Assembly: GCA_027919835.1 (NCBI GenBank)
Contig: JANVFP010000002.1
Coordinates: forward strand, 2,062,044 to 2,126,043
Reading direction: 5' to 3'
Source: Lentinula raphanica
Taxonomy: Eukaryota > Basidiomycota > Agaricomycetes > Agaricales > Omphalotaceae
Length of the DNA: 64,000 nt
A program made the translations under genes and the position numbers. Below the pieces are notes generated by a model. It saw only the letters and a program-made list of their open reading frames with translations, did no database searches and was not told the origin of the DNA. How positions within the stretch are numbered: the stretch's first letter is position 1; the number at the start of each line of letters is the position of its first letter. Positions 1-64,000 of this stretch are shown piece by piece.

Positions 1-1371
1 CGCCCGCCTTCAACAATGCCATGCCAGCCATCTAGTGATAGTCTTCCATTGAGACTGATGGGCCGATCAAGGACGCCTGCGTCTGTCGAGAGATGAGCTT
101 TATCCTGTGACCGGCGGGAAAGGTTTAGGATATGGACGCCTAGAAATGTGACGATAAATCCACAGAGGAGCGAGACAGTATTAGTTGTATCGGTGGTGTT
201 GAATCCTTGGAATAGGATGAGAGAGGCCACAATTGTGGCGGTGGAGAATCCGACATAGTACATAGGGTTCACGCTAGACAAACGTCGTCTTAGTACAAGA
301 CTCGAGGGAGATGCGAAACAGCCCACATATTGACAGAAAACGTGTCCAGCGCTTTGTTGAAATAATTCATTTGAACAAGAATACAGAACGTTGAGACGAT
401 GGCAAAGAGGTAGGTGCTGGGGCGCGTAAATTGGTTTTTGCCACCAAAGGTCAACTTGACGGCTATTCCGAAACCTTTGATGGACATTACGGAAACTGAG
501 CCGACCACAGAGCATATTGAAATGTAGACCAGGGGGTTAGATTTTCCATGGCGAGGGGCGACGAGGTATATCATAATCATAGAGAAAACCAGGACCGTGA
601 AGATGTATAGCAAAAACCCTATAGACGATGGTCACTATCTGGAAGAAGAACTGAGGTAAGTTCGAAATGTACCAGGTTGGACTGCGTAGCCTAGAATTTC
701 GTCCACGGTTTGTACTTCCTTGTCCTCGGGTGCATGGAGAACGATAATGAGAGAACCGATCAAGGAAAGGCCACAGCCAACTCGACCGAGATGCCCAAGC
801 TCTTCATTTAGGAGGAAAGACGCAAGGACAGCGCTGCGGAAAATGTCAGCGAATGGTCGGACCACCTAGATAACATACACACCCAATCAGCACACTCAGA
901 GCCCCCAAGGGAGTTACGAGAATCGGAGGAGCAAAAGTATAGGCAGCGAAATTGGCGACTGTGGGTTGTTAATTAGCATCACCTTTCGTGGAGCATGGGT
1001 TCGAAAACGAGCATGTAGTCGATTGGGACAACAAGACAAAGAGCCAAGGTTCAACATTCACCTTCGCCCAAGATTACTGTAATGATAACATGATCAAATG
1101 ATTGAAGAAAACTAGCCAAGACGACGCACGAGTTGAGATGCCTGCCCACCTGCATCCAAAGAATTATTTCATGAAACGATTTCGCGTAGATGCAAAGCAC
1201 TTGCCAAACGCCATTCTTCAGGTAGGAAAGATTGTCAGATGCAGCTGCACCGTAGTCGCCATCCCCAGCAGCAGCATTCAAGCCCTTTTTTGTGATGATT
1301 GAGCTCATCCCGATGGCCATAGAGCTAGATATAGCGAGGGCTAAACCTATCCATTTATCGTCTACTGTCAT
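1..1371 (-). CDS. NIPA-type magnesium transporter (3' end cut by window edge)
   Basis: Membrane Mg2+ transporter of the NIPA (DUF803) family. The start is the ATG in [20 protein letters not shown]. Spliced exons read in family order: YLKNGVW, then WAG, then [20 protein letters not shown], then [37 protein letters not shown], then [20 protein letters not shown], then [20 protein letters not shown]. At least five short introns interrupt it. Hydrophobic segments alternate through the whole length, as expected for a DMT-like carrier. The C-terminal hydrophilic tail continues beyond base 1, so the stop is not seen. No frame breaks were found. A 737-bp foldback element begins about 130 bp upstream of the ATG and may lie in the promoter. 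The family assignment is firm; the substrate is inferred from the family. Confidence 0.9.
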
Positions 1372-1503
1372 TTTATGTACACTGTACACGTCGTTGGTCG
1401 TCGGTAAGGAGTGGAAAATAGGCCAAAGGCCGAGTATTGGACGACCTTGGTGGTGGAAATATATGAGAACAATTCTTGGCAGTGCGTCGTGGCACGCGAT
1501 TCA

Positions 1504-2239
1504 CTAGGGGCACCGAATATTATTACGGTCCGAAATTTTTGGGAAATAGAGTCATTATGCCGAGTGAAAATTAGCGCCTTTCCCGGCTGAAATTCATAGT
1601 TTTTCTCATGCCGAATATTCTTATATTTTTCGGCAGATAAACAATGTCTTTTTCATACGGAAATGAATACCTTTCACGCTCGATATAGATAATCTTTCCC
1701 GCCTGATATAGATAATCTTTCCCTCACGAAAAAGGAAAAAAATTTCCTGAGCGAAAGTGAATGCCCGCTTTTTTTGACGCCCAATTTGTACAAGTGCTTG
1801 CCTGTGCATTACAAATGTGAAGAAAGCATACTGGAATCAATTGAATTCCTGGCTGCCTGTTTTCTATCTGTTTGTAAATGAGAATGCTCAACATAAGTAC
1901 TTTGGATAAGGATTCTAGCTTGCTTAAGGAATGTGGTGCAGGCGGGCGCTCGTACAAATTGGGCGTCAAAAAAAGCGGGCATTCACTTTCACCCAGGAAA
2001 TTTTTTTCCTTTTTCGTGAGGGAAAGATTATCTATATCAGGCGAGAAAGATTATCTATATCGAGCGTGAAAGGTATTCATTTTCGTATGAAAAAGACATT
2101 GTTTATCTGCCGAAAAATATAAGATTATTCGGCATGAAAAAAACTATGAATTTCAGCTGGGAAAGGTGCTAATTTTCGCTCGGCATAATGACTCTATTTC
2201 CCAAAAATTTCGGACCGTAATAATATTCGGTGCCCCTAG
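1504..2239. mobile_element. Foldback/MITE-like element with about 300-bp inverted arms
   Basis: Two arms (about 1503-1802 and 1940-2240) are inverted copies, separated by about 140 bp of unrelated spacer. The outer ends read CTAGGGGCACCGAATATT and its complement. The dinucleotide TA (inside a palindromic CTAG) flanks the GGGGCACC ends, so a TA duplication of the Tc1/mariner kind is possible, but the palindrome prevents a firm call. Each arm holds a doubled motif around ATAGATAATCTTTCC. I count about 13 arm-to-arm differences, nearly all transitions and about half at CpG. Short ORFs occur in both arms but look like chance products of the inverted copy. There is no transposase, so it is non-autonomous. 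Confidence 0.8.
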
Positions 2240-2322
2240 TCCAACTTTCACACGATATCGATGTATTCATTCATTCAGATTTCGCGGTTCAAGTACACTC
2301 GAAAATCGTAGCTGTTGTTCAA

Positions 2323-4685
2323 TCAGCAAACAAGCGTCGTTCTGCAGCTCTTATAGCTTCCCCTCTCCACATGAGCACAAGAATCGGGATGAACGCCAAT
2401 ATACTCCCAACACAAGCGAAAAATACGAATAGGAGATGGTATCCTGATCATTGACAAGAAAGGAATAAGACTCTTTGCGTCCATTTTTGACTGTGAAACT
2501 TGAAGCACATACCTCCCAAAGCCTCTCCCAAAACAATCGCGTAGAACGCAAATGTCATCCCGATTTCTTGTCTACCGATATGCTCAGGACACAGCCTGCG
2601 AAGGGCTTGCGAACTTAAACGGACGAACCTTACAAAATTAAACACTTGAGCCACCTCAGCGGATTTTGTCAGATGACAGTCCGCACTATATGTATACCTG
2701 GAAAAAGAAGCGTCCGTCAGTGAAATATAGCCCCTTCCGCAGGTTGCACGATCTACATCACGGTGGTGATACACTGGACACCAAAGCACGCCACGCCCAT
2801 TCCAAGGATCGGTACAATCCATGGTGCTCCAAATTGAATGGAGAAACCATACCATAGGAGCCCAATCTGTATTGTCGAGCTGCGTATGAACATGGAAGAA
2901 GCATTGCAGAAGAACAGAACAACTGACGGGTACGATGATCTCCCCTGTCCATATGGCTTTCAGTCGAATCTCGCTAGGTGCAGTTGTGTCCTTCAACGCG
3001 GCCTTTCTACGTGCTCGATTCTATGTAACGGGTTGAGCAGATGTTATGACGGGTAAGCGTTTGCATACCATAAGAGAGTCGACCACCCAACCACCAGCTG
3101 TTTCCCCAAGAAACGCTCCTATCAGCAGTGCGGTACCATAGGCTAGTCCGATCTGAAGAGTGTCCCAATCTGCGTTGTAAGCAAATACTTTGTCAGTAGA
3201 GATATTGGTTGTGATGGAAGACCAAGGGCTGACTGAATTCTTGAGCAAAGATATGGGATACCGTCACAGCTGGTAGAGTACTTCCTAGTCCGTACTTGTG
3301 GAGTCATGACGATCAACGAATGAAGTGAAAAGGACATGCAACCCACCTGGGTTCCGTAGTAAATCGCAGGAAAGACTACTGACGGCTGCGAGAGGAGTTC
3401 TAGAACAAAGTGACCACAAGAAGGACGAAGAAGCGCACATATCGAATCATCTTGATATACGGCCAAAAGAAGTCGGAAAGGCGTAATTGACGTCCAGGAT
3501 AACGTTTCCCGAGATTCATTCTCCCCAAATATCGGCGGAACACACCACCTGAATGCAAATTCGGATCCTTGACTGCGGTTTGGATCTGGTCGCGTATGTA
3601 AAGCGTTTCGGGAAGGAAGAAAAACGTGAAGATTAAGCAAAAGCTATTGGTGATGGCGGCGAACTTGAATATCCATTGCCAGCCTAGGTATTGACCTATC
3701 AACCCGCCTGGTATAGGCGCAAAATGGGCTCCAGTAGCTGAAAAAGCTCAGTGATCAAGCAAGGACGATCTCACTTCAAGTAAGGTGGTAGCTTACTCGA
3801 CAAGACGGTGAACACTCCAAGTGCCCGCCCACGTTCATGAAGACAGAAGAGATCGTTTGCCTATTGATCGATGATCTTTGAGTACTTGGTCAATGACAAG
3901 TGATCCCAGAATACCGTTGCGACTCCCAACGCAGCCCTGTTATTTTGCCATTAGCGTGAAAGCGGATGGGAGGTTATCATATGTACCCGACAGGGAAAAT
4001 ACCGTTCAAGATCCTTAATCCCACGAGTTGACCAAAATTATGCGCATAGGCACATCCGAGAGCAGATAGTGCTCCGATGAGTGTCGTGACAAGATACACA
4101 GGGCGTCGTCCATAAACATGAGCGAACGGAATGAAAAGAAATGGACCAAGGCCATTGACCGCGATGGCGACGGTCCTATACAAGATGATCCACACTGAGT
4201 ACTTCGAAGGTTCACTTTCTGTGGGACTCACGTTTGATATGAGGCGGTAACGATAGACACGTCGAATTCCGCAGACAGTTGATTATAAGCCGGGTTGATG
4301 ATGGCGGTATTATATGTTCCCAGTGCGGAAAGGATACTGACCTGGAGGAGTATGAAAGCCTGAAATAGAGTTAACGACCAGTGATGTAGTGGAAAGATGT
4401 CAGAACCTACACGATACAAGCCGGGCCAATTCACTGCGCTTGTATATGTGACACTCATTCGCGCAAAATTGAACGAAAGCTTACAAGGATCTTCCGGGTC
4501 GTCTGAAGGTTGTGGACTCAATGGAACACCGTGCTTGTCCAATTTCAGCACAACAGCGGGCTTGAGCTCTGCTAGAACCGCTCGGTGTGAATGGGAAATT
4601 CTGCATACAAACGGAGGTCCTCACCATTCTCGATGTAATCCAGATCGTCATTTTTCTCCAACACATCTGTAGAGTCTTTCGACAT
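2323..4685 (-). CDS. MFS transporter, DHA1 multidrug/polyamine type
   Basis: Plasma-membrane proton antiporter-like protein of the major facilitator superfamily. Splicing joins MSKDSTDVLEKNDDLDYIEN to ELKPAVVLKLDKHGVPLSPQ, then the DHA1-typical DDPEDPLNWPG stretch before the first helix. The next segments are GTYNTAIINPAYNQLSAEFD, HVYGRRPVYLVTTLIGALSA (motif A-like GRRP), LGWQWIFKFAAITNSFCLIF and ETLYIRDQ, then a central loop and the second six-helix half. The last exon ends LVLMWRGEAIRAAERRLFAD and stop at 2323. About nine introns are needed. No lesion was seen in the coding exons. The start at 4685 is chosen because its short first exon splices in frame. The substrate cannot be told from sequence. 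Confidence 0.85.
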
Positions 4686-6857
4686 GATCGTCAATCGCTA
4701 CGTACTAATCCACTGGGATGTGATGTGAATGGGAGTGCTTCAATACTTATCTTTGATCTACGTCTTTTATAAGAAGAATCGGAGGCGTGTATTCCCGTAG
4801 GAGTATTTTGAGGACTGTAACTGAACCCATGATGCAGTAGCTAAATAGTATGGGAAAACACCTGAAACAAAAGACTTTGAATTTGGAGTTGGACGGTTTG
4901 TGATGCTTTGCTGTATATTCAGACGCCAAGGGCAAAAACGGTCACGCTGGGAGGAATGAAATTAAGGTACGAATGTGAGTAGTCAACGATTGAACTGACT
5001 GAGGCATCGACTTGAGGTGACCAGCACTGGCTCTTCAACCAGAGTACCATATGACCAAACCTCACGGTCTACGATTAGAGTCAGACTCAACAGTGCACCA
5101 ACTTTGCAACTTCACGCCGCATTCGAATAGAATTATGGAGCAGCTGCATAACGAATATTGGGTCGATAATTGTGATGTCGGCGTGGATCCTAGATCATCT
5201 TAAACATGGTGCAAAAATCGACGAGACTTTTAGTCATGTTCACTGGGCATAGGTAGATGATGATAGGATTTCATTCGATAGTACGAATAGTTCTCCATGA
5301 AAGCGACGTGTACGCAATAGTACTATGTAGATCGGAGGACGAGTACTTGGAAAATTACCACTGAGGATAGGAAAGTAAGCATAATGTGAAGACCAGGTAT
5401 AGATATGTCAGAAAAGCCGAAATTTTCTTGCCCCTTGAGGAAGCACAGGTTTCGGAATCGTCACAGCTACACCAGAACGATGCAGAGTGCACGCCTCCTC
5501 AAATGAAGAGTGACCCGTGAGACAAGGCCTCATACAAGGGTTCAAAGAATGGATGAACTTTGTTTTCATCTCATCGTCAAGCTATGAACCATCACTCACT
5601 CATGCCTTATTTCTACCCATCCCATACCCATATTGAGATAGAGACGAAGACTCCAGTTAAACGAAGGAAGAGTGAGAATCTGTATGATAATTGGTCAGCG
5701 AGAGTAAGAATATACTATGAGTTTGAAGAATCAGGAAGAGTTTTTTGGTATACAGTTGTCCACAAGAGGTTTCTCTTTCGGAAGCAGAACTGAAGAATGC
5801 TCATCATAGAGAACACTACGAGAACATCACTGACCAAACAAGCAACGGTAGAGTAGTAGAAAAAATGTGGGAGAGAAGGAATCGATGATGACGAGGAAGA
5901 CAAAAGCAGAAAAATTGCTGAGCGCTTATGTAGCCAATGCGTGGGAAAATGTCTGTACAGTTGAAATTTCTTCCTGCCAATTCTTCCTGTTCTCCGTCTT
6001 TCACGGTTTCACCTGCAAGTTGCTGGCTCTTTTCGTGAACCTGTGCTCTTCCTGAATAATACACAAGGTGCGTAGCTACCCATAAACCCTCAAATGATGA
6101 TAATTATCCATCCTCGAGTTGGTGAAATTCGTCGATGATCCACACTCGTAACATGCATCACCAACTGAACCGTTTTCCGTCTTCCCTACCCTCACTACAA
6201 CTTCTGTTCCAACTCATACTCTTTTAGGTTGGTGCACTTCTTGTCCTGGCTTGTGACGAACCTTTGTTGGCGGGCGACAACTCAAAAGATGGGCCCTATG
6301 CTGACACCCACCACCCGCTGAAGCTTCACGCGCTCGGGTCTTTTTCGCGAGGAAATACGCTGACGATGGTCAAATAGGACAGGCACACAGACTATGGTAT
6401 ACCATGTAGTGGTGTCTTGAGCAGAGTGAGTGTCTTTCTGGTTTTTATTCATGATGTTTCTTTCAATATACAAGCATATGTCCGACTATTTATGACGGAA
6501 AACATACGTTCTGTCTGATTCATTCATTCATCCATGTTCCTGTTCTCTATGCTCATACTCCTACAGTGACAAGATCATACATATGCCTGTCGTTTGAGAT
6601 CCTCCATATCACATACGTAGTACGACAGCTTGATCCCTGTACTCATATGTAGGTACTCGTGTATCGAATAGTATTACATGTTACATCTCATGGTTACTGA
6701 GCAAATGCCGAATATTTTGAATCCTGGAATGAGTACATTGAATGAAAAGAAAACAAATACGAAATATGGAGGCGAAGTAGATACAGTCTGAATCATACTG
6801 GGAAGTAATTACAGAAATGTATTCTAAGGATTCAGCTACCCACCTTTGAGCACAGTC
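4686..6857. other. Intergenic region, no gene recognised
   Basis: About 2.2 kb between the MFS start and the calcineurin A stop. Short ORFs on both strands have no recognisable motif and do not splice into anything convincing. It probably contains the MFS promoter and the calcineurin 3' UTR. No tRNA, repeat or transposon ends were seen. Confidence 0.5.
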
Positions 6858-9343
<2,486 letters not shown>

Positions 9344-10839
9344 GATATACAGTTGTGCGCGGCCGTTGTGGTCGAGTTGTGGTCGTGATTGTTAAAAAGA
9401 GAAAGGATGAATCGTGATTGTTCTGTACAAGGGTTGATTCAATAATCCCAGGCTGTGCTTGCCGGGAGCTCAACGGCGCCGGTCACTTTTCTAAGTTCTT
9501 TCTTATCTACCACTACGAAATTCTGTCGCATACTATCATTTGAAGACAGCCCCAAATTCGTTCACTGGAGTGTTTCGTAGCCAAAGGACATCCCCACAGA
9601 TTTGCGTTTCAAAACGGCTTGGGGGTAGCCGCAAGTTATTGTTTGCGATAAGTTCATCCTACTAGTAATTCACGAACTAAGTGGTATTGAACACTGGATC
9701 ATGGAGCGCCTCTTGACCGGTGACCAGGTAAGTTTGCAGGAATTCTCCTTCGAAGATACAAAGTGTACTGACTTTTCATCCAAAGGCACAAGTAACCTCA
9801 CATGTTCACGTTCGCGTTATGCTCTGTTATGCTAGGTTATGCTTGACAATCTCGCGTTCCGAAGCTTCAAATGCCAAGACAATCCGTAGCAAGGAACTTT
9901 TTCCAACCGTCGTTGTCGTCATGAACAAACATCAACTCAGCAATGAAGGCAGGTACTTGACCTGGGATCATTGACCTCAGTCCGAGTTCTCTCGAATTTG
10001 TTTGACTCGAGATATACCATCATTCGCTCCGAATTTGTACCATGTACACAAGAAGGAAATCAAATGCTGTCTGGCGTTGAACATGGTTGTGCAGTCTGCC
10101 CGCAATAGCTTTCACGAAGGATATCATCAGTGCTGTTGCACTATGAGTAGTTTGTCTGTGACGGATGATGGAGATCTTCAAAACTTCCTCCTCACACATC
10201 GATCTACTGACCTTTGACTGATCTTCAATTAACACGGTTGTCCGCAGGTCTTACGTGCTCAATTGACAAGCTACCCCAGTCGCATGTCGTTGAACACGAT
10301 TTGTGTCTTCAATTTTCATCAAGCATCTGTTGCTTAAGGTTCGAACTGATTGTGCATCGTTCGGTCAAATGATACTCCTCAACGAATTCTCCAATTCGAA
10401 TTGAACGTCGTTTGGGGAGTGTCATCCGTTCAGAGCCCTCAGGCCTCATCACTGATACCTAAGTTTAGGAAACGCACGTTTGTCAACCCCCTCTAGTCCC
10501 GGACTCGCAAAAGTCACCAACGTAACTGGTGAAGGCCGAAAGGACTCTACACTCGTTCTCGGTCGTTATTGGCTTCACAGCGTCGACGTGCCCAACAGGC
10601 AAGCTCAGCTCAACTTTGAGGACGTGGATATCACTGTGTTTCTCAACGCAATCTGAGATTTGAATCCCGGAGCATCCCAATTCACCGCAGACAAAGTTTT
10701 GATTCATGATTCTTGTCCTGCAACCTTCTTTAACCCAGAAGTGTTCCCATCTGCTGCGATGATGATCTTTCTGGGAAGTCTTGAATAAAATCCAACGCGT
10801 GCATTCTCAACTCCTTACTTTCCTTCTCAACTAAACCTC
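9344..10839. other. Divergent intergenic region
   Basis: About 1.5 kb between calcineurin A (minus) and the DUF6533 gene (plus), so it should hold both promoters. An ORF at 10483-10707 on the minus strand has no recognisable motif. Repeated GTTATGCT words occur near 9818-9842. No RNA gene was seen. Confidence 0.45.
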
Positions 10840-12663
10840 ATGTCAAGCGTCACCTCAAACGCAGCAGCAGCCACAGCGGCTTATGAACAGTAAATCCTCT
10901 CGCGATCGTCTCTGTGACAACTCGTTTATCTGAGGTTGTATCCACAGTTTCATCAAGTTCAGGATGCAGTATTCTAGTCTCGGTGAGCTCTTCCTCGATC
11001 TCCTCACTGCAGCGTTATTCATGGAAGAGCTACAGCCATTCTGTATTATGACTATGTCCTCACCTTTGCGGACGAAGTGAATGAATGGTCTACCTAATTC
11101 CTATCTCATCGCTTCTCATTGCTCGCCTCGTGGTACAGGTACGCTATATGTGGCGCCTTCGTTCTCTCACCCAAGTCTCGACACTTCTCTACATCTGCTG
11201 TCGTTACGCTATACCGGGCAACTTGCTGTATCTTTTGGCCAACACTGGTACGCTCGGCGAAGGAATTGATCGCTGCAATACATGGTATAGGATCATCGCG
11301 GCTTTGAGTGTCATGGGAAGGGCTTCGATTATCAGTAAGAATTCTCTTCCCTGCAACGCTGAAGCCGGTCTCAACAACTCCTTGTTCAAGTCGTCCTAGG
11401 TATGCGAGCCTACGCCATGTGCGCTCAGAACAGGCTTGTGTTATCAGTGCTGCTGCCTCTAGGACTATTGATTCCAACTCTCGATATTGTGAGTGGTATC
11501 TCGTGCGGATAGGTTGAAAAGCGCTGAGTCTTCAATAGATACAAAATTTAAACCTTTCTTGTAGTAACGGCGAAGCCCACGACGAAGATTCTCAAAAATA
11601 TGCACTGTAAGGTGTTATATCAATAATCATTGTGACTTATCTCATGGATAAGGACTGCATGCTCCTGTATTCAGTGGTAAGTTTTCTACTATGCCTTGTT
11701 ACATCTGCATTTCGAACTCATCATCATCATCATGCAGAGGGGAATCTGTTGTCAATCATGATTCCTGTTTACGATTCTATTGCCGCCACTATCACGATTA
11801 CTCGGGGCATACAGGCTTTGAAAAAGATGCCTCACACCGCCAAACTACAAGATTCTCTTTATTATCTAATGGTCGAACAAGGTATGTGATCTTACTAGCT
11901 CCTGGCCAATGTCTACAACTTGAATGACCTCTCTCATTGTGAACTTTTCCAGGCATAATATATTTCTTGTGAGGGTTTTCTCTGGAAAGGACATGCAGCG
12001 TCCATGACTTATCGACTTATACGAACCCCAGAGCTGTATCCGCAATTACCATCACGCAATCAGTCATTAGCTTTGTGAGTCGCTGTCATCTATTTCAGTC
12101 TTACGGTCGGCTGTCTGATGAAGAACTCGGAACTTTAAAGCATCCTGTAAATCCATCTGGAGCAGCGGTGAGTCATTACACGAGACCCTGATTTCCTTGA
12201 TATCGTATGTTGAAATAACAACATATTGCAGGCTTTCCTCGGCCAAATCAATGCGTTTTCCGTCCCGTGAGCCTATGCTCTTTTCAATGTTTAGTGATCA
12301 TCACACACTGAAGTCTAACATGTTAGAGTATCCGGACTCCTAATCGCCCGGTTCCTTCTAAGACTTCGTGCAGCTCAAGAAAACTTCAACGCCAGCAGCA
12401 ACTTGAACGCGCGAGGAGAAGACATTGGCGTGGGGGCATTTAGTACCGTACAGTTCGCAGATCGCAACCTCAATACGTCGACAATTACCTCGACGTTCCC
12501 AAGGTCTGCTGGTGATGCGCAAGGGCTTGAAACAGATGAATCTGTTTCTACTCTACGTCGAGCCATTGGATCCGTGATCAACGAGTTTGGGGTCGATCCT
12601 GTGGAACATACGAAGACTAGGTTGGTGGTAGAAATGAAGCCGGTAAAAGAGCAGCAAGAGTGA
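10840..12663 (+). CDS. DUF6533-family seven-helix membrane protein
   Basis: Agaricomycete-specific integral membrane protein family of unknown function, receptor-like in topology. The ATG at 10840 starts MSSVTSNAAAATAAYEQFIK, followed after an intron by the diagnostic YYDYVLTFADEV of DUF6533. Later exons give WRLRSLTQVSTLLYICCRYA, RIIAALSVMGRASIIS, GMRAYAMCAQNRLVLSVLLP, IPVYDSIAATITITRGIQAL and AFLGQINAFSVPVSGLLIAR. The hydrophilic tail ends KPVKEQQE at 12663. Eight or more small introns. The protein has no enzymatic motif. Intact as spliced, although two middle exon borders (11500-11700 and 11950-12050) are uncertain. Confidence 0.8.
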
Positions 12664-12854
12664 CGATGTCCTAAACAAGAGGCTACTGCACCCCAATATA
12701 AATTCCCTATCTATTTCTCTATGTTCACTGCTTGGAATGTTTTAATTTATTATAATACTCGTCCGACACTGCCTTTACAGTATTTTACCTTTGCGGTCAG
12801 ATCTATATGTAATCTAGCGTTCTCCTCTACTAACAGGCACAATACTTAATCCTG

Positions 12855-14917
12855 TTATTTCTTTGATAGATATCGAAAGATCGCCATGAGAAGTGCCCCA
12901 AAGAGCATCGTACTTCCTGTTTGAAACATGATCAGCCTCATGCAATTCCAGCACAAATGTGATCAATGCTATGACCTGCAAATGATCCCATGCCAATTGA
13001 TCTCGGGTTGGTATCGAAAGCACCAGATATGGGTGTTCCGATGAGCATTGCAACGCCGACCGTGGACATGAGGATTCCAATTCTCTGTCCTAGTTGGTCC
13101 TTTTCCGCAGAATCTAGCACGGGTTTGGCAACCAAGGATGCGAACGGCCCTATAGAAATGCTGGTAATGTCTTCATTGCTGGATCTGCTACAGCCTATAC
13201 ACCATAACATAAACTCACCCGTACAATGCAGAGACAAAGACGAATGCTATTTTTGAGTGAACACAGGGCCACAGATAGTATATCGTGGTGGATAAACATA
13301 TTGTAGGAATCATGAGATTCATCGCACCTGCGCGAACGCAACGAAATAGGCCATCAATTTCAAAGCCTGACAAAAGAGAACTCACCTATTCTATCTGCGA
13401 CAAAACCAGATACTATTCTACTTATGCCACTGGAGGCGTTGCATATAGATACCAGATAAAATGCAAAGTCGATCGAGACGCCGAGAGATATAGCAGAGGA
13501 AGCTACGTATGTTGTGACTGTTCACTTTTAGTCCAAGTCCAAGTTCGTCAATTCAATGGACTGGGGAAGACTCACATGTGTAATATCCAAGGTATGTGAA
13601 GAAGGACGCAGCGCAATACAAGACAAATTGAACCTTAGATTGCATAGGGGATGATTTAGTCGATTTCCCCAATTCTTTAGGACATGATGTGCGTTCCTTG
13701 ATAGTCTACATACAGCATGGTCAGTATTGAGAACCAACAGGCTTATGAGCAACTCGAAGCGACGAACGAGTACATACCATATTTCCCAATGCCATTCCAA
13801 CCATGATGATTGACGCAATGACTCGTACCGTCCACTCAAACCTGCTGCCGGTTTTGAGTGAACTGTGACATGGAGTTGGTTGCATTATTACCTACCCGAT
13901 GATTGGAAATAGCTCTCTCGCGATGATAGGCATAACAGTACCTCCCAGAGAGGATCCTGCAGCATAAAGACCCAATGCCAACCCTCTCCGTCGATCGAAC
14001 CACTGTGATAAGACCGCAGTGACGGGTCCTGTGAATACTCCAGCAGTGATCTGCGAAGGCTATCAACACAACGAATTTTTCATCGAAGACTCCAAAACTA
14101 CCCCGGTCAACATTCCTTGACAGAGGAGGAACTGCCAATACGAAGTACATTGTGCGACCAAAATAGTTGCCACGATGAAAACTATGCTGGCAATAACCAG
14201 CAGCGTATGAAAATACCCTCTGTCCGCAAGGCGAGTGAACATATATGTCGGGATATACAGACACGATTGCTAGTGGAATATTTCAGGTAAGAGGCTGATC
14301 GATAATGAGATGCACAGCGTCAACCTGGATGGATCCGATCCATGCACTATCATTGTGCAATTAGCATTTGCGCCATTCAAGTTCATTGGTGAACAAGAAT
14401 AACACTCACGTCATAGATGGTGACATATCTTCCAAGAGGCTTTGCTCGTAGTGGGCTTGAAACACCTGAAGAGAGTATCAGTGTTTCGAAATCATTCGTG
14501 AACTCAATGACAGTAGCCTACCCCCCATGTACTTATATATCCGGAGCTGGAAGACATGCAAGAGTCATTCAAGACATAGAATGAAATATTTAGCTACAAG
14601 TAGTACATACGTCGTGAAGGCAATGCACATCGCCTGGAGGCCCATACTTGCTCAGAGGGTATGAACTCGGTTGAAGCTGATACACGTACCCCAAATAGAA
14701 CAGCCCAAGCTCTAAGCCCTACGTCAGGAAGACTGTCTTCGCTGCTTCCAATGCTCTCCTTGAGAGACGACAACGAAGACAACGAATGAAGTTTTTTCGT
14801 ATCTTCCTCTACTTGAGGAAAGAGAGGTGGTGTCTTTGAGGCAAGAATGAGTACTGAGACTGAGGATGGTAAATCCAGAGATGATTGAACCAATTCCGAG
14901 TGATGATGGGGTTCCAT
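12855..14917 (-). CDS. MFS monocarboxylate-transporter-like protein, copy 1
   Basis: MFS carrier resembling fungal MCT/MCH proteins. The cytosolic N-terminus MEPHHHSELVQSSLDLPSSV leads to LPDVGLRAWAVLFG, the typical first-helix entry of this family. Following exons read FHTLLVIASIVFIVATILVA, QWFDRRRGLALGLYAAGSSL (the RRGLA loop), WTVRVIASIIMVGMALGN, then the long central loop and ISIGPFASLVAKPVLDSAEK, QRIGILMSTVGVAMLIGTPI. The last exon gives GSTMLFGALLMAIFRYLSKK and stop at 12855. It is a close tandem paralogue of the gene at 15853-17876, with the same intron positions and matching C-terminal exon. The substrate is unknown; characterised fungal members vary. Confidence 0.82.
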
Positions 14918-15852
14918 TGACCAATTTCCATGGAGAGAACATATTGGAGTGGAAGGTCATCGATCTTTTATGCATGTTTCGGTGGATCAGGTTGTAATAT
15001 TCCAGATATCCAAATGTACAGATGGAACCCCGAGTCGTTCAAGACGTGGCCTTTGGATATCTTTGATATCTGCTGCATGCACGATAAATGCAAGCTTGAG
15101 CTGACGTTGACCGATCAGTACTCAGCAGTGGCAATTATAACGTTCGTACAGTTTCGCAGATATGATACGAGCCACCTAAGTATATCAGTAGACAGTTTCC
15201 TTGGCTGTGACTGAAATCACCTTGAATCATGATGAACGCGCATCTTGAACTTGACTGATTGAAATCAGAAAGTCTAAAGACAGTCTTTGATGCCGACTGG
15301 CCAAGACTCCCTGCCGACCATTGCCGACCATGTGCCGGCCCAAACGGTGCTCCTGTCATCAGCTCCCATCATTGTAGCAGTCTTAAAGCTTGAAGGACCA
15401 AGGTTGACGAACAAGATACACAGTACCTATGACTGAAGCTCATCAATGCTACATCCCTTAAATCACATCATTCCAACAAACAGTGCCTGCAATAAGATCT
15501 CAAAGTTTCTGAGACCAGTTCTTAGTAGAACATGAATTACGGATATACTACACTCACTCAGGTTTCCGCCGAATCATCTCGAATCATCCATCATTTACAG
15601 GAGTTCATATTTTTCGATCAGAGGTATTGCAAAGCAAAGTCCAAAGGCGAATCGGATTGGATTTTCTGTTTTTTGTACAACGATACTGTATACAAACACT
15701 TCGAATATCATTCATATCAACTCAACTCGAACCAGAATCCCATCTTGTCTTGATTGCTTTTGATTTTCATCTTCCAGAGATGTGTTGGTATATACATAGG
15801 CATGCTTTACGATATGATGTTCAATGTTCATAAATAGTCAATATCTTTGATT
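14918..15852. other. Spacer between tandem MFS genes
   Basis: About 0.9 kb holding the promoter of copy 1 and the 3' flank of copy 2. A GCCGACCAT word is directly repeated near 15315-15335. The ORF at 15532-15753 is not convincing. Nothing else was recognised. Confidence 0.45.
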
Positions 15853-17876
15853 CTATATTTTACTCCAATAGCTTGGCTTGCTCTTGATTTTCATGTGCCG
15901 TACGATGGCCATTAGGATCGTACCTATGAGCATCATGCTTCCTGCAAGAAATAGATTCCAATTTAGTCCAGTTACTGGGTCAGTAAAAGAGCATACGGAC
16001 CTGTATAAAATCCCATCGCGACAGGACCTCGACTTTTGTCAACTGCACCAGTGATTGGGGCTCCAACGAGCATTGCAACACCAACCATCGACATCAGGAT
16101 ACCAATTCTACGACCCAATTGATCTTTCTCTCCGAGGTCCAGCACAGGACTAGAGAAGAGAGAGGCAAATGGACCGATAGAAACACTATAGATGGGATAA
16201 ATGAAGCATTCGGAAACCAGCTGTAGAACAGATACGCACCCATACAAGATCGAGATGAACACGAGCGCCACTTCAGCGTGAGCGAAAGGCCATACACAGT
16301 ATATCACCACCGATAATGTAAGGAAGGGTATCATGAGATTCATCGCTCCTACCATAGGATAAGCGAATGTAGAATAGCGATTTCGCAAGTTTAATTCTCA
16401 CCTGTTTTATCGGCAGTAAGACCAGATGTTATCCTGCTCACTCCACTGCAAGCGTTGCAGATAGAGACTAGATAGAAAGAAAAGCTGGTAGAAACACCGA
16501 TTTTAATCGCCAAAGCCGCAACATATGTAGTGACTGTTCGCAGCATATCAGATATGAGCAGGCCTGACAAGGGTAAACGCCTTACACGAATAATAGCCGA
16601 GATAAACAAAAAATGCGGCAAAGCAATATACAAGAAACGCATGCGACCGCATGGGAGAGAAATCGAAGAGGGACCCTTTAACTAGCGAGGAGGACCTTCG
16701 TTGTTTGATTGTCTGTCGATCGTCGCCGAATGAGTTCATACATATTTCGCACAGTAGGGAGAGACGGCACCTACCAGGTTACCAAGCACCAGGCCAAACA
16801 TGATGATCAAAGCGATCACTCGTATTGTCCATGGGAATCTAATGTAGCAAAATGAGGATTGGTTCAACTCAGATCAAGAACATCGAATACCCAATAGTAG
16901 GGATAAGCGCTTTGGCGGTAATGGGCAGAACAGTGCCGCCGAGTGATGCACCAGCAGCATACAGGCCGAGGGCAAGACCTCTCCGTTTCCGGAACCACTG
17001 CGAAAGGATAGCAATGACAGGTCCTGAAAACACCCCCGCAGCGACCTGTGAAAATATTTGAGTAATCGTTTGAAGACATTCGGCAAGATCATTACCCCAG
17101 TAAGAAGTCCTTGACAGAGGAGGAATTGCCAATAGACATGGCATTGAGCGATCAGGAAAGTCGCAACGATAAAGACTACACTAGCAGCTGTAAGCATAGT
17201 ACGGAAATAGCCCATATCCAGAAGCCGGCTGAATATCAATGTCGGGATATAGAGGAAAGATTGCTAGTATGAACAAGACTGTCAGCGGCCACGAAGAAAG
17301 GATATGTTGAAAATAGGAGAACCTGAATGGATCCAATCCATGCACTAGTGCAAAGCATGAGCTAAATTCAATCGCGTGCAAGACATCACATACATGGTAG
17401 ACGGGGAAGAATCTTGTAGGATACTGTTTTCATAATAAGCCTGGAAGACCTGGATGACGATTGTATATTAAAGCTTCGGCCTATTCATGTAGATACGACT
17501 TACCCCCCATGCGCTCATATACCCCGAGCTGATATGGCAAGTTAGTCAAGAACAAAGGTCATACTAGAGGTCATCCGCACGTTGTGAAGGCGATACACAT
17601 AGCCTTCGAAAGAAAAACATGGTCACTCAAATGAAACTTACAAGACATAGAATACACAAAAAGACTTACACCGAATAGAACTAGCCAGGCGTGCAACCCT
17701 CCGTCAGGAGTATCGTCAACATCCGTTGAATCCTTGAGGGTTGGGATATCCGCGCATTTTTCAACGGGCAACGACTTTTCTAGGTCCTTGAAAGTGCCTT
17801 CATCGTATGACTGCGAGTCCGGCGTAGGAATGTAGGGGGGACGCTCCTTGCGTTCTAAACGATCTACAGAGGCCAT
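15853..17876 (-). CDS. MFS monocarboxylate-transporter-like protein, copy 2
   Basis: Tandem paralogue of the preceding gene. It starts MASVDRLERKERPPYIPTPD at 17876, then TPDGGLHAWLVLFG, FRTMLTAASVVFIVATFLIA, QWFRKRRGLALGLYAAGASL, WTIRVIALIIMFGLVLGN, VTTYVAALAIKIGVSTSFSF, VSIGPFASLFSSPVLDLGEK and RRIGILMSMVGVAMLVGAPI. The last exon gives GSMMLIGTILMAIVRHMKIK and ends in a Ser/Lys-rich tail, stop at 15853. Exon layout and loop sequences match copy 1 closely, so this is a local duplication. The N-terminal cytosolic tails differ, which suggests different regulation. No coding lesion seen. Confidence 0.85.
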
Positions 17877-20800
17877 GGAAAAAGTTGACAGATAAGTAAA
17901 TTAAGAGTTAATTAGCAGACAAGCCACCGAGAGTGCAGAGTTTACTGCAGCCAACTCATTGTGAGAACTGGGACAATTTATACTATTTCCTGGAGATAAC
18001 ATAGCGATATGCATAAACAACATCGACTTCGGAATAAGTCGTATGCTTACTACAGTGACGTTCGGTATGCGAACATGCAAGCGAGTAGGTGTGTTGTTAT
18101 TCGATCGAGGCATGTCGGGCTCGAGCTGAAGTGCAGCAGCATGCTCGAGCGGAAGAGTGTAATGTGCCAGCCGTTTCATCATTTTTTCGAGGATCGATGA
18201 GAGTGAAAAAAAACCGAGCACTCTGATTGGGAAAGTCGACATACAACCGGAAATGTTGCGGCTCGAGAAGAGACTTCCTGAAGGTGGTGAACCTATTCAT
18301 AGGACGTTCAGTGTACAAGCGCGAATGAAGACTAATTACCCTCACTACCGGTAGCGCTAACAAAAGTTAAGCTCTTAGTTCTATGGCCAATTTGGTCGTA
18401 CGACCAAGAATGCGATTGCCGTGCGGCATCGAATTTCGTGCTTTCGGCAGAGATTTGGGTTTGAACTTTGCAACATCAAGCGGTAGCCTTCAAAGGCTTT
18501 GGTTTGCCGAAGAGATTTCGGGGCCTTGTCGGTGAAAAGAGAAGAAACAAGTAGCGTGTAGACGGGACCATGTAAGAAGACGAGAGTTGAACGTTCGTTG
18601 GAGAGAGGTCTTCTTTTTCTGTTGCCCTTCCAACGATTGCAGCACGTTCGTTCTTCCATACCAATCCAATGGCGAAGGACGTTGAACGATGCGGGGATCA
18701 ACCTCTGTATGTTGTTGAAAGGATCCGAAAACGAGGCGCAAGTGGAGTACTCAGGCGAGCGACTGGCGAGCAGCACACCAAGATTTTGAACACGAATTTG
18801 AGAATGTCTATTTGGCCTCGGACCCTAAGCCCCAAACCACCGTAGCGTACTAGATATGAAACCCACGCTCCACCAGTCAGACTCCGGTGATCCTGCTTAT
18901 CCCGAAAGCGTCTAGTATGGTCGTGTGCGCGATAGCAGAAACGTCGACCCTGTCTATCAGTGATTACAGGAGGGGAAACCACCAATGGGATTCGAAAATC
19001 TTGCAACATTCGACTTGTGCTCGAGTGTATTCACCTTGTTCATACCCGTTTCTGCACATGTACTACGGTGTGGTGGTTTCCTGTACCGCTTTACATGTGC
19101 AATGAGCAGTCAAGCATGCAGAATCCTGACTTCGTGATCTTCATGAATCATGAGTTTGAGTGACGGTGCGGATATGAGGACAAAGGCTCTACCTAGTAGC
19201 ATGGTCTCGTGCGCAAGTTTTTGACCAATCTTGCCATGTTTCGGAATGTGTTTCCCCTCCTGTCGTAGAAATTATACAATCATACTTGGAATTTGCAAAG
19301 GGTGCATGAAAGCTTGGTCCAAGCCTTCTGGCAACATCGACGGGGGCAAAGACTCCAAAACCTTTCAGCTTGGCAACTCCCACAGAGTGTATTCGAAGCA
19401 ACCACGTCCGAAAAAAAAGAGGTAAGATTAATCTAGACAGCGCATTCTTGAAGACACCATTTGTGTCAAGTCCTATTGGTCCAACCCAGTGCGCCTGGAC
19501 CGAAAAAAAGATAACTGGTGGTATGTGCTGTTGATAGATATATGTATGTTATATCAACGAACTCTTCACAGCCAATTGCAGCACCGGGTTCCGTTGATTC
19601 GGTCAAGAACTCTGTCGACGTATATTCCATTCAGCAGGTGAGCGCAAGTTCAATCTATTCGAGTCTTCATTAAACTTATTTAAAGTGCAATACCACTGGA
19701 ACGTACCCGAGATGAATGTTTCAATGGTCGGGGTCGAGCCAGAAGACCAGTATTTGTATGTCATGCAGCTTCCTTATCTTCGCAGGGCAACGATACGAGA
19801 CGTCGGACCAGACGCTTTGTGAACGGTTCGTTAAGAATACCACGAGGATTCCGAAGAGTACTTGATGTATTGCAAGAGACGCGTCGCGTGTACACTCGAC
19901 ACGTAATGATTAATCTCCAAACAGCTCTCTATGTATGCTGTAGTGGATGATGAGCAAGACAAGGAAGATGGCCCACACGCGTCGTCATGCTGTGAGGGTT
20001 GACAATGGTGAACGTTGACGTTGAAGCTGAAGTTGTGTCCGCTGTGGCGCTCGCCGCTTTGCCAGGCTTTGCCCGTTTACGGAATTCAAAAAATTTCACA
20101 CGCTCTTTTCTTTTCTGAGGACCGCCACTACCGAGCCACTACTATGTCACAATCTACGTCCTTCTACGACCCTTCTACGCCTTAGCCTGTAATGATCTCA
20201 GCGAGACCGACACCACATTGTCCAAAAATGCTATTCTGGCTCTGTGATCTAGTAAATTGGCACGATTTCTCCAGCAAGACCCGCGTTCGTTGAAGTCATA
20301 CCCAGCCCCCAATCTCACCCTACCACCGTCCACGAGGTTGTCAAGACTTTCTAATCCCCCTTGTCTACCTGACTGATAAAGGAGTGTGACGAACTCTCTA
20401 TTCTTTCAGCGACGATTCCTCATCTTATTTCGAACTTGAAACATGGACTCATGCCCAGCGTAGTATGGATTCAAGAAACGATCCAGCCATTGATCGAAGT
20501 AGTAAGAATCAAGAGTGCTCAACGTAGAGACTGTTGAACTGAAGAAAGCCAGTGGGAAAAGCCATGCTGCTTCTCAGAGAGAATCGCCGTGATGTATATG
20601 ATGTTCTCGCTGAAGAGGACAATACGAATAGAGACTTGAAGTGGACGTAAATCAAGGAGATATATCAAGCTAACTCCCCTCGGACAAAATAACCAGTCAT
20701 CGCCCTTCTCTCGGATTACAACGAGTCTCAAGAGAGTATATACTACGTGCTCAGCGTCAGCACATACTTCTCGTCAAGCTGTTTTTTGGGCTGTTGTTCT

Positions 20801-21028
20801 GACTGATCCGATCCGACTCAGATTCTGGCAATGCATCTCACTCCCGATATCTTGTACTGATGAGTTCGGGATGGCTTTCAGTTGGAAGAGTCGATCATGT
20901 TCAAAAAAGCAAAAGGTGATTATCGGTCTGAACACTTATCTGTTACTACTGATTTACTAATGCGACATATATGCTAGTAGGAAATATTAATCACAAAACA
21001 TCCAAATGAATGGAACTGAATAAGACGC
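17877..21028. other. Long intergenic region, no gene supported
   Basis: About 3.1 kb. Several ORFs of 60-130 codons on both strands overlap each other and carry no family motif. There is a 16-bp perfect palindrome, TTGGTCGTACGACCAA, at 18392-18407. An ATG in good context near 20143 (MSQSTSFYDPSTP) stops after 13 codons and I could not extend it by splicing; it may be the remnant of a lost gene. No tRNA or transposon termini were recognised. Confidence 0.45.
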
Positions 21029-21799
21029 CTAATGCTCGAGGTAAATGGAGAAGAAATGGATATCAGATTGACTGGAACCTTGATTATAATTTCCGACCTT
21101 GAAATAGCTGTTCGGTGCATCCAGCTCGTAGGTATCCAGAGTCTGGAAGTTACCATTGATGGCAACCTTCAACAATCCCGTGTAATATTCCAGCTCATAA
21201 GTGAACACAGTTCCGATCGGAATGTTCCCGAGGGACGTGAACACTTCATCTCCCCCACTCCGTGTTTGCTCTACACCGATCGAGATATCACCGTTGGAGT
21301 TGTAGTACAGCTCGCACACAGGCTTGGACGAAATAGAATCGTCAATGTGAATCTGGCCGATAACCGTTCCGCGCTCGCTGTTATCAGCTTCGGTAACGAC
21401 TAACTCGACGATTAACCTGTTTGTGGCAGCGTTCGGGCTCCAACTCGTTGGTGAACCGGTCGAGGGATCGACTTCCCGTAACTCAGTGCGACAGTGAAGA
21501 GAGTTCGGGGTAGTGACACAGCCAGACGAGGCAGGAGACCCATCGACCTTCATGACAAGCGCTCCGTCACTACTCTCGGTGAAGAAATAATCAAAGTTCT
21601 CCCAACCGGCGCATCCTTGGAGGGATGCACTGGAGATTGTTTCAGGAGAGCCGGGAGAACCAATTGGGAGCTGCAGCTCCCAGGGGGAGAGATCGAAGTT
21701 TCCACCTGGTGCGCAGGATGGATTGAGTGCATGAACGGGCCAGTGGACCTGAGAGGCGAGTACCAAGAAGGTGGAGATCCAGGTAGAGAGGAAAGCCAT
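21029..21799 (-). CDS. Secreted polysaccharide lyase family 7 (alginate lyase-like)
   Basis: Predicted extracellular beta-elimination lyase acting on uronic-acid polysaccharides. The single 256-codon exon starts MAFLSTWISTFLVLASQVHW, a signal peptide with likely cleavage after VHA. The mature domain shows the three PL7 signatures: RTELRE (about residue 103), QIH in GQIHIDD (about 148) and YFKVGNYNQ near the C-terminus, which carry the catalytic Arg, Gln, His and Tyr. In the family QIH rather than QVH is usually linked to guluronate-containing substrates. The length matches a one-domain enzyme with no binding module. Intronless, unlike most long genes here. The real substrate may be another polyuronate. 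Confidence 0.88.
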   Translation of the reverse strand: MAFLSTWISTFLVLASQVHWPVHALNPSCAPGGNFDLSPWELQLPIGSPGSPETISSASLQGCAGWENFDYFFTESSDGALVMKVDGSPASSGCVTTPNSLHCRTELREVDPSTGSPTSWSPNAATNRLIVELVVTEADNSERGTVIGQIHIDDSISSKPVCELYYNSNGDISIGVEQTRSGGDEVFTSLGNIPIGTVFTYELEYYTGLLKVAINGNFQTLDTYELDAPNSYFKVGNYNQGSSQSDIHFFSIYLEH

Positions 21800-21869
21800 C
21801 GGGAAGTGCTGATTGCAAGGATTGCAGGCGGATCGAATTCCACTGGACCCATAGAATACCCCAAGAGTT

Positions 21870-21877
21870 CTTTTATA
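21870..21877 (-). promoter_or_regulatory. TATA box of the PL7 lyase gene
   Basis: TATAAAAG on the minus strand about 70 bp upstream of the lyase ATG, a normal distance for a fungal TATA promoter. The assignment rests on position and sequence only. Confidence 0.5.
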
Positions 21878-22963
21878 CCTCTGGTACGCCGCTCCAGCCG
21901 ATAAATCAGGCTTACCGGCGAAGGGGGGCTTCCTGAGCTGACTGAATCATTTTGGTCATCATAGAAAGCATATGGGTCTAGCGAGGTTCTTTGTTGTAAG
22001 CAAGTGTACTCATGATCATGACAAGACTTGACAGGACATTCCAGATGGACCTATGTGCCCAGCATCTGGCTACCATCGAAGATGTTTGTCCTCATGATGA
22101 ATATCGATGCGTTCGGGTTGATGTCGGACAACAGAAGGAACCGGTATGAACAAGGCAATCCGGAGATCTTGAGTAGCGCGCGCGTTTTTGCATTAAATCC
22201 CCTATTAAACTGAGAGTCTAGGGGTGATTGGGACATGCATTGAGCAAGAAAGTTATGCTGCTCAACTGAGTATATAGACGAACTGCGAGGGGTCCCTGAG
22301 CTGATACACAGGTAGATCATCATCTACTGCCAGTATAACGCGTACTAGTATTCTGCATTGTCAATCTGCAATCTGGTTTGAGTCTCGAAACAGCATGAGG
22401 GGGGCCCATAATTGTATACAATTGATGGAAGCCAGCACCTAGATTGCGGAGAGAAATTTCGACATCAATTGTATATCACACCGAAGAGAGTCTACGTGTT
22501 CGTAGGCACTACTCTAGCATTGCCTCCGTCAAGGCCAGAAAGAACGTTGTAACCCCAATTTGCAGAAAACAACATCCGGAAGCGATCATTCTTTCGGAAG
22601 ATTCATTCCATCGTGTGATTCGATGAAATTGCAATCTTCTATGCTGTGAGGGCTGATATTCACGAGAGGAAGTTGCGAATTCAATATACTTATATATGTA
22701 CATACAAAGGAAACGAGGTCAACGGCTGTTACTGAGCAGATCAGAATGTTAGCGCTGAACAAGTTCGTTCACAATACCATTGGTAGGAGTGGCTTCAGTG
22801 GACCCGGAGAGTTCGAAAAACCGCGTTTGATATGAAAACGCACAAAAGGGTATGTACATGGTGGCGCTGAGTGAGCGTGAAACGAGCGCGAAACACAAAC
22901 CAAGAAAATATTGCTAAAGCGAAAAAAGGAATGTTTAGAATCTAGTTTCGACCGATTTTCTGT
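21878..22963. other. Intergenic region
   Basis: About 1.1 kb between the lyase promoter and the next gene's stop. It contains AT-rich palindromes around ATTGTATACAAT near 22412, and ATCAATTGTATA recurs about 60 bp on. No gene was recognised. Confidence 0.4.
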
Positions 22964-24659
22964 TCAATCTGCCTTTTGATCAACAAAGATACCCTGTTCC
23001 AGGCTGCCCGTCAACCACGTCTTGCTTTCTTCTCCCAACACATACATCCTTATCACCATCCAAACCGATTCTCTATCATCTTCTCCGAACGACTTGTTCG
23101 TAGTTGTCCCAGATTTGTTTGACTTGAAATCGAAATCTTGCCAGGCAAAAACAGTTTGCGCAACGAGAACAGCAGCGGTGGTTATCGTGAAAGCCAACCC
23201 GAGTCCCGAAGCGGAAAGGAACCACAACCCAACCGCACAGGTAGCCAAAAAGATCATCATTTGAGGAATTGCACATTCGGCCCAATGAGCAAACCGATGA
23301 ATATTCTTGGGCGGCGGAGATACGTAGTCCATTCGTAGATTACCGATACCGATACCAGGACTGAAAGCGACCTTTTCGATGTTGGTAGGTGAAAGTAGGA
23401 TGGTACCGCCAACGAGAGCACACCAAGGAACGAAGCAAGCCAGTTTGAAAAAAAGAACCGGAAGGTTTGCAGGAGAGAAATCCAGTGAACGAAGAACCGA
23501 AAAGGTATACTCAGGCTCCGGGTCGAAATCATCATGTTGTAGGTCTTCGTGAACGAGCACGTCTTCTTGATCAGGGTATGGAGAAACTTGCGCTCTCGAA
23601 GCTGAGTCCATCTACAAGAAGTGAGAATTATTAGAAAGTAAAGTCCCGAGCTAAAAGCGACGGACCTCTACCACATCGTGATCAGACGTGTCATGCTCCG
23701 CATTAGCCAATGAAGGAGAGATGGCTATAGGGGCGTTGGGAAGAGTATAAAGGCTCTGTGACAGCTCTGAAAATCAGCAGAAGAGAACTGCATACTAGAA
23801 TAACCTTACCGAAGCACGGGAGTGCACATGGAAGCCTTGCACCAGCTCTGGCGTAAGGAGCACAGGGCTATCTGTATGGCTCATGAGACTCTGGATACTA
23901 GGACTTTGCTCGAGAAAGGATTGAGTGGATTGAGAGTTTTGAATGTCGCACAGAGATCGAGAAAGTTCGTTTGAGAACGTAACAGAAGAAGCAGGCTTGA
24001 TTTGAACATTGGAAACTTCGGGTGAGGAGAAAGGAACAGGAGGGAATGGAGAGAACAGCCTATCCGAGTCTACAGAGATATCGGATAGATGAGTCAGTCG
24101 TCCGTCGTCTCCTTCAGCTTCAGCTTGAAAGGTAATATCCGAAGAGATTGATGGGGAGGTTGTATCACACATTGAGTCTTGGTCATTTTCTGATTGGGTT
24201 CGAGATTGAGTATTGTCAACTTCCTCTGGAATTGAAGATTGTAATTTCAGGTCTTCGGCCATTACTTGCTTGCGAGGAGTCTAATGCAGTAGAGATGAGT
24301 AGTTGATAGGTATACAGCAGCGAGCATCACAACCTCCGAGGCGAATTGATGAGGTTCTTTGAGACTGTCGTAATCTTGGTGTTCAACGACGCGTTGTGTT
24401 TGACGTTGTTCTTGAAGCTCAATCAATTTCCCTCCTATCAGCCCAAAAGGTTCTTGCACATCTTCGTCCGAAGGCGTGTTGAGGGCGGATCCAAAAGGCG
24501 AGTCATCGACAGTCGAGTCTGTACGACCAGACCCAGAAAAGCGATCCATAGTCAAGGAGTGTTTCTAGACGGCGAGATCAATCAGCAGCCCGTATAGATG
24601 CATCCATTAAGATATACCATAGAACTCTCCGGAGATAGCTGGGTTTCAGTCGACGCCAT
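22964..24659 (-). CDS. Hypothetical protein with C-terminal membrane segments
   Basis: Not recognised. Five exons splice cleanly: MASTETQLSPESSM joins KHSLTMDRFSGSGRTD, then TPRKQVMAEDLKLQSSIPEE, then SLYTLPNAPIAISPSLANAE, then MDSASRAQVSPYPDQEDVLV to the stop at 22964. The first half is acidic, Ser-rich and probably disordered. The last exon has two to four hydrophobic segments (VLFFKLACFVPWCALVGGTI; MMIFLATCAVGLWFLSASGL and LGLAFTITTAAVLVAQTVFA) and a soluble tail. About 500 residues in all. It is transcribed divergently from the UNC-50 gene with only 213 bp between start codons. Confidence 0.75.
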
Positions 24660-24872
24660 GATGGTCAAGCGGAGAATCTGAACTTCGGTGTAGTTCGGCG
24701 TTCGGCGTCGCTAACGCGTGACCGTGATGCGTCGGACTTTCAAAATCAGTCACGTCGCAGTTTCCCCTCCTTGAACTTCCGTTATACCGAATCCACGTTT
24801 TCCAGATACTTACGGGACGCGCACAAGCTGGCATTCCGTCGTACTCGTCCAAAAGTCCAGATAGATGCCAGC
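24660..24872. promoter_or_regulatory. Shared bidirectional promoter region
   Basis: 213 bp separate two divergent start codons (24659 minus, 24873 plus), so both genes must share this interval for at least their core promoters. No clear TATA box was seen. Confidence 0.45.
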
Positions 24873-25998
24873 ATGGATCTTCCAAGCTACTCAGGCAGCC
24901 AAGTTCGCTCCCCAGCACCCATGTCACAACGTCTTCCCTTAATCTTCCGCCGACTGCATCGTTTCAATCAAATGGTTCACCTTCTTGTTGATACAACGAA
25001 CGATCTCTGAAGTGATTCATAGGACTTTGAGCAAGCTAGCTGGCAACTACTGTATTTGTGTCTAGCGCCGCGGAGAGTGTGAGTGTGAGTGCTGTTGATA
25101 ATACGTTGCTTTAATTGAACTGAACCACTTCAAGGTATCGAAATGTCTACTTTCATAAGCGTCAGTATTGTGTATCATCTCTGCTTGCTTTTCCAAAACC
25201 TTTGTTCTCCAGAAACCAAAAATACCTGGGCTCGGGATGACCCTGCTATCCTTGTCCTTATTGCAGCTTGCCTGACTGGTCCGTGGCTTCCCTCAATCCT
25301 TGTGTTACAACAAAATGACGATACATATATCCAGTATCTGCTGTTCTGTGGTCATTCGCATATTCCTACTCACCACATCAAGCTTTACGACTAGCTCTAT
25401 TCATGATTTTCCGAGACTATCTGATGACGGGGCTGGTCGTTGCGACGGTGTTATGGTATGGATTTGCTCTACCCGATAGCTTTGACTCTTTGCTCATACT
25501 CGTTGAAGGCTTGTATCGAACCGTCTTCTTGTCGCACCGCCTTCACATTCTTCACCCGCGGATTCTTTCGTTGAATGGGCCTATGCTTTCGATGTTCATA
25601 CGAATGCTTTCTTCCCATTCTTCCTGACGATCTATATCGCGCAACTCCTCGTCCGTCCTGTTATCCTCAAAGACAATTGGGTGTGTCTTTTCCTCGGAAA
25701 CACGTTGTATCTTGCTGGGTGCGTGTGCTCTCTACGTTTTGTTCGTTCATTCATTGATATCGATTCCATAATATATAGCTTTGCACAGTATACATACGGC
25801 TTATACTTTGGCCTGAATGGTGAGATCATGTCTTCCAGCTTCTGAATCCTCGTTGAACAATGACCTCTAGCACTGCCATTCCTCATACGTTCAAAGTTGC
25901 TTCTTTCACCCCTCTTGCCACTGTTCACTGCATATGTTATCTCTTTGTTAGGTTTCAATGTTGCAAAGCATGTGCTAGCAGTATATTTTGGCTCATAG
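24873..25998 (+). CDS. UNC-50/GMH1 family Golgi membrane protein
   Basis: Homologue of UNC-50, a conserved Golgi/ER multispanning protein involved in membrane traffic. Spliced exons read MDLPSYSGSQVRSPAPMSQR, LPLIFRRLHRFNQM, DFEQASWQLLYLCLAPRRV, YRNVYFHK, QTKNTWARDDPAILVLIAAC, then LRLALFMIFRDYLMTGLVVA, FVEWAYAFDVHTNAFFPFFL and TIYIAQLLVRPVILKDNW. The end is GFNVAKHVLAVYFGS, stop at 25996-25998. The RRLHRF, QTKN.WARDDP and EWAYAFDVH motifs are diagnostic. Seven or so short introns. An in-frame start at 24771 exists but adds a non-conserved leader, so 24873 is preferred. Confidence 0.9.
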
Positions 25999-26203
25999 AG
26001 TACAAGTGTATACGTTCTCTGTCGGACGCTGTCTGAAGTTTCGAAATAAAATTTTCGTGGATTTTGAGTCTGCTTTGAGCGAAGCGCGCGTGAATCGGAC
26101 TTTGAAAGCTGATTATGTACTCAACGTCAGACCGTCGACTTTGTTTTCTTACCCTCACCACGATTGCCACAACACTAAACGGCCCATTCAGATTGAACAA
26201 CTC

Positions 26204-29200
26204 ATGGACGACGACGTTCTAGACTGGGACGATGGGGAAGACCAGACTGCCGCTGCTACAGGTCCTCCTATTGACGACGCGGATGGTGTCTCTCTAGGGT
26301 CTGATTCTGGAGACGAGAATGATGTTGAAAAAGCAGAGGGTCTTCTTGAGGGAAACTCTGCTGCTGCCCGTGCTGTTTCTCCTTCACAGGCTACCAATGG
26401 AACCTCAAGAGCTGTCTCACCGAGACCTTCGGCATCTTTGCAACGCAAAGACTCATATAGCCCGGCGAGAACAACGAAGCCTGTTGACTCTCCGAAAGCC
26501 CAGAATCGCTCTCAGCGTCCAAAATCCAAGATTCTCACCTCCGCACAGGCGCTGCAGCATGGCTTGCCACCCAAACCTGTTATTTCCGCTGTCTCGTACA
26601 TACCGTCGTCTCAGTCGTCTTTAACTGAAGCAACTGCGATGGTGACACGGGAGATTGTTAAAGGTAAAGGCGGAGGTGGAAGCAACAGAACCAACTCTAC
26701 AAAATCAGCTAACAAGGATGACTCCGAGTCTCTTCCACCGCATTGGGAAATACGCCACCCTAGAAGTGGCGGAAAACAGGTTTATTATTACAACAATCGA
26801 ACTCACGTATCGACTTGGACCCACCCCGTGAGCATCTTTCCTCCGCACCCACTCATCCACATCATCCAAAGGGCGGCCTCTACCACGATGCAAGAGCATC
26901 AGTCTCGATCCCCTTCATACTTCCATTTGTCCTTGTCATTCCATTTTCACAGCGGGGTCTGACCATACGTCTTTTCTCAAACAGTCTCTTCTCAAATCTC
27001 CTCGTGGGCAATCTAGTGATTCTGCGCGTACAGCACAAGGCAGTCTTTCTCACCAGGACAGGTACTATCGTCCCGGAGACCGTCGTGACCCCTCTCCAAG
27101 TGATGCTAATGAGCGCAGTAGACGCTATCCTTCTCCAGGTCCTGCTCCGATTCGTCGTCGTAGCCCAAGCAGGGACCGTTCACCTTATGCCAATCATCGT
27201 CGTCGCTCGGTTTCGGCTGAACGTGGCAGAGAGTTCGAGCGTGGTCGACCTATTCAACCTGTAAATGCCAAGGAGTATCACTATGCTAATCGAGACAGAG
27301 ACACCATACCAACTTCTCGATCTGAACGTCGCTGGTCCCCCTCTTCCTCAAAGGATTTCGAAGACTCGAAGTCCCGACCTGCACAACGACAGCGAATACA
27401 AGATCATCCTGATGAAAGCCGACTGCGTGAAACCCGTTCTGAGCAAGAACTTTACAGAAATTCTGTCCCCAGTCGACGGGACTCTCGGGAAGCCCCGAAG
27501 CAAAGCGGGCGTGAAGCACCAATCCATGACACCATTCACAGTACGTTTATCAGCCTCGTCCTATCCTTACTGTTGTGCCGTGGCACAATCTGCGTTATGT
27601 GGTGCCAGAAAAGACAGAGCTCGTGTCTCATGTTCTGGACATATCATGATACGGATATCTTGCGTTCGGCTCCTCCTTTCCTCCTCCTTTCCTCCTCCTT
27701 TCTGCTCAAATCAAGGACGCTCATCATGGACTTCTTTTTTTCTCACCATTCCACTTGTCCTGCATGTAACGTTCTACCTATCCTTTGTACCCTTTCTTGT
27801 CTCTACAGGGCGCAGGTCAACATCACCTCCCATCACCGAGCAGCGTATTGTCGATGATGCACCCATATCAAATGCTTCTAGAAAACGGCGAACTCGCTTT
27901 GGGACCCCACCTGACGTCGCTATAAGCAGCGATCGTGACGATTGGGTTCCGGATGAATTCAAAGTGGAAACACCGGCAGATGACGCCCGTCCACAGGAAA
28001 TCACCACTGGTACAACCCAACCCACCGACCCAGTCCATGATACACAACCGCTTCCGCGTACGCATATATCTGCTGCTTTCTATGTGTCTCCGCTCAACCT
28101 TATGCGCTACAGGTCGCCAAAGAGCACCATTGCCCCCGCAGTCTGCCCGTTTTCGCGAAGTGTCAAGGAATCACCCTGCCTCGAGTGCAGGAGGCATACA
28201 TGAAGCAGTTCTTCAAGAGCAACCTCAAACCCAACCATCGCCTCCAGTTATACGCTCCCAACCTCTGACACTAGAACGTGATCGTCCGCCGCACCAAAGG
28301 TCTTCAAAATTCGGGCCACCTCTGACGAATGACTCGACACCTTCGTCTGCCTCTCGGGACCGGTCCCCTTCAGTGCGATATCCACAACCCGGACAAGGCG
28401 CCTCAGACCCCGCTGACGGGTCATCCTCTAGAGCACATATCAATGGTAACACTGCTCATGCTATCCAACCCATTCCAAACGGGTACACTGACAGGGATCA
28501 CGCAGAAGATACCATGAATGGGCAACTTCCAAAAGCTCCTAGAGCGATGGGAAGAGACGATACAGCACCAACTGCTCCCCGTTCAAGCACTGTTCGCGAA
28601 CGGTCCCCTCGTGGTCCTGATAGGGAGACCCGTGAACTGGGAGTTTCGCATCATCCTGAGCGTACGTGGAAGGATGAACTAATGGCTAGCCAGGTGAGGA
28701 TCTTCCAAACCCTATATTGCAAAGAAAGTCTTTCTATCTCGGTACTCATCCACTATAGCTCCAGGTACGGGGTCGGGGACCGCGAGGACGACCACCACCG
28801 CATCTTTCCGGAACCAATAATGTACCTATGGGCAGTCGCATCGGTGCTGATGGTATACCGAATGGGCCTGCTAGGGCATCAAACAATGCCCCTCGTGTAC
28901 CTTTGAGCAGTGCGAATTTGATTCCTGTGACGAATAATCGTTATGCAGATTCCAACAAAATGCCAGAGGTAGATTATATTTTCATCGATCATCGGAAGGT
29001 GACTGATGTCGCATTACAGGAAGTCAGGAGTCCTACTGTTCGAAGCGGAGGAACGACTATGCGTCCGACACCAGCGGTCAGCTTGTTTTTCCAGTGTCGA
29101 GATTGAAAACTCATTTGTGTTGTACAGACGTATGACCGTGATCTGCCTGTAAATCGTGGACGTCCTGATGCTTTCGAGGTTGTGAGTAGCTACCACCTAT

Positions 29201-30312
29201 TCGATTGACTCAGTCTCCTGAAACGGCTACAGGCAGGAGCTACTACAGTACCATCAAGACCTCGCTCAAATTCACCTCACACGCGTTACAAAGAAGCGTC
29301 CCCTCCACCATCCTCTCGTGAAGTTACAACATCACCTTCATGGGAACGAGACTCCGAGCGTGGAGGACGTTCGGCCAGTGGTAAATCGCTTGAGTCGGCC
29401 GAACGATTCGCAGACTATGTCTCTCGAGGCGGTCCTGATGATCACGAGCTTGATCGTCGTGGGCAACGCCAAACTGGCCCTACTGCCAACGGATTCACAC
29501 CTTCACCCATGTTGAGCTCTTCAATACCACCCCTACCCCGTAATCTACCGGCCAAACCTGTGCAACAACCACCTCCAGAGTTGAATCGATCACGCGGATT
29601 ACGAGTGTCTCCGCAACGCCACTGGCGACCACCATCTCCTGAAGCCCGACCTCCACCACGCCGTGATCCTACTCCACCGCGGGATCGCCCACTACCAAAA
29701 AGATTATCCTCACCGGTCGAGCCTCGTGCGCAGAGACGCGAACCCACACCTCCACGCTGGTCTCAACCTAGACGATCAATCACCCCTCCTGGACCTCACG
29801 ATCAACAACGGGCACCCTCTCCTCCGCCAAACCGGACTTCACGCAGACGAACGATCTCTCCAGAGGAACGTGCGCCCCGTAGACACGCAGATGTCTATAT
29901 TCCGTCTCCCCCAACCAGGAATGAGGATCGTCGTCCGTTAGATTATCCTCAGAAGCCCGTCAACCATCCTCATCGAGCTCCCGCTGATATGGATGTTGAT
30001 GAACCCCCGCCTCACCACCACAACGATAACGGCCATCGTGATCAGAAGGCGAACAATCTTCCTGAACGGCCTCCTGTTAATAGACGAGGTGGTTCTTTAC
30101 TCGACCGACTTTCGATGTCAGCCAGTGAACAAGTGCCCCCGCTGCGTGACCGAGTGCAGATTCCGGCGAAGAGAGATCGAGAGGACCTCATGCGGGATGG
30201 TGGCGCGTACAGTGTGGATGTTGACATGGACGACGAGGTAGTTGGAAAGAGGCGGAAGCGGGGTGGCAAACAACGGAGAGGTCGAGGTCGAGGATCTGGT
30301 GCTTATGCATGA
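26204..30312 (+). CDS. WW-domain, RS/proline-rich nuclear protein
   Basis: Large spliced gene. The acidic N-terminus MDDDVLDWDDGEDQT is followed by Ser/Pro-rich linker and one WW domain (LPPHWEIRHPRSGGKQVYYY then NNRTHVSTWTHP), which binds proline motifs. Later exons are arginine/serine and RD/RE-rich (RRRSPSRDRSPY, RERSPRGPDRETRE) and proline-rich (RPPPRRDPTPPRDRPLPKRL). The C-terminal exon has GGSLLDRLS, an acidic patch and the basic KRRKRGGKQRRGRGRGSGAY end. The composition points to an RNA-processing or transcription-coupled role, which is inference. Introns are many; one at about 27541-27808 is pyrimidine-rich with CCTCCTTT repeats. Start 26204 is chosen over an in-frame codon at 25988 that overlaps UNC-50. 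No orthologue is named. Confidence 0.8.
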
Positions 30313-30708
30313 TTTTACTTATGCCTCATGATGATCACTTGGCTATTCGGTTTGGAGCTTCTCCAGTGTGGACGCTATTGTACATAACATCTCTATCGTC
30401 CGAATTTTGTGTATATATTGGCCGGCCTGAGCTTTATAGGTGCTGGAGTTGTCTAGTGCCAGAAATTTATGCAGGTTACACGGAATGGACATGGGAAATG
30501 GGCAAGATAACGCATGAAAATTGAAATAAGGTATAACTTAGAAGCTGGGACGGTACTCGTTTACAGAGTGTAGTACAACAATGGATAAAATACTCTCATA
30601 AACTCAGAACCCAGTATCAATGCCCACTTCTTCTTACTGTACAAAAAAGTAGTACAGTGTTCGCCCCCCCTCTATTCTGATCCAATACCAAGTACTCTTG
30701 GACTTGAT
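30313..30708. other. Convergent 3' spacer
   Basis: About 0.4 kb between two convergent genes. It holds AT-rich 3' sequence and a C run near 30664. Nothing else was recognised. Confidence 0.4.
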
Positions 30709-31304
30709 TCATGTTGCACGTCTTTGCATTGCAGCCAGCTGTGCAGTCAACGGTGCTGTAGCCTGCCACCAAAAGATCATACCTGCTCGTTGTCAGCTCC
30801 AGATCCTCTGTATATATCCATCCGATTAGAAAAACTCACCCAACCCAATCACACCATGAACCGTCCCCCATACAATCTCCGGCGTCACCTTATTTGCTTC
30901 CGCCAGCATACCAAACGAATGCGGAATGAACCTCGGCGCCTGAAAGAGCACCGTGCTCACAGCACTGTGATAGACACAGAGTCCGATAGCCAGTGCACGT
31001 TTGGCTGGGAGGAAATCGGGAAGAGGGTAGGCAAGGAGTGAGGTGATTGAGATTCCTAAAGAGAGGGAAGCGTAGAGCTTGAGCAGCACGAGGGAGGTGT
31101 TGTTTAGTTGGATGAATGGGAGTGACATCGGGGAGAATAAGCCTTGGATGGCGACAGGTGCTTCGAGTGCGATGTGGAGCAGGAAGACAATCGCGCTATA
31201 GGGTATCATGTATGTATTTGGTTCAGACTGTGTTTGAGCATATAATCGAGAATGAGTACTCACAGAGGGCTGCGTAGAGCAGCGGCCTGAGGGGGAACAG
31301 ACAT
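30709..31304 (-). CDS. Small four-helix membrane protein, hypothetical
   Basis: Function unknown. Three exons splice to MSVPPQAAALRSPLAIVFLL, HIALEAPVAIQGLFSP, then FIQLNNTSLVLLKLYASLSL, GISITSLLAYPLPDF, FLPAKRALAIGLCVYHSAVS, IPHSFGMLAEANKVTPEIVW, GTVHGVIGLGMIFWWQATAP and a short tail ending QRRAT. About 140 residues with four hydrophobic segments. The splice sites are canonical and keep frame, which is the main evidence that it is real. Confidence 0.7.
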
Positions 31305-31424
31305 CTTCAAATGATTGTTGAAAAATCCTAAGATAAGAAGAGTTCCGTTGAACGTTCACACAGCACACAGAACTTTTCAACAAGGATGCTGAGTCAGCAT
31401 AAGCGCCCTTGCCGCTTCTGCATG

Positions 31425-31490
31425 GAACGAAATCCTTACTGGCAGGGAAACCTGGGCTGACAGGTTTCCCTGCCAGTAAGGATTTCATTC
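31425..31490. repeat. Near-perfect 30-bp inverted repeat with 6-bp loop
   Basis: Arms 31425-31454 and 31461-31490 around TTACTGGCAGGGAAACCTG pair with one mismatch; the loop is GGCTGA. It lies about 120 bp upstream of the small membrane protein's start and downstream of the BTB gene's stop. It could be a tiny foldback element, a cruciform or an RNA hairpin. No neighbouring target duplication is evident. Confidence 0.85.
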
Positions 31491-31792
31491 AGGCCTATGT
31501 GGCAAAGACAAGGTTGGAATAAGCTAAAGTTGCCAATATTTCATTTCCATTGTAGAAAATTGAAGAAAATTAAATCCATTGAGTATCATGACAGCAATTT
31601 ACAACAGGGCGTACATATGGGGGAATAGATACAGTGCACAGAGATACAGGATGGAAGAGACATGATAGCAGTCATATCTAAGGCTTGCTCTTGTCCAGCA
31701 CTGAGCCCGATTATGATATGGTGTATATAGGTATACAGAAAGGTCAGATGGTGGCCTAGATGGGGCAAGGGGCAACAGATTAGCTCATTACT

Positions 31793-32873
31793 TCAACTGG
31801 AAGACAAGTTATAACCCACTTTGACGCCTTCCCATTCACTAACGATTCTGGCAACTTGTTCTCTAATGGAGCGCTTGCACAGCTCACATGAGACATGTCC
31901 AGCCAGCTGACCGAGAAGACGTTCTAAAGCGGTGGAAGGCAAATCTAATGAAAGAAAGAAGAGAAGCACGACGTTAACATGAACAGTGAAGCATAGAACA
32001 TCATGCGAAATCACACACCAGCCCGGATGTCCCAAGCAAAAGACGCGGCAGTCAGAGTCCAAACCCTCGTCAGTGCCTTATGGTCCAGAACACCACAATC
32101 AGGTGTAGAAGGATGGGGGTACGGTGGCTGAAGCAAAATCTATAATGATAGTAATAATATAATGTATTCAGTTCGGATGGGAGGAAGGTGTACGGGTGCA
32201 TTCACCCGCTTCAGAGCTTCTTCTCGTTGAGTCTGCATCAACATAAGTCGGCGAAGGTAATGAGGACCCATCGCTTCGGCTTGTTCGTCCGTAAGATCGG
32301 TAAGTTGGAACCCTGTGAGATACGTGGACGCCGCAACCGCGAGATCTTCCATGCTGTATCGTGCGGCTAGGACGTACAGAGCAAGCGCATGAGCACTCGC
32401 ATGGGCTTGCAACGCTCGCGAGATGGGTTGCATAAACGCATGCGTTTGCTCATCAGGTTTTTGAGTTTTCTGCTGACACTGGATATTGACACCGTATACA
32501 GACAGACGATTGATGGCCGCGACGAGTGTGTCAAACGAAAACGGAGGAGCAAATTCCACGGCAGCACTGGATTTGCAATAGATGATGTCGAGGATGATGG
32601 TGAGCATTTGCGCATCTTCTGTTAAATTGACGATTGCGCCATTTCTGACGTTTGCGTATCCTTGAAAATCGTTGGTCGATATGGAGTTGAGCAGAGGTGT
32701 GTGAACGTAGAACAGCATCGAATCGCAGGACTTGAGGACCAAATCCGGAGGGTGTCCGTCTATACTGGTTGTTTGAACATACTTGGGCGAGGTATTAATC
32801 TGCGGGATATGATTCATTCGACGATCTTGACAAGCAGATGACTACGCACAATTACAACGTTCACAGCAGACAT
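31793..32873 (-). CDS. BTB/POZ domain protein
   Basis: Agaric-type BTB protein. The first exon MSAVNV splices to INTSPKYVQTTSIDGHPPDL, then VLKSCDSMLFYVHTPLLNSI, the BTB start (D-L-V-L-K-S and Y-V-H-T-P-L-L where many members have an F-x-V-H-K motif). The central part continues LTEDAQMLTIILDIIYCKSS, AINRLSVYGVNIQ, AHALALYVLAARYSMEDLAV and YLRRLMLMQTQREEALKRVN. A final exon gives ALERLLGQLAGHVSCELCKR and VSEWEGVKVGYNLSSS with stop at 31793. BTB domains mediate dimerisation and Cul3 recruitment, but many agaric members lack a known partner. This family is greatly expanded in agaricomycetes. Exon borders near 31960-32140 are approximate. Confidence 0.78.
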
Positions 32874-33815
32874 TGTTGAGCGGTCGTTGAACTAGTGCCT
32901 CTGATGATGATTAAAGATGGTCTGAGTTCGTTGGTGAGGATGGAATGGAGAAACTCAAAGAGAGAATTTTGGCGCACGAAAGAAGCGGTCTCGAAAAAAG
33001 GCTGAACATCAACACCCGCGTCAAGCCCGTGTACTTGGTTTGCCCAAGGTGTTGAGTTGGTGTTGAGAGAAAGAAAAGACGGTTTGTAGCCTACTCTTAA
33101 GTACTCGATTCTGGTTTAAACATGAGAAAATTTTCTGTCAGATCCGATGACATTGGAAATAATCTAGGCCCAGTCTAGGTCGAGTCTGGGCCTTTTGTAC
33201 AGCAGTGCTTTGCTGTAAACTATTGAGTTCGAGTGAGTTGGAGTTCATCGATGAACTTTCGGCGTCGCTGAAAAGTGTTGTAATTTCTTGTAGAGTCGGG
33301 GAGATTACGAGGATGTTGGTCAAAGGTAGATGTGCGCTTTCCGGAAGTGGCATATTACTGGTTATGTAAGCTGTTCACACGCTCCACCACTCACCAGTCT
33401 CACCTCCACCCACTCAGACTGACCATAACTTACTTATGTTTGTCATGTATACTACCATCTGTCATCCTCGGATGTATCTTCACAGTTCAAGCTCTCAGTT
33501 TGCAACCTGGGGTGTTTTGCGCTGCGATTACTCCTTCAATTGAATTTTGATACGATCAGAGAGAAGCTCTCAACTGAATACTGGTATATACTTATCCCTC
33601 AAACGATGTCGATGACTGTCGATGATGAGTAGGTGCTTCACAAAGCCCATCTGCATTTGCACGAATATCTGCATATGCATTTTTACTATAAATCTACTAA
33701 ACGATCCTGTACTCTGCTAACCGTTTCAAGAGACGCCTGCCGACAAAATTTTAGGGTTATAAATTTTTAGGTTCTCCTCATTGTTGCAGTGCATGCGCTT
33801 TCACTCTCAACCACC
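32874..33815. other. Divergent intergenic region
   Basis: About 0.9 kb between the BTB gene and the helicase gene, containing both promoters. A GGCCCAGTCTAGGTCGAGTC stretch near 33167 holds CAGTCTAGG/GAGTCTGGG near-repeats. No gene was recognised. Confidence 0.4.
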
Positions 33816-36800
33816 ATGCGGCCAGACACTCTCAATCCAAAATACTGCTACGACTTTCTCTCAACACAAGGGTGTCTTCGAGGATCAGCTTGCAAACTAC
33901 GCCATGATATCCTCAAATGTTCTTGCGGAATAGTACTTCGACGGCGTGATCATCACAGTCATGTCAGAGGTAAAAGACATACACACCTCCATCGTCAAGC
34001 CCGTAAAAGTCGCTCGGTCCTGCCCGTCGTCGAAGACACAGAACCATCTCCGCTGAACAGTAACCGTCAGTCGGAGTCCTCTGAACCCGAGGCTCTCGCA
34101 GTCGTACGTTGTTCTCGATGCCAAAAACGCGTGTTGCATTCGCAAATGGCTGAACATCTCAAAACCCATGATGTTCAAGAACGACTAGAGTCTGTTTACG
34201 CGATTGCTGAAAACAATAAACACGGTATTACGATTGATGGACTGGACGGCGTCGATTTTGGAATTGTAGGAGAGGAACAAAAGCCTGTCGTTCAGCTCAA
34301 GATTCTCAGAGAGAGCGAACCCGGGCCTCAGGCTCAGACTCCTCATGTCATTCGGCTTTCAAAGTGCCGTCTGCAATCGTCTAGCAGAAATGATCAGTAC
34401 GGTGATAAGTAGGTCTGCTTTTTCTTTTCAATCGAGACTGTAGGATAACACCAGTACTCAATTATAAATCCCACAAGATTCTCAGCCGAGTTGGTCGGTT
34501 CCCGGTTTATATCTCCTGGCCGTCCAAGGTTCCTCAACGTCACTTTCCAACCATCCTATGCTGGTCGTTACGAAGACAGACTCGACCTTGTCTTCCGAAA
34601 CCAAACCACCAGAAGTCGGTTCGTCATCCAACGCCGTCTTGTCGCTATCGTCGGGGACAAGGATGATCATGAGCAGATTCAACCTTCGGCTCCTTACACG
34701 CGCCGGAACAAACGTGTGCTCCTGAGCCTGGACGGTCCCATTCGTCGTGGACAGCGGCCTCCGACGTGGACAAAGACAAAATGGGTTACGGTCCTTCCGA
34801 AATTCGATGTGCCCCGTCAGATTACGGATGTGCTGTATAAACAGGGTGCGAGCAAGAGGAAGGACATACTGGCGCTTGTCAAAGAGATGTTGCCTTTCCA
34901 GTTCAACCTAACGACATATGGGTCTTATTTCCAGTTGCTTCTTTTCCTTGAAGAAGAACAAGAAAAGTGAGTTTACTCATTCGGTCGATGTAGCGCATCT
35001 GTCTAAGCCTTTTCTCAAGACAGAATCTCGATGCCTATGCTATGGAAGGTGCTACTCTCAAACCGAATTATCCACGCTATGAGTATGTCTCTACCCTTTC
35101 CTCTTCTCGCATCGAGTACCTGACCTGACGCTCCACTCCAGACTCGAGGTTAAAGGACTCGCCGAAGGCAGACCTTCTGTCCTCGTAGGAGACTTCATTC
35201 TCGTTCGCCCGACCCATTCCACCGATCGCACTTGGTTCCAAGGACGCGTTCACCAAGTCTACGAAACCCACGTCAGCCTTCGGTTCGATGATACTTTTAG
35301 CACCTTCCGTGGCACCTCCTTTGACGTCCGGTTCGTCTTCAACCGGCTTCCTCTACGGCGGATGCACATGGCTGTCATGAACAATAACAATCCTCCTCGA
35401 TTGTTGTTCCCTGGACCGGAACACACTAGGAACTTGCGCAAGGTATCTGATGAGTTGATTAATCAGATTACGCCGTTCAACCGAGCGGTTGGGTCAGACC
35501 CAGAACAACTGGAAGCAGTCGCTGCTATCGTCAATATGCCACCGGGAAGTCCGCCGTTTGTCGTTTTTGGCCCGTGCGTTTTTGCTTTTGGCAGAGCCTA
35601 CATATCCTGATCAATCTCACTTTTACTTACCAGACCAGGAACGGGAAAGACCGTCACCTTGGTTGAAGCCATGCACCAGCTGCTTGATAAAGACCCCTCA
35701 ACCCGGCTTCTTGTCTGTGCCCCAAACAACTCCGCCGCAGACATCATCGCGACACAGCTCATGTCCCTCGGTCCTTCGGTCCTCCTCAGACTCAACTCCC
35801 TTTCCAGGAAGCTCTCAGACATGACCTCGAAAGAACTACGAAAATTCTCTCTCATCAACGACAACGAAGTCTTCGCTATGCCCACCCTCGAGGCCCTTTC
35901 CAAGTTCCGCGTCGTGGTCTCGACGTGTATTACCGCGGGGGTCCCTGCGAGTCTGGGGATAAAACGAGGGTTCTATAGTCATATTTTCGTGGACGAGGCC
36001 GGGCAGGCTACGGAGCCTACGGTGATGGTTCCGTTGAAGGAGTTGGTTGGGCCAGAGACGAATGTGGTGCTTGCGGGGGATAATAAGCAACTGGGACCGA
36101 TTGTGCATTCGGGGCTTGCATCGCATTTCGGTCTCAGGACGAGCTATCTGGCGAGGATTATGGATAGAGAGATTTATGATCTTGATGGGAGATCGAATTT
36201 CGGAGGTCGAGGTATAACGTACGAGCACCTTTTTTGTCTCTCTCTACTATTTCGTGAGCTGAACCAACTTTTTCCCTTGGTTGCTAGGATCACCAAGCTT
36301 GTCAAGAACTTCCGATCTCATCCTGCTATCCTGGCGTTCTCGAACGAACACTTTTACAATCATGAATTGCAATATTGTGGTAATCCGGTCCTCACTCGAA
36401 GTCTTGAGAATTCGGAGGAACTCCCGAAAAAGAAATTCCCGTTGATCTTCCATGGGATCGTTGGGAAGGATCAACGAGAGGAATCGTCCCCGTCATTCTT
36501 CAACATCGAGGAAGCTTCGATGGTCAAGAAATACTGTCTAAGCTTGATATCTGATAGGAAAAATGGAATCCGTACGTATATTCCTTGTTATCCTCGTTTG
36601 TATTCCAAAGATGATCATTCAATCGCAATTTGAACAGGTGCCGAGCACATAGCTGTCATAACGCCGTACCACGCGCAGAGAATCAAAATCTTGAACTTGC
36701 TCCATCGTCAGCACACGACTCGAGAGATCAAAGTAGGCAGTGTAGAAGAATTCCAAGGGCAGGTGCGTGTTCGGACCTAAAGTGTGCTTTTCACGTACAT

Positions 36801-37340
36801 ATTTGTTTAAATCAAGGAAAAACGGATTGTAATCATCTCGACTGTCAGGAGCAGTACCGACTTTATTGGTGCTGATATTCACCGAATGTTAGGCTTCGTT
36901 GCAAGCCCGCATCGTTTCAACGGTATGTATCTTTATCTGCCTTCTCAAATATGTGACAATGTCTAATCCTTTTTGGACTTATAGTTGCCATCACTCGAGC
37001 TCAAGCTCTACTAATCGTCATCGGAAACCCCATGACCCTCTCCCTGGACCCACTCTGGCGTTCGTTCCTCAGTTATATACATAGCCATGGAGGATGGCGA
37101 GGAAAGACCATTTTGTTCGACAACTCGGAGGATGGGAACGGTGAAGAATATGTACAAGGGATACGCCAAAGGGCAACAGGCGAAGCTGAGGAGGCTATTG
37201 CCAAATTGAAGGCGCTGATAGTCAGGAAGAACGAAGAGATTGAGGACGGGTTTCAGTTTGAGCTGGATGAGGATGATAGTGACGAGGATGAACCTGGTTT
37301 TGGAATTGGGGAAGGGTTTGTGATAAGAGAAGAAGATTGA
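33816..37340 (+). CDS. SF1 RNA helicase, MOV10/SDE3-like, with CCCH and C2H2 fingers
   Basis: Upf1-class RNA helicase of the MOV10/SDE3 kind. The N-terminus has a CCCH finger (C-x8-C-x5-C-x3-H in YCYDFLSTQGC, CKLRH), then a C2H2 finger (CSRCQKR ... HLKTH). The helicase core reads GPPGTGKT (Walker A, split by an intron), VDEAGQATEP (motif II), GDNKQLGPIV (III), NFRSHPAIL (IV), GSVEEFQGQEKRIVIISTV (V) and NVAITRAQALLIVIGNP (VI). The acidic C-terminus ends EGFVIREED. About ten introns, no lesion. Relatives act in small-RNA silencing and retroelement restriction in plants, animals and Neurospora; a silencing role here is inference. The ATG at 33816 has a good CACC context. Confidence 0.9.
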
Positions 37341-37574
37341 GCATGGTGCGACTGACACGAGGGCGATGAATCTATATCGTTTTGGGGTGGTAGGAGGGAT
37401 ATACTGTTAGAATCTATATAACTACTATGCTACATCATCTAGGGCTGCTCAGCGCTCAAATCTTATTGACTATGACGTGGCGTCTTTGTTCGATGAACTA
37501 GTTACGAGTCCGAATGAAATGAGGAATTGTCTCTATGGCGGGGTTCATGTATCATAAAAGGCGATTTTTTTGGT
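37341..37574. other. Helicase 3' flank up to transposon insertion
   Basis: Short 3' flank of the helicase gene, directly abutting the KDZ target duplication. Nothing coding. Confidence 0.45.
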
Positions 37575-37582
37575 TCATGGGC
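37575..37582. repeat. KDZ target-site duplication, left copy
   Basis: TCATGGGC, repeated exactly at 52954-52961 on the other side of the transposon. Confidence 0.85.
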
Positions 37583-37628
37583 CACCTCAACCTCACATCA
37601 ATTGACTTATATAAGGGCCTGTTCAGTA

Positions 37629-37978
37629 AGGACCCCTGATAATACGGTAGGATGACTTATGTCAGTTCGCACAATTTTGACCCCCAAAATGGGTACTCAC
37701 CCAGATTTTCGTTCGCACAATAATGGCCGCCGCAGGCGGAGCTTCAGCCCAGTTCGCACAATATGTGGGCGGATTTGGGCAACTTTTGGGACAAATTTGC
37801 AGGTAGTGGAGGCCGGCATGGAGCGGCACTCGACATACAGCACCTCGGGCCGAAAATTTTGAACCCACCCTCGGGTTCGCACAATTTTTGGTGGAAAATT
37901 TTCAAAAATGGTTCGCACAAAAATGGCCAAATCATACCAATTTAGGATAAGGGTTCTTGGCCTATTATCAGGGGTCCT
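37629..37978. mobile_element. hAT-type MITE inside the Harbinger left end
   Basis: 350 bp with termini AGGACCCCTGATAATA and complement TATTATCAGGGGTCCT. The 8-bp duplications GTTCAGTA at 37621-37628 and 37979-37986 restore an uninterrupted Harbinger terminus when collapsed. 8-bp duplications are typical of hAT. Internally, GTTCGCACAA occurs five times in the same orientation (37665, 37711, 37752, 37875, 37911), which resembles transposase-binding subterminal repeats. Non-coding. Confidence 0.88.
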
Positions 37979-38136
37979 GTTCAGTATCGAAATGACGGCT
38001 GTCAGTTCGAAATGAGATTTCCTATTAGAGCAATGTCAATTTGTTCCATTATCAAGTGTGATTCTGTGTGACAATTCGGTCAATTGTGCCGGTCCGTAGT
38101 CAGTTGGTGGCACCGCGCTGGTATCGATCGAGCACG

Positions 38137-39414
38137 ATGAACAGAGGACAACACTCCGTAGAGCTGCTGCGAAAGCTGATAGCAGCCTATGCATTCCTCC
38201 TCAATGTCATTGTCACTGTTGCTGCTATCTATGCTTCTCCCTATTACTGGAAACAAGACTACCATACATCTGCATTATCAGGGCATGCTTGGGTCCAAGA
38301 ATTGATCAAGGGACATCCAGAACGTATTCACTGTGAGCTTGGAATGCATCTTCATGTATTCATTGCACTGGTAGAGCAGCTCCGTGTTTTGGGTATGCGG
38401 GATACCAAGAATATTCTACTGGAAGAGCAAGTAGCAATCTTCCTCTACATGTGTGTCACTGGCCTATCAACACGTCATGTTGGTGAACGATTCCAGCATG
38501 CTAATGCGACAATATCAAAGTATGTTTTTGCTGTACCTCTGAACCATATCTTGATATTGTCACAGGTACTTTGTAGAGGTTCTTCAAAAACTCTCAGCTC
38601 CTGGTTTTTACAATCGATACGTGCAGCTGCCTGCACAAGATGAACCGGTTCCAGATTTTATCAGATCAAACAAGAAATTCTTTCCCTTTTTCAAAGGTGC
38701 CTTAGGAGCCGTTGATGGTACACATATCACCTGCATCCCTAGTGCAGCCCACCGAGATCTTGCACGGAATCGCAAAGGCTTTTTTTCACAGAATTGCCTT
38801 GCCATCTGCTCCTTCTCTCTCCGTTTTGTATACTTCATCTCTGGATGGGATGGAAGAACAGCTGATGCATCCATGTATGTGGATTCGAGGGTTACTGATC
38901 TTCCTGTTCCGAAGAACCAGTACTATCTTGCCGATGCAGGATTTGGTGCATGCTCTACCCTTCTGCTTCCCTATGCAGGAGTTCGCTACCATTTGAAAGA
39001 ATGGGAGAGAGCCAATGCTAGGCCAGTCAACAAGGAGGAGCTATTTAACTTGCGCCATGCTGTAGCTCGAAACGTAGTGGAGCGTATCTTTGGCATTGTC
39101 AAAGCGCGATGGGTGATTCTCACCCGACCAGCACAGTTCAGCATGGAAATCCAAGCTCTTATCCCCCTGCTCTTGCTGCTCTTCACAACTTCATTCTCCA
39201 ATTTGATCCAGCTGATATTGATGATCTACTCAATGATCACAATCTCTTCAGCAGTGATCTTGGATATAGTCCTGTAGATGATGTTCGTGGAGAGCTTGCA
39301 CCTGGCGCCCCCACTTCAGCGGAAAAAGAGCTTGCAGATCAGACTCGAGATGGAATTGCTCTTGCAATGTGGGAGCAGTATCAGCAGTGGTTGAGGGATG
39401 AAGGTTTATTATAG
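38137..39414 (+). pseudogene. Harbinger DDE transposase, one frame break
   Basis: HARBI1-like transposase (DDE_Tnp_4 type). The start is MNRGQHSVELLRKLIAAYAF. One intron (about 38520-38565) joins HANATISK to YFVEVLQKLSAPGFYNRYVQ. Catalytic residues are visible: D in GALGAVDGTHI, D in YYLADAGFGA, E in NVVERIFGIVKARW. The frame breaks near 39160 in a C run: IQALIP continues correctly only one base out of frame as ALAALHNFILQFDPADIDDL, running to the stop at 39414. One base missing explains it. The catalytic core is upstream of the break, so activity is possible but unlikely. It ends 4 bp from the convergent partner gene's stop. Confidence 0.85.
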
Positions 39415-39418
39415 ATAA

Positions 39419-40706
39419 CTATTGTTGATCGCGAGCCAAAGTACTTGTTATAAATGCTCGATGCCACTCGGGATTAGTGAAACTATTATACATATCCACA
39501 ACTGCCTTGTCCCTCACCAAAATCTGACAAAATGCCATGGCTTCTTCAAAAGGAAGATCAGTTTCTCTCTCAACAAGCTTCACAGCCTTGTCTCGACGAG
39601 CCGGCGTAAGCAACAGCGCCGGGTCAGAAGGAGGCGCTAGAAAGGAGCGCATTACATCACCCATACCTGTAACCTCATTGAGAAGACCAGAAAGAACGTC
39701 TACCCCCTTTGGCTTCTTTCCTGAAGGTAACGGAGTTGCTGTGCTGGTACCTGAACACTTGCGAGAAATTGGTGCAGGAGTTTTGGGAATCACAGGTGCA
39801 GAGTCCTGAAGAAGTGGAGGGAGGCAAATCAATGATCTAACAACACTCGTTAGCCTGCAGTTACAAGATCGGAAGAATTTTTACCTCAGGCATCGTATCT
39901 ATATCCGAGTCATGTCCATCCTCTCCTGCACCTTGTGCCATATCCTTGTCCAATTTTTCGAGGTCCCACTCTTCACTCGCACTTCGAGTCAATCTCGCCT
40001 CTTCATTTTCTGTTGCGCCTTCTTCTACACCTAACGACCGACCCTGAGCTGGACGATAGACATGTGTACCCTTTGGCTTGTAGGGGATGAGCCGCTCCAT
40101 CTTCTGTAGGAATAGCCAACCGTGATTTCGAAAGGGTTTTGCCTTGGTATAATGAGCCACAAACTTCTCCCAGCTATCAGATGTAAGAGCTGTGATGCCA
40201 GCACCGTGTTCGTCACTCCAAGGGCCCCAGCCTGTATGGTCTTTGATCTTCTGAATGATATCGTTGATGCCTTTCAACTGTGTAGGTGACGTTAAGACAC
40301 GCTGGTTTATATGAAGAATACAATAACGCACTGAATTATACTTCGATTGGCATGACTTGCCATCCTTGATTCCTCCCTTCTCAGCAGGCACTGTAGCAAG
40401 ATGCTCAGCAGCGGCATTGAATGTCTTGATTTTGAAGCTAAAGCCCTCTCCAGCCTCAGACCTCTTTTCATAGAGGAAATCCAAGAGTCTCTCAGTTTTG
40501 GCAACATTCCACTGAGCGGGATCATCCTTTCTTTTTCTCCGAGGTCGGCTTTTGGGCTGGGATTGAGAAGCGGGTACTCCACATGTGTGGTTGTCCTCCA
40601 ATTCGGGATGCTCGGACATGTAGAGGAGAGCAAAGTTCAAAGATGAACAGAAAAAAGTAAAGCTCAAACAGGCATCCAGGTCAGGGACCGGAGGTCCTTT
40701 CCTCAT
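39419..40706 (-). CDS. Harbinger-associated Myb/SANT-like DNA-binding protein
   Basis: Second gene usual in PIF/Harbinger elements, thought to bind the termini and help import the transposase. Exon 1 contains RKRKDDPAQWNVAKTERLLD, FLYEKRSEAGEGFSFKIKTF and GKSCQSKYNSVRY, the tryptophan-spaced trihelix/Myb-like block of fungal Harbinger partners, then GWGPWSDEHGAGITALTSDS. An intron near 39840-39890 joins DSDIDTMPE to the C-terminal exon, which ends WHRAFITSTLARDQQ. A later in-frame ATG at 40619 (MSEHPELEDNH) may be the true start, since the leader before it is hydrophobic and unlike the family. No lesion seen. Confidence 0.8.
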
Positions 40707-41192
40707 TAGCGTAAGAAAGTGGATGACAAATCAATAATCGGACAGGTGAGCCGGCTTAGTAAGGCTGGTCACATTGGGTCACAAAATCAGAAAGAAATGA
40801 GATTTTGAAATGAAGTGTCATTTCGATACTGAACAGGCCCTAATGATGCCAAGCACGGTGGTGTATGGCATCCTTGTACAAGTCAAATGTGCTGATTCTC
40901 ACTATGTGGCAATAAATACTTGAATATTGTCAGATATTTCAGATATAGAAGGGGTCCAGAGGCCTCCATAGACCCATCATTTGTAGTAGGTAATGGTTCG
41001 TAATACTATCAGCCGGAGTCTTGCCGCGGTCAAAGCGTTCGTTTGCATCCCGCCCAATTCTCATGACCTCGACTGTGAGAAATTCTCGTCACTGCTTGTT
41101 TCCCGCCCTCCCGCCTTTATCCCGCTGGCGCTTAAAACTTTCGGAGTTCAAAACCACTTAGAAAAACATCTAGCGCATCAATTTTTGTCCAA

Positions 41193-41473
41193 CATCAGGA
41201 AAAATATTCTCATCTCTAGAGTCTCCAGAGATACCCCCCCATTCCTAGGTAGTCTCAGAGAGCCTAGAGTATCTGAGTTCTTTGAGGCTTCTAAAAATTC
41301 TCTGGGTGCTTTCTGGTGCTTTCTGGTGCTTTCTGATGCTTTCTGATGCTTTCAGGATCTTTCAGGATCTCTAGGATGTTTTTTGATCTTTCAAAGTTCA
41401 CAAAAATCTCTGAGCAGCCTAGGAATTGGGGGTATCTCTGGGGACTCTAGAGATGAGAATATTTTTCCTGATG
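41193..41473. mobile_element. CATCAGG-family MITE, copy 1
   Basis: 281 bp, with about 30-bp inverted ends beginning CATCAGGAAAAATATTCTCA and dinucleotide AA on both sides (41191-41192, 41474-41475). The inside has a minisatellite of GGTGCTTTCT-like units (about 41308-41370). It sits just inside the KDZ left arm. No coding capacity. Confidence 0.85.
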
Positions 41474-41519
41474 AACGGCAATGAATTCAAATAACGATAA
41501 CTCGTTCGACAACACTACG

Positions 41520-43107
41520 CTAAGCACTAGAAGTGTTTGTTACGTCTGCGGCAACTGCCCTCTTCTTTCGTGGGCCACGAGGTTTGTTCGCATCCGAGCG
41601 TTTCTTCCTCTTCTTCTGAACATAAGCAACACCGGTACCGTCCTCTGCCCTCACCGCAAACGAGTTGACAAACGTCGCAGTAGTCGAGGACGTAGCTGTC
41701 GAGTCCAAAGGAGCGCTAGTGTCTGCAGTGACGGATTCACTAGGAACGATGCTCTGGCTGGTGGGCGTCGCGTCGGCAGCGTCTGAAGTGGGATCGTTCT
41801 CACTGCGAGGTTGCTCCTCCACCACCTGAGTTTGCCTCTCAGCTTCGTGGAAACGGTTGGGATTTCGACTCCACTCGGCGTATTCAGAAGCAGTCATCTT
41901 GTAAAAGTGAGTGTTGTCGTTCTGAAAGGATGCAGTGAGGAGTCGAACATCGGCTCCTGTAGTGAGACTACTAGGGCACACGAATTTGATGCCGGGAGGC
42001 CAGTTCTTCAATATAATGCCAAACGGAGCGGTGATGCGTTCTCCGAAGTTGGTGTATAGCATTCGGGAGACTTTTGTTTTCCCAGCACATTGCTCTGATA
42101 ACTGTTAGTTACGATAATGCGTTGGACGCAGAATACTCACGAAGTTTATCAAGAATCAACTGAGCAAGCTTGGCCTTTTCATTCTGCAGTTGCTGGGCGT
42201 ACGAAGTCACGACTCCTTCGATGCCTGAAAGCATGTAGCCTTCCATCCTCTTGCCCAACTCATCCGGTCCCATCTTGAACGCCAGGGAAAAGAACTCCAC
42301 GACACGGTTGCTGGAGACTACGATGCGGGGGGCGTTGAAATGGCTGAGATCACTGCGCACAGTGATCAGAATGCTCTCGTTGCCGGTACGCATCACCAAG
42401 CGCATCAACTACATAGGTCAAGTGGTCAGTTAAATATGCAAAGACAGTAAGCCTTGTAACTCACCGCCTCTTCGCAGCCATCCAGGGTTAGCCGGGAGTC
42501 ATGGAATGCTGCAAGGGAAGTATTGTGATGACCGATTTCTCGGTTGACGCGGTTCTCCTCTAGGACGTCGATATGGTCCTTTGTAGCTTCCATTCGTTCC
42601 TCTTCATTCATGGTCGCCCATTTCTTCGCAATCTCAGTAATGTGATTCGACAGCCTTTCCTTGTCTCCTCCTGGCGCTACACCTGGATATGCTTTCAATA
42701 AAGAAACAATAGTATCGAAATAAATTTTGCTTGCCTTCATTAATTTTCGCCATCTCTAAGCTCGTGAAAGCATTCCACATTCCAGAACGTTTTGCCCGAA
42801 TTTTCAAACGATGCGTCTGATATATGTCGTCCACGATTTGCTTGACAGTATACTTGCCACACTCCTCTCTGATTTTCGTAGCCTCGTCAAAAATCATCGC
42901 TTGGACGGCCAAGATTTTCTCGGTGTAGAGAGACTTCTCGTCCGAGCGCCTTTGCTTTCGAGCCAACTTCTCCTGATTGGTGAGTTTCTTGACGTTCCGA
43001 GGTTTGACCCTATAACGCCAAGGTCGCCTCGACTGTCCTTCAGCCCGAGCTTCACTGAGGAACTGCTCGAGGGCTTGACCTTTTTTCGCAGTCTTCAAAC
43101 GTGGCAT
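41520..43107 (-). CDS. KDZ cargo: nuclear protein with HMG-box-like region
   Basis: Four exons. The start is MPRLKTAKKGQALEQFLSEA, then a basic coiled-coil-like region (EKLARKQRRSDEKSLYTEKI). Across the first intron a helical block reads RSGMWNAFTSLEMAKINE, AYPGVAPGGDKERLSNHITE and IAKKWATMNEEERMEATKDH; the W/F spacing and KKW..M...ER pattern recall an HMG box, but the match is weak. Later exons give VRSDLSHFNAPRIVVSSNRV, NFGERITAPFGIILKNWPPG and FVCPSSLTTGADVRLLTASF. The C-terminus has a bipartite basic signal, KKRKKRSDANKPRGPRKKR. A DNA-binding nuclear partner of the element is inferred. The frame looks intact. Confidence 0.65.
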
Positions 43108-43221
43108 GGAGAGTACGGTGGTACGATGAGACAACAAAAAATTCGACTGTTATTTTTCGACACTATTGAATATACATTTGAAAGCACAGTGCAGAGCGAC
43201 GGAGTGTTTACATTGCGACGG

Positions 43222-44559
43222 TCAGTTGGTAATTGAACCATGATAAAGGTCAAACAAGAAAAGGGCCAATCCTTCGGTAATCACGTCACCAAATTCCTGC
43301 TGGACACTCTCGAAGAAATCTTGGCAATCCTCAGCGACGGAGAGCATATTCTCGATGCCTTCAATCGAGACACCATCCCACTCTTGACAGAACAGATAAT
43401 GGCGCACCCAATCGCTACCAGAAGTTTCTTCGGCATGATCGCGACCCTTCCCCTTCCCCTTCGGCTTCTGTTTGGTTGGGGACTCGCCGTAGGAGATATT
43501 CACGCTAGGCAAATAAATGACAACCCCACCAGATGCCGTCGGAACAGGTGTATGCAGACTGCCGGTATCGAACCCACGATCTGGCGTGTAAGGACAGGGG
43601 GCAGGCGACGCAGAGGCTCTCTGACTCGCAGAGGCTGCAGCAAGACGGTTCAGAATCAACGTCGGGGCAGGAGAGCTCTGAGGAGTGTTCGAAGCCGATA
43701 CAGCGGCAGAAGGGCTCGAAGGCATGTTCAACGCAGCAGATGGTGTAGGACCAGGGTTATTAGTAGCTACAGTCGCACCCGCAGCAGCTACAGTCGACGG
43801 AGGGGCAGCAGTCGAAGCAGTCGAAGCCGCAGGAGGGGCAGCATTCGAAGGGGCAGCAGTTGAAGGGGCAGGAGAGGCGGGGGCAGGTGCTGTAGGTGCA
43901 GGTGTATGGAGCGTCGTAGACAAGATTCCGTGGGGATACACGCTCGCACGAATAGTCGCTGCATCAGCTGGTTGAAACGTTGGATTATAGTTGTACAGCA
44001 AGCCAGCGGGATTGGCATCGAACGAGATCGCAGAGTAAAGGGCTTCACGAAAACTTCCAAAACCAAAAGCTCGGCGAAAGGCAGCCCTCGAATTGTCGAC
44101 GCTCTGGAATGCTTCGCGGCTATACGATAGTTTGTTACTGCAGATTGAATGAGTTGAGCAGGTAACTTACGTGCTTTGATAAATGCCAGCGTGGGTGGCA
44201 TACCGAGCATGCCACCAGATCCTAGTGCCTTGACCTAAACCTTCATCTTGTATCAACGCCGCCTCCGTCGTACTGAGCTCGTTCGAGTGCAAGATCGCGG
44301 AAGCAAACTGAGCAGAAGAGGCGTTGGCGTTCTGCGCAACGAACGGTTGAAGGTTATCGAGAATGATCCTCGCTTGACTGTTTGTATTCGCCTGGATAGA
44401 AATGGGGAGATGCGGACCATTTCCCCCGCTTCTCCTCCATTGCCTGCGAACGAGAGAAGTGAGATGATAGATGTGTATGATCAAAGAAATTACTCACATT
44501 GTGGTGTGTAGGCTTCCGCCTGTGGGACTGAGAAAAACGAAACGTTGTTGCATGGACAT
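43222..44559 (-). CDS. KDZ cargo: Ala/Pro-rich protein of unknown function
   Basis: Not recognised. Three exons: MSMQQRFVFLSPTGGSLHTT, then WRRSGGNGPHLPISIQANTN, NLQPFVAQNANASSAQFASA and WWHARYATHAGIYQST, then REAFQSVDNSRAAFRRAFGF, YSAISFDANPAGLLYNYNPT. A long Ala/Pro/Ser tract follows (APTAPAPASPAPSTAAPSNA and on), encoded by repeated GCAGC/GTCGAAGC units. The C-terminal globular part reads DWVRHYLFCQEWDGVSIEGI and FGDVITEGLALFLFDLYHGS, stop at 43222. Its start lies about 300 bp from the dioxygenase's likely start in divergent orientation, so the two may share a promoter. The family is probably confined to such elements, which is inference. Confidence 0.6.
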
Positions 44560-44855
44560 GGTCGAAAGAGATCAAGAGATGTTTGGAACTCAGACGGTTG
44601 ATTTTAATCTTTTATACCTGCCCTGCAAAAATTTATAGAAAATGCGAAATCGATGGAAATCCGACGGAAATATTCTGTGACATGAATCAAAGTCTTGTGA
44701 CTTGCAACTACCACTCCGTTCGACTTGAACATGAAGATCAGATTGAAGCTGAATCGCGGTAAGTGATGATGATTGAAGCTTCGTAGTTGAACGTTGGTTC
44801 GTGCATTGGGGAAGCCCACATCAAACTCTGAAAAAATACTTTGAATACCTGTGCA
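44560..44855. promoter_or_regulatory. Divergent promoter interval of KDZ cargo genes
   Basis: Roughly 300 bp between the Ala/Pro-rich gene and the TET/JBP gene. It includes a TTTTATACC stretch at 44611 on the plus strand (TATAAAAG on the minus strand) about 50 bp from the minus-strand start, a plausible TATA box. The right border depends on the uncertain dioxygenase start. Confidence 0.4.
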
Positions 44856-46476
44856 ATGGGAATTCGAGGTTATTCTTTCATTGTGCTGTTGTGTGGTATT
44901 CCTTGGGGGCATGAGCCAGCGTTCAGTGCAGTTTCTTGGGTGCGAGGAATTTTAGTAACATTTCTCTTTTGTCAGATATAGGGAAAGATTTGGGTGTCTC
45001 TGCTTACATACTAAGCAGTGGTTTCAACTTCGCAAATGCTTTGTTGGACGTAGTCCTGTACGAATCTGAACGGGATGAGCTTTTTGGTCAGACCGACAAC
45101 GGCCACGAAACAACGCCTTCACCACTAACAAGCTTACCTCCTTCTCCTCTGCCTTCACGGTCAGTATCCCCGCTGCTGCAAGACCCAAACCCTACCGCAG
45201 CTCCGCCGAAATCTCAGAGCCGTAAACGACATTCCAAAAATCAAAGCAAAAGAAACAAGAAGAAGCGACGGCTCGAAGAACCAAAGAATGCAGCTTCCAT
45301 TTTGCCTCGTTCTGCAGCGACCACGAGACACGTCACAGCTGCAGTGCCTATTCCTTCGCAGTTCACTACCTTGACCGACGCCAAAGTTGCTTCGACCGGA
45401 TATGTTGGGTTACGCACTGTGGAACCCGATACAGATGGCCAGGAGTTCTCTCTTTCGGACCTCGTCGGTTCTCAATCGAAGTTTGATTTCAATTTAATTG
45501 AGTGGAATGCAAAGTAAGCGCGCGCCACACAGTCGAGTGTTCTTGTACTAATGCATTGCTTTTCAGACAGACCATGCCCATCATCGACAATGATGGTCGT
45601 CTGACCACCATCCTTGTTGCACCACCTCAAATGGTTGAGTGGAAAACGTGCACCCATGCCGCTACCGAAGCTCTGAAGAAGGAATGCAGCCGGTGTGGGT
45701 TTATGGCAGAACAGAAAGATCATCGCCGAGGCAAGTTCCCAGCACTATCATCTGGTATTCTCTACGGCAATGGCATGACGGTACGTTCATATTCAAATCT
45801 TGAACACGGACTCATCTTCTCCATTATGATTCAGGAACCTGCCAACATATCACACAACGTGAAGAATACCGCTGCACTGAAGCGCTTGACAAGCCATTGG
45901 GCGTTCGAGCGAATGTCAGGTTTTGTCACGGGGGTAATGAAAGTATGGGCTCCACGTCTCTACAACTACTACGAAACACACCTCGACGCCGTATTGGACT
46001 CTGACTCGCACCTCCATCGGCCTTTCGAGAACAGCGTTTTCGCCGCTGCCGCATTCAATTTCGGTCCCAAAACTGTCTGTTTTCCTCATGTTGATTTCGG
46101 TAATCTTCCATTCGGATGGTGCCCAATATGGTCTTTGGGAAAGTACAACTACAAGAAGGGTGGCCATCTCGTGCTGTGGGACTTGAAGCTCGTCGTCGAG
46201 TTTCCTCCAGGTTCACTGATAATCATTCCTTCAGGAGTACTTCGACATTCTAACACTTCCATCGCGTACCGTGAGACTCGGTATTCTTTTACACAATACA
46301 CACCTGGAGGGCTCTTCCGCTGGGTTCAAGATTTTGGATTTCAGACATTCGAGAACTACGTTAAGTACCGTGACCCAGCAGCTGCTAAGCGAGACGATGA
46401 GGAGAAACGGCGCCGCTGGCAAACGGGGTTAAGCTTATTCTCGACGTCGTCAGAACTTGGATGGGACATTAGCTAG
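44856..46476 (+). CDS. TET/JBP-family 2-oxoglutarate/Fe(II) dioxygenase carried by the KDZ element
   Basis: Predicted oxidase of 5-methylcytosine in DNA. Characterised agaric relatives (Coprinopsis cinerea CcTET) convert 5mC to hydroxymethyl, formyl and carboxyl forms. The N-terminal half is disordered and basic (SRKRHSKNQSKRNKKKRRLE, a nuclear signal). The core begins QTMPIIDNDGRLTTILVAPP, then RRGKFPALSSGILYGNGMT, intron, EPANISHNVKN. The Fe ligands are H and D in FPHVDFGNLPFGW and the distal H in GVLRHSNT; the 2-oxoglutarate Arg is in RETRYSFTQYTPGGLFRWV. Two introns around 45516-45567 and 45781-45834 splice in frame. No lesion in the catalytic domain. The first exon is unsure: an ATG at 44856 with a weak donor joins in frame to IGKDLGVSAY; the region from about 44975 is secure. 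Confidence 0.85.
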
Positions 46477-46896
46477 ACCACAATATACAATGCTTTTACA
46501 CACACATGAATCTGTCATTGAACATGAGATGAACCCTTGAACTATGCTTGCACGATGATATTTGAAAGTATGAGTTGAATCTATATGAAATCTCAACCAG
46601 AAATCTGCCCATTTTATCATATATCAATACTATGTCCTCCCCCCCCTCAGTGAAAGAGTGTCTTGAGTGCTCATATATAAGTCTACAGCTTATTCAACAT
46701 TTCTCCTACATCCACTACCCTAGTACCATTGAAAACAACGAGTTTTTTGCAAGATTTCTTGGTGTAGGCGCCCATAAGCGCTCGCAGGAATTTCGCCACG
46801 CACAGAAGGAATTTTGCCACGCACAGAGGCGCTACTCAGGCGGCAATGCTGAGTGCTGATTACCAAATACTCCATTTCACATAACTCCTACCATTG
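46477..46896. other. KDZ internal spacer with short tandem repeat
   Basis: About 0.4 kb. GGAATTTCGCCACGCACAGA is followed at once by a near-identical copy with TTTTGCC (about 46787-46830). No gene recognised. Confidence 0.5.
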
Positions 46897-47938
46897 ATGC
46901 CCAAACAACTCCATGGACCACCGCCTGACAGCCAACTAGAACTTCACGGAGAAGAGGAGAAGGAGTTCCTGAAGTCGCTGGGCTATGACAATGATTTAAT
47001 GGACTTTCTGATTGCCACTCGCGCAGATGCAAGACGGTATCATACCCGGAAGGACCGTCAACGAGAATACTATCAGAGGCAGCTATCTTTCTCTTTTCAC
47101 TCCATCTTCTCTCATGCTCTGTGCATATAGGAACCGCAAAAAAAAACTCATGTACCAGAGAGAGCGCCGAAGAAAACAACGTGAAACCGAAACTGTGGCA
47201 CAGAAGGAGGCGCTTAGAGCTGCTCGTCGTTACTCACAGGCTGCATATCGAGAACTCAACCGAGACTATCTTCGAGTGAAGGAAGCTGAGCGGCGCGCAT
47301 GTCTTAAATCATGGTGTGTCCTCTCACTTCTTCACAAGCAGTTGATTCTGACTCTTGCTTCAGCAACGGAAAAATGTCTACTCAATGATCCTGATAGCTA
47401 TCACTTGTTCGTTTCGTTTGATAATATATCCCATCAGTTCGATTCTTTCGCCGACGGTTTGGACCCTTCCCCGACGGTCCAAAGCCTGCATAAAGCAGGC
47501 TTGTGAGAAATCAAAGTCCCCCTCCTTCGACTCTCTTCGTTCCATGTCTTCTGCAATAATTTGGCCTTCTACACCCCTGCCGCCTTTCCAGCGTCCTGCT
47601 CACTGGCCATCACACATTGATCACCAAAACATCTATCTAACTGGCGAAGCAGAAAGGAGAGCCATTCTGCAGACAATCGAAATCGACGAAGGTGTTTCGA
47701 GCGAGGCTGTGGAGGCTTATGTGGACGGTTTCGTAGCAGAAAGAGATGAATATCGTCGCCGAATGGCTGAGATCCGACCAACCATTGAAACCAAAATTCG
47801 GTGAGTGAGTGTTCACACAACGCAAACTAAGTCATCCTTATGTTCTGCTTCCTCAGGAATGAAATTTTCATGCATGTACAACGAGCGTCTTGGGCTAACG
47901 GCTGGCCAATCACAGAGGCAACTTTGAGCAAAATCTGA
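46897..47938 (+). CDS. KDZ cargo: charged, coiled-coil hypothetical protein
   Basis: Not recognised. It starts MPKQLHGPPPDSQLELHGEE and continues EKEFLKSLGYDNDLMDFLIA, then after an intron KKKLMYQRERRRKQRETETV, QAAYRELNRDYLRVKEAERR, a highly charged helix likely to form a coiled coil. One reading stops at 47506 (SPTVQSLHKAGL). A further exon, NIYLTGEAERRAILQTIEID, VDGFVAERDEYRRRMAEIRP, splices in frame to RNEIFMHVQRASWANGWPIT and stops at 47938. I could not find a splice that joins the two parts in frame, so this may be one damaged gene or two short ones. It is convergent with the transposase. Confidence 0.4.
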
Positions 47939-48090
47939 CTTGTAGCGTACGAGCAAGCAGAGTATGTAATTCACCTGACACTTAGAGAGGAGGATGCCAC
48001 AGCTCGTGTGAGCGATGAAGCCTCTCAGCGCTGGGTCGACATTGATTGAATGTACATGATATATGAATACAATGATATATTATCGTGTCC

Positions 48091-51000
48091 TTAGCTCGTA
48101 ACATTTGACAGGTAGTCTGATATAGCGCTAACATACGATACAAATTCATCGTCGTCTTCACCCGCACCACCTTCATCATCTGATTGACCTCCATTCGATA
48201 TGCGATCCAATTGATTTTCTCCGACGGTTGAAGAGCGCGGTGAACTAAGTGGCGCGGGAGCCGATGGTGGGGATTCATCCGATGTGTGCATAGAAACTGA
48301 CTTGCCAGGGTAAGGAGTGCCTGTGAATCCAGGCAGGGCGTACGTCAGCTGCATTCGAGCAAGCAGGAGCTTATGGACAGCTCTGCGTTGCTCAATGAAC
48401 TGCATCACAGCTGGATACACGGGTGACGAGGATTCTGAGAGACGGTCGAGAACAGTGACGAAATGCTTTTCCTCGTCGACGATCGAAGTGTGCAGGCGGC
48501 GTAGTTCAATATTTAGCCGAGTGATTTCTTCCCAAGCGCAAGAAACACGCCGAACCTGCATCATGAGTTCACGTATCACCGGCTTAGCCCAGGGCTTTTC
48601 CAGAACACTGTACCGAGTGTCGGCGAGGAGGTCGAATTGATCCAGGAAGGAGTAGTGGGAAACTTTGGACCAGTCGACGGTTGGACGAGGAGGATCGAGG
48701 TTGAGTGCCGCAGCGTTGTATGTAGCTACAGCGTTGCAAATAGCTTTTGACCGTTTTTGAAGCGTGTGGGCGATCTGCGTTCGCATCTTGTAGCCTATGA
48801 AAATGCCAAAGATCGTTGAGTGCAAGATATTCGAAATGGTTGGGACATAACGTACCGGTTTGCGACAGATTCATTTTGTGCAGCTCCCATAGCCGTTGTA
48901 CCACCAATCGATGTAACTTCAACAATGCCTCTCGATACTTCTGCTCATCCATCCTCTTCACCGCCGCACGATACTCTGAATCTTGAGGTTCCCAGCGCCG
49001 CTGTATATCGAGTAGCGCTTCATTTGCACTACTTGAAAAGTAAATCTTTGTGTTGTTCCTTCAAGTACTGGCGTTTTGTTTCGATTTTTCATGTTTGCGA
49101 GAGTTCGGTGTTGTAGGATGAGGGATCATTCAGGAATGCGTAGTCCGACGGGGTTTTGGTGTGAAGACCAAAGAGACCAATGTCGAGAGACTTCCTGAAG
49201 CCATAACGTGCATGAGATCAAGCTGTAAGAAAGAAGTGATGATACTCACTTGACGCCTTGTAATTGCTGAAGGAGACTCACGTACTCCATTGTGCGAAGA
49301 TCATGCGGGTCCTCAGTCTCCAGGGTGTCGAAATGTTGCTTTTGCTCGGCCCAGTACGTTTCGATGTCGTCCTCAGTGAGCTCAAGCTTCTGGAGCTCAG
49401 CAAACAATCGGCTCGCGTCCTCATTGATTATCTTGAGTGCTGAACGTAGTTATTGTGCAGGAACGTGGCAAGCGACTGATACTTCTCACGATCCCATTGT
49501 TGGAAAAAGAGATCGATGAATTGTCGACGCCGGTAGGGTGACATGTAACGAGTGACGGATGCAAGCTGATTAGACAGGGAGAATATTTGTTCAAGTGTTT
49601 CAAGGTCTTCGAGGCCCATTCCAACAATGTTGTTAGGGTGATTGGCTTGTTGACATGCAGCATTATGCGAGTACCCATGGAATGCGTTGACGCAGGTACG
49701 GCACTCCTTGGCGTTGAACTCCGGTCCCAGGGAGCTACGGTCGATGGTGCCGGCGAAGCTGCATCCTATATCGTAACCAAGCAGCCAATGTCGTCAAATA
49801 CTTCCAGTGCCTTGGCAACATAGCAAGTGGATATTTGGCGCTGTGAGATGAGCGAGTCAGAGAGAGTGCAAGCGAGAATGAATCAATTTCCATACAGTTC
49901 GCCGCTACGAATCATATCACAGATCCATAGAATGAAACCATGCCGACATGCACTCGCAAATATACCTGACTCTTCAAAGCCATCCCACATCCTTTTTTTC
50001 GATTCTGCCGAGCTCGCCTTCCAGTTATCGGTGCAGTGAGAAAAACGACTATTGGGTGTAGAACCGTCAGTGGGATCTCCAGCATCTTCGTCGACCCACT
50101 CATCATCTTCCTGGTGTTCTTCGGCTGTAGATAAGTGAGCCCTGGGGCCCGAAGCTTTGGTCTTGACTTTATCACGAAACTGATCGACATATTCGGAGCT
50201 AAGATAAAAATCACTGCCACGAAATTCCCGTGTGTTGGCTGCCTGACGGTTACCGACGGACTTGAGCCGTTTGAGTGAGTTATTTCCATCAATGACAAAC
50301 ATCCGCTCAAAAATGAGCGAAGGTTCGTCTTTGAGCTAACCACGAAGGTCAGCATTTTATCACAACATTGAAGCAGAGCTTACCTTATAATTACATGGAG
50401 GACAGCTATGCAAAACGCGGTAGTCTGGCGTATTGTGCCCCAATTCTTCCGCAATCCGAGCATCGACCTTTCGCCTAAGGGTAGATATATATCAAATGCA
50501 TCTGAGAGATGTGTGCGATACGTCCGGCGATATGGAACCTGATTACGGTGTCAGAAATCAGAAGGGATTGATGATTGAAAGTTGACACTTACTCCAAGGG
50601 TGTGACAGATAGTCTTGGCAAAAGCTTCGACACTGAACGATGGTTTGAACAATCGCAATGAATAGAATAACTCTAATGTACGTAGGGCGATTGCAACTGA
50701 TGGATTCACAGGCGTTGTTCCGAGGTACCCCGCCTGGACAAGAGCAACAGCAACAGGGGTCTCGCTATCCCAAGGGATGATTGCTACACGCGCCAGAGTA
50801 TGTATATCGATTACGTTGATATCGAAGTCCCAAACCGTCGACAGTGGGAGAGGCAGTGGGATCCTTAAAAGTGACGACGTTGGGTGGGTCTTGATACTTC
50901 CATTGAATATACATGTCGGTCATGGGTTCGAGGTGTGGCTGCCAATTCGCGGCGTTTTGTCTGAGACGTTGCGCCCATGTTCGTCCATCGACTCGTTTGC

Positions 51001-51458
51001 AAAAACCTGAATATCTTGAAGCAAAGGGACAACAGTCAGTCCAGAGGCGTGTCGAACTGCATCCGAAGACTTACTGGCTGAAATGCATGACATTCGCAAT
51101 GTCTATTATTATACCTGCACTGTCGGCACTTCCGTTATCGTCCCGTTCTTCAGCCTCCGGCATTCCATAATTGATATCATCCATGTCATGCTCGAAAGAA
51201 GGTGTCGCATCCGTTGATCCAGCGAGTGACTGAAGAGCTTGTTGCGAGCTATGGCGAGACCTGTGAAATTGTGAGGGAGTGCAAGATGTGATACACCTCT
51301 GAAGACGTACTGTCCATTGCCTGTTGGAAGGTCTCCTTGACCTTGCGGCGATTTTCCTCAAACTTCTTAACTCCAACTCTAATCCTTTGCGTAGCGCCGC
51401 CCCTTCGACCACCACCGATTGTCATTTGTACCGAATTCAATCGACTTGCTTTAGGCAT
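48091..51458 (-). pseudogene. KDZ transposase, broken by several frame breaks
   Basis: Transposase of the element. Recognisable blocks in order: MPKASRLNSVQMTIGGGRRG; RTWAQRLRQNAANWQPHLEP; VAVALVQAGYLGTTPVNPSV, LELFYSLRLFKPSFSVEAFA; PDYRVLHSCPPCNYK; FVIDGNNSLKRLK; CTDNWKASSAESKKRMWDGF, FASACRHGFILWICDMIRSG; LLGYDIGCSFAGTIDRSSLG, CVNAFHGYSHNAACQQANHP, GMGLEDLETLEQIFSLSNQL; YKMRTQIAHTLQKRSKAICN and the C-terminus. Between blocks the frame slips without usable splice sites near 50850, 50480, 49795 and 49770, and each slip fits one lost base. Normal GT-AG introns occur elsewhere. The copy is therefore very probably inactive. The acidic C-terminal tail ends SAISDYLSNVTS. The gene starts 59 bp inside the right arm's inner border. 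Confidence 0.85.
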
Positions 51459-51516
51459 TGTGCATTGTATATGAGGATGAGAAAGAGGTAGTGTGTGGAT
51501 CCGCGCAGAAACTGTA

Positions 51517-52953
51517 GCGCTGAGATGTTTTTCTAAGTGGTTTTGAACTCCGAAAGTTTTAAGCGCCAGCAGGATAAAGGCGGGAGGGCGGGAAACAAGC
51601 AGTGATGAGAATTTCTCACAGTCGAGGTCATGAGAATTGGGCGGGATGCAAACGAATGCTTTGACTGCGGCAAGACTCCGGCTGATAGTATTACGAACCA
51701 TTACCTACTACAAATGATGGGTCTATGGAGGCCTCTGGACCCCTTCTATATCTGAAATATCTGACAATATTCAAGTATTTATTGCCACATAGTGAGAATC
51801 AGCACATTTGACTTCATCAGGAAAAATGTACTGAGTTCTCAGCCACTAAAAGCTGCTTTCAGGCCCCCTAGAGCCTTTCAAGGCTTTGGAGCCCCAAAGC
51901 ATGCAAAGATACCCCCCAAATCCTAGGCACTCTCAGCCACTTGAAAGGTCTGGGGTATTCTTTGAGGTGCTTTGAGGGTCTTTGGGTGTCTTTGAGGATC
52001 TTTGAATGTCTTTGAGTGTCTTTGAGTGTCTTTGAGTGTCTTTGAGGATCTTTGAGTGTCTTGAGGTGCTTTGAGATGCTTTCAAAGGCAAAAAATATGA
52101 ATAAAAATCAATTGATTCCTCTTATTTCTATTTTACATTACATTCTATTTCATATTCTTGTATTATGTAATTTCTAATTATATTATATTACATAAGACTT
52201 ATATAATTACAAGAATTTGTAATGTACTAGTTAATTATCAAATTATATAGAGAATTTAATCTACAAATCTCATCTCTAAAGTCCTTCATTGAGATATGAT
52301 AACATATACAACATGTAGATATGTAGTTAATATAGCTATATATAAGTTTGGACCATGTGACAAACTTTTTGATTGTACATGGTTCACGGTGGCAGCCCAA
52401 ATATATCATTGAAACAAGATCTTGTCAAAGTTGTCAATGGTAGTTTTTGATGCATGTATCTTCTAGATTAAGCAAGTTCTGCAATGCACTTATGTAATTT
52501 CCTATTTGGGTGATGTTTTCTTTATTTAATTTGATCTTAAAAGTTGCTAAAAAGCTCTGCAAAGACCCTCAAAGATCCTCAAAGATCCTCAAAGATCCTC
52601 AAAGACCCTCAAAGACCCTCAAAGATCCTCAAAGCACTTCAAAGCACTACAAAGCAGTTTAGTGACCTGGGTTACCTGGGCAATCTAAGCCATTGAGGCA
52701 CTTTCAGAGTCTCTAGGAATTAGCCATTTCTTGAGGTGCTCTCAGATTAAAGTATATCCCTTTGAGGTTGCCTAAGAAATGCCCATTTTCCTCAGTGCTT
52801 TCTAGCTCTCCTAAGCATGTAGGCCCTCTAGAGAGCCTCAAAGATACTTATAGTTGCCTAGGCCTAGAGTATTTTTCCTGATGTTGTACAAGGATGCCAT
52901 ACACCACCGTGCTTGGCATCATTATATAAGTCAATTGATGTGAGGTTGAGGTG
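51517..52953 (-). repeat. KDZ right inverted arm (split by MITE copy 2)
   Basis: Complement of the left arm; 51517-51814 and 52886-52953, interrupted by the MITE. Relative to the left arm, the only substitutions are at the partners of 41028, 41037, 41088 and 41123; in all four the left has CG and the right has CA or TG. Confidence 0.85.
51815..52883. mobile_element. CATCAGG-family MITE, copy 2, with inverted minisatellites
   Basis: 1069 bp. The ends are CATCAGGAAAAAT and complement, flanked by TT on both sides (51813-51814, 52884-52885); the intact left KDZ arm has TT once at this place, proving the insertion. Near the left end is a tandem array of TCTTTGAGTG-like units (about 51960-52080), near the right end its inverted counterpart CCTCAAAGAT (about 52560-52640). 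The centre (52090-52450) is AT-rich. No transposase. Confidence 0.88.
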
Positions 52954-53342
52954 TCATGGGCTATGTCCGTGGAGGCTTATGTCCCAATTCGGACATAAGC
53001 CAATGCACATGACTTTTCCCATGACTAACCCATCCTAAGGTCGCATGGCCTGCATAGAGCAGACTTGAGGCTGGTGTAGAACCTAGAAAATTAGAGCTTG
53101 AACAAATTTTACTAGTTTCATCATCTTACTGTCTGATTTTGAGCTTCATGGGCTATGTCCGTGGAGGCTTATGTCCCAATTTGGACATAAGCCAATGCAC
53201 ATGACTTTTCCCATGACTAACCCATCCTAAGGTCGCACGGCCTGCATAGAGCAGTTTTCATTCACTTGAGGCTGGTGTAGAACCTAGAAAATTAGAGCTT
53301 GAACAAATTTTAGTTTCATCATCTTACTGTCTAATTTTGAGC
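52954..53342. repeat. Two tandem units of a 192-bp repeat with an internal hairpin
   Basis: Unit 1 starts at 52954, unit 2 at 53146, both beginning TCATGGGCTATGTCCGTGG. Each contains the inverted pair GGCTTATGTCC and GGACATAAGCC separated by about 6 bases. Units differ by three substitutions (two at CpG) and two small indels. The KDZ target duplication is the first 8 bases of unit 1. Confidence 0.85.
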
Positions 53343-54108
53343 TTCTACTATCAAATTTTGTCATGTCATGAAGAATAAGACTCGAAAAACTGGATTGAAC
53401 ACCAAGGGAAGAAAGCCCGAGGCCGAGTCAGCCGATTACTTGCAAAATCAATCTTATCTATCTTATCACTGACATCTTATCAGAAATCAGTAGATTGCTG
53501 GTCTTCAGCATGACAGCTCAGCGCGCTCAGGAAGAAACTCTCACGACATCTTGAAAATCATTGGTTGGGGCTTATGTCAAATGGGGCAGTTGCCCAAAAA
53601 GAGATAAGCCTCGCGCGATGTTGATATACCTAAAACGGTCTTGATTTCGGATAAGCCAAACCTCAAAATTTTGAGAATTTGAGTGGATTCTACTTCAAGA
53701 AAAGAGATCCAGAAGGTGAGACTTGATTACAATAATCCCCTCCCTTCTTTCTTTTTTTTTTCTCTTTTTCTCACTTGAAAAAACTTGAAAAAAATGAATT
53801 CTCCACAGACATAAACCATAAGCCATTTTTTTCGCTCAATTTGGTAAATGTCACAAAACTTATTTCTATTGTCCTCCATTGTGACTGTACTCCTCCATTG
53901 TTGTTGTCACTTCTGTCACAATAACTTTGCTCTTCTCCCCCTCTATTCGTCGCTGTCACATTCTTTGTGTTGGCCATTGTTCTCCTTCATTTCTCTCATT
54001 GTTCTGGTGTGACTCTTGTCCTGCTGCAATTTGTTGCACTCATCACATCTCCTCTACATATGCTCTACCTGTCTTCTCTCTCTTCACCCAATATCCCTCT
54101 TCTGTCAC
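53343..54108. other. Repeat-like non-coding stretch
   Basis: GGCTTATGTC recurs near 53568, as in the 192-bp repeat. A long pyrimidine tract lies at 53741-53776. The ORFs are low-complexity. It is probably part of a degraded element whose borders I cannot set. Confidence 0.4.
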
Positions 54109-54116
54109 TGCATGCA

Positions 54117-54367
54117 TGACCAAATAAGTGGCCCCAAAGTATGCTGAACTTATTTTAAATTCTCGAATAATGGGAAAATCTTAAGTTGCCCCACATGGTA
54201 AAACATATCTTAAACATATTCTGAAAAATGACCATATATGTAAAATTATGGTCAACTTCTGGTAAAAAATCTAATTAAGTTCACCATATATGGCATTACT
54301 TAGTATCTTCTCGTTATTCGAGAATTTAAAATAATTTCATCATAATGTTGGGCCACTTATTTGGTCA
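54117..54367. mobile_element. 251-bp foldback MITE with 8-bp flanking TGCATGCA
   Basis: The ends TGACCAAATAAGTGGCCC and complement are perfect inverted repeats. A second inner pair, TTTTAAATTCTCGAATAA, lies at about 54152 and 54315. TGCATGCA occurs on both sides (54109-54116 and 54368-54375); it is itself a palindrome, and the bases just outside (AC and GT) also pair, so the target duplication could be read differently. The size fits a hAT-like MITE. Non-coding. Confidence 0.75.
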
Positions 54368-54375
54368 TGCATGCA

Positions 54376-55313
54376 GTGTGTTGTCCTCATCTCACACTCT
54401 ACTACGGTGACTTTCAACAAACTGATATTCCTTATATTTTAATTTTTAATACTGACTCTTCACTGTTGTTCCTCCAGTATTCTATTCGTCGTCCATTCTG
54501 TCTATACATGCTGCCTTCCTCTGTGCATCTTCTTCATCGCTGAAGCCCGGCCTTTTCCTCAATGTAAGCGTTTGTCCTACATTCGTGAGCTTCAGCTGAT
54601 TCTTCGCTTCCACCTTCAGCCATGCTTATACTTTGCCATATTGGATTAGCAATGCCGTCGTGTCCCGAAGGAGTTAGCACAGAAGGGTGACGAGCACAAG
54701 CACAAGCACAACCCTATACAGGGTAAGGGTGAGGTTGATCCAGCAGCAGTGAAGGGCACACGAAGCCAATCAAACTAGGGCTTCAGAAGGAAAAGACAAG
54801 CTAGTTCCCAATGACCAAGTTAGTAGTATTGAGTGTGAGTAGGATACAAATACGAACCTAGTTCCCAATGACCAAGAGGTCGAGATAGGGAACCAGGAGT
54901 CTAGCTACAGTGGTATTTATACTGAGTGAAACAATAAGTACCCAAAGCAGTAGAGATGAACAGCGTGAGTGAAGAAGATTGGAAAATACAATAACGCGAG
55001 AATGTAAAAGGTGTAGTGCGAGAATGTGAAAGGTAAGAGCGAATGAGAATGGTTGGAAAGATAAGGAGTAGTGACAGCGCGAGAGACAGATATGAAGAAC
55101 AATAACACAAGGACCATAGTGCGAGAAAGGAAGAATGGTGACAGAACGCGAGAGGAGAATGATAAAGCATGAGAAGAGGATTGATAATGAAGCAGGAGGT
55201 GATTGCTAATTGTAGTGAGTCATGAAGAACGATCAGGTGGTAGCAAGGACATATGATGCAAAAAGGAGTGCATGTGATAAGGAAAAATGACACACATGTC
55301 AGATGTCACGACA
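54376..55313 (-). repeat. LTR region of the minus-strand Ty3/gypsy element (outer border unknown)
   Basis: On the minus strand the LTR starts TGTCGTGACATC at 55313, directly after a purine tract (GTAGGAGGGGGTAA, 55314-55327), the usual order at a 3' LTR. A TATA box, TATAAATACCACTGTA, lies near 54907-54922 and closely resembles the plus-strand element's LTR. CTAGTTCCCAATGACCAAG is directly repeated at about 54802 and 54860. The far end of the LTR was not found, so the left coordinate is only the neighbouring MITE's edge. Confidence 0.5.
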
Positions 55314-58300
55314 TTACCCCCTCCTACAGTCGATGTCCCAGCGACTACCTCTGTAAGTTTTCATAGGGTTGCCATGGAAGTGAGTTGAAGATGGAGGCTG
55401 CAATTTTCCGTGGTGCATTTGGGTGAATCTTGTAAAAATCTTCAATTTCTTCATCTGCCGAGCCCCGTATGTTCTCCTCGTTTATCCATTCATGACCTTC
55501 ATCATCCTTTCCATCGGACCAGGAATTGAAGCTTCTTCCATCGACCGTAGAAGCGACTGTCAAGAACCTTCTCTACCTCATAAAACTCTTCTCCTTCTAT
55601 AATTTCTGGTTCCGGTGGTGGTAGTGTCCCATTCACATCATTGCCCTTCCAGGGTGACAGCCGGTTCACATGTATGTTATCATGGATTTTCATCCACGAC
55701 GGAAGATTGAGTCGGTATGTTAGTGGACCTGTCTTTTCTACCACCTCGAATGGTCCAAGTCGTCTGCTTCCAAGCTTCTGGTTCTTTTGTCGTATCTTTA
55801 ATTTGTTGAGGGAAGCCAGACTGGTTGGCCTACATCAAATGTCGGTGCTTCCCTCGGACTTCTTCTCTGATCCGCTCTTTGCTCATACGTAAAGCTGCTT
55901 CGGCATCCTCTCTTGCATATTTCAGCAATTCCAATCGTTTATCAATTGATGGGAATTTGTTCCAGATTCCGATTGGAATGTTGAATTCGGGTGTATAGCC
56001 GTAGAGTGTTTCGAAAGGGGAATGTGAATGAGCGGAGTGGATTCGAGAATTAATGACAAATTCAGCAGTAGGGAGGAATTGTCCCAATCATCTTGTCGTC
56101 GACTTACGTACATTCGGATGTATCGCTCTATCTCCTGATTTGCACGTTCTGTTTGCCATTAGTTTCTGATAGGCTGTGTGAGGGCGGATTCAATTCCCAG
56201 ACGTTTCAATAATTGTCGCATCACATCTGCCGCAAACTGCGGTCCACGATCTGATACGAACCGTCTGGGAATTCCATGAAGGCGGAAGATCTCTTGGTAA
56301 AAGAAATCTGCTACACCTTCTGCAGTTATCTCCGTAGTTGTGGGGAAACAATGGATCATTTTGGTATAGTGGTCGACGAATGTGATTATGGCATTGTGGC
56401 CTGCTTGCGTCATTGGTAACTCACCAATAAGGTCAACGCCAATGTCCTCCCAGGGACCAGCTGGAACAGGTAGAGGTTGGAGCGGTGCTGTATGGGAAGG
56501 ATTTAGTCGTTTCCGCTGACAAACATCACATCCTTCAACATATTTGTCAACAAAGGTACGGATACCTGGCCACCAGTACTGTCTGTTGACTAGCTCCAAT
56601 GTTCCATGCATTCCTGGGTGTCCTGCTGTTCGTGAGTCATGGCATTGCTCCAGTACTGCCTTACGCAGTTCTTGGTTAGGTGGAACATATATCCTTCCTC
56701 GGTAGAATACTAGACCCTCCTCTTCTCGCCAATCAGTCAATCCGTGAGTAAGGCTCTGTGGTCCATTGAGCTTGTTGAGTGCCTCAATTACCTCTGATTC
56801 TCGGGTGCTGTTCTGTCGTATACTTTCTAGCAATGGATTGTCAAGTAATACTGCAGTTGATGCCTTGATGAAATGCTCGGTTTAAGTACAACTTGTTCTT
56901 TGTTGTCCTCGGAATCATGCACCTGGTGTTGTGCCATGCGAGATAAGGCATCCGCTTGTGTGTGAATCCTTCCCACGATGTGTTAGATGGAAATTAAATC
57001 GTGATAACCAGAGAGCCCATCGTGCCTGCCTTCTGCTCAAGTCCTGTGCCGTTCGCCAGAATTCTAGATTCTGATGGTCTGTAATGATTTCAAATGGTTC
57101 GGGTAATCCTTCCAGAAAGTGCCTCCAATCTTTGAGCGCTTCTATGATAGCAAGCATTTCACGATCATAGATTTCATAATTACGCTCTGCTGGCCCCATA
57201 GATGCTGACCGAAATGCCACGGATGCCAAAGGCCATCTTCTTGGAGTTGTGATAGGGTTCCGCCAGTGGCAAAACCGGATGCATCGACTTCAATCCGTGT
57301 GGGTCTGGTGTGGTTCCATAGCACTAAAATGGGTGCAGTGGTGAAGGCTGCTTCAGGCTGTCAAATGCTTCCTGCTGTAAAGTGCCCCAGTCCCATCGGA
57401 TATCTTTTCGTGTTAAGTCATTAAGGGGTCTTGCCCTTTTCGCAAATCCTTCAATAAACCGCCGATAGAAGTTAGCGAAGCCCAGAAATCCTCGAAGATC
57501 ACGTAGTGATTTTGGTGTAGGCCATTCTTTTACGGCTTTGACCTTAACTGGATCCATCTGAACCTGTCCTTCGCTAATGACCAGCCCCAGGTATTCAATT
57601 GATGACTTTTCAAACTCGCATTTCTCGGGACGCAGATAGAGGTCATGCTTGGCAAGTCGATCGAGGACCTCATGAACTAGTTTTCTGTGCTCCTCCAGTG
57701 TTTCAGTAAAGATCAGGATGTCATCCAGATATACGGCAACCTTTCCAGATGCAATGAGGTCCGCAAAGATGGAATTCATGAGGGCCTGAAATGTGGCAGG
57801 AGAATTGGTGAGACCGAAGAACATAACCAGGGGTTCGAATAGACCCCGGTTAGTAGCAAATGCTCCCTTCCATTCATGACCTTGTTTGATCCGCACATTG
57901 TTATATCCCCATCGAACATCAAACTTGGTAAGATCTTGGAATTTTGAAGTCGGCTGATGATATCTGCAACAAGGGAAGGGGATAACGATTCTTGATGGTG
58001 TAGTCATTCAGTCGTCGATAATCCTGTACGAACCGGAGTTTACCATCCTTCTTTTTCACAAAGAAGACTGGTGATGCAATTGGGATTTACTATACATACA
58101 GTAGTAGAAGGCTGTATGTAACCTTTACAAGATTTCTTTCAAGAATCTGTCAAGCTCTTCTTGTTCGTTAAGTGACATGGGGTAGATCTTGGTTCGCATT
58201 GTTTCAGGGGCATCAGGTTTGAGATCAATAGCATGATCCCAGGGTTTGTGATCAGGAAGACGTTCTGATTCCTTTCAGAGAAAACCTTTGAATGTCGGTG

Positions 58301-58660
58301 ATATTCCAAGGACAATTTCTTCAAATGATTGCTTTGGTTTTTCTCAATAAGCTGCCTCTGCCAATTGTTGGGAATAGGTGTATCCAGCTGCACACCAAAG
58401 TTCTTCTGTAGCATGGTCTAGAACTCCAGACCGACACAAGGCTCTTCTTTGTTTCCGGTTTCTGAGTAAGCGGTAGAGGGGTGGGGCATCATCTCGCAAG
58501 TCCTCCATTTCATCAGCAGTTGGTGTCGGCAATGGAACATGTTCTGGATTGATTTCTAGTAGATCTAAAGTGGTTCCCCCTACGTTAGCCATTTGGGGTT
58601 CTGGTACTTCCTCAATGACCATGGGGTGGGCTGATTTTGATTGTACTAAAATACGGCCCT
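55314..58660 (-). pseudogene. Decayed Ty3/gypsy chromovirus pol (RT, RNase H, integrase, chromodomain)
   Basis: Retrotransposon polyprotein on the minus strand. In order: linker with TEELWCAAGYTYSQQLAEAA; reverse transcriptase with FGLTNSPATFQALMN and YLDDILIF; RNase H with RIEVDASGFATGG and YDREMLAIIEALKDWRHFLE; integrase zinc finger H...H...CDVCQRKR; core with [33 protein letters not shown]-terminal chromodomain near EEFYEVEKVLDSRF and FLVRWKG, followed out of frame by a Trp-bearing block and the end near 55345. Frame breaks occur near 55510, 56160, 56990, 57210 and 58000, with loss of the block after the integrase core. Gag and protease are missing because another element interrupts it at 58660. 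Confidence 0.88.
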
Positions 58661-60222
58661 TGTTATGAAGCATAACACCCCCAGCCTTCCACTATTTTTC
58701 TGCATTTTTTCCGTATTTTTCTGAGCCTTAATGAGCCTCAGAACGACGAAGACCCCTATGAACCATATAGATGCCGAACCGGCGCTAACTCGGCATCAAA
58801 CGTTCACCGCCGCCGTTAACGCCATCATTTCTTTCTTCTTTCGCTACCACCACTTCCCCGTTTCCTTTTTCGACACTTTCCTTTGTTCTTCAGCACCTCA
58901 AGACCCTCGGGACCTTTAGCAGGACATGGGAACACTGGTTAGGATCTAAGGGTCATCTAGGGAGTGGAGACTTCAAAGTCTGCCACTCGTCATTCATCGT
59001 GCGTAATCCATTCGTCTGAACGGATTACTCCTTCTGACTCGTCCTCACTAGGAAGGGAGACGCGTTGTCGGCCCTCCCTTATCCCCTCTCTCGTTCTCCT
59101 GCCGGGTCTACAACGTCGCATCGGCGACTCTTTCCCATGCAACTCACCCCGGATCTCAAGACGAATTGGAACGTCGAGTCAACGCCTTGACTCGACGAGT
59201 ACTGATCATTCTTCACCCACGACGACTCCGGAGTCCCGCCTATAAACTCTCTATCCTTTTTTGGACTTATGCGAGGGTAAGAACGTGTAAACATCGTCAA
59301 ACCCTGCCGACGAACCACGATCCTCCGGCGACTTCTCCCATGCATCACCAACATCCATTCGAGTAAACCATCTAATGAAGAACCCCGGCGCGACAACGGA
59401 ATACCACGAACAGCCGTTCGTGTCACTTTCATTACGGAGGACACACGAACGCCTCCGTTCCCCGCTACCCTAAGTACACCCAATGAGCAGTAACTCCTCT
59501 TGGATCTTTCAGTCCCTGCATGCCTCCTGCTTGGACCCTCGATGCTGGATATCTAGGATTGCCTTGGACCCCTACTAACTTCCCTCTCCACCATGAAACC
59601 AGGACCTGGGACATCGAGGGATGCCGGCGACGTTTCGCCAGCACGGCTGGGTTTGCCCATCCCGTTACCTCTTCTGACTCACCTCCCTCTCTTTAGTTCC
59701 GGCCTCGGACGACACGAAAGCTCGTCATCTCTTGATTAGTCGTGTGCTGCTACGTAACGGCCGGGTCGATTCGTAACCACGTCGACCCGTGCCCGTTTCG
59801 TTATGTTTGTTTGGTGACGCCGGACGGTTCCAGTAACGACGCGTATGCGTCGCGGCACTGGAACGCGTCATCGTAATTACTTTACGGTGACGCGTTCCCT
59901 CGCCGACATTCCTTTACCTACCAATTTTCCTTATATATCTATTTACTCAGAAACCTATAAATACCACCTGTATCCTCTGTATCTGGCCCCCCAGATCAGA
60001 TATTTTGAATCTATTTGCTTTTCCTCAGTCTTCTTGTGCTCTCTAATAAACACTGTAACATTACTACTAAGTCTCAACCTAAGGATTCTAAGTCCTCAAC
60101 CAAGTCCAAATACTCGGTGTAGACAAACTGCCCAGCAGTCCTTCGCCGTATGTGTGGATTTTCGTGCTCGTAACCATCGAACTTCGGTACACTCGAAGGC
60201 TAGAGCGTAGCAGTACCTAACA
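58661..60222 (+). repeat. 5' LTR of the plus-strand Ty3/gypsy element
   Basis: Starts TGTTATGAAGCATAACACCC and ends GTACCTAACA, giving TGTTA/TAACA ends. A TATA box, TATAAATA, lies at 59956-59963 and a poly(A) signal AATAAA at 60045-60050. At 1.56 kb it is long for this group. The coding-like ORFs inside are not recognised. Confidence 0.65.
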
Positions 60223-60251
60223 TAATATCTGATCTCCAACTGCCCCCAGTT

Positions 60252-63200
60252 ATGTCTACACAGACTATTCGGACGGAGACTCAGGCTCAAACTGAATCAC
60301 AACCTACACACAGCTATCCTCCGGGATTTAACGAATCATCTCGGAACCCTGAACCTAGTTCGGGATTCTTTACACCAGGACGGATGTTGGGAGGACAACC
60401 ACGGCAAGTCCCTCCGCACATGACAATGCCTACTCCACCCAACACTATTGTCCCAAACCCTGCTCAGTCATCTATAATGGAATCATCTATGCCCAGCGGT
60501 GTAACCTGGCAACCACCTCCGCCACCACCACCGCTTTTACCACCCCAACTCTCTTACCACCACCACCACCCCCAATCCAATACAACTATACACCGCCAAC
60601 ATCTGGGATTCCACAGTTCGGGAATAACGGGTCGAGACGAACATCGGTAGCATCACACCAGTCATATACCTCGCAACCTATGAGTCAAGGTAATGCATAT
60701 GTAGGACAAATCTATCCTCCTGCAAACCCTACCATGATTCCCTCGACCCCTACACGTTTTCCATCATTTCCCCAAATGCCATCTATTGGAGAACAACCTG
60801 CTGTACCTAGAGCTATGCAGCAAGAAGGTACGGGTGATTTACCACCTACTCCACTCCGCATTGGCCTCACATTGCCACCCCTGAAAGACAATCTCGGCCA
60901 TGGATGGGGAGGAATCCCGAATCGGCTAACGTCCCATCATTTCCACCCCTCGGGCCATCACCTAATCCTGTTCAATTGATGTATCCCCAACATACTATAG
61001 GCACACGTGACCTACCACAGCTGTCTACGGCTCCTACCACGGAACCCGATATTCTAGAGGAAGATACTGTCAATATTCTGGCCACTAGATGTCGCCGTTT
61101 AGCCTTGCTGTTGGGATTACGTGATCATCCAGAACGCTCCAGGGATGATTGGATAAGCCTAATCTCCCAATTGAATGCAAATGGTGTTGGAAGATACCCA
61201 GCCTTCTTGAAGAAAGCATTACAACATGATCACATCCGGTGGGAATTTGATAAAGTTGTCCGTCAAATCTATATGGTATATCCTGCGCATCACATACCTA
61301 TCCGATTGCGGCATAATATTCCCATCTCTCCTCGCTGGAAACCAGGAATGCCCCGTCCAGGACAGTACGTCAATACTGCTACCATGACTAGTCCAAAGGA
61401 AGAACCCATACCTGAGGAAGTAGAGGAGAATGAGCCTATCGACTCTGGACCAGTTGGTGAGGAACAAGAACCTGCTGTTACCTCTGAGACTGAAGGGAGA
61501 AATTGTATGGTCACTATTGAAGAGCAACCTGAGACTATTGAAATCAATACCGAGGCTGGCTCGAAAGAAGATTACCCTGAGGATGACGATCCGGGAAGTT
61601 TTTGGGATTGGGATGGAAAGAGCTTCTTGCATACCACTACTGTTGAGGGTCAGGAAACTATTGATCGGGTAATCGGAGGATTTGAACAGGTAGCAGGACC
61701 ATCTACAACTAACCGAGACCCGTCCCCAGCTCACTCCGCTCGAAGCAACAATAGTGAGGAACTGCAGGCAAGAATTTTGGCTTCCCTAAAAGGAAAAACT
61801 CCTATGCGACCCGCAGGGCCGAGGCCTCAAAATTCCCCTAACACATACCGGGATCCTCAGACACTAAATTTCTCCACCAGCATGGCCAATCCTTTTATAA
61901 CTCCCGAAATGCCAACGGCTCCACAATTCCCTGTACAGAGTACTCCTTTTAATGCACAATGGGGACCCCAACTTGGTATACCAACCAACAGTCCCGTAAG
62001 ACAGTATGACTGGTCGCAGCCATCCTGGAGTGCTCCAAGGAATACACCAGCAGGAAATAGTGAATACCCCATGTGGAACTCCATGAGAAGAAGTCAAGGA
62101 GTGAACTATGGGGGATATCTCGGTTATCAAGGGTACTCACCTAACCCACCCCCACCAGTACCTCCTAACTCGCCAAATGGACCACCTCCGTCAGGCCCAC
62201 CACCACCCTCGGGACCACCTCCCTTTGGTCCACCACCACCTTCGGGTCCACCCCCTCCTGGTCCACCTATGCCACCTACAGGTCCACCCCCACCAGATCC
62301 GCCTGGACCCCCAGGACCCCCTTATGGAGGACCTCCAGATGAACCACCTCCACCTGGAAATTATGGGAACAATGGTGGAAACAGGAGAACTGGGAGACCT
62401 ACATCTCAAAACGGATCTGAAGGAGTTAGGGGTTACCGAATGTCATCTGAAAGAGGTGGAAACATGGGATTCCAAGCTCGACCTTACCAAGGAGATAATG
62501 AAAGAGCGGAACGAGATGCAATTGCCCGGGAATCCAAATTGGAAATCCGAAAGCCTGACACCTTTGATGGAAAAAACCGAGAGGCATGGCGACCATTCCT
62601 AAGTGACTGTTTCCGGATGTTTACAGCTAAGCCTACCCTCTACTCTAGTTCGGAATCACGGGTGCAGTATGCAGCTTCATGGTTTGGTGGTGCTGCAGCT
62701 CGATATTTCCAAACTTTGGTAGAAAGGGAGTCTGAGGTGTCGGGACAGTACAACCCTGCTTTGCATGAATGGGATGCCTTCGTACAAGTCTTTGGGCGAC
62801 TCTTTGGATTATATGATGAGAAGCTCCAGGCCCAGTCGAATCTGAGTAATGCTATTCAGAAAACAGATGAACCGTTTGCAGACTTTATTGTTCGTTTCGA
62901 GGATCAGGCTCTTCGCACAGGCTATAATGAGGAGGCATTACGTTGGCATCTGGTAGACCAAATCCGGTACGACCTGAGGAACCGACTCACTCTTGTTGGA
63001 CGCATACCAGACACCTTCAATGCAGTAGTGGATCGTCTGCTGGAAATAGATGGTGCACGTGAGGTCTTGCGCAACACTGGAACATATTACAACAACAGCT
63101 CTAACAACAACTTCAAGGGTAATCGTTTTGGAAATTTCCAGAAGAACAACTCTACAAGTCCAAACTTCACTAATAATCCATCCACCAATACCACTGGACC

Positions 63201-63654
63201 ACAGAAGAAGTTTGGTGCCCTTGCAAAAGAAACAGTTGGAAAAGTTGCAGTTGTTGAAGAATCTACCCAGGTCACTCCCAATCAGATAACCAAGGAAGAA
63301 AGGGATTATCGTATGGCGAACCGGCTGTGTATCCGTTGTGGAAAGAAGGGACACTTCGGACGAAATTGCCCAGAACACCAGAATGCCACAGAAGTAATGC
63401 GAGCGGCTTGTGCAGAATGCCAGTGTTGTGATGACTGCTTACTGGAAGAAGAATTCACAGGGGTAACTCCGGAGACCCAGGCTGAAGGAGGACCAGCGTC
63501 AGAAAACTCCGAAAGTGCTGACTGCACGGCTCGAGCTGCCTTTACAGTGGAGGAGCGAGATAACCTCGATACTCAACTATTGTACCAGATTGATGAAGGT
63601 GGTGACTCATGGAATCTGATGGGTAACCAACACACCGGCTCGGGAAAAGATTAG
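60252..63654 (+). pseudogene. Ty3/gypsy gag, two frame breaks in the N-terminal part
   Basis: Structural gag protein. The N-terminus MSTQTIRTETQAQTESQPTH runs into a proline tract and slips frame near 60540-60570 (continuing RRTSVASHQSYTSQPMSQGN), then slips again near 60900 to the long frame MGRNPESANVPSFPPLGPSP. The long frame has a capsid-like block (RKPDTFDGKNREAWRPFLSD, FVQVFGRLFGLYDEKLQAQS, FADFIVRFEDQALRTGYNEE) and a zinc knuckle C-x2-C-x4-H-x4-C in LCIRCGKKGHFGRNCPEH. Between them lies a collagen-like GPPPPSGPPP repeat (about 62140-62370). Both slips fit single-base losses. The stop at 63652-63654 is followed by protease one frame back. Confidence 0.82.
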
Positions 63655-63696
63655 GTGACTCAGGCCGAGGACTGAGTCAGCCCACTGATACCTCGG
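63642..63696 (+). promoter_or_regulatory. Candidate -1 ribosomal frameshift site with H-type pseudoknot
   Basis: Slippery heptamer G GGA AAA in the gag frame (63642-63648), 7-base spacer containing the gag stop TAG, then stem 1 TGACTCAG/CTGAGTCA (63656-63663 with 63672-63679). Loop bases CCGAGG (63665-63670) pair with CCTCGG (63691-63696) as stem 2. The -1 frame is open from here through the protease motif. Confidence 0.65.
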
Positions 63697-64000
63697 AAAC
63701 ACTTCGGGGAGTAAACACCAACTCTACAAGTGATCCTGCGGTGATCAATTCCCGGACTAAGCATTCCTTCATTATTAAAACTCACCTCTTCATGAACTCT
63801 AATAATATTCCCACCCTAATTGATTCCGGAGCCTCTCGAAATTTTATTGACCAATCACTTGCTAATGAATTCGCTGAAACATCACCCCACTCCACAAATC
63901 GATTTCACTCACACTGTTTGATGGCAACACCACTTCGGCAGGACATATCACCCACCAAATGGAAGCTACCATACGGTTCGAAAATGGACTGTACATTATG
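63655..64000 (+). pseudogene. Ty3/gypsy aspartic protease and start of pol, truncated by window edge
   Basis: In the -1 frame after the gag stop: IPTLIDSGASRNFIDQSLAN, the retropepsin active-site motif D-S-G-A. Downstream family-like residues (LTLFDGNTTSAGHITHQMEA) appear only after one more slip near 63880-63912, again fitting one lost base. The rest of pol is beyond the window. Confidence 0.75.

Follow-up and report, generated by a model that had tools for sequence, protein, structure and literature searches.

The window analysed here, a stretch of 64,000 nucleotides from the agaricomycete Lentinula raphanica (contig JANVFP010000002.1, positions 2,062,044 to 2,126,043), contains a KDZ element with inverted arms, which we call insertion B. 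Its features, numbered from the first base of the window, are as follows:

37583..52953, unstranded: KDZ element, insertion B, with ends CACCTCAACC..GGTTGAGGTG
37575-37582 and 52954-52961: 8-bp target duplication of insertion B, TCATGGGC
37583..37614, + strand: left arm, outer piece (inverted repeat I11 and arm alignment)
37615..40840, + strand: Harbinger-type element within the left arm (DDE_Tnp_4 at 38555-39277); the corresponding site in contig C7 is empty
37612-37614 and 40841-40843: 3-bp duplication TAA of the Harbinger-type element
40844..41172, + strand: left arm, main piece, with CG at 41028, 41037, 41088 and 41123
41193..41473, unstranded: small insertion just inside the left arm, ends CATCAGG..CCTGATG, 2-bp duplication AA
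45502..46476, + strand: predicted TET/JBP-like (AG-type) 2OG-Fe(II) dioxygenase open frame, 324 aa from stop to stop
49428..50335, - strand: KDZ transposase domain, PF18758, in two open-frame pieces (49428-49793 and 49883-50335)
50551..50919, - strand: CxC1-like cysteine cluster, PF18802, with a score just under the cut-off
51517..51814, - strand: right arm, main piece, with CA/TG at the homologous sites 51571, 51606, 51657 and 51666
51815..52883, unstranded: right-arm insertion, ends CATCAGG..CCTGATG, 2-bp duplication TT
52886..52953, - strand: right arm, outer piece (inverted repeat and arm alignment)

The two matches to PF18758 (E = 1e-38 and 3e-29) show that a KDZ transposase domain is present. 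The initial annotation had proposed that the element also encodes an oxidase of 5-methylcytosine (5mC). In the predicted dioxygenase frame, H196, D198, H249 and R260 are invariant across all six aligned sequences; these residues we take to be the HxD..H and R of 2OG-Fe(II) dioxygenases. The frame in the window gave no match to Pfam Tet_JBP; four relatives were scanned as well, and two of them, at 40 and 43% identity, matched PF12851 below the cut-off. TET/JBP-encoding KDZ transposons of Agaricomycetes were reportedly described by Iyer in 2014. Both insertion B and a third insertion, C3, have defined ends with an 8-bp duplication, and in a second insertion, copy A, the duplication GACATAAT is divided between contigs C7 and C2. 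The right-arm insertion is nearly free of CpG (observed/expected 0.03 over 51815-52885), and the small insertion at 41193..41473 is missing from the C7 (left) part of copy A.

The arms of insertion B were aligned over 361 columns (37583-37614 plus 40844-41172 against the reverse complement of 51517-51814 plus 52886-52953). Four internal differences were found, at 41028 G, 41037 G, 41088 G and 41123 C on the left, facing 51666 T, 51657 T, 51606 T and 51571 A (+ strand) on the right; as the initial annotation had it, the left arm reads CG at each of these sites and the right arm CA or TG. The last aligned column (41172), at the end of the arm homology, also holds one transversion. The share of CpG-type transitions expected by chance in the arms is about 22%, and 4 of 4 alone gives p = 0.0025. 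Because both arms of copy A (left at C7:1528284, right at C2:10190) keep CG at all four sites, the right arm of insertion B is the derived one. The third insertion, which is more distant, has CG at 41037 and 41123 and TT or TG at 41028 and 41088 (read by eye). Its own arms, 83% identical, have five internal differences, all of them CpG, and pooling the arms of both insertions gives 9 of 9 CpG-type (p ~2e-6).

That all four losses lie in one arm had been thought meaningful. If only the right arm, beside the transposase promoter or an inserted MITE, were methylated or exposed, the one-sidedness would be functional, and the four losses out of four in one arm of insertion B agree with this. However, the 4:0 split has p = 0.125, the losses in the third insertion divide 4:1 (four left, one right), and the interior is equally dense in losses, so that this explanation is barely credible. 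One-sidedness as biology was dropped for lack of support; chance would be the simplest account of which arm lost its CpGs.

When CpG and other changes were scored across the whole element, copy A versus insertion B, 86 of 97 transitions were CpG-type (expected share 0.259, p = 1.2e-38), the remainder in 10,734 columns being 11 other transitions and 6 transversions; these counts exclude gap columns, the outer left arm piece and 49018-49037, which is misaligned around a short indel. The per-site CpG rate ratio was 54 (CI 29-101), or 22 (12-42) when all other transitions were charged to non-CpG C:G sites. The density of losses was low (86 of 1358 CpG positions), with CG kept at 91% and 95% in this pair as against 99% for GC. 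The arms lost CpG at the same rate (4/60) as the rest of the element (82/1298; p = 0.79), on which ground we reject the termini as a special methylation target; the earlier suggestion that the substrate of the enzyme is written in them is thus unsupported.

Insertion B carries 57 of the losses and copy A carries 29 (imbalance p = 0.003), an inequality that would not be predicted if both copies had simply decayed like a clock since a single split. The losses are interleaved both between copies (41 runs; 39.5 expected) and between strands (40 runs; 43.1 expected). Their contexts were somewhat uneven (ACG 29, TCG 34, CCG 12, GCG 11; p = 0.036), and no TCG preference was found among the 86 (34 TCG versus 52 other, odds ratio 1.24, p = 0.36). 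Among the 97 transitions, of which 86 are CpG-type, the CpA bias of Neurospora-type repeat-induced point mutation (RIP) was absent. Within eight open frames, four of them without assigned identity, there were 29 nonsynonymous and 20 synonymous changes, matching random CpG hits (p = 0.56). The CpG losses are derived, occur across the element at one rate, recur in other copies, show no separation by copy or strand, and are blind to coding effect. The mixing, the lack of a TCG preference and the disregard of codon effect fit a model in which methylated CpGs deaminate independently of one another in resident copies that are silent.

An active RIP-like process, mutating CpG in duplicated DNA in sexual-cycle bursts rather than by slow deamination of 5mC, would account for the very high CpG ratio and the scarcity of other mutations, and CpG-biased mutation in basidiomycetes has been likened to RIP in the accessible text of three papers (PMC4352252, PMC4014442, PMC6980582). 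We regard it as unlikely, given that the losses form no runs by strand or copy, have no TCG preference and are sparse (86/1358), and that another KDZ family has three near-identical copies of 1 kb with zero substitutions among them, although these may just be young.

Copy A was pieced together from two contigs, C7 for the left part and C2 for the right, which have the flank GACATAAT in common. C7:1528284-1540171 carries the left flank of A (GACATAAT) together with the right flank of B (TCATGGGC). Inside the element, C7 differs from the window by substitutions only at or to the left of 45876, the misaligned 49018-49037 aside, and its flank matches the window, except for indels, up to 54750. This segment probably either duplicates the same DNA in the assembly or arose by a crossover. 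Within a many-copy retrotransposon beyond it, 44 columns between 54760 and 58134 are substituted (54751-54774 and 58101-58139 were excluded from the comparison), which speaks against C7 and the window being plainly identical. The right arm of C7 was ruled out as independent support for the four changes, its flanks being a mixture of A and B and the DNA likely the same. A telomere repeat was sought at the start of C2 and was absent.

The CG/TG differences might instead not be real mutations but mistakes in the consensus of a long-read assembly where CpG is methylated. At its window end, C2 shows many small deletions when set against C7, nearly all on one side (36 versus 2), so its consensus looks poor. 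However, C7 and the window, which may be one DNA, agree base for base over 46049-52953 except for small indels and 49018-49037, and the same pattern recurs in the third insertion. In addition, A and B encode different amino acids at six codons of the oxidase frame, and at all six P0002, a named Lentinula raphanica protein that equals no copy detected in this genome, has the CG-state residue, three times in agreement with A and three times with B. We therefore consider consensus errors very unlikely.

DNA that has been methylated over a long time usually shows it by changes from CG to TG or CA. It had been allowed that the host might lack a CpG methyltransferase; a profile search placed three host loci over the PF00145 cut-off, and comparison of two of the three with PDB gave a DNMT1-like frame (best match E = 3e-12) and a DNMT5-like frame (7r76, E = 3e-82), identities assigned from sequence alone. 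With these candidate enzymes and the replication in other copies of the family, CpG deamination, as first proposed, probably accounts for the differences between the arms. We think it probable that these differences reflect, on a small scale, a wider process of the host, namely CpG methylation followed by deamination in resident KDZ copies. Such copies would be methylated at CpG by the DNMT1/DNMT5-type enzymes, and after they had settled their methylated cytosines would turn singly into thymine, CG becoming TG on one strand and CA on the other. The weaker bias of other repeats, the unequal losses of the two copies (57:29), the not quite even contexts (p = 0.036) and the origin of copy A from two contigs sit less easily with this reading.

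All these biases were measured between repeat copies, in an assembly that appears haploid and offers no single-copy host control. For six retrotransposons with both LTRs, out of 43 matches, the 5' LTR was compared with its 3' partner; over 3,958 columns there were 3 CpG-type transitions and a single one of another kind. Of 28 retrotransposon LTR pairs, 25 gave rate ratios of 2.9-17, two gave 44 and one gave 0; among MITE copies, 20 of 21 pairs gave 1.6-10, the remaining pair being identical. The CpG bias between copies of these repeats is weaker than in the KDZ element.

CpG decay in mushroom transposons is already known. What was less expected is that the ratio of 22-54 for recent differences falls to only 1.9 for the deep divergence between two subfamilies (about 24%). 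In the comparison with C3, overlapping or weaker BLAST blocks were left out and 7,924 columns kept, and the arm count of 11:30 leaves out the outer right piece (0 CpG, 6 other transitions). Ratios were also lower between more distant copies of an LTR retrotransposon, which may or may not carry a TET frame. The CpG observed/expected ratio of the KDZ element is 1.0, and that of neighbouring transposons 0.03-0.85. On the basis of the fall in rate ratio and the high CpG content one could suppose, though we think it unlikely, that the transposing lineage of this TET-carrying KDZ element escapes CpG decay and that only copies left in place decay. In the boldest form of this idea the encoded oxidase would keep the active lineage free of 5mC mutation, and CpG loss would therefore date the silencing of a copy. 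A 1-kb piece of the other KDZ family, with observed/expected 1.04, is in favour of TET protection. Protection as the reason for high CpG content is weakened, however, by the Tet_JBP loci, of which eight among 28 matches were excised and which may or may not lie in transposons: with 500 bases of flank included, the ratios of the eight are 0.53-0.79, and because all are depleted a TET-type gene alone does not preserve CpG. The lower ratios between distant copies of the LTR retrotransposon weaken it too. The oxidase is a putative factor only, and need not be involved in the CpG pattern.

The element gives a clean, replicated, single-insertion view of CpG decay in a mushroom transposon with its own probable 5mC oxidase. 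It sets up the question whether transposon oxidases shield their lineage from mutations caused by silencing, to be approached through recent versus deep CpG ratios with and without the gene. Among the papers listed for Lentinula, DNA methylation and transposable elements, none, judged by title, concerned Lentinula transposons, and the available portions of PMC8889193 and PMC12543289 held nothing further on CpG mutation.

Decay of transposons from CpG to TpG has been published for basidiomycetes with a Masc2-type Dnmt1 (Amselem 2015, PMC4352252) and for the agaricomycete Tricholoma matsutake (PMC6980582). Going by the excerpts available, the present case resembles both in that the fungus has DNMT1-class sequences and its repeats carry C-to-T changes at CpG, but here single insertions and both arms of one element are resolved, with direction, and contrasted with deep divergence. 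The host sequences are DNMT1-like by PDB match and may or may not be Masc2-type. In Rhizoctonia solani AG8, as far as the text at hand goes, CpG hypermutation occurs between nuclei, in genes and repeats alike, with about 40% of C-to-T changes at CpG, and its authors expected a CpG but not a TCG bias in Agaricomycotina (PMC4014442). Our element shares the CpG-biased C-to-T change in Agaricomycotina, but here 86 of 97 transitions (89%) are CpG, in one transposon family. The KDZ element does not show the TCG preference of RIP-like mutation in Pucciniomycotina (odds ratio 1.24, p = 0.36). The element itself is like the TET/JBP-encoding Kyakuja (KDZ) transposons of Agaricomycetes (Kojima 2025, PMC12730594, in the part accessible) in its KDZ transposase, its AG-like TET/JBP frame and its outer bases CA..TG. 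According to the same part, two Laccaria Kyakuja families have 7-bp duplications and no terminal inverted repeats, whereas Zisupton has terminal inverted repeats and 8-bp duplications; compared by description, our three insertions, with 8-bp duplications and inverted arms of 360-460 bp, differ from Laccaria Kyakuja and could be either Kyakuja or Zisupton.

The window is the right end of contig C2 (2062044-2126043) in a 49-Mb genome assembly of 75 contigs. The assembly looks haploid, because a 3-kb stretch outside elements had only itself as a full-length match in a genome search. When an arm (long inverted terminal repeat) of the window's KDZ transposon was used as query, the genome yielded at least 11 matches, which resolved to three insertions (A, B and C3). 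The features are:

37583-52953: KDZ element, insertion B, with an 8-bp target duplication (TCATGGGC); encodes a KDZ transposase (PF18758)
Within B: Harbinger-type element, splitting the left arm
41193-41473: second insertion with CATCAGG..CCTGATG ends, just inside the left arm; 2-bp duplication; absent from the copy on contig C7
45502-46476: predicted TET/JBP-like frame (oxidase frame) encoded by B
51815-52883: MITE-like element, ends CATCAGG..CCTGATG, within the right arm; 2-bp duplication; CpG almost absent; long 10-bp-period repeats
C7:1528284 (left end) and C2:10190 (right end): insertion A, flank GACATAAT
C3:336154-360526: insertion C3, arms 83% alike, duplication TTGGCAGT

Contig C7 runs continuously from the left part of A through the right part of B into the window's right flank. 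Window and C7 showed zero substitutions over 46049-54750 outside one misaligned stretch, which disfavours a fourth insertion and suggests that C7:1528284-1540171 is a misjoin or crossover; C2 may belong inside C7, or C7 may be a crossover product between direct copies. There were 44 differing columns between 54760 and 58134, whereas 58140-64000 had no substitution, a pattern of the kind expected from gene conversion or from a switch within the assembly; the LTR retrotransposon family at 54661-61000 has many copies. Over 52954-64000 the window had 36 small deletions relative to C7, with two the opposite way, so polishing was probably poor at this end of the contig, making frames there unreliable.

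The initial annotation had described four differences between B's arms, all CG in the left and CA or TG in the right, and had attributed them to 5-methylcytosine deamination. The description was exact (361 aligned columns, 4/4; p = 0.0025 for the CpG excess of these four alone). Since both arms of A have CG at all four sites, the four CpGs were lost by B's right arm. The arms of C3 had five internal differences, 5/5 CpG-type, giving 9/9 when pooled with B (p about 2e-6). The proposed one-sidedness was not supported, C3 having lost four on the left and one on the right, and neither was a special status of the termini: main arm pieces lost 4/60 CpG positions, and the rest, similarly, 82/1298. 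Both arms of A carry the same transversion (sites of window 40902 and 51792), missing from B and C3, which suggests homogenisation of the arms by conversion.

The bias also extended between copies. In A versus B (10,734 columns), 86/97 transitions were CpG-type, with six transversions; CG was 91-95% conserved and GC 99%, and the CpG rate ratio was 54 (29-101), or 22 (12-42) by a conservative count. The losses, 57 in B and 29 in A, were freely interspersed between copies and between strands. No TCG preference was found among them, contexts being slightly uneven (ACG 29, TCG 34, CCG 12, GCG 11; p = 0.036). They land on codons like random CpG hits (29 nonsynonymous to 20 synonymous in eight frames; expected 0.63 nonsynonymous). 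The CpG signal is real and replicated, and its cause is very likely an ordinary one.

A base-calling artefact could be proposed for the CG/TG differences between A and B, but a Lentinula raphanica protein, P0002, argues against this. Of the named relatives it is the one closest to the oxidase frame (94% in alignment), which makes Lentinula the probable host genus. Six codons of the frame differ in amino acid between A and B, and P0002 has the CG-state residue at 6/6, agreeing with A at three and with B at the other three. It is identical to none of the oxidase-frame copies found in the genome, and therefore probably derives from another assembly. Across the genome the oxidase frame was matched at least 105 times and the KDZ domain at least 158 times, pieces of one gene being counted apart; the family is greatly expanded.

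In B versus C3 (7,924 columns), 306 transitions were CpG-type and 743 were not; the ratio was only 1.9 (1.7-2.2), with conservation of 50% for CG and about 60% for GC. In the main arm pieces, all of them outside identified frames, CpG and other changes numbered 11 and 30, whereas comparisons of arms within an element gave 9 and 0 (p = 7e-5). CpG o/e was 1.00 for the body of B and 0.98 for C3; values were 0.61 for the Harbinger element, 0.78 for the retrotransposon with LTR and 0.85 for its body. The low deep ratio and near-unity o/e of B and C3 indicate that strong CpG decay is probably recent, a property of resident copies. Protection by the element's predicted oxidase would fit, but CpG o/e was 0.53-0.79 in the eight Tet_JBP loci extracted from the 28 matches. 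Recent arrival of the element, or recent onset of methylation, would account for the contrast as well.

Elsewhere among the repeats, comparison of the 5' with the 3' LTR in six retrotransposons gave three CpG transitions and one other in total, and comparison of the retrotransposon body between window and C7 gave 21 and 14. Between different elements the CpG rate ratios were mostly lower (LTRs, 2.9-17 in 25/28 pairs; MITEs, 1.6-10 in 20/21). Three genomic loci exceeded the cut-off for PF00145; by PDB matching, one frame from this search resembles DNMT1 structures, and another the Rad8 structure 7r76, which we take to be DNMT5.

CpG-biased transposon decay has already been published for basidiomycetes with Masc2-type Dnmt1 (PMC4352252), and is also described for an agaricomycete (PMC6980582) and, as change between nuclei, for another (PMC4014442). 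Kyakuja elements carrying TET are likewise already published (PMC12730594). The CATCAGG..CCTGATG ends of both insertions in B resemble the CATCA..TGATG ends given there for PlavakaB. Compared with that paper's two Laccaria Kyakuja families, the window's KDZ element differs in duplication length, and the long inverted arms are its own feature.
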